NCBI GenBank assembly: GCA_015272215.1
Contig: JACYMD010000056.1
Location: 1 to 32,161, forward strand
Length of the DNA stretch: 32,161 bases
Direction of reading: 5' to 3'
From: Rivularia sp. T60_A2020_040
GTDB taxonomy: Bacteria > Cyanobacteriota > Cyanobacteriia > Cyanobacteriales > Nostocaceae
The first letter of the stretch is position 1. Each line of letters opens with the position of its first letter. Both the position numbers and the translations under genes were made by a program. The notes under the pieces were generated by a model. That model ran no database searches. It was not told the origin of the DNA and saw only the letters and a list, made by a program, of their open reading frames with translations. Shown piece by piece: positions 1 through 32,161 of the stretch.

Positions 1-60
1 TCTGGTAAAATCTGACTACTAGTAAGGTTATATTAATTAACCCATTAAAACTAATGAAAA

Positions 61-165
61 GGACTAGTAGTAGTCCATGTCATTAATTTTAAATGTTTGT
101 AGTTGGGATGCCCGCCCTCGGCTTGAGCGATAAATCGCAACTACAAACCCCTCAAAACTTATGAC
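61..165. repeat. Palindromic MITE-like repeat, copy A
   Basis: The stretch begins with GGACTAGTAGTAGTCC, an imperfect palindrome. It then has CATTAAT and a pair of inverted arms, TTTGTAGTTG (96-105) and CAACTACAAA (138-147), followed by CCCCTC. The same building blocks (CTAGTAG, CATTAAT, GAGGGGTTTGTAGT and its complement) recur at 8934-9057 and 18635-18758, so this is one dispersed family. No coding capacity is seen. Confidence 0.6.
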
Positions 166-188
166 ACGAAATCAAACTTCAATTTTTT

Positions 189-470
189 CTATATGAGTGT
201 TAAAATCCTCGTACCAATCACCCCAATTAGAGCAACTAAACCTAACCCCCGACGGAAATAATTAACTCCTTGGAATAATTCTTCCCAAGCCCAGGTAAAT
301 ATACAGCCGAAAGCGACTACATCTAACCCTGTATTTATATCACCTTGTGTAAAAACGAGTTTGAGTAAACTCGCTACACCCCAAACAATAATCGGTAAAT
401 TTGGTGGTTGAGCAATAACAATGTTGCCGTTACTATCGCGGAAGGTTTTATCGTACAGTGTATTTTCCAT
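189..470 (-). CDS. Small conserved-looking membrane protein
   Basis: I do not know a function for this protein. The frame continues upstream to 515, but I prefer the internal ATG at 468-470, giving a 93-residue protein starting MENTLYDKTF. The residues before it look like translated leader, and neither start has a clear Shine-Dalgarno sequence. After a short polar N-terminus with an AQPPNLP segment there are two hydrophobic stretches, around LPIIVWGVASLLKLVF and LGLVALIGVIG. They are separated by a tryptophan-rich loop (FTWAWEELFQGVNYFRR). This resembles short two-helix proteins I have seen in filamentous cyanobacteria, but I cannot name a family. It diverges from aroE across a 230-base AT-rich spacer. 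Confidence 0.6.
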   Translation of the reverse strand: MENTLYDKTFRDSNGNIVIAQPPNLPIIVWGVASLLKLVFTQGDINTGLDVVAFGCIFTWAWEELFQGVNYFRRGLGLVALIGVIGTRILTLI

Positions 471-700
471 TATCATAATCAAACTACTAGGAATATAAAT
501 AAATCTAATTTTCAAAAATACAGAGTTTGACTTTTTTTAAATTAGATTACCTTAACTATTTATATTTAATACGTACATTTCATGAGTTAATACTAACTAT
601 AGTAGTAGTTATTAATATTAAAATTTTTGAAAAACTCTGCTATTAGTATATTGCGCTTTCAGGGCAATCTACTCTACCAACAAATCTCAAATAATAACTC

Positions 701-1567
701 ATGATTACAGGTACAACTAAATTACTCGGAGTAATCGGACATCCGGTAGAACATTCTATGTCCCCGTTGATGCATAATGCAGCTTTGGCGAAGTTAGGAT
801 TAAATTATGTTTATCTTCCCTTTCCTATCGAACCGCAAAATTTAGCAAAAGCCCTCGATGGTTTTGCTGCCATTGGTGTTGTGGGATTTAACGCTACAAT
901 TCCCCACAAACAAGCAATAATACCTTTACTTTCAGAAATTGAACCAATCGCTCAAGCTGTGGGTGCGGTGAATACCGTTGTTCGTAAAAACGACAAATGG
1001 ATAGGTACAAATACTGATACCGAAGGGTTTATTGCTCCTTTGCAATTATTAGATAGAGATTGGAGTCAAATCACAGCGGTGGTTTTGGGTAATGGTGGTG
1101 CTGCTAGAGCAGTTGTTGCAGGTTGTACTCAATTAGGTTGTGCATCGGTTGATGTGGTGGGACGTAATTTACAAAAGTTAGTAGAATTCCGCGATAGTTG
1201 GCAAGATTCACCGTTAGTCGTTAATTTACAAATTCATCAATGGGATGCTTTACCACAAATAATTGATCGAGCAAATTTGTTAATTAATACTACTCCTATT
1301 GGGATGTATCCCCATATTGAAAATTCACCATTAGATAAAAAATTATTCGCGCATCTACCAAAAGGTGCAATTGTTTATGATTTAATTTACACTCCCAGCC
1401 CGACTAAATTTTTGCAATATGCACAAGCAACAAATGTAATTGCGATCGACGGTTTAGAAATGTTAGTTCAACAAGGTGCTGCGGCTCTGAAGATTTGGCT
1501 GCAACGGGAAACTGTTCCTGTAGATGTGATGCGTCAAACCTTGCAGCAACAGCTTGATCAAAAATAA
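701..1567 (+). CDS. aroE: Shikimate dehydrogenase
   Basis: AroE reduces 3-dehydroshikimate to shikimate with NADPH in the chorismate pathway, in the cytosol. The 288-residue length is normal for the family. The N-terminal substrate domain has the signature GHPVEHSMSPLMHNAALAKL (about residues 13-32), with the SxS shikimate-binding serines. NATIPHK (about 64-70) carries the catalytic lysine, and NTDTEGF (about 103-109) carries the conserved aspartate. The NADP-binding loop follows as VLGNGGAARAVV (about 128-139), and the C-terminus ends with the helix containing GLEMLVQQGAAAL. The ATG at 701 directly precedes the conserved core, and no better start is visible. The gene stands alone, as it usually does in cyanobacteria. 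No regulator site is obvious. Confidence 0.97.
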   Translation: MITGTTKLLGVIGHPVEHSMSPLMHNAALAKLGLNYVYLPFPIEPQNLAKALDGFAAIGVVGFNATIPHKQAIIPLLSEIEPIAQAVGAVNTVVRKNDKWIGTNTDTEGFIAPLQLLDRDWSQITAVVLGNGGAARAVVAGCTQLGCASVDVVGRNLQKLVEFRDSWQDSPLVVNLQIHQWDALPQIIDRANLLINTTPIGMYPHIENSPLDKKLFAHLPKGAIVYDLIYTPSPTKFLQYAQATNVIAIDGLEMLVQQGAAALKIWLQRETVPVDVMRQTLQQQLDQK

Positions 1568-2035
1568 AGCAGATAACTGATAAACAATCTTTTGATAAGT
1601 CAAAACTTCAACTTTTATCAGCAATATTAAACTTTGATTTATTTACTTTTTACACATACGTTGTATTATTGGTTATAGCAATCGATTAATTCATAGATTT
1701 AAATCTATGTTAATCATTAAAAAAACATCAAGATAATAATCCATGATTAATATAGACTAATTAGCAATGTAATTTGCTGCATTAGGGTCTGGTCTCAAAG
1801 TAAAACATTAATAAAAAGCATTATCACGGATGATAACCTTTATGATTTAAGATAATACTTATTGGTGTAGGGAATCCTGTAGTAAATCTTTTTGTGAACT
1901 GAATATTTGTTGTAGACAATGGCATTTTCTATGATTGCTTGTCAAGTGTTGATACTTGAGCAGGTAGGGAAAAGTTTTACTTAATTGAGGCGAAATGAGT
2001 AATTCAAAAAAATAACACAATATGGTGTTTTTACG
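1568..2035. other. Intergenic spacer after aroE, containing a perfect 18-bp palindrome
   Basis: No gene is supported in this AT-rich 468-base spacer. It contains the perfect palindrome CATAGATTTAAATCTATG at 1692-1709, with TTAAT-like flanks extending the symmetry. It has no clear T-run behind it, so it is a better candidate for an operator or a cruciform than for a classical terminator. A weaker inverted pair (CTGATAAA near 1574, TTTATCAG near 1614) could form the aroE terminator. A 66-codon minus-strand frame here (1859-2059) has no recognisable features. Confidence 0.45.
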
Positions 2036-2260
2036 ATGCAAATAACCAATCAGATCCATTTTAGGAACCTGCGCGGAGACATCTTTGGTGGTTTGACTGC
2101 GGCAATTATTGCTTTACCGATGGCATTGGCTTTCGGGGTAGCATCCGGTGCTGGGCCTGCGGCGGGACTTTACGGTGCTATTTTAATCGGCTTTTTTGCA
2201 GCGTTATTTGGCGGTACTCCAACATTAATTTCCGAGCCTACAAGTCCGATGACAGTTTAA
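2036..2260 (+). pseudogene. SulP-family anion transporter, N-terminal remnant (BicA/sulfate permease type)
   Basis: The 74 residues match the start of SulP transporters: a short cytoplasmic lead (LRGDIFGGLTAAIIALPMAL) followed by helices 1-2 (FGVASGAGPAAGLYGAILIG, FFAALFGGTP). Then comes LISEPTSPMTV, where full-length members read on through a GPTGPM-type motif into about 480 further residues. Here a TAA stops the frame immediately after MTV, and the next 300 bases hold no continuation in any frame that I can see. The protein cannot contain the transport core or the STAS domain. SulP members in cyanobacteria include BicA, the sodium-dependent bicarbonate importer. It lies directly upstream of a sodium/proton antiporter gene, a plausible former functional pair. 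The remnant is most likely dead; a new small protein is less likely. Confidence 0.8.
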
Positions 2261-2569
2261 ATATGATCTAATATGGTATGGTTCAGTGAAAAAAAGCCGG
2301 GGGGGTTAATTAACAGAAAGTTTATTTCAAATAAAGTTGCTAAATAGTTGTGTGAAATAAATTATTTAGTTATTTCGTTACTAGAGCGAACAGTAATAGA
2401 ATACAGCGATTTCATTTGTGTTCAAAAATAGCTAAATACTTCTTTTTGACTGGTTATTTAATCCAAAATGTCAAATCGTATTAGGATAATTAATAAGAAC
2501 CATTATCGAAATTGCCTATCCTTAACAAACAGAGCAAACCTTTGAAACGAAAAATTAATTAATACATCA
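2261..2569. other. AT-rich spacer, presumed promoter region of the NhaS3-like gene
   Basis: There is no gene here. The stretch is where the missing part of the SulP gene would have been, but its base composition and stops look non-coding. It includes a short G-run (about 2300) and an AT-rich run leading to the ATG at 2570. I see no clear operator. Confidence 0.4.
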
Positions 2570-3943
2570 ATGAATTATCCACTTGAACTGATTGCGCCAA
2601 TAAATCACTTACTGGCAACAGCCGAAGCTGAAAATGCACCCATTGTCCTTGCAGGGGTACTGCTGAGCTTAGTTGTAATTTATCTTGCTAGTAAATTATG
2701 TGGTGAGTTGTCCAGAATGCTGGACTTTCCCCCAGTTTTGGGTGAATTAGTCGGTGGTGTGGTAGTCGGTGCTTCTGCACTAAATTTGATCGTGTTTCCC
2801 GAAAACGGTGCGAGTGCTTCCGATTCCCTAATCATGACTGCTTTACAATTTTTCGATCACCCAAGCCCGGAAGCGGTAGAGGCAATTTTTGCCAGTCAAA
2901 GTGAAGCAATTTCAATTTTGGCAGAATTAGGCGTAATTGTGCTGCTGTTTGAAATTGGTTTGGAATCGGATTTGAGAGAACTGCAAAAAGTTGGTTATCA
3001 AGCTGCAATTGTAGCTGTGGTGGGAGTAGTTGCTCCTTTTACAGCGGGAACTGCGGGTTTGATGTTTTTGTTTAACGTGCCGACAATTCCAGCAGTGTTC
3101 GCAGGTGCAGCTTTAACAGCAACAAGTATTGGTATCACCTCAAAAGTTTTATCAGAGTTAGGATATCTCAAATCACCAGAAGGTCAAATTATTGTCGGTG
3201 CGGCAGTAATTGATGATGTTTTAGGTATTATCGTTTTAGCAGTAGTGGCAAGTTTGGCGAAAACTGGTGAAATTGATATTTCCAATGTAATTTACCTGAT
3301 TATCAGCGCCACAGTTTTTCTATTCGGTTCGATTTTACTCGGTAAATTCTTCAATAAAGCGTTTAATCTGAGTGCCGAAATCTTGAAAACAAGAGGAAAC
3401 ATCGTAATTCCAGCGTTTATCTTTGCATTATTGATGTCTTTTCTTGCCAATGCAATCCACTTAGAAGCAATTTTAGGTGCTTTTGCGGCTGGTTTAGTTC
3501 TTGATGAAACCGATAAACGTAATGAACTAGACGAACAAGTAATTCCCATTGCAGATATACTTGTGCCAATTTTCTTCGTGACAGTGGGAGCCAGAGTTGA
3601 TTTAAGCGTGCTTAATCCGATAGTTCCGGAAAATCGTCAAGGTTTAGTTTTGGCGGTATTTTTGATTGTAGTCGCGATTATTGGTAAAGTAATCACGGGT
3701 TGGGCAGTCTTCGGTAAACCCGGAATAAATCGCTTAGCGATTGGTGTAGGGATGGTACCACGGGGTGAAGTGGGGCTAGTATTTGCGGGAATTGGTGCAG
3801 CCAGCGGCGCACTTGATAAACCTTTGCAAGCAGCGATCATTATTATGGTCATTTTAACGACGTTTTTAGCACCACCTTTCTTACGCTTTGCGTTTAAAAA
3901 CCCAGCCAAAGGTGCTGTAGAAGAAGCAGATACTGCTAGCTAA
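2570..3943 (+). CDS. nhaS3: CPA2-family Na+/H+ antiporter, NhaS3-like
   Basis: This is a monovalent cation/proton antiporter of 457 residues with about 12-13 membrane helices. The first hydrophobic segment is followed by the family block LDFPPVLGELVGGVVVGASAL (about residues 51-72). Then come the polar helix ELGVIVLLFEIGLESDL and the ion-site helix AAVIDDVLGIIVLAVVA, whose adjacent aspartates are the expected cation/proton ligands. The C-terminal part has GVGMVPRGEVGLVFAGIGA, also a family signature. Its overall pattern resembles NhaS3 of Synechocystis (sll0689), an essential antiporter reported in thylakoid membranes. The symbol is given by similarity from memory, not from a search. The gene follows a dead SulP transporter and ends in a clear terminator, so it is probably transcribed alone. 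Confidence 0.85.
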   Translation: MNYPLELIAPINHLLATAEAENAPIVLAGVLLSLVVIYLASKLCGELSRMLDFPPVLGELVGGVVVGASALNLIVFPENGASASDSLIMTALQFFDHPSPEAVEAIFASQSEAISILAELGVIVLLFEIGLESDLRELQKVGYQAAIVAVVGVVAPFTAGTAGLMFLFNVPTIPAVFAGAALTATSIGITSKVLSELGYLKSPEGQIIVGAAVIDDVLGIIVLAVVASLAKTGEIDISNVIYLIISATVFLFGSILLGKFFNKAFNLSAEILKTRGNIVIPAFIFALLMSFLANAIHLEAILGAFAAGLVLDETDKRNELDEQVIPIADILVPIFFVTVGARVDLSVLNPIVPENRQGLVLAVFLIVVAIIGKVITGWAVFGKPGINRLAIGVGMVPRGEVGLVFAGIGAASGALDKPLQAAIIIMVILTTFLAPPFLRFAFKNPAKGAVEEADTAS

Positions 3944-3982
3944 AATTAAATTTAAAAATTTTTCAGCTTTGTATAAATAACC

Positions 3983-4010
3983 AAGTCACCCTTTGAGGTG
4001 GCTTTTTTTT
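3983..4010 (+). terminator. Rho-independent terminator of the NhaS3-like gene
   Basis: AAGTCACC and GGTGGCTT pair (one G-T wobble) around the loop CTTTGA, followed immediately by a run of eight T. It begins 40 bases after the stop codon of the antiporter gene. Confidence 0.85.
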
Positions 4011-4069
4011 GTCAGTTTATTGCGATTGTTTACCACAAAAAACATAATTTCCAGTAATTCGTGGGGGTA

Positions 4070-4133
4070 AGAAGTCGGGTTTTGATGACTGCTTTGTGGT
4101 ATTACGGATAGAATATGTAAAAATCCGACTTCT
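4070..4133. repeat. Dispersed inverted repeat (AGAAGTCGGGTTTT family), copy 1
   Basis: AGAAGTCGGGTTTT at the left and AAAAATCCGACTTCT at the right form imperfect inverted arms around about 35 AT-rich bases. A second copy with the same arms is at 13526-13589. It probably folds as a long hairpin; no coding capacity is seen. Confidence 0.6.
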
Positions 4134-4399
4134 GTGATTATCCTGGAATTCACGCTACAATTAATTAATTTTATTTATGGCGATTGGGTAAAAATAGTCA
4201 TAAATGAACAAAAAATAGTTAAACTTTTGTACGTTAATATTATTAAACCCAAAACCTTGATGTTGAGTTAAACGCACATAAACGAAAACAGGTATTGAAT
4301 ACAGCCGACTAATAGATAAATTTTGATAATAAAGAATTCAAAAATAATTAGACCTATATATTATCAAAAAAACTAACCTAGAATCATCAATTATTTATA
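4134..4399. other. AT-rich spacer before the CPA2-UspA gene
   Basis: Nothing gene-like is seen. This is presumably the promoter and leader of the antiporter at 4400. I could not pick out a convincing -10/-35 pair or regulator site. Confidence 0.35.
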
Positions 4400-6490
4400 A
4401 TGGAACAAATATTACAACAGATTCCCAAGGGCCCTATAGTCGCTTTTACGATTCTTTTACTCGTAATTCTGATAGTACCGCCAATTTTTGAACGTTTAAG
4501 ACTTCCGGGATTAGTTGGATTATTAACAGCAGGAATATTTTTAGGTCCTGATGGTTTAGGAGTCTTGAATGCAGAAAGTGAAACCATGAAGTTGCTATCG
4601 GACATTGGTAAAATTTATCTAATGTTCGTTGCTGGTTTAGAAATAGACTTAGAAGACTTTCGTAGAACAAAAAACCGTTCCTTGGGTTTTGGAATTGCCA
4701 CTTTTTTAATTCCGCTAATTTTTGGGATGACAATAGGAAGGTTTTTTAATTTTGGTTGGAATGCTTCAATTTTAATTGGTTCTCTGCTGGCTTCTCATAC
4801 TCTCTTAGGTTTTCCCATTGTTACCCGTTTGGGAGTTACTAGTAATCAAGCCGTTACAGTAACTATTGGTGCAACAATTTTTACCGATATTGCGGCATTA
4901 TTAGTACTTGCAATTTGTGTATCAGTTAGTGCTGGGGAATTCTCGATTGCTAGTGTAGTCATGCAATTAGTTATTCTGGCAGTTTATTCAATAATAGTTT
5001 TAGTTGGTTTTGATCGGGTTGGAAAAGAGTATTTTCGTCGCACTGGAGACGAACAAAGTAATCAATTTTTGTTTGTTTTACTAGCAGTATTTTTAGCTTC
5101 AGTAGGAGCGCAGATTGTCAATGTAGATAGAATTGTCGGAGCATTCTTAGCAGGGTTAGCAGTAAATGATGTAGTGGGACATTCCCCGGTAGAAGAGAAA
5201 GTAGAATTTGTGGGAAGTACCTTATTTATACCTTTTTTCTTTGTAAATATGGGGTTAATAATCAATTTATCAGGGTTTGTATCTAGTCTGAGTTCTGAAT
5301 TATTCTTAACCTTGGGGATTGTCGGTGCATTAATTAGCGGTAAATTTCTTGCAGCATTTATAGCTAAATTACTTTATGGCTATAACTGGAATGAAACCCT
5401 AACAATGTGGTCTTTATCTTTACCTCAAGTCGCTGCAACTTTAGCCGCTGCATTAGTAGGTAAAAATGCCGGAATCATTACAGATTCAGTATTTAATACC
5501 GTCATTGTTTTAATGTTAGTTACAGCTATTTTAGGTCCGGTATTAACCGAAAAATTTGGACGTAATTTAACTGTACCTCAAACAAATTTACGAAAAAATC
5601 CTCAAAATCACGAAGTAGAAACAGAAAATGTAGAGTTTAACTTAGATAATGATAATTTTATTTTCAAGAATCTTTTTAAAGTAGTAGTGCCTATTTATAA
5701 CCCTAATACTGCAAGGTATTTAATTGAAATGGGGGCATTATTAGCTCATCATGAAAAAGGAGTAATAGTACCTTTATCGATTCCGAAAGCACACGTTTAT
5801 ATGGATGAACCGGAATTAAAGGTTTCCATTAAACGAAGCAAGCTATTATTGCAACAAGCGATCACAATTAGTGAAGAATTTCAAGCCCAAGCTCAACCAT
5901 TAATTCGGATTGATGATGATTTAGCACGGGGAATTAGTCGTGCAGCAAGAGAGCAAAATGCTGATTTAATTGTCATGGGTTGGAGTCCAAATAGTAGCTT
6001 ACAAGCGCGTTTATTTGGTAATCTGATCGATAATGTTTTTTGGTCTGCTCATTGTCCAGTAGCGGTAATGCGCTTACTCGATAAACCGATAAACATTCAT
6101 CGTATCCTTGTTCCTGTGAGAAATATTACTCCTCAAATCCTACGTGTAATTCAATTTGCTCAACTTTTTGCCGATACTAACGAAGCAGCAGTTACATTAT
6201 TACAGGTCTGTCCACGAAAAACTACTGATAAAGAAATTGCTTTATTTGAATCAGAACTTTCTTCATTGCTCAATCAAAGTAAATCTCGTAAAGAAGTATT
6301 AATTCAAACGATTCGTCAAGATGACGTAGCAAAAGTGATTATCAATCAAGCTAGTTCCTATGATATGTTAATGTTGCGTTCCTTTCGTCGTCGTACAGCC
6401 GGGGGATTAGCTGTTAGCGACGTGACTAGCAAAGTGCTTTCATCAGTTAGTTGTTCGCTGGTTTTGTTTGGAGAGCCTAATTCTGGATGA
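4400..6490 (+). CDS. CPA2 Kef-type cation/proton antiporter fused to two universal-stress (UspA) domains
   Basis: The protein has 696 residues. About residues 1-390 form a CPA2 antiporter: the entry helix FTILLLVILIVPPIFERLRL, PGLVGLLTAGIFLGPDGLGV, FVAGLEIDLEDFR and the ion-site helix containing TDIAALLVLAICVS. Here the second acidic residue of the usual DD pair is replaced, giving a single aspartate as in electroneutral members. After a charged linker (about 390-425) come two tandem UspA-like domains (about 425-560 and 570-696). The first ends in DLIVMGWSPNSSLQARLFGN, a variant of the nucleotide-binding G-2x-G-9x-G(S/T) loop, and HCPVAVMRL. The second contains RILVPVRN and ends VSCSLVLFG. 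The layout matches cyanobacterial Na+(K+)/H+ antiporters gated by cytoplasmic USP tails. Ion specificity cannot be read from sequence. The gene follows the NhaS3-like gene but is separated from it by a terminator. Confidence 0.88.
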   Translation: MEQILQQIPKGPIVAFTILLLVILIVPPIFERLRLPGLVGLLTAGIFLGPDGLGVLNAESETMKLLSDIGKIYLMFVAGLEIDLEDFRRTKNRSLGFGIATFLIPLIFGMTIGRFFNFGWNASILIGSLLASHTLLGFPIVTRLGVTSNQAVTVTIGATIFTDIAALLVLAICVSVSAGEFSIASVVMQLVILAVYSIIVLVGFDRVGKEYFRRTGDEQSNQFLFVLLAVFLASVGAQIVNVDRIVGAFLAGLAVNDVVGHSPVEEKVEFVGSTLFIPFFFVNMGLIINLSGFVSSLSSELFLTLGIVGALISGKFLAAFIAKLLYGYNWNETLTMWSLSLPQVAATLAAALVGKNAGIITDSVFNTVIVLMLVTAILGPVLTEKFGRNLTVPQTNLRKNPQNHEVETENVEFNLDNDNFIFKNLFKVVVPIYNPNTARYLIEMGALLAHHEKGVIVPLSIPKAHVYMDEPELKVSIKRSKLLLQQAITISEEFQAQAQPLIRIDDDLARGISRAAREQNADLIVMGWSPNSSLQARLFGNLIDNVFWSAHCPVAVMRLLDKPINIHRILVPVRNITPQILRVIQFAQLFADTNEAAVTLLQVCPRKTTDKEIALFESELSSLLNQSKSRKEVLIQTIRQDDVAKVIINQASSYDMLMLRSFRRRTAGGLAVSDVTSKVLSSVSCSLVLFGEPNSG

Positions 6491-6491
6491 A

Positions 6492-6590
6492 AGTTGACAG
6501 TTGACAGTTGACAGTTGACAGTTCTTATTTATTTCCCCTTGTCCCCTTGTCCCCTTGTCTCCCCATCTCCCCCTCTCCCCCTCTCCATTC
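6492..6590. repeat. Short tandem repeats (GTTGACA heptamer and CCCCTTGT/CTCCCC tracts)
   Basis: Four and a half head-to-tail copies of AGTTGAC (6492-6523) are followed by a pyrimidine tract built of TCCCCTTG and CTCCCC units. Tracts of this kind (STRRs) are typical of heterocyst-forming cyanobacterial genomes. This one fills the gap between two convergent genes. The complement of the second tract reappears inside the PiT gene at 28845-28936 and upstream of dxs. Confidence 0.85.
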
Positions 6591-6596
6591 CTTTGC

Positions 6597-8087
6597 TTAT
6601 CCTAACCTTTCAATCAAATGCTCCCCGACTCGTAAAGCATTGGCAATTACGGTTAAAGCGGGACTAGTTGCAGAAATGGAAGGAAAGAAACTACTATCGA
6701 CAACGTAGAGATTATCTATATCGTGAGTGCGACAATTAAGATTGAGAACTGAAGTTCTAGAATCTTCCCCAAAACGACAAGTTCCCGACTGATGAGCTAC
6801 TACTTGAATTGGTGTTTCACCACGAGGATAAATATTTTGTTTATTTCCATCTACAGCTTTGAGTACATCAATCCAACGGTAAATTAAACGGTCATGTGCT
6901 TCGGTGTTATTCGCTTTATAATCTATATATAATTTGGAATTATCCACACGAACGCGATTTTTTGGTGTTGGTAAATCTTCACTTTGTAACCACCAACCGA
7001 TAGAACGTTTTGCTAACTGTTTTAAGCCAAATTCTGGCATTAATTTAGCGACAACGGATAAAAGTGGTGGTGATTCAGAGAAGATTACATCTTGAAGAAT
7101 ACCACCAGAATTTTGGATCTGACCCATGGGGTAAGCAAAACTTTCATCACCCCAATAAAAATCATTAATATAGCGAGTTCTTTGAAACAATCCAGAATTA
7201 GTATTGTTAGTAAGCTGTACTAATACCGTCATCAATTGTTTCATCAAATTACGTCCTACTAAATCCGAACTATTTGCAAGTCCTTTGGGATGTTTTTCAT
7301 TAGCAGAACGTAATAGTAATGCTGCGGAATTTATTGCACCACAAGAAAGTACAATAATATTTCCCATGAACAAATAAGATTGTTCTCCAATTTTTGCTTC
7401 TACAGCTTTAACTTCTTTTCCTGAAGGATTGGTGTGTAAACATACAACTTTTGCAGAAGTTTTCAGCGTCACATTATCATGAGCTTTAATTGTAGGAGAA
7501 ATTCCAGTATCTTCTGCATCAGTTCGTCCTTGTTCTCCGATTCCAATCGGAAGGTATGCTGGATGTAATCCTTGTTTGGAGATACTATTACAAATATCTT
7601 CAACTTGTGGTTCGCTATCAACTACAGAAAAAGGAAAACCTTGACTACGAGAAGGTTCGGTTAAGTCATCACCAGTTTGACCGTGGACTTGATAAAGTTT
7701 TTCAGCTTCTGTATAGTAAGGTTCAAAATCTTTGTATTTAACTTCCCATTCCGGAGAAATACCATCTTGATGCTGAACTTTTTCAAAATCCTGTTCCCGC
7801 ATCCGTTGTAATACACCACTATAAATTTTGGTATTACCACCAACTGAATAGCTAGTTTGAGGATAGAAAAAGTCACCTTCTTCTTCATACCATTGTTCTG
7901 GTGCATGGAAATTTTCTTTTTTAAAAACCTCCGCATCAACTAATTGCGAACTTTCTTTTTCTAAAAATTCTCCTTGTTCTAAAACGAGAATTTTCTTTCC
8001 ACTAGGTGCTAATTTACGAGCTAAAGTCCCTCCACCAGCACCAGTACCGATAATTATTACATCGTAATATTCGTCATCAATAATCAT
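6597..8087 (-). CDS. GMC-family FAD oxidoreductase
   Basis: The protein is a 496-residue flavoprotein of the glucose-methanol-choline family, which oxidises alcohols or polyols; the substrate is unknown. The FAD-binding Rossmann motif IIIGTGAGGGTLARKLA lies at residues 11-27. SVGGNTKIYSGVLQRM (about 80-95) is the second flavin contact. The C-terminal block has HQSGTCRFG with the likely active-site histidine, then NLYVVDSSFFPSISATSPAL and a final helix. No signal peptide is seen, so it should be cytosolic. It is the last gene of a minus-strand run after ctaE, separated from it by 133 bases of tandem repeats. Cotranscription with the oxidase is therefore possible but not shown. If it feeds electrons to the quinol pool that would fit the neighbourhood, but this is a guess. 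Confidence 0.85.
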   Translation of the reverse strand: MIIDDEYYDVIIIGTGAGGGTLARKLAPSGKKILVLEQGEFLEKESSQLVDAEVFKKENFHAPEQWYEEEGDFFYPQTSYSVGGNTKIYSGVLQRMREQDFEKVQHQDGISPEWEVKYKDFEPYYTEAEKLYQVHGQTGDDLTEPSRSQGFPFSVVDSEPQVEDICNSISKQGLHPAYLPIGIGEQGRTDAEDTGISPTIKAHDNVTLKTSAKVVCLHTNPSGKEVKAVEAKIGEQSYLFMGNIIVLSCGAINSAALLLRSANEKHPKGLANSSDLVGRNLMKQLMTVLVQLTNNTNSGLFQRTRYINDFYWGDESFAYPMGQIQNSGGILQDVIFSESPPLLSVVAKLMPEFGLKQLAKRSIGWWLQSEDLPTPKNRVRVDNSKLYIDYKANNTEAHDRLIYRWIDVLKAVDGNKQNIYPRGETPIQVVAHQSGTCRFGEDSRTSVLNLNCRTHDIDNLYVVDSSFFPSISATSPALTVIANALRVGEHLIERLG

Positions 8088-8090
8088 AAT

Positions 8091-8219
8091 AAAAAGTTAA
8101 GAGTTGAGAGTTATGAGTTGAGAGTTAGGAGTTAGTACCACCGGAATTAGGAATTAGGAATTAGGAGTTAGGAGTTAAATAATTATCCCGATTACCGATT
8201 ACCGATTACCGATTACCTA
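8091..8219. repeat. Short tandem repeat tract between ctaE and the GMC gene
   Basis: Blocks of GAGTTGAGAGTT, GGAATTAGGAATTAGGA and CGATTACCGATTACCGATTA follow one another. They are heptamer-type STRRs with no reading frame. Confidence 0.85.
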
Positions 8220-8220
8220 T

Positions 8221-8850
8221 TTACTGCCAAACATAAAGAAGTAGAAATAAAATAATCCAAATCACATCAACAAAGTGCCAAAATAATGAAGTTGCATCTA
8301 CACCGAAATGACCTTTTTCGTAATTACCAGGAATAAACGAACGAATCAGCATAGTTAACTGCAACAAAACACCACTAAAAACGTGTAAACCGTGGAAGCC
8401 AGTTAACAAGTAAAAAGTTCCACCAAATGTACCTGATGTAAAACTAAATTCTAGACTATTCCATTCAACAGCTTGCCCATATAGAAAATAACTTCCCATC
8501 GCCATTGTTAATAACCAAAATAGGCGAAAAAGCCAAACATTATGATTTTTTAAAGCTCTTTCTGCAAAATAAATCACAAAACTACTCGAAACTAGAATTA
8601 CTGTATTTATGGCAGGTTCTCGAACCTCTAACCCTTCAACTCCTGCTGGTAGCCAATCTGTAGTTGTGGTTTTGTAGACTATATATCCCACAAAAAAACT
8701 TAAAAAAATCACACTTTCCGAAAGCAGAAACACAATGAAGCCAAACATACTATTGCCTTCTTCATCATGTTCGTGTGCGGCTAAAATTGCACTATTTGAT
8801 AACTGTAATTCATCTTGTGCCTGTGTCATATTCTCGTTTGTAGTATTCAT
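8221..8850 (-). CDS. ctaE: Heme-copper oxidase subunit III (alternative respiratory terminal oxidase)
   Basis: The protein has 209 residues and five predicted membrane helices, the usual short bacterial form of subunit III. The hydrophilic N-terminus is followed by GFIVFLLSESVIFLSFFVGYIVY, the helix bearing the conserved glutamate that replaces E90. GTFYLLTGFHGLHVFSGVLLQL contains the conserved H-G-x-H segment. FGVDATSLFWHFVDVIWIILFLLLYVW closes the protein. It supports subunit I in the cytoplasmic or thylakoid membrane. The ATG at 8850 follows a repeat-filled gap after ctaD. Gene order ctaC-ctaD-ctaE and the CuA-less subunit II place it in the ARTO (cox3-type) enzyme rather than the aa3 cytochrome c oxidase. 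Confidence 0.92.
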   Translation of the reverse strand: MNTTNENMTQAQDELQLSNSAILAAHEHDEEGNSMFGFIVFLLSESVIFLSFFVGYIVYKTTTTDWLPAGVEGLEVREPAINTVILVSSSFVIYFAERALKNHNVWLFRLFWLLTMAMGSYFLYGQAVEWNSLEFSFTSGTFGGTFYLLTGFHGLHVFSGVLLQLTMLIRSFIPGNYEKGHFGVDATSLFWHFVDVIWIILFLLLYVWQ

Positions 8851-8933
8851 AATATAGGACTCAATATTGAAAATTGAAAAAAATCAATAAACCTAAGTGT
8901 TCCTTGTTGAGTGTTGACTGTTAAGAGTTCCAA

Positions 8934-9057
8934 CTAGTAGTTTTTTTTCATTAATTCTGAGGGGTTTGTAGTGAGGATTTGTTACCTCAATTTAAGAGTT
9001 GAAACTCTTACTACAAGCTTTGATTAACCTATCATTATTAATGAAATAAACTACTAG
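8934..9057. mobile_element. Palindromic MITE-like repeat, copy B, between ctaD and ctaE
   Basis: The element has outer arms CTAGTAG (8934) and CTACTAG (9051). Inside these are TCATTAAT and ATTAATGA, then GGTTTGTAGT and ACTACAAGC, so most of it folds back on itself. It belongs to the same family as 61-165 and 18635-18758. It sits inside the oxidase gene run, where a read-through transcript would form a large hairpin. I did not find a convincing target duplication. Confidence 0.6.
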
Positions 9058-9171
9058 AATCTGGGAACTCAACTAATCGCGATACGCCTCCAGCGTCTAG
9101 CTTTGCTAATCGCAATTTATCCTTGATGTGAATTCCAGTTAGAATTTGGGAACTCTTTACTGTTAACTGAT

Positions 9172-10845
9172 TTAATTCAAATCAGCAGGGTTAGCGACTA
9201 AATCTTCAGGTGTTGATTTTCCATAACCGTAGGGTTCAGCAATCACAATTGGTAGCTGTTTTTCAAAGTTTTCCACTGGTGGCGGTGAAGAAACTAACCA
9301 CTCTAAACCAATTGCTCTCCAAGGATTATCTGGTGCTTTCTTACCATCAACCCATGAACTAATCATATTAAGTAAAAACGGTAACGTAGACATTCCTAAA
9401 ATAAATCCACCGATACTCGCAATCACATTCCAAAATGCAAATTCTGGATCGTAGGAAGCGACTCGACGCGGCATTCCTTGTAATCCTAAGGGATGCATGG
9501 GGAAGAAGTTGAGGTTTGCACCAATAAAGGTTAACCAAAAATGCAGCTTACCCAAACCTTCGTAATACATCCTTCCAGTCATCTTGGGGAACCAATGGTA
9601 TAAGGCAGCATAAATACCCATTACCGTTGCACCATAAATTACATAATGGAAGTGTCCGACAACGAAGTAAGTATTATTAACGTGAATGTCAACAGGAACC
9701 GCAGCCAGCATGATACCAGTGATACCAGCAAAGACAAACATCGTTAATCCACCCAATGCGAATAACATTGGTGTATCAAGCCGTAACTTACCTCCCCAAA
9801 CAGTTGCTACCCAAGCAAATACCTTAATTCCTGTGGGTACGGAAATCAACATTGTGGAGAACATGAACAGCATCCGCATCCAACCGGGAGTACCGCTAGC
9901 AAACATATGGTGAACCCATACCACAGCACTCAATCCAGTGATAATCAAGGATGAAACGGCTACCACCTTGTAACCAAATAGTGGTTTGCGAGCGTAAACC
10001 GGAAATATCTCCGAAAAAATTCCGAAGATAGGCAGTATAATTACGTAGACCGCAGGATGGGAATAAAACCAGAAAAAATGCTGGTACAAAACTGGGTCGC
10101 CACCCTTAGCTGGGTCAAAGAAACTAGTTCCCACGCTGAGGTCGAACAACAGCATTACCGCACCAGCAGTTAATGCAGGCAATCCAAACAATTGAATCAG
10201 CTGAGCGCTCAATACTGTCCACACATAAGCAGGCATTTTGAAAAAGCCCATTCCCGGCGCTCTCATTCGGAAAATTGTAGTAACAATATTTACCGCACCC
10301 AAAATCGAAGATACCCCCGATAATGCCACAGCTACCAGCCACAGAAACTGTCCGTTAAATAAAAGACCCGTAGGATTTTGAGTACTTACAGGTGGATAAG
10401 ACCACCAACCAGATTGTGCTGGACCTCCAGGAACGAAGAAGCTCGCCATAAGTATAATTCCAAACACCGGAACCATCCAGAAGGCAAAAGCATTCAAACG
10501 AGGGAACGCCATATCTCTGGCTCCAATCATCAAAGGTACGAGGTAGTTAGCCAAACCTGCCAGTACCGGAAACGTCCACATGAACAGCATTACGGTACCG
10601 TGCATGGTAAACATGGCATTATAAACGGTGCGGTCTACCAAGTCTGATTCTGGGGTAATTAATTCGCCACGAATAATCATCGCGAAAACTCCACCAATCA
10701 GGAAAAATACGAAGGCAGTAACTATATATTGGATACCAATTACTTTATGGTCGGTACTGAAAGTAAAGTAAGTTCTCCAAGTCGTTGGAGGATGATGGTG
10801 ATGTTCGTTAAGAACTTCGATGTTTTTGTCTTGAGTACTAGTCAT
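9172..10845 (-). CDS. ctaD: Heme-copper oxidase subunit I, A2 type (alternative respiratory terminal oxidase)
   Basis: Subunit I (557 residues) carries the oxygen-reducing heme-CuB site. Ligands seen are H82 (low-spin heme), H263 (CuB, in YSHPAVY with the crosslinking Y267), H312 and H313 (CuB), H398 (high-spin heme) and H400 (low-spin heme). The glutamate of the usual GHPEVY motif is replaced; YS at 261-262 defines the A2 subclass. D-channel residues N100, D111 and N118 and the K-channel lysine K341 are kept, so proton pumping machinery appears intact. The N-terminus has a histidine cluster (EHHHHPP, about 14-20). Twelve helices are expected. Spacing to ctaC is 161 bases, filled with tandem repeats. 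Because subunit II lacks CuA, the donor is probably quinol rather than cytochrome c or plastocyanin. Confidence 0.95.
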   Translation of the reverse strand: MTSTQDKNIEVLNEHHHHPPTTWRTYFTFSTDHKVIGIQYIVTAFVFFLIGGVFAMIIRGELITPESDLVDRTVYNAMFTMHGTVMLFMWTFPVLAGLANYLVPLMIGARDMAFPRLNAFAFWMVPVFGIILMASFFVPGGPAQSGWWSYPPVSTQNPTGLLFNGQFLWLVAVALSGVSSILGAVNIVTTIFRMRAPGMGFFKMPAYVWTVLSAQLIQLFGLPALTAGAVMLLFDLSVGTSFFDPAKGGDPVLYQHFFWFYSHPAVYVIILPIFGIFSEIFPVYARKPLFGYKVVAVSSLIITGLSAVVWVHHMFASGTPGWMRMLFMFSTMLISVPTGIKVFAWVATVWGGKLRLDTPMLFALGGLTMFVFAGITGIMLAAVPVDIHVNNTYFVVGHFHYVIYGATVMGIYAALYHWFPKMTGRMYYEGLGKLHFWLTFIGANLNFFPMHPLGLQGMPRRVASYDPEFAFWNVIASIGGFILGMSTLPFLLNMISSWVDGKKAPDNPWRAIGLEWLVSSPPPVENFEKQLPIVIAEPYGYGKSTPEDLVANPADLN

Positions 10846-10848
10846 TTC

Positions 10849-11004
10849 AATTTTGGATTTTGGATTTTGAATTTTGGATTGATTTAACAGAGTTAGGAGT
10901 TAGTTTTGTAGAGACGGGGCGTATTGCTACGTCTTTTGTCGCCATATATTAATGTAATGCCCAATTACCGATACCCTATGCCCAATTACCCATTACCCAT
11001 TACC
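10849..11004. repeat. Short tandem repeats and a TAGAGACG hairpin between ctaC and ctaD
   Basis: TTTTGGA-type heptamers (10849-10880), a GTAGAGACGGGGCGTATTGC fragment ending in TACGTCT (10909-10935) and four CCCATTA units (about 10980-11004) fill the spacer. No gene is present. Confidence 0.8.
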
Positions 11005-11006
11005 CA

Positions 11007-11915
11007 TTAACTGTGATAATTGACTACAGGAGGCTCCGCAGGCTTAACTGTTGGCCAATTACTATTAATTGCTTTATCTGATTTACTCGTATATTCTGAC
11101 GCTGCTTGATTGAATGCGGCAGATGGTTGGCGATTTGATGCTTCTTTTAACCACTGATGATATTTTTCCGCAGATTCTACAACGACATCAGCCTGCATTG
11201 CAGCGAAGTAAGTACCACTATACTGTGAATCCCGCAATCTATATTTACCTTCGAGGATGGGGGTGAATTCAAAGTTGATTGTTTCACCGGGGATCACGTC
11301 TTGCTTGACGCGAAATGCAGGAATATAAAAACCATGTATCACATCCTGTGATTGCAGTGTTAGATAAGCACGCTCGTTGACTGGTAAGTGCAATTCGGTA
11401 CTACTAATCTTTGCTTGAGGATAGTCAAAAATCCAAGCCCATTGTTTAGCTGTAACTTCTATTCTTTGAGGCTTTTCAACTGTTTCTGATGCTTGTGAAA
11501 TTGGCTGGGCATTAGCCGATTTCATTCCCATGGACATATGGTGATGTTCCATTGGACCGAGAATTGACATTTGGTCATAAATTTGGTAACTATAAACTCC
11601 AATCCAAATCACTAACACAAATGGAATTGCTGTCCAGATAACTTCTAAAGTAATATTACCTTCAATCGGCGGACCATCGCTAACGTCATATTTACTCGCA
11701 CGACTGAAAATAACCGAATACAATAGCGCACCTGTAACTCCCAAAAAGATAAATGCACCGATTGTTACTAAAAAGCTGAATAAATCATCTATTAATAGAG
11801 ATTCACTTGCAGCTTGTGGAGGAAGCCAAGAATAAGCTTGTTGTCCAATCCATAAACTAACAATAGCTAGAATAATAGCACTGATAATTATTGATATAAT
11901 CTCGCGTCTTTTCAT
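11007..11915 (-). CDS. ctaC: Oxidase subunit II lacking the CuA site (alternative respiratory terminal oxidase)
   Basis: This 302-residue subunit II has an N-terminal membrane anchor, a second helix and a periplasmic or lumenal cupredoxin domain starting near AKQWAWIFDYP. The frame opens at a TTG at 11924; the ATG at 11915 (MKRREIIS) is the better start. Counting from the TTG, H197 of DVIHGF is kept, but the CuA loop is gone. The canonical CxExCxxxH segment reads DSQYSGTYF (232-240), so both cysteines, the glutamate and the histidine are replaced, and only M243 remains. The whole protein has no cysteine. It also has a metal-binding-looking HHHMSMGM stretch (127-134). Loss of CuA is the recognised mark of cyanobacterial ARTO, thought to oxidise plastoquinol. 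Confidence 0.95.
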   Translation of the reverse strand: MKRREIISIIISAIILAIVSLWIGQQAYSWLPPQAASESLLIDDLFSFLVTIGAFIFLGVTGALLYSVIFSRASKYDVSDGPPIEGNITLEVIWTAIPFVLVIWIGVYSYQIYDQMSILGPMEHHHMSMGMKSANAQPISQASETVEKPQRIEVTAKQWAWIFDYPQAKISSTELHLPVNERAYLTLQSQDVIHGFYIPAFRVKQDVIPGETINFEFTPILEGKYRLRDSQYSGTYFAAMQADVVVESAEKYHQWLKEASNRQPSAAFNQAASEYTSKSDKAINSNWPTVKPAEPPVVNYHS

Positions 11916-11927
11916 AAGTAACAAATA

Positions 11928-12048
11928 GTTGATGGTTGTTAGTTGATAGTGGTTAGTTGATAGTGGTTAGTGCTTAGTTGGTAATTGGTAATTCGTAATT
12001 GGTAATTTGTAACTACTCCCTATTCCCTATTCCCTATTCCCTATTTAT
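11928..12048. repeat. Short tandem repeats between the second DUF2231 gene and ctaC
   Basis: GTTAGTTGATAGTG units, then AATTGGTAATT units, then four copies of TCCCTAT. These are STRRs without coding potential. Confidence 0.8.
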
Positions 12049-12648
12049 TTACTTCAATAAAACATTAGGATCTTGTCCCAATCGCAGTAAATTATCTGCT
12101 GTATTATGTATACCAAATTCACCAGCCATATGCGCTCCTAATGTTCCGTGGAGGTACATAATAAACATGATGAATAATCCAACAGCTAAATAACTCCACT
12201 GGACTTGTAAAGCCCTATCCTTACGCCATTTGTAACGCTGAAATCCACGCCATACTGTCATTCCCACAATCAGCGTTAATAATACAACCCCTCCGACACC
12301 ATGCCAAAGCATTGTTTCCATTCCTCCCAATCCCCAAGCACTTTTTACATCAGTTTGGGTTTGCGCTAACATGATTTCGTAGAAACCTGCTGCAACTGTA
12401 AAAAATGTAATGATTGCCGAAGCCAGCATATTATACCAGCCCACATCAAAAAAGCTCGAACGAGTAGCTTTGATTGCTAAAAATTTGAAGACTGGTTTTT
12501 CTAATGTGAAAAATACACCAACTATATCAAAGGCAATAGCAATAATAAATAATCCCAATGTTAGATGCACTAAATTAGGATGAATTGGGATAGTATAAGG
12601 TAATCCATTTGCTCCTAAATCTAACTGTTGAATAAGTTCTGAATTCAT
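12049..12648 (-). CDS. DUF2231-type membrane protein, second of a pair
   Basis: The frame is open from 12741, but the ATG at 12646-12648 overlaps the preceding stop (TAATG) and has AGAGGGGA a few bases upstream. That start gives 199 residues beginning MNSELIQQL. The N-terminal IPIHPNLVHLTLGLFIIAIAFDIVG carries the HPxxVH motif typical of DUF2231. Four hydrophobic stretches follow, one containing MLWHGVGGVVLL and one containing MFIMYLHGTLGAHM. The conserved membrane histidines suggest heme or quinone binding, but this is unproven. The pair precedes ctaC. I recall two comparable genes (alr2729, alr2730) ahead of the cox3 oxidase of Anabaena PCC 7120. That supports a role in assembling or feeding this oxidase. 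Confidence 0.85.
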   Translation of the reverse strand: MNSELIQQLDLGANGLPYTIPIHPNLVHLTLGLFIIAIAFDIVGVFFTLEKPVFKFLAIKATRSSFFDVGWYNMLASAIITFFTVAAGFYEIMLAQTQTDVKSAWGLGGMETMLWHGVGGVVLLTLIVGMTVWRGFQRYKWRKDRALQVQWSYLAVGLFIMFIMYLHGTLGAHMAGEFGIHNTADNLLRLGQDPNVLLK

Positions 12649-13148
12649 TACAAAATCCCCTCTTTGATAGCTTCTACCACTGGAGTTGTATGTAGTCCAT
12701 AAACCCAAACTAGCTTGTCTCCAAGATAGACTTGAACACACACTAACATTGTTAAAAGAAGTCCTACTCCTAAATAAGAAATTGGTATTGTTTTAGAGTC
12801 GCGCAAACGAATTACATACCGCCAACTTGTAATTGCAGCAATAATTCCTGAAAGTGACCAACCTATTATGGTATGTAAATTTAGTACTGGTTCAACTGCA
12901 TCATAAGCTAATGCTAAACCCGCCTCAATCTGACCAAAAATAATTGCAATAAAGATGGAAATTGTCGCAAAAAACATATTCCACCAACTTACTTCAAAAA
13001 GTCGATAATTTTTAGTAAAATAACCTATTACATCGCACAGGAAAGCAAACAAAACCATCGCAATCACAAAATGCACCACGATAGGATGGATGGTATCTGG
13101 ATAAGGTAAGTTATGCTCGTTTAAAGCCGGAAGAAGATTCTCAAACAT
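12648..13148 (-). CDS. DUF2231-type membrane protein, first of a pair
   Basis: This 166-residue membrane protein opens the oxidase gene run. TIHPIVVHFVIAMVLFAFLCD (about 19-39) has the DUF2231 HPxxVH signature. Further helices are FFATISIFIAIIFGQIEAGL, LHTIIGWSLSGIIAAI and YLGVGLLLTMLVCVQVYLG. The conserved histidine before helix 3 and GLH near the C-terminus could bind heme. Its stop overlaps the start of the next gene by one base, which indicates translational coupling of the two paralogues. Expression is likely driven from the 512-base spacer upstream, which contains a perfect 17-base dyad at 13331-13347. The biochemical function is unknown. Confidence 0.85.
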   Translation of the reverse strand: MFENLLPALNEHNLPYPDTIHPIVVHFVIAMVLFAFLCDVIGYFTKNYRLFEVSWWNMFFATISIFIAIIFGQIEAGLALAYDAVEPVLNLHTIIGWSLSGIIAAITSWRYVIRLRDSKTIPISYLGVGLLLTMLVCVQVYLGDKLVWVYGLHTTPVVEAIKEGIL

Positions 13149-13330
13149 TGTATTTCTCTTTACATTTTTAGCAAACTAGTCGCTAAATGCTTGCGCTTCA
13201 ATATTAGCAATAATATGTTAGGTTTTGTAATGTTTCTTCACTGTATTTAATCACACAAAAATGATTATATTTTAATATTTGTGGAGTAATTTTTGTTCTG
13301 TATTTTTATCTGAACACAAAAAATACTTAG

Positions 13331-13347
13331 TATGACAATTTGTCATA
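13331..13347. promoter_or_regulatory. Perfect dyad, candidate operator of the oxidase genes
   Basis: TATGACAATTTGTCATA has eight-base arms (TATGACAA / TTGTCATA) around one central base. It lies about 183 bases before the first DUF2231 start codon. The shape fits a dimeric helix-turn-helix repressor or activator, but I do not recognise it as a named box. Confidence 0.45.
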
Positions 13348-13525
13348 ATTAAACAAGAGCAAAATATATAGTTTGATTTTATTTTTACAATTTTAAATTT
13401 AGCTTGTGTTAGCTTGAGCAATTCTGCTCTAAAAAAACTATTATCAGTTAAATCTGTTCGCTAAACATTTTGGTTTAAATTAAATTAAATTAAAGTAAAT
13501 TAAATTAAAGTTAAATTTGATTTAA

Positions 13526-13589
13526 AGAAATCGGGTTTTAATGATAAATATCTGTAATAACAGAAAATAGTCATAAAAACCCGACTTCT
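13526..13589. repeat. Dispersed inverted repeat (AGAAGTCGGGTTTT family), copy 2
   Basis: AGAAATCGGGTTTT and AAAAACCCGACTTCT form the arms around about 35 AT-rich bases, as in the copy at 4070-4133. It lies downstream of mtnA and could also help terminate that gene. Confidence 0.6.
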
Positions 13590-13660
13590 GAAAACGACAA
13601 AAAATGTAAATTCCAATTCGATTATTTATCAGGTAGATGCCAGCAAATTCAAACCAATAA

Positions 13661-14719
13661 CTAAACCATTTGCTTATTTTGATATTTTGTTAAATCTGCC
13701 GGTGCTAATACACCCTCTTCTGTAATAATTGCTGTAATTAATTCTGCTGGAGTCACATCAAAAGCCGGATTATAATAATTTACACCTTCTGGAGTTAGGA
13801 TAGTTTCTCCTACTTGGTAAATCTCCGCCGAATTACGTTCCTCAATCGGAATTTGTCTACCGTCAGTAATGGAAAAATCAACCGTAGAAAGAGGTGCAGC
13901 CACAAAAAACGGCACATTATGAGCTTTGGCAACAATTGCCAAACTATAAGTACCAATTTTATTCGCAGCATCACCATTTGCCGCAATTCTGTCAGCACCG
14001 ACAACCACAGCATGAATTAAATTCTGTTTCATGCAGTGCGCCGCCATACTATCAGTAATTAAAGTTACCGGAATACCTTCTTGAACACATTCCCAGGTAG
14101 TGAGTTTAGCACCTTGTAATCTCGGACGAGTTTCATCCGCGAACAGTCTTTCTAAACGTCCTTCTCGCCAAGCCGAACGTACTACACCCAAAGCCGTACC
14201 ATAACCCGCAGTCGCCAATCCACCAGCATTACAGTGAGTTAGTAAAGTCAACTTTTCTGGTGTTTCTGGTAAAACCGACAAACCGCGATCGCCAATTCTA
14301 TGACAAGTTTGCAAGTCTTCATGATGAATCGCGTGGGCAGTTTCGAGCAGAGTTTGTTTAATTTCTTCTACTGAACCGATTGTTTCATAAGTAGCCTTGA
14401 GCATACGTGAAATTGCCCAAAATAAATTAACTGCTGTCGGACGAGTCTCGCGCAGCATTTGGGCGACTTGTTCTAAGTGTTGGATAAACTCATGGCGGTT
14501 ACTTGTTTCAATTTCCCGCGCTCCCAGATATATACCATATGCAGCAGCAATTCCGATTGCAGGCGCACCACGGACAATCATAGTCTTGATTGCCTGAGCC
14601 ATATCTTGACTGCGGTGAATTTCCACGTAGGAATATTCCGCAGGTAAACGAGTTTGGTCGATTAAAGAAACCGAATTATTTTGCCAAATTACAGGATATA
14701 CGAGATTATTTTGCGACAT
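13661..14719 (-). CDS. mtnA: Methylthioribose-1-phosphate isomerase
   Basis: MtnA converts 5-methylthioribose-1-phosphate to the ribulose form in the methionine salvage pathway. At 352 residues it has the usual size and belongs to the eIF-2B alpha/beta/delta fold. Seen are [20 protein letters not shown] (about 48-67) for phosphate binding, [19 protein letters not shown] (about 161-179) with the catalytic cysteine, [20 protein letters not shown] (about 239-258) with the catalytic aspartate, and [14 protein letters not shown] split from the translation factor homologues is supported by the GADR-I-NGD motif. The ATG at 14719 begins [12 protein letters not shown]. The gene is flanked on both sides by repeats and appears to be a single transcription unit. 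Confidence 0.95.
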
Positions 14720-14732
14720 CTTACCTTGAGAT

Positions 14733-14860
14733 GGGAATGGGTAATTGGTAATTGGTAATGGGTAATGGGGTTAGAATTTGGTTTTATAACTCCTGACTCC
14801 TGACTCCTCACTCTTAACTCCTAACTATTTCCCATGCCCAATACCCAATTACCAATCAAT
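14733..14860. repeat. Short tandem repeats between dxs and mtnA
   Basis: The tract contains GGGTAATTGGTAATTGGTAA, CTCCTGACTCCTGACTCCT and CCCAATACCCAATTACCAAT. It has no reading frame. Confidence 0.8.
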
Positions 14861-14865
14861 TGTAA

Positions 14866-16773
14866 TTAAATTACAGCAGATGGTTGATTGCTGAAGAAAG
14901 CTGTTAAAACTCTTTGAGCAATCTGGGGACTAGTTAAACCTAATTCTGCCTTACTTTCATCGGGTTTAGCATGATCAACTAAAACATCCGGTACACCGAA
15001 ACGTTTTATGGGTACTAAAATATCGGCATCTAATAGCGCTTCTGCAACCGCAGAACCAAAACCACCCATTAAACAACCTTCTTCTAAAGTCACGACTCGC
15101 TTGATTTCTCTTGCGAGGGGGAACATTAGTTCCGTATCCAAAGGCTTACAGAAACGAGCATTAATGACGGTGGCTTCAATACCATGTTCGCTGAGAATTT
15201 CCGCTGCTTGTAGCGTTGAGTTCACCATCGAACCGTAACCGATCATTAATACATCATCGCCGTTACGGAGAATTTCGCCTTTGCCAATTTCCAAAGGTTC
15301 CCAACCTTCTTCCATTAACGGTACACCATAACCATTACCACGAGGGAAACGCATCGCGATCGGACCTTGGGTATAGTTAACACCCGTGACTGTCATGCGC
15401 TGAAGTTCAGCTTCATCTTTGGGTGCCATCATCACCATATTCGGAATGCAGCGCATATAAGCAATATCGTACATTCCTTGATGGGTGGGACCATCATCAC
15501 CGACAATTCCCGCTCGATCTAAACAGAAAAATACGGGTAAATTTTGGATACAAACATCGTGAATGATTTGATCGTAGCCACGCTGTAAAAATGTCGAATA
15601 AATATCGGCAACAGGACGCATCCCTTCAGCAGCTAATGCAGCAGCGAGGGTAACAGCGTGTTGCTCGGCAATTCCTACGTCGATATATTGTTTGGGTAAC
15701 TTGGCTTGTAGTTTATCCAAACAAGTGCCTGTAGCCATTGCGGCGGTAATACCGACGATTTTTGGGTTTTGTTCGGCAAGTTTTACTAAAGTATGAGCAA
15801 AAACTTTTGAGTATTTAGGTGGTTTGGGCGTACTTGAAGGAATCGCTTTACCCGTTGTTAAATTAAACGGACTTTGGGCATGATAGCCTACTTTGTCTTT
15901 TTCAGCGATTTCATAACCCTTACCCTTCGTAGTCGCCACATGAACTAAAACTGGTCCGGGTATTTTATGCGCTTGCTTGAAAGTTGCAATTAAATCTTCT
16001 AAATTATGACCATCAACTGGTCCCATGTAGGTGAAGCCGAGTTCTTCAAACACCGCTCCTACCTTGGGAACCGCTAACCGCTTCATTCCTTCTTTGATGC
16101 GTTCGAGTTCCGGTGTCAGAGACTCACCCACAAAAGGCAGTTGCTTAACCTGTTCCTCTAAATTATCCTTAATAAACTGCATCGGCGGAGACAACCGCAT
16201 TTTATTTAAATAACGAGGAATTGCGCCGACGTTAGGAGATATTGACATTTCGTTGTCATTGAGGACAACTAACAAATTAGTATTAGGCAAATGCCCCGCG
16301 TGATTGATAGCTTCCAAAGCCATACCACCAGTCAAGGCTCCATCGCCGATAATTGCAGCGACTTTAAAATTTTCTCCCTTCATATCTCGTGCCAACGCCA
16401 TTCCTAGCCCCGCTGAAATGCTAGTAGAAGCGTGTCCGGCACCAAAATGGTCAAATTTATTCTCACAGCGCTTTAAATAGCCTGCAACTCCATCCTTTTG
16501 TCGTAAGGTGTGGAAATGATTGTAACGTCCTGTAATCAATTTGTGGGGATATGCTTGGTGTCCCACATCCCAAATAACTTTATCTCGATCTAAATCCAGA
16601 GTTTGATAAAGTCCTAACGTTAATTCTACGACACCCAACCCAGGACCAAGATGTCCTCCGGTTGCAGCTACCGTTTGTAAATGTTTGTCTCGAATTTGAC
16701 GAGCAATTTGCTGTAGTTGCCGAATCGATAACCCGTGCAACTGATTCGGATGAGTAATTTCACTCAGGTGCAT
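14866..16773 (-). CDS. dxs: 1-deoxy-D-xylulose-5-phosphate synthase
   Basis: Dxs condenses pyruvate and glyceraldehyde-3-phosphate, the first step of the MEP isoprenoid pathway, and uses thiamine diphosphate. The ATG at 16771-16773 gives 635 residues ([10 protein letters not shown]), the standard length, with AGAGGAAA upstream. The frame stays open to 16869, but that extension ([11 protein letters not shown]) is translated tandem repeat and should be ignored. Seen are [16 protein letters not shown], the thiamine-diphosphate motif [18 protein letters not shown] ending NDNEMSIS, and in the pyrimidine domain [15 protein letters not shown] with the catalytic glutamate. [17 protein letters not shown] is the DRAG motif that marks Dxs against other transketolases. 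It supplies carotenoid, phytol and quinone precursors. Confidence 0.97.
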
Positions 16774-16836
16774 ATTTACTGGGTTTTCCTCTCTACAATT
16801 ATTTGTATATTGATTGTCCCACGGGAATGTCAATTT

Positions 16837-16950
16837 GGGGGAGATGGGGAGACAAGGGGATGGGCGCAATTTTAAAGAATAAACGCAAAATTATTGTAGA
16901 GACGTAGCAATACGCCCCGTCTTCTTTATCTGTATGATTCAGCAACACCG
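16837..16950. repeat. Tandem repeat plus half of a MITE between the SLH gene and dxs
   Basis: GGGGGAGATGGGGAGACAAG (16837-16856) is the same repeat as the one inside the PiT gene. At 16897-16950 the complement strand reads GGTGTTGCTGAATCATACAG and then a TAGAGACG hairpin. This is the order found in the left half of the complete element at 21655-21767, so it is a decayed or partial copy. Confidence 0.55.
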
Positions 16951-16964
16951 TTAAATAAGAACAA

Positions 16965-17690
16965 TCAAAACTTCGGCTGCGGATTTACGGAACCTCCGGG
17001 AACTACTGGTGTATTGGGTTGTTGCTGCTGTCTTTCTAGATATTCACTCAACACTGAAGCGATATCTCCACGAGTCATGGGTTTGAGGGGATTCAGTTGA
17101 CTTTGGGTATCGTTGATCAATCCTTCAGCGACAACGGTGGCAATTGCTCTTCTTGCCCAATCGGGAATTGATTCTACATCTGAATAGGTCGAAAGTATAT
17201 CAGTGACTGTATCATCGGAAAACTGAAATACACCGTAAGCTTGAGCAAATATTGCTAAACCTTCGGCTCTGGTAACTCTTTGATTGGGGAAAAATAAATT
17301 TCCTCGATAGCCTCTCATGATGTCAGTTTTCAAAACTGTTTGAATATCTTTATATGCCCAATGAGAAGATGGAACATCCGCAACTTTTACATCTTCTGCT
17401 GGAACATTTCTTCTATCAAGTCTAAACGTTTTTACCATAATCGTGGCTAATTCAGCGCGACTAACTAATCTTTCTGGGTGAAAATTACCATCTGAAAAAT
17501 TACTCATTAAGTTGGCTGCTACCACTCGTTTAATAGCATTAGATGATTGCGGTAAATCTTGCGGTTGTTCCTCTTCAATATTTACCAAATTGGGTTTTTG
17601 TTCGGTATTTTGCTCTTGTTGAGCATAAGCATTTGTGGGAAACCCTTGTATTAAAAAGATTAATGAAAGCGTACTGATAAATTTACCCAT
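16965..17690 (-). CDS. Secreted SLH-domain protein
   Basis: The ATG at 17688-17690 gives 241 residues with a signal peptide (MGKFISTLSLIFLIQGFPTN, then AYA|QQ). An open extension to 17732 adds fourteen residues and would spoil the signal peptide. After a Gln/Glu-rich linker come three S-layer-homology repeats, recognisable by FSDGNFHPERLVSRAELATI, the SSHWAYKDIQTVLKTDIMRG segment with RVTRAEGLAIFAQ, and PDWARRAIATVVAEGLIND with MTRGDIASVL. SLH domains attach proteins to peptidoglycan-linked polymers. In cyanobacteria they often sit in the periplasm or in porins, but no beta-barrel follows here. The tail is rich in Q, P and N. It is divergent from rpiA with a 193-base shared promoter region. 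Its specific role is unknown. Confidence 0.88.
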   Translation of the reverse strand: MGKFISTLSLIFLIQGFPTNAYAQQEQNTEQKPNLVNIEEEQPQDLPQSSNAIKRVVAANLMSNFSDGNFHPERLVSRAELATIMVKTFRLDRRNVPAEDVKVADVPSSHWAYKDIQTVLKTDIMRGYRGNLFFPNQRVTRAEGLAIFAQAYGVFQFSDDTVTDILSTYSDVESIPDWARRAIATVVAEGLINDTQSQLNPLKPMTRGDIASVLSEYLERQQQQPNTPVVPGGSVNPQPKF

Positions 17691-17883
17691 GATTCCAATT
17701 GTTGTTAAAATGCTACCAATTTTAACTGACAATAAATTTAGCTCTGTGGTTTCGTTATTTTCGTAGTTTTTCTGAGTATTCTTCCACCTACAATATCAGG
17801 ATTGCTGATGGAAATTATCAAATTTTGCCCCTTGACCGATACTATGTAGTAAGGAAGGCGTTTTATGAAGAGGAGTTTCGGGA

Positions 17884-18594
17884 ATGACCGCAACAGCAGA
17901 CCCTGTACAGTTGATGAAGCAAGAAGTCGGTAAAGCCGCTGCAAATTTAGTAAAATCGGGTTCTATCGTCGGATTGGGAACTGGTTCAACCACCGCTTTT
18001 ACGATTCAATTTCTTGGCGATCGCCTTAAATCTGGTGAGCTAACAGATATTGTGGGTATCCCTACATCTTTTCAATCGGAAGTTTTAGCTAAGCAATATG
18101 GCGTACCTTTAACCACTTTAGACGCGATCGACCATATTGATATTGCGATCGATGGCGCAGATGAGGTAGATCCCAATAAAAACTTAATTAAAGGTGGTGG
18201 TGCTGCACATACCCGCGAAAAAGTGGTAGACTATCTCGCCAATCAGTTTATCGTAGTTGTAGATAGCGGTAAATTAGTTAAGCGCTTAGGTGAAACTTTT
18301 GCGGTTCCTGTGGAAATCATCCCCATGGCAATTACCCCCGCCATGCAAGCTATTACCAAACTCGGTGGTAAACCAGAAATACGTATGGGTGTAAAAAAAG
18401 CAGGTCCCGTAATTACCGACCAAGGTAACATGGTGGTTGATGTCAGATTTGATAACATTAGCGACCCAGAAAACCTCGAAAAAACACTGAATAATATTCC
18501 CGGTGTTTTAGAAAATGGTATTTTCGTCAATTGTGTAGATAAAGTTTTAATTGGCGAAGTTAAAGATCATAAACCTGTTGTTCGGGAGATGTAG
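17884..18594 (+). CDS. rpiA: Ribose-5-phosphate isomerase A
   Basis: RpiA interconverts ribose-5-phosphate and ribulose-5-phosphate in the Calvin cycle and pentose phosphate pathway. The 236-residue length fits. [18 protein letters not shown] (about residues 31-48) is the phosphate-binding loop. [20 protein letters not shown] (about 82-101) has the catalytic aspartates, and [13 protein letters not shown] (about 102-114) has the catalytic glutamate. SGKLVKRLG and [11 protein letters not shown] follow. GAGGAG lies ahead of the ATG at 17884 and supports this start. It is monocistronic and divergent from the SLH-domain gene. Confidence 0.97.
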
Positions 18595-18634
18595 ATTTTT
18601 CCCCGACTGGTTCTGGTTATTCCGATCAATCAGT

Positions 18635-18758
18635 TTTTAATAATTTTGAGGGGTTTGTTCGTCTACCGACGTGCTGTAGAGACGTTATACATAACGTCTC
18701 TAGACAATTTTGGCAAAAACGAACCATCCATAATTAATGTGGTGGACTACTAGTAGTA
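18635..18758. mobile_element. Palindromic MITE-like repeat, copy C, with nested TAGAGACG hairpin
   Basis: GAGGGGTTTGTTCGT (about 18648) pairs with ACGAACC (18719-18725), and the right end is GGACTACTAGTAGTAC, matching copies at 61-165 and 8934-9057. In its loop sits a perfect 26-base hairpin (18677-18702), arms TAGAGACGTTAT / ATAACGTCTCTA around AC. The element occupies most of the 334-base gap after rpiA and may end its transcript. Confidence 0.6.
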
Positions 18759-18928
18759 CTCCCTGCTCCCTTAATAATAAGTTTCAAATTGACATTGTTT
18801 TAACATCCTCCTTTAGGTATATATTTACGTAATTCACGGATTTTTTTTCAACCCTTCATGTTTGTTTATTAAGAAATATTTCCATAAAATGAGAATAGGT
18901 GACAAAATTGATCAAATATTGAATTCCT

Positions 18929-19987
18929 ATGCCAGACACTTTAACAAAACTGACTTATCAAACCTTTCAGCAGGGTAAAAGCATTTTTGGTTTAGCTCAC
19001 AAAACCCTAAGTACGCAGCTAATGAAAGCTTTATCTCCAGTAGAGAAGAAAGTAACACCGATTCCAACGGAGTTATTGCTGAAATTACGGGAGCGTTTCA
19101 ATAATTTATTAGAAGTTGACTGGGAAGATGCGGAAAAAGGTGTATATCCCAAAAGTCTGCTTTTTGATAATCCTTGGGAGGACTTTTTTGTTTACTATCC
19201 ACAACTATGGATGGATTTACCCCAAATTTGGCACAGAGCTAAGTCCGAGAAATATAAAGAATTTTCTGAAAATATAGATACGACATATTATCCCCAATAT
19301 TATGTGCAGAATTTCCATCATCAAACTGATGGTTATTTGAGCGAATTATCTGCTAATCTGTACGATCTACAGGTAGAAATTCTGTTTAATGGTGCTGCTG
19401 ATGCAATGCGACGCAGAATTTTGGCTCCATTAAAAGATGGGTTAAAAGTATTTGCTGATGTACCACCACCTCAACAACGTATTTTAGATGTAGCTTGCGG
19501 TACCGGGCGCACGTTGAAGATGATACGAGCAGCTTTACCCCAAACGTCGCTGTTTGGTACGGATTTGTCACCAACCTATTTACGGAAAGCGAATCAACTA
19601 CTATCGGAAATTCCCGGAGAATTACCGCAACTGTTACAAGCTAATGCTGAAGAGTTGCCTTATTTAGAGAACTACTTCCATGCTGTAACTTGTGTATTTC
19701 TGTTCCATGAATTACCAGCAGTCATACGTCAACGAATAATTAATGAAGCTTTCCGAGTCACAAAACCGGGTGGAACCTTTATTATTTGTGATTCAGTTCA
19801 GTTGAGTGATTCACCAGAAGTTGAACCTGCAATGCACAATTTCTATGAAACTTTCCATGAACCTTATTATCGAAATTACATGACAGATAATTTAGTGGAA
19901 CGTTTGGAAAAAGCTGGTTTTGAAAACGTTGAAATCCAGGTTCATCACATGAGTAAATATTTGATTGCTCGTAAACCCTTACTATAG
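18929..19987 (+). CDS. Class I SAM-dependent methyltransferase
   Basis: The protein has 352 residues. About the first 180 form a helical N-terminal region without a family name that I recognise (it includes WEDFFVYYPQLWMDLPQIWH). The rest is a Rossmann methyltransferase domain: motif I RILDVACGTGRTLKMI, then FGTDLSPTYLRKANQL, ANAEELPYLENYFHAVTCVF and the post-motif VTKPGGTFIICD. The mid part resembles UbiE/MenG-type enzymes, but the long N-terminus is different. A quinone or lipid substrate is possible but unproven. The start ATG at 18929 follows CCT without a strong ribosome site. The gene stands alone, and a TAGAGACG hairpin follows 29 bases after the stop. Confidence 0.85.
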   Translation: MPDTLTKLTYQTFQQGKSIFGLAHKTLSTQLMKALSPVEKKVTPIPTELLLKLRERFNNLLEVDWEDAEKGVYPKSLLFDNPWEDFFVYYPQLWMDLPQIWHRAKSEKYKEFSENIDTTYYPQYYVQNFHHQTDGYLSELSANLYDLQVEILFNGAADAMRRRILAPLKDGLKVFADVPPPQQRILDVACGTGRTLKMIRAALPQTSLFGTDLSPTYLRKANQLLSEIPGELPQLLQANAEELPYLENYFHAVTCVFLFHELPAVIRQRIINEAFRVTKPGGTFIICDSVQLSDSPEVEPAMHNFYETFHEPYYRNYMTDNLVERLEKAGFENVEIQVHHMSKYLIARKPLL

Positions 19988-20748
19988 GTTTTTGTTGATT
20001 AATCAATAATCCATGTAGAGACGTAGCATTGCTACGTCTTTATAAGTTTTAAGTGTAGTGAAAAAGCCTTTTTTTATTAAATAAAAGCAAAAACTAGAGA
20101 CTAATGTTGCCTCTAGCTTTAAATGTAAAAACACGATACATAATATACAGATGAGCCGATTAAAACAAACTTACAACCGAGTAAAATAACTGAGTAATCT
20201 TGATTTTCCGCTGGAGAGCTTAAATAAAGTTACTTGTTAATTATGGTTATTTGACTTATATAGAGAAACTCAAAAAATCTAACCTCCCGACAGCAGATAT
20301 TATCTGCTCAATTAATCAGAAAGCAGTTGCAGAAAATCTAAGCAACATAAATTCTCGTTGGTTTATCCTCCATAAGCATATTTAGATTAGATATTCTGCA
20401 AAGCGATTGCACAAATCATACTCTAAAAAATATGAAGACAAATTGAGCATAAAACAATCAGTGGTAGAAGTGCGGGAGGAAAATTTTTCTTTGAGAAGCG
20501 GATGATGCTATAGACAGTCGATATAGGTATTTGATACTTGAGGTTTGACTGGCTATTTATACAGACAGACGGAAATAAAATAATAACGAACAATTATCTA
20601 ACAACGTCGTGTTGCAAAAATTATATCTGCACGAAGTGCAAAAGGTAAATGGTGGTTTTTAACACCCTAAAAGCGAGACTTGAATGTACTTGAGATAACA
20701 CGACTAACTGGTTCTATGCGTTGCATTCTTAGTAGAGATAAAGCAGAA
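19988..20748. other. Gene-poor spacer with a hairpin after the methyltransferase gene
   Basis: A hairpin at 20016-20042 (AGACGTAGC / GCTACGTCT, then T-rich) may terminate the methyltransferase transcript. It is also a member of the dispersed TAGAGACG family. A second dyad, CTAGAG-CTCTAG, is at about 20093-20114. I find no frame with coding character in the remaining roughly 600 bases, which form the region downstream of patX. Confidence 0.4.
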
Positions 20749-20961
20749 TTAAGCACGAATGGAATATTCTACAAACTCTCTGCGCCCACTACCTCTATGA
20801 GGTGCTTTCGGATTGTTTGAATTAGTTCTACTTAATAGTAATTCTTGTTCTCCGGAGTTAGAAAACATTTGATTTACTAAAGTATCTTCAATTCCTTGGA
20901 AGGTAACAGCTAAGGAGCCGAATACAAAACTTGTAACTAAAAGTGAAATGGCTGTACGCAT
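20749..20961 (-). CDS. patX: PatX-like RGSGR-peptide precursor (heterocyst pattern regulator)
   Basis: The 70-residue product has a hydrophobic N-terminus fit for export (MRTAISLLVTSFVFGSLAVT). A polar middle follows, and near the C-terminus is the motif HRGSGRRE (about residues 55-62). RGSGR is the same pentapeptide as the active part of PatS, the diffusible inhibitor of HetR. Small exported proteins with this (H)RG(S/T)GR motif are PatX, described as an ancient companion of HetR in filamentous cyanobacteria. The processed peptide would bind HetR in neighbouring cells and limit heterocyst formation. The upstream TCCGGA box at 21019-21024 suggests HetR-dependent expression in differentiating cells. 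No hetR is in the window. The identification rests on the motif, size and signal peptide. Confidence 0.85.
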   Translation of the reverse strand: MRTAISLLVTSFVFGSLAVTFQGIEDTLVNQMFSNSGEQELLLSRTNSNNPKAPHRGSGRREFVEYSIRA

Positions 20962-21018
20962 AGTAGATGTCTATTTTTGAACTATCCACTTCACTAGTAC
21001 TTAGTTTGAAATACTGCA

Positions 21019-21024
21019 TCCGGA
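21019..21024 (-). promoter_or_regulatory. DIF1-like box (TCCGGA) upstream of patX
   Basis: TCCGGA lies 58-63 bases before the patX ATG. In Anabaena the DIF1 motif TCCGGA is found near -35 of promoters induced in developing heterocysts in a HetR-dependent way. A weak -10 (TAAGTA or TACTAG, 15 or 19 bases downstream) would give a leader of roughly 30 bases. The motif is only six bases, so position and context carry the argument. Confidence 0.5.
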
Positions 21025-21062
21025 TAATTTACTGAATAGTATTTTTTTTTACTCATATTTTT

Positions 21063-21590
21063 TTAGCAATCTTCATGAGTGAGATGTTCTACTAATAACC
21101 AGTTACCAGCATGATATATGTGACCCCCTATAGTTATATTTTCTTTATTTGACAAGGATTGTAGGGCTAAATTTATATTGGAGTTTAAAGTTACAAGCTG
21201 GTAAATATATCCTTTGAGTATAATTAGAATCGTAATCTTAAACCTGTAATCTTGCTGATGTATACGCTGAAAAATCCCTTGATAACAGTGACTATTGCGT
21301 AGCTGTACTGTATTATTGCCACCGTATGAGTACTGATGATAAAATGTATTTTGATAATTACCACTAGCAGGATAACTATCTAAATTGTCTAAATAATACA
21401 GTTGCTTGATTAATCAATCTGGATGATTTGGTAGTAAATTGAACAACTTAACGATTGCTGCTGGTGCTTGTAGATTATTTAAGTTTGTTACTTCATATCT
21501 TGCACCATAGAAACCTATCGTTAAAATAATTACTAATTGTTTGACTTTATTTTTACCTGCCTGGGACTGCAAGTCCCAGTCTGATAACAT
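21063..21590 (-). pseudogene. Unrecognised ORF broken by one in-frame TGA
   Basis: From an ATG at 21588-21590 the frame runs 58 codons to a TGA (21414-21416) and then 116 further sense codons, with no Met, to a TAA at 21063-21065. The two halves join naturally if TGA was TGG (NHPD-W-LIKQLYYLD). The first residues (MLSDWDLQSQ) are translated from a palindromic repeat, so the true 5' end was probably lost or overwritten. Next is a hydrophobic KVKQLVIILTIGFYGARYEV. The C-terminal part contains GGHIYHAGNWLLVEHLTHED. I do not recognise the family. The length of the two linked open frames in AT-rich DNA argues for a former gene. Confidence 0.5.
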
Positions 21591-21610
21591 AAGTCCATTA
21601 AAATGGACTA
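21559..21610. repeat. Two-hairpin REP-like palindrome
   Basis: CTGGGACT-GCA-AGTCCCAG (21561-21579) is followed 12 bases later by AGTCCATT-AA-AATGGACT (21592-21609). Two adjacent perfect hairpins of this kind form a compact REP/BIME-like unit. It overlaps the 5' end of the broken minus-strand ORF. Confidence 0.7.
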
Positions 21611-21654
21611 AAATATTACAGCTTTAAGTTAGTTATATTTTTATTTATATTTTT

Positions 21655-21767
21655 GGCGTTGCTGAATCCGGGTATGAATTTAGATATAGAGACGCGATAC
21701 TATGAGCGTCTCTACAAGTGTTGCGGTTTTCCAATCAACCCGTTTCATATATCCAATCAGCAACGCC
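21655..21767. mobile_element. 113-bp MITE with terminal inverted repeats and 8-bp target duplication
   Basis: The element begins GGCGTTGCTGA and ends TCAGCAACGCC, perfect 11-base inverted ends. It is flanked on both sides by ATATTTTT (21647-21654 and 21768-21775). An internal hairpin AGAGACGC / GCGTCTCT lies in its middle. It has no coding capacity and must move with a transposase encoded elsewhere. An 8-base duplication is compatible with IS1, IS256 or ISAs1-type enzymes, and I cannot choose among them. A partial relative is at 16897-16950. Confidence 0.8.
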
Positions 21768-21915
21768 ATATTTTTGATGATTTAGCTAATTATACGGCTC
21801 TGTGCAAGATATAAGTTACCCCAAAATAATACTGATAATAAAAAGCATCGTAATTATCCCTCTCATCAGAAAACGGTTATATGAAAACAAACGATGAATA
21901 TTAACAAATAAAACA

Positions 21916-22161
21916 CTACCAAAACCGACACTTTTTTTGTACTTCCAAAAATAATACGCAGCCTAATAAAGATAAAATAAAAGTTAATCCGACAATAACA
22001 GTCAATAAAATAATTCGACGTAGTTTTTGGTTTTCTTGTTCGCGCTTCTGTCGTTTTTCATCTTCGCGTTTCTGTCGTTTTTCATCTTCGCGTTTTTGTT
22101 CTTCTCGATATTTTTGACTTTCTTTGATAAACTTAAGAGGGTGCGTGACCCGAAACCAGGA
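21916..22161 (-). pseudogene. Remnant encoding a charged coiled coil and one membrane helix
   Basis: The complement of this stretch is open for 81 codons and has no start. It encodes SLKFIKE-like residues, then a K/R/E-rich tandem repeat (KREDEKRQ units, 21-base DNA repeat), LRRIILLTVIVGLTFILSLL as a membrane helix and a short tail ending CRFW. This resembles the middle of large cyanobacterial signalling proteins (for example those with NACHT, TIR or WD40 parts), where a charged coil precedes a single helix. Upstream sequence (from 22162) breaks the frame, so only a fragment survives. The low-complexity frame on the opposite strand (22027-22233) is its shadow. Confidence 0.5.
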
Positions 22162-22164
22162 TTA

Positions 22165-22592
22165 AAAACCAAAAAAGTAGAGGAGCATCTAGCATCCGAT
22201 CTTCCCCATCAAAATATAGGTTCTCTTAATTGAACTAATCCAATAAATTGAGCGCACGTTCAAGAAGTTGAACGGCTTAAGAGTTCCCTTTCCTGAGATT
22301 TACTAGTATTCCAGTCCGAGATTCCTTTGAAATTTGCTCCAGTCGGATAATAAGTCTTTTGGTCTAAAAGTTTATTTTCAGCCGTTTTGAGTACGTAAAT
22401 TAAACTTAGTTAGATGTATATAAAAAACATGACTATACTGAAAAGTATCGTTATACTATGCTTGTATTGTGTTGTAACCCTACTAGCTAAACTATTGCTG
22501 CTAGTAAGAGTTTTACTTTTTTTATCAAAAGTTGAATTTGATAAGTAATTTATTACAACAATATTACTACGTAAAAACTCTGTTGGAGAACT
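22165..22592. other. Spacer with promoter region of the arginine-catabolism genes
   Basis: There is no gene here. The last 100 bases contain a dyad at 22522-22544 (separate entry) and GTAAGAGTTTTAC (about 22504), which has GTA-N7-TAC spacing. That is one base short of the NtcA consensus, so I do not call an NtcA site. Confidence 0.35.
22522..22544. promoter_or_regulatory. Dyad upstream of the REC-arginine deiminase gene, candidate operator
   Basis: TTATCAAA and TTTGATAA are perfect eight-base arms separated by seven bases. They end 48 bases before the ATG at 22593. The position near a promoter and start codon suits a repressor or activator site. The cognate protein is unknown. Confidence 0.4.
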
Positions 22593-24227
22593 ATGAAATT
22601 ATTCAGACGTGTTCTTGTAGTTGAAGATGATGTGAAGTTTTGGAAATCACGTATTCCAAGACTACTTCCAGATACGGACTGGCAGATTCAATTTGTCAGC
22701 ACGGTTGATAAGGCAAAGCAAACATTCCAAGATGACTGTAATTTTGATTTGCTCATTGTAGACTATCAGCTTAATTCGGGAACAGGGCAAGAGTTCCTAG
22801 AATTTGTCAGGAAGATTGATGTAAACATCCCGATATTAATATTTTCAGATGAACCAAGTAACAAGACTTTTGATATCAGAGATGTAGAAACTTATAAGAC
22901 GCTTCCTTTTATTGATAAAAATAATTGTCTTGCTAATCCGGAAAAGGCTGCTGCAATAATTAAAGCAGAATATGAAAAATATATGGCTGTAATGTGTACT
23001 CCGCAAATCCAGAGTGAGTATGGACAGTTGCGGACGGTTTTAGTACACACACCATTTGAAGAAATGGAGCAAATTGAGCCAAATGACCCTTGGTATTTAA
23101 TAGACTCTCGTCCTGCTCTACATCTAGCTCAGGAACAGCACATTGGTTTTATTAAAGCAATTAAAGAAAATAGCTTGCGTCCCATAGTTTTGGATATTGG
23201 GCTTTTGTTGTATGACGTGCTGAAGTCTCTCAAAGGTTGGGAACTGCAACAGGTAGTAGAGAATATCCTGTTCAGTCACGGATTTCAGATTTTAACAAAG
23301 CGCTGTGCTAAATACAACCTGGAATTAAGCCCCTTGTTACGAGAGAAAGTTGATGAAATTTGCAGTAATGACCCACAAACAATAACAAAAGTGCTGTTAT
23401 GCGGTTTGAATATAGCTGACTTACTTGGGGAAGATGCCGAGCATCCAATGCGAAAACAGCGAGATTGTCAAATTATTGCACCCGTGCCTAATTTGTATTT
23501 TATGCGCGACCCTGGTTTTGTTTTAGGTGAATCTTTTGTACTATCTAGAATGTATTGGAATGTACGGCGCCGGGAACCTTCAATTCTCCATACAGTGCTG
23601 AATTATCACCCATTTTTTAAAAATGCCAAATCCCAGGCTATCGACTGGAATTTAGATTCAGGGGAAGAGTTTTTTATAGAGGGTGGGGACGTAATGGCTA
23701 TAAGTCCGAATAATTATGCTATTGCCTTAAGTGAACGAACTAGCCGGCAAGCTGTCAGAAAGGTTGCTTTTGAACTGCTAAAAAGGGGAGCAGAGCGAAT
23801 TTTTCAACCAACAATTCCTGTTAAGCGAGCTTTTATCCACTTAGATACTGTCTGCTCTATTGTTGGTCCAGACTATGTTGTGGCTCATCCCGAAGCAGTA
23901 AAAGCCTATGCAAATACTCTCTGCTGGACTCATAAGACATTTGAATCCAATGATGAACCGGAATCTATAAATACGGATTTTATTCGCGTTCTCCAAAATC
24001 ATTTCAACAAAAAGATTATTGAAGTGACCGATCCTTCCGAGCAATTTGATGATGCGGTAAACGTTTTGATGATTAAACCTGATACAGCAGTTGCTTATGA
24101 TCGGAACCCAAAAGCAAACAAAGCTTTAAGAAAACATGGAATTCAGGTTATAGAGTTTTCTGGTTCTGATTTAGTAGTGGGTCGTGGTGGTGCCAGATGT
24201 ATGACCATGCCTATTCGCCGTGATTAA
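22593..24227 (+). CDS. Receiver domain-arginine deiminase fusion
   Basis: The 544-residue protein combines a response-regulator receiver (about 1-130) with an arginine deiminase (about 140-544), which hydrolyses arginine to citrulline and ammonia. The receiver looks competent: E11/D12/D13 acidic pocket, D57 phosphoacceptor (LLIVDYQL), S85 and K109. The deiminase has FMRDPGF (D306), FIEGGDVM (E363), HLDTV (H416) and GRGGARCM with the nucleophile C536, all positions expected for ArcA. Standard ArcA has about 410 residues and no receiver, so phosphorylation might switch catalysis. GGAG six bases before the ATG supports the start. It leads a plus-strand set with an ornithine cyclodeaminase-like gene starting 40 bases after its stop. 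No histidine kinase is nearby. Confidence 0.92.
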   Translation: MKLFRRVLVVEDDVKFWKSRIPRLLPDTDWQIQFVSTVDKAKQTFQDDCNFDLLIVDYQLNSGTGQEFLEFVRKIDVNIPILIFSDEPSNKTFDIRDVETYKTLPFIDKNNCLANPEKAAAIIKAEYEKYMAVMCTPQIQSEYGQLRTVLVHTPFEEMEQIEPNDPWYLIDSRPALHLAQEQHIGFIKAIKENSLRPIVLDIGLLLYDVLKSLKGWELQQVVENILFSHGFQILTKRCAKYNLELSPLLREKVDEICSNDPQTITKVLLCGLNIADLLGEDAEHPMRKQRDCQIIAPVPNLYFMRDPGFVLGESFVLSRMYWNVRRREPSILHTVLNYHPFFKNAKSQAIDWNLDSGEEFFIEGGDVMAISPNNYAIALSERTSRQAVRKVAFELLKRGAERIFQPTIPVKRAFIHLDTVCSIVGPDYVVAHPEAVKAYANTLCWTHKTFESNDEPESINTDFIRVLQNHFNKKIIEVTDPSEQFDDAVNVLMIKPDTAVAYDRNPKANKALRKHGIQVIEFSGSDLVVGRGGARCMTMPIRRD

Positions 24228-24267
24228 AAAATTTTTATTTAACGATTGTAAAAATAGGAAAAGCCAA

Positions 24268-25269
24268 ATGAGTGAACAACTCGATGCTCGTTTAAAACTA
24301 GTTACCGAAACAGGTATAGCACCAGAGAATGGTTTTTATGTAACCAGTATTTATCCTATTGAGGTGCGCGTTAACGGTCAGTGGCTATTGGTAAAAAATC
24401 AGCGTATGGATGCGACGATTGTAGTAATTAAAACAGCTACTAGTTTTGTGCCTGAATGTAAAATTCTACGGGATTTACAGATTGGAGAGTTGGTAGTTAT
24501 TGGTTCAAATGGTGTCCGAGAACTGCAAAAACACGCAACCCAGGAACACGAAGAATTCAGCTTTATGTCGGCGGATGTCTCCAGCGAGCGGCGTGTGGAA
24601 TTGGTTGTTAAACAACTAGCACAGAAACTTTCGCAAATTCGAGATGAGGATGGTAAAGTAGTTGTTGTAGCAGGCCCGGTGATTATTCATACAGGTGCTG
24701 GCGGATATTTAGCGTGGTTAATTCGCTCTGGCTATGTGCAGGCTTTACTAGGGGGTAATGCAATTGCTGTTCACGATATTGAACAGAACCTGTTAGGCAC
24801 ATCTTTAGGCGTTGATTTAGAAAAGGGAGTAGGGGTACAAGGTGGACATAGACATCACCTCCAAGCTATTAACCAAATTCGTCAATGTGGTAGCACCGCT
24901 CGTGCTGTGGAGCTAGGGATTCTCAAAAGTGGTGTTATGTACGAGTGCGTAACACAAGGCATTCCCTACTGTTTGGCAGGTTCGATTCGTGATGATGGGC
25001 CATTACCTGAAACCGAGATGGATTTAATTAAAGCCCAAACTGAATATGCTCGGTTGCTCCAGGGTGCAAGCATGGTTTTAATGCTGTCATCAATGTTGCA
25101 TTCGATTGCTGTAGGGAATATGACACCTGCTGGAGTTGAAATGATTTGTGTCGATATTAATCCATCTGTAGTCACAAAGTTAAGCGATCGCGGTTCCCTT
25201 GAATCTCTAGGTGTAGTTACTGATGTGGGCTTATTCCTTAGCCTGTTAGTGCGCTATTTAGACAAGTAA
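24268..25269 (+). CDS. COG1915/TIGR00300 protein, putative ornithine cyclodeaminase
   Basis: The frame opens at 24220, overlapping the deiminase. The ATG at 24268 (MSEQLDARLK, AGGA upstream) is the better start and gives 333 residues. The sequence matches the LOR/SDH-type domain, with AGPVIIHTGAGGYLAWLIRS, the GGNAIAVHDIEQNLLGTSLG segment and the hallmark GGHRHHLQAINQIR. This domain is the C-terminal half of cyanobacterial AgrE/ArgZ and occurs alone in archaea. In both cases it has been reported to convert ornithine to proline and ammonia with NAD as a cofactor. Here it stands alone behind an arginine deiminase, so proline formation from arginine-derived ornithine is likely. The NADP-dependent saccharopine dehydrogenase activity suggested by the old domain name is not supported by context. 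Confidence 0.85.
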   Translation: MSEQLDARLKLVTETGIAPENGFYVTSIYPIEVRVNGQWLLVKNQRMDATIVVIKTATSFVPECKILRDLQIGELVVIGSNGVRELQKHATQEHEEFSFMSADVSSERRVELVVKQLAQKLSQIRDEDGKVVVVAGPVIIHTGAGGYLAWLIRSGYVQALLGGNAIAVHDIEQNLLGTSLGVDLEKGVGVQGGHRHHLQAINQIRQCGSTARAVELGILKSGVMYECVTQGIPYCLAGSIRDDGPLPETEMDLIKAQTEYARLLQGASMVLMLSSMLHSIAVGNMTPAGVEMICVDINPSVVTKLSDRGSLESLGVVTDVGLFLSLLVRYLDK

Positions 25270-25282
25270 GAAGGAGATTACA

Positions 25283-25462
25283 ATGATTGAACCAGTTCTA
25301 ACCCCCGGACAAAAAAGATATCAAGAATTGTTAGCCAAGACTGCCGAAATCCATCGTGCCAATCTCAAAAAATTGCTAGAACATCGTTTGTTTAAAGCAA
25401 AAGCTGAAGGAAATCAAAATTTGATTTACCAGCTAGAAGAAGAATTTAATTCTTTAAAATAA
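25283..25462 (+). CDS. Small helical protein of the arginine cluster (59 aa)
   Basis: A strong ribosome site (AAGGAG) lies seven bases before the ATG at 25283, and the gene starts 13 bases after the ornithine cyclodeaminase stop. The 59 residues begin MIEPVLTPGQKRYQELLAKT and continue as a charged amphipathic helix, ending LEEEFNSLK. There are no cysteines, and no membrane segment or signal is present. I do not recognise a family. Its spacing, clear ribosome site and position inside the operon make it a real gene. A regulatory or scaffold subunit for a neighbouring enzyme is a guess. Confidence 0.75.
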   Translation: MIEPVLTPGQKRYQELLAKTAEIHRANLKKLLEHRLFKAKAEGNQNLIYQLEEEFNSLK

Positions 25463-25503
25463 CTTATACCATTAACTACAGTATCTATTCAATATATAAT
25501 TTT

Positions 25504-26517
25504 TTGGAAATAACTGTGGAATACCAAAAATCCTCTCATCCGCTACAGCAAATTAGTACTGGAGAAATTCTTTCTATCCATGCCTACACATTTACGGGTT
25601 CCACTTCTGGAGCAACTATTTATCTTCAAGCAAACTTGCATGGTCCAGAAATACTAGGAACAGCAATTTTGGGAAAATTAATTACTCGTCTTGAACAAGC
25701 GAATGATATTCCAGGAAAAGTTATCATCGTGCCCTGTGCTAATCCAATTGGCGTAAATGCTGTTGGATATAATGCTCTCGTAGGAAGATGGAATTTACAT
25801 AATGGAACTAATTGGAATCGAATTTTTACAAATCATCTAGCCTGGAAAAATTTGGAGGAACAGAAAAACTATTATCAGTCAAAATTGACGCAATCAAACC
25901 TATCTATTGAAAAAAAGTTAGGAGCTACATTAAAACTATTAAGTTGGGAAGCTACTCATGTCATTGATATTCATACAGCTGGTTCTCAAAGCGTACCTCA
26001 TCTGTTTACATTTGAAGACAGTAGTCAAATATTTTCATACTTGGGGTCTAAAGTCCATTTGATTCTTACCAAAGAGTATGCTAGTGGAGCTTTTGATGAA
26101 TCTCATGTACTTCCATTTATTGATACATTACCCAAAGATATAATACCCAAGGTTTGTACATGGGAAGTGCATAATCACAGTGAGATTGATAACTCAGTGG
26201 TATTAGAAAGATTTCAACAATTATGGAATTGCTTAAGTTATATTTGGGGCAATGAAAAAAAGCTAGAGATGCATGAACCCTCTATGTTTCTCGCTAACAA
26301 TGCTACTCATCTTGTTGCTCCAGTAGCTGGCTATTACTCATGGCAGAAGCAAATTGGTACGAATATTAAAATTGATGAAGTCTATGCAACTGTATACCAA
26401 CCTTGGCACAACCAAACTTTGTCGATAAAAGCTGAACGTGAATTTATCTTACTTGGTAAATATGGGATTGATGCTATTGCTGAGGGTGAACAAATTGGCT
26501 GGATTGTCTATCTTTAA
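25504..26517 (+). CDS. AstE/AspA-family zinc hydrolase, candidate cyanophycin-dipeptide hydrolase
   Basis: This is a 337-residue member of the succinylglutamate desuccinylase/aspartoacylase group (M14-like). Zinc ligands are visible as NLHGPE (H46, E49) and DIHTAG (H157). NPIGVN (80-85), the NWNR basic motif (103-106) and TWEVHNH with E221 as likely catalytic base complete the site. The start is TTG at 25504; a GTG at 25516 is a possible alternative, and no ATG is available nearby. Family members remove acyl groups from amino acids. Pseudomonas AotO/CphZ, which as I recall belongs to this group, cleaves beta-Asp-Arg released from cyanophycin. Sitting with arginine-degrading enzymes, that substrate is attractive here, but no residue proves it. 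Confidence 0.85.
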   Translation: MEITVEYQKSSHPLQQISTGEILSIHAYTFTGSTSGATIYLQANLHGPEILGTAILGKLITRLEQANDIPGKVIIVPCANPIGVNAVGYNALVGRWNLHNGTNWNRIFTNHLAWKNLEEQKNYYQSKLTQSNLSIEKKLGATLKLLSWEATHVIDIHTAGSQSVPHLFTFEDSSQIFSYLGSKVHLILTKEYASGAFDESHVLPFIDTLPKDIIPKVCTWEVHNHSEIDNSVVLERFQQLWNCLSYIWGNEKKLEMHEPSMFLANNATHLVAPVAGYYSWQKQIGTNIKIDEVYATVYQPWHNQTLSIKAEREFILLGKYGIDAIAEGEQIGWIVYL

Positions 26518-26604
26518 TAAGCAAATATTCAAGTTTATCAGTTTGCCCGTTGTCAATGAAACTTATTTATTCCCAATAACATCTTTGCATAGGCGCGAAA
26601 TTAA

Positions 26605-26630
26605 ACACTGAGTCCCAAAGGGACTCGTGT
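26605..26630. terminator. Hairpin between convergent genes, likely two-way terminator
   Basis: GAGTCCC-AAA-GGGACTC forms a perfect stem, extended by ACAC/GTGT with one bulged base. It lies between the stops of the zinc hydrolase (26517) and the CtlX-like gene (26647). T-runs are short, so termination strength is uncertain. Confidence 0.6.
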
Positions 26631-26646
26631 TATTCCTATTTGTCTC

Positions 26647-27540
26647 TTAAAATAATTCAGCTATCATGCACCTAACTCCTCCTCCCCCATATGTTTCTAT
26701 ATTTGGAATAGGAACATGAACAAGATTGCCAAACGTAGATAACAAATCTTTTTGTTGATGATTCAAAGCGTTAAAAGACCTTGTTGACAAAGCTACCAAT
26801 GGAATATTATTTTTTGTATTAAGCTGAATTATATTTCCACAAAAATCGAATACTTGTTCTAAGGTTATTGTTATGAGAGTTTTTCCAGAGCTAGATATAT
26901 TATCTCTTACTATCTCCCATTCTTTTATATTTGTAATTGCATCTTTGCATACTAAAGCAAATTTGTCACCGATCGACATGATAACATTAGTATGGTAAAT
27001 TGGATTTCCAGCTTTATCAGAAGCACTAAATATAACTGGCTTATAATTTAACAAACTAGCTAACTTCAAAATTAAGTCTTTATTAGACCTTTTTGAAAGA
27101 GATGAATAGACTATCTTATTTATTCTATCAAAAATTAAGCTACCTGTTCCTTCAAGAAAAATATCTCTTATTTCATAGTGAGATAAATCTATTAATAATG
27201 GATATTGTAGCCTCAAAAAATTAATTATATCCTCTCTTCTCTCTTTCCTTCTGATAGAAGACATTAATGGATATATAATTAAAGTTTCATCGAAATGAGT
27301 TGAAAACCAATTATTAGGAAAGATAGAATCAGGAGAATTATTTTCACTTAAATCTTTAAAATCTAATATATCTATACCTAACTTGATTAAAGTTTGCTTT
27401 AATAATTTATACTCATTAATTACTAATTCATTTAGCTTTTTATCATTCGCTTGACTTTGAAATTTATTGTCGATTAAAGTTTCTGGATTTGAGAAGAAAT
27501 TACTAGGTTCAATCATTAAGACTTTATTTGTTATCTGCAT
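26647..27540 (-). CDS. CtlX-like citrulline hydrolase / amidinotransferase-fold protein
   Basis: The 297-residue protein belongs to the guanidino-group modifying fold. SIFPNNWFSTH (72-82) has the substrate loop, FLEGTGSLIFDR (128-139) the acidic residue E130, YHTNVIMSIG (182-191) the catalytic histidine H183, and GGGGVRCMIAE (285-295) the nucleophile C291. This combination is that of CtlX, described as hydrolysing citrulline to ornithine, ammonia and carbon dioxide. The PNNW and final RCM-A-E motifs separate it from arginine deiminase and DDAH. The gene is visibly more AT-rich than its neighbours and convergent to the operon it complements, hinting at separate acquisition. ATG at 27540 was chosen; a second Met at residue 9 is possible. 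Confidence 0.8.
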   Translation of the reverse strand: MQITNKVLMIEPSNFFSNPETLIDNKFQSQANDKKLNELVINEYKLLKQTLIKLGIDILDFKDLSENNSPDSIFPNNWFSTHFDETLIIYPLMSSIRRKERREDIINFLRLQYPLLIDLSHYEIRDIFLEGTGSLIFDRINKIVYSSLSKRSNKDLILKLASLLNYKPVIFSASDKAGNPIYHTNVIMSIGDKFALVCKDAITNIKEWEIVRDNISSSGKTLITITLEQVFDFCGNIIQLNTKNNIPLVALSTRSFNALNHQQKDLLSTFGNLVHVPIPNIETYGGGGVRCMIAELF

Positions 27541-27803
27541 AGTCTGATTTTTTCACACTAATTTAAGTACATAATAACCTAGGCTAATTAAGTAGAAATT
27601 ATGATTTTTTTAAAAATTATTTTTTTTTATAAAATATTAAAAGATGAGCTATATGCCACTATTAATGCTTATTATTTATGATTGAGTAATTAATCTGATA
27701 GCAGTTTATTTAAATAATTTTTATATGTTCCTTTTCACCATGAAAACATCGCCCAAAGAATATTAAATCTAAAACAATATTTTGTATTGTCGTGAAATTA
27801 ATT

Positions 27804-27923
27804 TAAGTAAGTGGGTCAAATTAAATATAAAACCTCACCCTCAATCCCTCTCCTAATATACGGAGAGGGAGCAGTACGGCAGGGTGAGGTTTTATCTTAT
27901 ATTTAATTACGCCTACCTACTTA
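27804..27923. mobile_element. 120-bp palindromic MITE-like element
   Basis: Its left arm TAAGTAAGTGGG, then AATTAAATATAA, then AACCTCACCCT pairs with the same blocks in reverse on the right (TAAGTAGGTAGG on the complement). The centre is CCCTCTCC-GGAGAGGG. Nearly the whole element can fold into one long hairpin. It has no coding capacity. The target duplication is unclear; a TA or TTAA target is possible. Confidence 0.65.
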
Positions 27924-28027
27924 ATGGGTAGTTATATCTATTCCTAAGAAAATCTATCGGTAGTAGTTTCAGAAGCTGTAACTCCATCTGAAGATACTTA
28001 CAAAATACTTATTTATCCAGTTAAAAG

Positions 28028-28117
28028 TTAAGAGGACGGGAGTTGAAAGTTAGGAGTTAGAAGTTAAGAATTATAACCTTTGACCTTTAACCTTTGACCT
28101 CTAACCTATTCCCTACT
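28028..28117. repeat. Short tandem repeats before the PiT gene
   Basis: The tract has GAGTTGAAAGTTAGGAGTTA and then CCTTTGACCTTTAACCTTTG. It is an STRR that ends about ten bases before the ATG, so it may contain the PiT leader. Confidence 0.75.
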
Positions 28118-28126
28118 TTTAACTAA

Positions 28127-29440
28127 ATGACTATTCCGATTTTTATAGTTATCTTATTAGCTTTCTATCTCGCTTGGAACCTGGGAGCAAATGACGTTGC
28201 TAATGCAATGGGTACTTCGGTAGGTTCTAAAGCCGTTACTTTAAAACAGGCTTTGATAATTGCAGGAATATTAGAATTTAGCGGCGCTGTTTTATTCGGA
28301 AATAAAGTATCCCAAACTTTAGTAACCGAAGTCAGTAATCCGGCTTTATTTGCGGATGTACCCCAAGTTTTTGCGACTGGAATGTTTTCAGTATTATTAG
28401 CTAGTGCTTTGTGGTTGCAAATTGCCACATCGCGGGGTTTACCAGTTTCATCTTCTCATGCGGTTGTTGGTGCGATCGCTGGTTTTTGCATTACTGCTGC
28501 TGGATTTGGGGCAATTGAATGGTCATCAATTGGAATAATTACTCTGGGATGGATTATTGCACCAGTTATCAGCGGTTGTATTGCTGCTTTGTTTTACAGT
28601 CAAATTAAACGCTGGATTTTAGACCAACCGCAGCAATTGCGACAGTTAAATGAGTGGATTCCCTGGTTAAGTGCATTGTTGTTGGGAGTATTCGGAGTCA
28701 TCGTGCTACCAAAAGCAACTCAACCGCTAGCAACTTTTTTGATTGAGCAAGTTGGTTTGAAATTACCGTCTCATGACATTCCACTTTTTATCGGTACAAC
28801 CGCAGCGGTGGGATTGACAGTTTATAGTTGGCGAGAGTTGGATTTAGGGACAAGGAGACAAGGTGATGGGGAGATGGGGGGAGAAACTTTTTTAAAATCC
28901 TCAATCCAAAATCTAAAATCTAAAATCCAAAATCCAGTTGAGCGTATATTCGCTAAGTTCCAATTGCTGAGTGCTTGTTTTGTTGCGTTTGCTCACGGTT
29001 CTAATGATGTGGGAAATGCGATTGCTCCTTTGGCTGCCATAACTTATGTTAATCGCACCGGAAAAGTCCCCATTTACGATTTAGATATTCCCCTATGGAT
29101 TTTGGTAATTGGTGGTACTGGGATTGTGTTTGGTTTGGCGGTTTGGGGTAAAAAAGTGATTGCGACTATCGGTGAAAGTATTATTACTTTGCAACCAAGC
29201 AGCGGGTTTTGTGCGGAACTCGCAACCGCTACAACGGTAATTATTGCATCTCGTTTGGGTTTACCCGTTTCCACTTCTCACGCCCTTGTGGGTGGTGTAG
29301 TGGGTATTGGCATAATTAAAGATATTAAATCAGTGCAATTCAAAACTTTACAAGGAATTGCAGCTGCTTGGATTGTTACGCTTCCGGTGAGTGCAGTTTT
29401 AAGCGCAGTGATTTTTAGTTTGGTTCGTCTTGTTTGGTAG
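28127..29440 (+). CDS. pit: PiT-family inorganic phosphate permease
   Basis: This low-affinity phosphate transporter has 437 residues and two inverted halves of membrane helices. The two family signatures are GANDVANAMGTSVGS (about 21-35) and AHGSNDVGNAIAPLAA (about 286-301). Each half also has a paired GLPVSSSHAVVGA / GLPVSTSHALVGG motif. The cytoplasmic loop between the halves (about residues 240-270) is encoded by tandem-repeat DNA (28845-28936) that stays in frame; see the separate entry. The rest of the protein looks intact. The ATG at 28127 follows a repeat tract. The stop lies only five bases from the stop of the convergent repeat protein, so the two transcripts probably overlap. No PhoU-like partner is present. 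Confidence 0.92.
   Translation: MTIPIFIVILLAFYLAWNLGANDVANAMGTSVGSKAVTLKQALIIAGILEFSGAVLFGNKVSQTLVTEVSNPALFADVPQVFATGMFSVLLASALWLQIATSRGLPVSSSHAVVGAIAGFCITAAGFGAIEWSSIGIITLGWIIAPVISGCIAALFYSQIKRWILDQPQQLRQLNEWIPWLSALLLGVFGVIVLPKATQPLATFLIEQVGLKLPSHDIPLFIGTTAAVGLTVYSWRELDLGTRRQGDGEMGGETFLKSSIQNLKSKIQNPVERIFAKFQLLSACFVAFAHGSNDVGNAIAPLAAITYVNRTGKVPIYDLDIPLWILVIGGTGIVFGLAVWGKKVIATIGESIITLQPSSGFCAELATATTVIIASRLGLPVSTSHALVGGVVGIGIIKDIKSVQFKTLQGIAAAWIVTLPVSAVLSAVIFSLVRLVW
28845..28936 (+). repeat. Intergenic-type tandem repeat inserted in frame within pit
   Basis: GGGACAAGGAGACAAGGTGA, GGGGAGATGGGG and then AAAATC/CAAAATC units occupy the central-loop codons. The same sequence types occur in spacers at 6533-6590 (complement), 10849-10880 and 16837-16856. 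They are translated here as GTRRQGDGEMGGE followed by KSSIQNLKSKIQNP. Confidence 0.8.
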
Positions 29441-29445
29441 TGTAT

Positions 29446-29943
29446 TTACAAATTACTTTTACCAACCGGACGTTGACCATCTATATTCAACATATGGTCA
29501 ATTTCTAAATCGCTTGGATCAACCGGACGTTGACCATCTTCATTTATCATTTGCGAATCTTCAAAATTGCTCTTGGCTATTGGGCGTTCACCATCTACAT
29601 TAAAGGTTTCTTCTACTTCAAAACTACTTTTAGCAACAGGGCGTACACCATCTTCGTTAAAAGTATGGTCAATTTCTAAATCGCTTGGATCTACAGGGCG
29701 ATCGTTGTGTATATTATCAACTATCTCACCTTGATTGCGATCGCTCTTAGCAATCGGACGCTGATTTTCGACATTAAAGGTTTCTTTGATCTCAAAATTG
29801 CTCTTAGCAACAGGGCGTATACCATCTTCATTAAAAGTATGGTCAATTTCTAAATCGTTTGAGTTAACCATAGGTTCGTTGTCTTTGCTAATTTTTTGAG
29901 AATCTGTTTTTGATTTCTTGCTTTTTTTGGTTTTTTTATTCAT
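29446..29943 (-). CDS. Small protein made of seven 19-20 residue repeats
   Basis: The 165 residues start with a lysine/serine-rich lead (MNKKTKKSKKSKTDSQKISK). Seven tandem units follow with consensus DLEI-x-x-TFN-x-DG-x-RPVAKS, for example DLEIDHTFNEDGVRPVAKS and SFEVEETFNVDGERPIAKS. One unit (DRNQGEIVDNIHNDRPVDPS) is degenerate. Units 1-2 and 4-5 match pairwise, so a two-unit block was duplicated. No cysteine, signal peptide or membrane helix is seen. Overall it is acidic in the repeats and basic at the N-terminus. I do not recognise the family; repeats ending in RP(I/V)-x-S suggest a short beta or ligand-binding motif. It is convergent with pit at five bases. Confidence 0.8.
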   Translation of the reverse strand: MNKKTKKSKKSKTDSQKISKDNEPMVNSNDLEIDHTFNEDGIRPVAKSNFEIKETFNVENQRPIAKSDRNQGEIVDNIHNDRPVDPSDLEIDHTFNEDGVRPVAKSSFEVEETFNVDGERPIAKSNFEDSQMINEDGQRPVDPSDLEIDHMLNIDGQRPVGKSNL

Positions 29944-30067
29944 AACTAAGCCTTAAGAGGGCAGAAAAATAAATGTTGTGATGATCTGTGATGGAATTAT
30001 TTGTAATCTCAATAGTATAATATTTGGCTTGCAAAGCACTTGTATCCACAGGAATAGGAGTGAACTA

Positions 30068-30096
30068 CCTCTAGCCGGCTTCGCCTGAGCTAGAGG
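30068..30096 (-). repeat. Right-end hairpin of the IS200/IS605 element
   Basis: CCTCTAGC and GCTAGAGG pair around a 13-base loop and overlap the tnpB stop codon. In this family such right-end hairpins are the transposase recognition site and also the end region of the guide (omega) RNA. Confidence 0.75.
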
Positions 30097-30733
30097 CTTC
30101 TAACTTCATCGGGGGGTGCATAAAGATCGGATTTCTCCCACCCTTACGGCTTACCTCCCCTCCATTAGCAGGAGTCCCAGTTCCTGAGACCCATAACTGT
30201 CTAATCCCTTCTGCTCTAATATTTTTGGCAGCGTTATCGTCACGATCATGATCAACACCACAATTAGGGCAGTTCCACTTTCTAACATCTAATGGCATTT
30301 CCGGCATTTGATATAAGCAGTTAGAACAAGTTTTAGAACTAGGAAACCACCGATCAATCTCTACTAATAACCCACCTTTTTCTTTGAGCTTATAGTCAAG
30401 AAAATTGATAAATGTTCCCCAGCTTACATCTGATATTGCTTTAGCTAATTTATGATTCCTCACCATACCCTTGACGTTTAGGTTTTCTACAATAACCACT
30501 TGATTATCATCTACTATCTTTCGAGATAATTTATGCAAGTAGTCTTGCCGGGCATTACTGATACGTGAGCATACTTTAGCTACTAGCTTTTTAGCTTTAT
30601 CTCTAGACTTACTTCCTTTTTGTTTACGAGCTAATTTAGCTTGTTTTCTAGCTAAATTCTTTTGGTGTTCAGCACAGTACTTGAGGTTAGGATATTTAGA
30701 AGTTTTCTCACCATTATAAGTGATAGCAAAATC
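30071..30733 (-). CDS. tnpB: TnpB RNA-guided nuclease, 3' exon of an intron-split gene
   Basis: The 220 codons begin DFAITYNGEKTSKYPN, which in TnpB comes straight after the GIDxG motif bearing the first RuvC aspartate; that part must lie in the 5' exon beyond the window. Present here are the lysine-rich helix (KNLARKQAKLARKQKGSKSR), RuvC-II VVIVENLNVKGM (catalytic glutamate), a zinc ribbon of two CxxC pairs (TCSNC, NCPNC) and RuvC-III HDRDDNAAKNI (catalytic aspartate). The frame extends upstream to 30919 only because the intron end happens to be open, so that part is not TnpB. After intron removal the protein might be functional. TnpB uses a guide RNA from the element's right end. Confidence 0.85.
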   Translation of the reverse strand, partial: DFAITYNGEKTSKYPNLKYCAEHQKNLARKQAKLARKQKGSKSRDKAKKLVAKVCSRISNARQDYLHKLSRKIVDDNQVVIVENLNVKGMVRNHKLAKAISDVSWGTFINFLDYKLKEKGGLLVEIDRWFPSSKTCSNCLYQMPEMPLDVRKWNCPNCGVDHDRDDNAAKNIRAEGIRQLWVSGTGTPANGGEVSRKGGRNPIFMHPPMKLEASSSGEAG

Positions 30734-30809
30734 ATTAAACTCAGTGGGGAAGTCACCTTCCCTCACTGGTCTCCAAAACGGTGCATGAAAGTTTCCCTTC
30801 ACACCGCTC
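30734..30809 (-). ncRNA. Group II intron domains V and VI (3' end of the outer intron)
   Basis: Domain V (30775-30809) starts GAGCGGTG, with the AGC catalytic triad. It has a lower stem closing with CACCGTTTT, a two-base TG bulge and an upper stem TGAAGG-GAAA-CTTTCA with a GNRA tetraloop. Domain VI follows: CAGTGAGGG and CCCCACTG form the stem, with an unpaired A on its 3' side (likely branch point). The intron ends GTTTAAT at 30734, after which tnpB sequence begins. The exact 3' splice position is inferred from the tnpB alignment. Confidence 0.85.
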
Positions 30810-30830
30810 CTCAGTGTACGACTATCACCA

Positions 30831-32117
30831 TTAACTTGTGACATCAGCCTTAGTTTGGTGTATTTGGTCATGGCAATGTAAGTGTAATAACAGAAGGTTA
30901 TTATCAGCATTATTGCCACCTTTGGACTTCATTGAAATATGATGTTTTTCAATTAAATCTTCAGGTTTAAAGCTTAATCCGCAATGAGCGCATTTACCCT
31001 TTTGCTTTTTGAGTAATCGGGCTTTTTGTGGGTCAATGGTTTGATAATTGTCCCCTATGCGTTTACTCCAATAAATTTCATCACCATCATATGGCGTTCT
31101 TATCCCATCAATTTTTATCCATTTAACGCTGGCTGGGAAGTCAGTGTGACAGAGTAATTCAAGAGGATTTGTACCACTTCTAGAAATAAATGACCATTGT
31201 CTACTTCCACCGAAGTATTTCTTGGCAATCCATTTCCTGTTTTTCTTCGGGTGACGACGTTTTGCCCATCTCCATAATCTTGACCACATGAGGTTTTTGA
31301 CTTTAGAGAAAGTTTCCTTAGTATGCCAAGGTGATTGATAATTACACCAACCTCTGATGATGGGATTTAGCTGTTTAATTAATGCTGCTGCATCTACAGC
31401 TTTCATCTTGTTGCACCATTGGTTTAGCTGTTCATAATGCACTTTGACTTTTATGAAGGAGGGTCTAATGATGGTTTTAAATCCTAATGGCTTCTTACTT
31501 GTAGTTTTTCCAGAGTGATGTTTTCCTACTTGGAATTGTTTGATTTCAAAACCAAGAAAATGGAAACCTGGTTCTTCATTTTCAAACTTTTCTAAGGTAT
31601 GACATAATCTGGTTTTACTAGGCTTTAATTCAAGTCCGATTTCTTTTAACCAATTTTCTACTAATTCCTTACATTTGATTACTGGTTCTAGTTCCTCGCA
31701 TAGGATGACAAAATCATCCGCATAACGAATTATTCTAGGAGATTGAAACATCTTCTTGTAATTTTTCCAAGATTCTGTCCAACGTCCTTTTTTATCGCTG
31801 GGGAAGTTGTTTTCTATGTGTTGTTCTAGTCCATGTAGAGCTATATTAGCCAATAAGGGTGAAATCGTCCCACCTTGAGGTACTCCTTCTGAGGTGTTGT
31901 TATAACCTTTTCTTTCTGCCCATTTACTAAAGTCAATGACTCCAGATTTGAGCCATGCTTTAATTTGTCGTGAGAATTTGGGAAAGGTATTCAATTTCTT
32001 AATTAGTGCTTCATGGTTGATGCAGTCAAAACATTTGCTAATATCGGCATCAAGCACATATTTCGGCTTTTTGTTAATATTTGCAAATATTGCTGCGATT
32101 GCATCGTGACATGAACG
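30831..32117 (-). CDS. Group II intron reverse transcriptase/maturase with HNH domain, 3' exon
   Basis: The 428 codons begin RSCHDAIAAIF, which in intron reverse transcriptases follows GFRPG in RT motif 2; the 5' half is missing beyond a second intron. Present are YVLDADISKCFD (RT-3), GVPQGGTISPLLANIALH (RT-4), the active site RYADDFVI (RT-5), HFLGFEI, the maturase X domain (about 31700-31300 region, with NPIIRGWCNYQS) and a C-terminal HNH nuclease (CAHCG, HHISMKSKGGNNADNNLLLLHLHCH). The encoded protein would splice and mobilise the outer intron. Frame continues to 32159, but those 14 residues (MESSGSCEGVTDFT) are translated intron RNA. It needs the inner intron removed to make a full protein. 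Confidence 0.85.
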   Translation of the reverse strand, partial: RSCHDAIAAIFANINKKPKYVLDADISKCFDCINHEALIKKLNTFPKFSRQIKAWLKSGVIDFSKWAERKGYNNTSEGVPQGGTISPLLANIALHGLEQHIENNFPSDKKGRWTESWKNYKKMFQSPRIIRYADDFVILCEELEPVIKCKELVENWLKEIGLELKPSKTRLCHTLEKFENEEPGFHFLGFEIKQFQVGKHHSGKTTSKKPLGFKTIIRPSFIKVKVHYEQLNQWCNKMKAVDAAALIKQLNPIIRGWCNYQSPWHTKETFSKVKNLMWSRLWRWAKRRHPKKNRKWIAKKYFGGSRQWSFISRSGTNPLELLCHTDFPASVKWIKIDGIRTPYDGDEIYWSKRIGDNYQTIDPQKARLLKKQKGKCAHCGLSFKPEDLIEKHHISMKSKGGNNADNNLLLLHLHCHDQIHQTKADVTS

Positions 32118-32161
32118 AGTAAAGTCAGTGACTCCCTCACAGGAGCCACTGCTCTCCAAAA
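32118..32161 (-). mobile_element. 3' tip of a second group II intron inside the RT gene (partial)
   Basis: On the minus strand the last 44 bases read TTTTGGAGAGCAGTG, then GTGAGGGAGTCACTGA and end CTTTACT. The outer intron's end reads TTTTGGAGACCAGTG, then GGTGACTTCCCCACTGA and GTTTAAT. The shared frame of conserved blocks and a CAGTG/CACTG stem identify domain VI of a related intron. It ends exactly before the CGT codon of RSCHDA, in phase 0 within the host RT gene. Domain V and everything upstream are outside the window. Confidence 0.7.

What the first reader, a model, noticed from the sequence alone, without database searches (positions are those of the whole stretch)
22593..27540. Possible cyanophycin-dipeptide to proline catabolic cluster in a heterocyst-type cyanobacterium
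Seen: REC-arginine deiminase, COG1915 protein, a 59-aa protein and an AstE/AspA hydrolase in one plus-strand run, with a convergent CtlX-like gene. Known: deiminase gives citrulline, CtlX gives ornithine, and COG1915/AgrE-C gives proline. The AotO/CphZ group, which I recall as AstE/AspA-type, cleaves beta-Asp-Arg, the nitrogen carrier moved from heterocysts to vegetative cells. Inference: the genes form one route beta-Asp-Arg -> Arg -> citrulline -> ornithine -> proline with three ammonia released, a split alternative to the fused AgrE. I do not know a description of this arrangement.
Basis: partly seen in the sequence, partly recalled or inferred. Interest (0 to 1): 0.85.

Follow-up and report, generated by a model that had tools for sequence, protein, structure and literature searches.

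The report
Arginine-breakdown operon carrying PirA brake
A cyanobacterium carries a gene cluster, found in no other genome examined, that looks built to break arginine down to proline and ammonia, with a signal-receiver-fused first enzyme and a small protein (PirA) known to brake arginine synthesis; the proposed link to the storage polymer cyanophycin is unproven.

Summary
The genes are real and correctly placed. A tight plus-strand run encodes a receiver-fused arginine deiminase (22593-24227), a standalone AgrE-type ornithine cyclodeaminase (24268-25269), a 59-aa protein and a divergent AstE/AspA-type hydrolase (25504-26517); a convergent gene encodes CtlX citrullinase (26647-27540). Best reading: a private arginine-to-proline operon (via citrulline and ornithine; 3 NH3 plus CO2) that also carries a brake on arginine resynthesis.

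The cyanophycin part is weak: the hydrolase keeps catalytic residues but does not group with structure 8ein, and the genome already has two cyanophycinases and an IaaA-type protein. It does not replace AgrE, which is also present. The cluster was found in no other genome searched; the receiver-deiminase occurs once more, alone, in Richelia sp. UBA3308; CtlX is in 1 of 195 genomes of the order, this one. New variant of a known kind, worth testing.

The parts
22593..24227 (+). REC-ADI: receiver domain (about residues 5-110) fused to arginine deiminase (about 139-544), 544 aa
   Evidence: Receiver residues D12/D13, D57, S85, K109 present; deiminase D306, E363, H416, D418, R531, C536 and N300, R325, R382 present. 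The D306 column is the one that reads A in chain 2aci and D in 1rxx; the other roles are recalled.
24268..25269 (+). Standalone COG1915/TIGR00300 ornithine cyclodeaminase (333 aa from ATG; listed from GTG 24220 as 349 aa), lacking the ArgZ domain and most of the LOR/SDH N-terminal region of AgrE
   Evidence: Keeps 163 of 188 columns invariant in 36 AgrE C-termini.
25283..25462 (+). [quoted passage not shown]
   Evidence: NF050139, 56.9 bits, cut-off 50; one of two matches in this genome, the only free-standing one; keeps 8 of 8 columns invariant in 27 other PirA proteins, 3 of 8 nearly invariant ones.
25504..26517 (+). Divergent AstE/AspA-type zinc hydrolase, 337 aa (TTG start at 25504; a GTG at 25516 is also possible); candidate amidohydrolase releasing arginine or a related amino acid
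   Evidence: H46, E49, R95, N105, R106, D155, H157, E221 invariant in a 30-row alignment.
26609..26627 (.). Terminator-like hairpin between the two convergent units
   Evidence: 8 pairs, 5 G-C; consensus match only: 6 such sites found in 22200-28130, 3.7 expected.
26647..27540 (-). CtlX citrulline hydrolase, 297 aa, convergent with the operon
   Evidence: FPNN (residue 74) and HTN (residue 183), the replacements that PMC9007349 gives for CtlX; Cys291 near the C-terminus.

Best explanation
A lineage-private arginine-catabolic island. The plus-strand run recADI-ocd-pirA-hydrolase is most likely one transcription unit; ctlX beside it supplies the missing step. Proposed route: arginine -> citrulline + NH3 (REC-ADI) -> ornithine + CO2 + NH3 (CtlX) -> proline + NH3 (standalone cyclodeaminase), the same net reaction as the fused AgrE but through free citrulline and ornithine. 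The receiver domain would let a histidine kinase switch the first, committing step. The hydrolase most likely releases arginine (or ornithine or citrulline) from a conjugate; beta-Asp-Arg is one candidate. Shown: gene identities, spacing, conserved residues, genomic distribution. Inferred: co-transcription, activities, substrate of the hydrolase, phosphorylation control, PirA-PII binding.
For: Families above curated cut-offs for the cyclodeaminase, CtlX and PirA and for the ADI and hydrolase domains. Catalytic and substrate residues of ADI kept; CtlX signature residues present. CtlX lies beside an ornithine cyclodeaminase in both plasmid neighbourhoods opened (2 of the 133 plasmid records with a match) and often so according to PMC9007349 (passages), an independent precedent for citrulline -> ornithine -> proline. 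PirA competes with NAGK for PII (PMC8092223 passages); the letter PMC8262935 (whole text) points to a possible futile cycle of arginine synthesis and catabolism and asks for work on regulators such as PirA when arginine becomes available. Control: in 0 of 30 PirA loci fetched from other genomes (the best-scoring ones, up to 1.5 kb held on each side) was a relative of REC-ADI, the cyclodeaminase/AgrE, the hydrolase or CtlX found.
Against: No activity, transcript or structure was available. The cluster was found in no other genome searched; REC-ADI stands alone in Richelia sp. UBA3308, where one search found AgrE but neither ctlX nor a second cyclodeaminase, so REC-ADI can exist without this route. 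AgrE is present here, so the route is redundant. PirA is divergent: 56.1 bits against about 69-89 for most genomes of its family (though three same-family genomes, G178, G184 and G272, give only 50-58), and it keeps only 3 of 8 nearly invariant residues. ADI scores far below the arcA equivalog cut-off (254.8 against 489.1). CtlX is on the other strand and lower in GC (27.5% against 33-43% for the operon genes), so it may have arrived separately; PMC9007349 itself calls its activity putative. No NtcA-type site above chance (7 found, 6.2 expected; the nearest upstream is 1.5 kb from the operon start).
Confidence: 0.6

Rival explanations
1. One reading: the hydrolase is a cyanophycin-dipeptide (beta-Asp-Arg) hydrolase of the AotO/CphZ kind and the cluster processes that dipeptide down to proline.
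For: Same superfamily; 8ein/8eip match at 5e-12 and 3e-11, and 8eip lacks the catalytic Glu that 8ein has and that aligns with E221. PMC10206079 reports, citing another study, that enzymes annotated 'succinylglutamate desuccinylase/aspartoacylase family' are beta-Asp-Arg/Lys hydrolases (passages); PMC12661447 names CphZ as the isoaspartyl dipeptidase (one passage). The genome has two cyanophycinases above cut-off; its IaaA-type protein passes Pfam but scores only 117.9 against 567 on NCBIfam's beta-aspartyl-peptidase model. An Enterobacter plasmid puts an AstE/AspA protein in a run with an ornithine cyclodeaminase family protein and a lysine/arginine/ornithine-binding protein.
Against: The window protein lies outside the 8ein clade (100/99) and is 66 of 291 identical to it, though its long branch makes the place unsure. 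No cyanophycin gene was seen among the window ORFs scanned. That 8ein is AotO/CphZ is recalled; the table names it only 'succinylglutamate desuccinylase'.
Confidence: 0.25
2. The hydrolase is an N-acyl amino acid deacylase (for example of N-acyl-arginine, -ornithine or -citrulline) or a scavenging peptidase, and the island feeds on external arginine conjugates or arginine.
For: In the tree the window protein sits outside both the 8ein clade and the cyanobacterial AstE-like plus 3fmc group, beside a haloarchaeal AstE/AspA protein with 5-oxoprolinase and aminotransferase neighbours; its only NCBIfam hit is the deacetylase DoeB, weakly (20.8 bits, cut-off 402.7).
Against: That pairing joins two long branches and may be false. 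No amino acid transporter was seen among the window ORFs scanned.
Confidence: 0.3
3. A decaying acquired island: the genes arrived by transfer, overlap with AgrE, and have no selected joint function.
For: Found in one genome only; an ORF-poor 2.6-kb stretch upstream holds 155 bp 94% identical to a plasmid stretch annotated as a mobilization protein; OrfB/TnpB and a group II intron reverse transcriptase lie downstream. REC-ADI (0.156) and the cyclodeaminase (0.217) have the lowest codon-usage likeness of the window's non-mobile genes listed (the yardstick was built from 12 window genes, so it favours those).
Against: All five frames are intact with catalytic residues kept, spacing is tight and PirA has a strong ribosome-binding site; PirA here is the genome's only free-standing match.
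Confidence: 0.12

Closest known systems
AgrE/ArgZ (arginine dihydrolase-ornithine cyclodeaminase)
   Same: Same net reaction proposed; the cyclodeaminase is 64-70% identical to the AgrE C-termini listed.
   Different: Three separate proteins instead of one; the first step is an ArcA-type deiminase with a receiver domain, not the AgrE dihydrolase domain; most of the LOR/SDH N-terminal region is missing; AgrE itself is kept elsewhere in the genome.
CtlX-ornithine cyclodeaminase citrulline-use clusters (PMC9007349; plasmids of Pseudoalteromonas and Klebsiella)
   Same: CtlX beside an ornithine cyclodeaminase.
   Different: The two neighbourhoods opened list no arginine deiminase and no PirA and carry an Lrp-type regulator (their gene tables are incomplete); here the cyclodeaminase is of the AgrE type and CtlX is convergent.
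PirA (Ssr0692; asr1328 in Anabaena)
   Same: Small protein of the same family with all 8 residues invariant in 27 others.
   Different: Sits inside an arginine-catabolic gene run; none of 30 other PirA loci examined does.
ArcA arginine deiminase
   Same: Whole ADI domain and catalytic residues.
   Different: N-terminal receiver domain; about 30% identity; below the arcA equivalog cut-off; no arcB/arcC among the window ORFs scanned.
Cyanophycin dipeptide hydrolases (AotO/CphZ)
   Same: AstE/AspA family and zinc/catalytic residues.
   Different: Outside the 8ein clade in the tree (place unsure); substrate unknown.

Membership tests
PirA (NF050139) | Profile score above curated cut-off of 50 bits | tested here: met
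   56.9 bits
PirA (NF050139) | Residues invariant across other PirA proteins | tested here: met
   8 of 8 columns invariant in 27 others kept; only 3 of 8 nearly invariant ones; the 27 include near-identical rows
PirA (NF050139) | ADP-dependent binding to PII, competition with NAGK | not testable with these tools
   Biochemistry needed
CtlX (NF046062) | Profile score above cut-off of 334 bits | tested here: met
   338 bits
CtlX (NF046062) | Asn in place of the two substrate-binding Asp (FPNN, HTN) | tested here: met
   FPNN at 74, HTN at 183; rule from PMC9007349
TIGR00300 ornithine cyclodeaminase | Profile score above cut-off of 410.8 bits | tested here: met
   474.4 bits, though profile positions 1-72 are not matched
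AgrE/ArgZ fused bifunctional enzyme | Dihydrolase and cyclodeaminase in one protein above 1025 bits | tested here: not met
   558.9 bits, C-terminal part only; the genome's other copy meets it with 1394.1 bits
ArcA arginine deiminase | arcA equivalog cut-off (489.1 bits) | tested here: not met
   254.8 bits
ArcA arginine deiminase | ADI domain and catalytic/substrate residues | tested here: met
   PF02274 212.9 bits; residues (roles partly recalled)
Two-component response regulator | Receiver domain with Asp pocket, phospho-acceptor Asp, Ser/Thr and Lys | tested here: met
   D12/D13, D57, S85, K109 (roles recalled); Pfam passes when the domain is scanned alone, narrowly fails in the whole protein
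AotO/CphZ cyanophycin dipeptide hydrolase | AstE/AspA catalytic domain and zinc/catalytic residues | tested here: met
AotO/CphZ cyanophycin dipeptide hydrolase | Grouping with the known enzymes in a tree | tested here: inconclusive
   Outside the six-row 8ein clade, 100/99, but the window row is a long branch, only one structural representative was used and its identity as AotO/CphZ is recalled
AotO/CphZ cyanophycin dipeptide hydrolase | Hydrolysis of beta-Asp-Arg | not testable with these tools

The most novel reading that the evidence does not exclude
A phosphorylation-gated arginine deiminase (receiver domain fused to ADI) that commits arginine to breakdown, in an operon that at the same time makes PirA to stop arginine synthesis: a one-operon switch between making and burning arginine in a cyanobacterium that stores nitrogen as cyanophycin.
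Probability: 0.4. Interest if true: 0.78.

Novelty: new variant of a known kind. Interest (0 to 1): 0.6.

Why it matters
The 2021 letter by Flores (PMC8262935, whole text) points out that arginine synthesis and breakdown could form a costly futile cycle in cyanobacteria and that regulators such as PirA should be studied when arginine becomes available. A gene run that puts PirA with arginine-degrading enzymes makes that question directly testable. A receiver domain on an arginine deiminase would be an unusual case of direct two-component control of a nitrogen-releasing enzyme; I saw no description of one in the held library (280 papers with at least 3 of the 4 terms, 12 listed, none about such a fusion by title and abstract start). 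It also warns against naming an AstE/AspA protein a cyanophycin-dipeptide hydrolase from context alone.

Tried and rejected
Rejected: that the cluster replaces AgrE (complete AgrE present). Rejected: that the 59-aa protein is unknown or a chance ORF. Set aside: that it belongs to the DUF4278-PirA-like proteins; that is a separate 145-aa protein elsewhere in the genome. Rejected: true AstE (no AstE model among the NCBIfam hits, no astABCD among the window ORFs scanned). Rejected: recent duplication of this genome's own AgrE as the source of the cyclodeaminase; the AgrE copies of this genome and six genus mates form one clade (7 rows, 100/100) that does not hold it, and it sits on a long branch whose place is unsure. 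Led nowhere: NtcA sites (7 found, 6.2 expected), Rfam (0 hits in 19900-28200), promoter scan (20 found, 22.7 expected), plasmid searches for close relatives, genome-contig scan with the hydrolase (27 candidates, no relative). Two scripts gave nothing usable (looked for files that were not there, superseded; one search printed nothing, superseded).

Limits: one search used only two short peptide patterns, so distant REC-ADI fusions could be missed. In one search lower matches are not listed, and several genomes show two matches that I did not resolve. The genus was scanned for PirA only with the joined query, not with the family model. Not every gene was searched in every genome sample.
Full report
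Observation. The five genes are present and intact at the stated coordinates. Family searches give arginine deiminase with an N-terminal receiver, the ArgZ-like C-terminal (cyclodeaminase) domains, an AstE/AspA catalytic domain and a DDAH/CtlX-type protein; the TIGR00300, CtlX and PirA models are passed. The four plus-strand genes are packed head to tail; CtlX is convergent, with a terminator-like hairpin between (a consensus match only).

REC-ADI. The deiminase part aligns end to end with solved arginine deiminases (best E 1.2e-41) and keeps the catalytic set in a five-row alignment. Chain 2aci reads A and 1rxx reads D at the column of D306, which ties that column to the active site; other residue roles are recalled. 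The score is well below the arcA equivalog cut-off (254.8 against 489.1), so this is a divergent deiminase. The receiver keeps D12/D13, D57, S85 and K109 and the four solved chains it matches at 0.001 are response regulators. It is rare: of 41 genomes (own included) 9 match, 2 of them over the full length (own and G003) and 7 essentially in the receiver part only. In a phylum sample 4 of 386 genomes pass 1e-20: the window's own and three deiminases of 29-32% identity in open frames of 432-464 aa, too short to hold a receiver as well. A scan of named genome contigs, with two short patterns only, found one relative, DESS01000295.1 of Richelia sp. UBA3308; contig length (89952) and position agree with G003, so the two are taken as the same. 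There the gene stands alone: no other cluster gene in the 20-kb stretch taken, with TetR, P450, amine oxidase and flavodoxin genes downstream.

Cyclodeaminase. It is 64-70% identical to the AgrE C-termini listed and 34% to the one plasmid-collection match, on an Acetoanaerobium replicon. It keeps 163 of 188 columns invariant in 36 AgrE sequences. It starts near AgrE residue 361, so it lacks the dihydrolase domain and most of the LOR/SDH N-terminal region that this genome's AgrE has; the solved relative 3c2q, 345 aa, aligns over the same stretch. In the order, 176 of 195 genomes match; every listed match other than the window's lies in an open frame of at least 538 aa, so the window copy is the only standalone one listed (lower matches are not listed, and genomes with two matches were not resolved). 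In the tree it sits on a long branch whose place is unsure, not inside the clade of this genus's AgrE copies.

PirA. NF050139 scores 56.9 bits (cut-off 50). In the phylum sample 116 of 386 genomes match and 103 pass the cut-off. This genome has two matches; the second is a 145-aa DUF4278 protein with a PirA-like C-terminus, so the window copy is the only free-standing one. Most genomes of its family have a copy scoring about 69-89 bits, but three score 50-58 and some have no match, so divergence or loss of PirA is not unique to this genome. Of 30 PirA loci fetched (the best-scoring), 27 gave an aligned protein; three with a weaker or no tblastn match were dropped, and several of the 27 are near-identical. 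All 8 invariant columns are kept in the window protein, and 3 of 8 nearly invariant ones. In none of the 30 loci was a relative of REC-ADI, the cyclodeaminase/AgrE, the hydrolase or CtlX found in the up to 1.5 kb held on each side.

CtlX. It carries FPNN and HTN, which PMC9007349 gives as the CtlX replacements of FTRD and HLD (passages). It is in 1 of 195 genomes of the order, the window's own, and 3 of 358 in a phylum sample, only the own one over the cut-off. The best plasmid relatives listed (12 of 133 records) are 39-40% identical; in both annotated neighbourhoods opened it lies beside an ornithine cyclodeaminase. PMC9007349 itself calls the activity putative.

Hydrolase. The zinc and catalytic residues are invariant in an alignment of 30, whose other rows are 24-28% identical to the window protein. 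Matches in 52 of 386 phylum genomes at 1e-10 and 8 of 8 genus genomes are, apart from the window's own, distant; the 37 copies fetched encode 371-393 aa, and this genome has one of those too. In a 24-row tree the window protein is outside the six-row 8ein clade (100/99) and outside the cyanobacterial plus 3fmc group, joined to a haloarchaeal protein by a long-branch pairing that may be false. PMC10206079 says, citing another study, that some enzymes so annotated are beta-Asp-Arg/Lys hydrolases (passages); a look-up of the paper I recalled for it failed. So the substrate is open.

Genome context. The genome has AgrE, two cyanophycinases above cut-off plus one weaker match, and one Asparaginase_2 protein, which scores 117.9 against 567 on NCBIfam's beta-aspartyl-peptidase model. 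Among the eight genomes of the genus, only the window's showed CtlX or a second cyclodeaminase (one genome, 84% complete, had no match at all). No other genome searched here was found to carry the cluster; not every gene was sought in every sample. REC-ADI and the cyclodeaminase show the lowest codon-usage likeness among the window's non-mobile genes, in keeping with acquisition.

Mechanism. From the families, ADI, CtlX and cyclodeaminase together give arginine -> proline + CO2 + 3 NH3, the same balance that PMC8262935 gives for AgrE (whole text). Unlike AgrE, the split route makes free citrulline and ornithine, both substrates of arginine synthesis. PMC8092223 (passages) reports that PirA competes with NAGK for PII and so lowers arginine synthesis. 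Placing pirA with the degrading enzymes would stop refilling of the pool. This is inference from gene content.

Literature. PMC2242806 (passages) reports larger, membrane-bound 'arginine deiminases' in cyanobacteria; from the size and strains these look like the AgrE family rather than the ArcA type (my inference). A search for PirA with cyclodeaminase, AgrE and operon terms (124 papers with at least 4 of 6 terms, 12 listed) showed no description of such an operon in titles and abstract starts; nor did (787 papers, 20 listed) or (280, 12 listed). The library holds open-licence papers only.

Noticed in passing
window 22174-22328: 155-bp stretch 94% identical to a region annotated 'similar to mobilization protein' on a 39.7-kb plasmid of Calothrix sp. 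PCC 7716, inside an ORF-poor 2.6-kb stretch upstream of the operon.
   Followed up: partly
window 21654-21768: Inverted repeat pair of 25 nt (76% complementary) around CGTTGCTGAAT, looking like an insertion-element remnant (I3).
   Followed up: no
window 30071-32159: OrfB/TnpB-type gene and a group II intron reverse transcriptase with HNH domain running to the contig end.
   Followed up: no
window 29446-29943: 165-aa protein of repeated RPVAKS/RPIAKS-type units with no Pfam match.
   Followed up: no
L152:2550-2987 (own genome, contig C139): 145-aa protein with a DUF4278 domain and a PirA-like C-terminal motif; three frames of similar length read from other genomes also carry the motif, two of them with a similar N-terminus. 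A possible larger PirA-like family.
   Followed up: partly
L156 (Enterobacter roggenkampii plasmid), 1936-6083: AstE/AspA-family protein in a run with an ornithine cyclodeaminase family protein, an aminotransferase and a lysine/arginine/ornithine-binding protein.
   Followed up: no
window 27803-27924: Nested inverted repeats downstream of the cluster (28 and 24 nt arms), before the PHO4-type transporter gene (I1 and I2).
   Followed up: no
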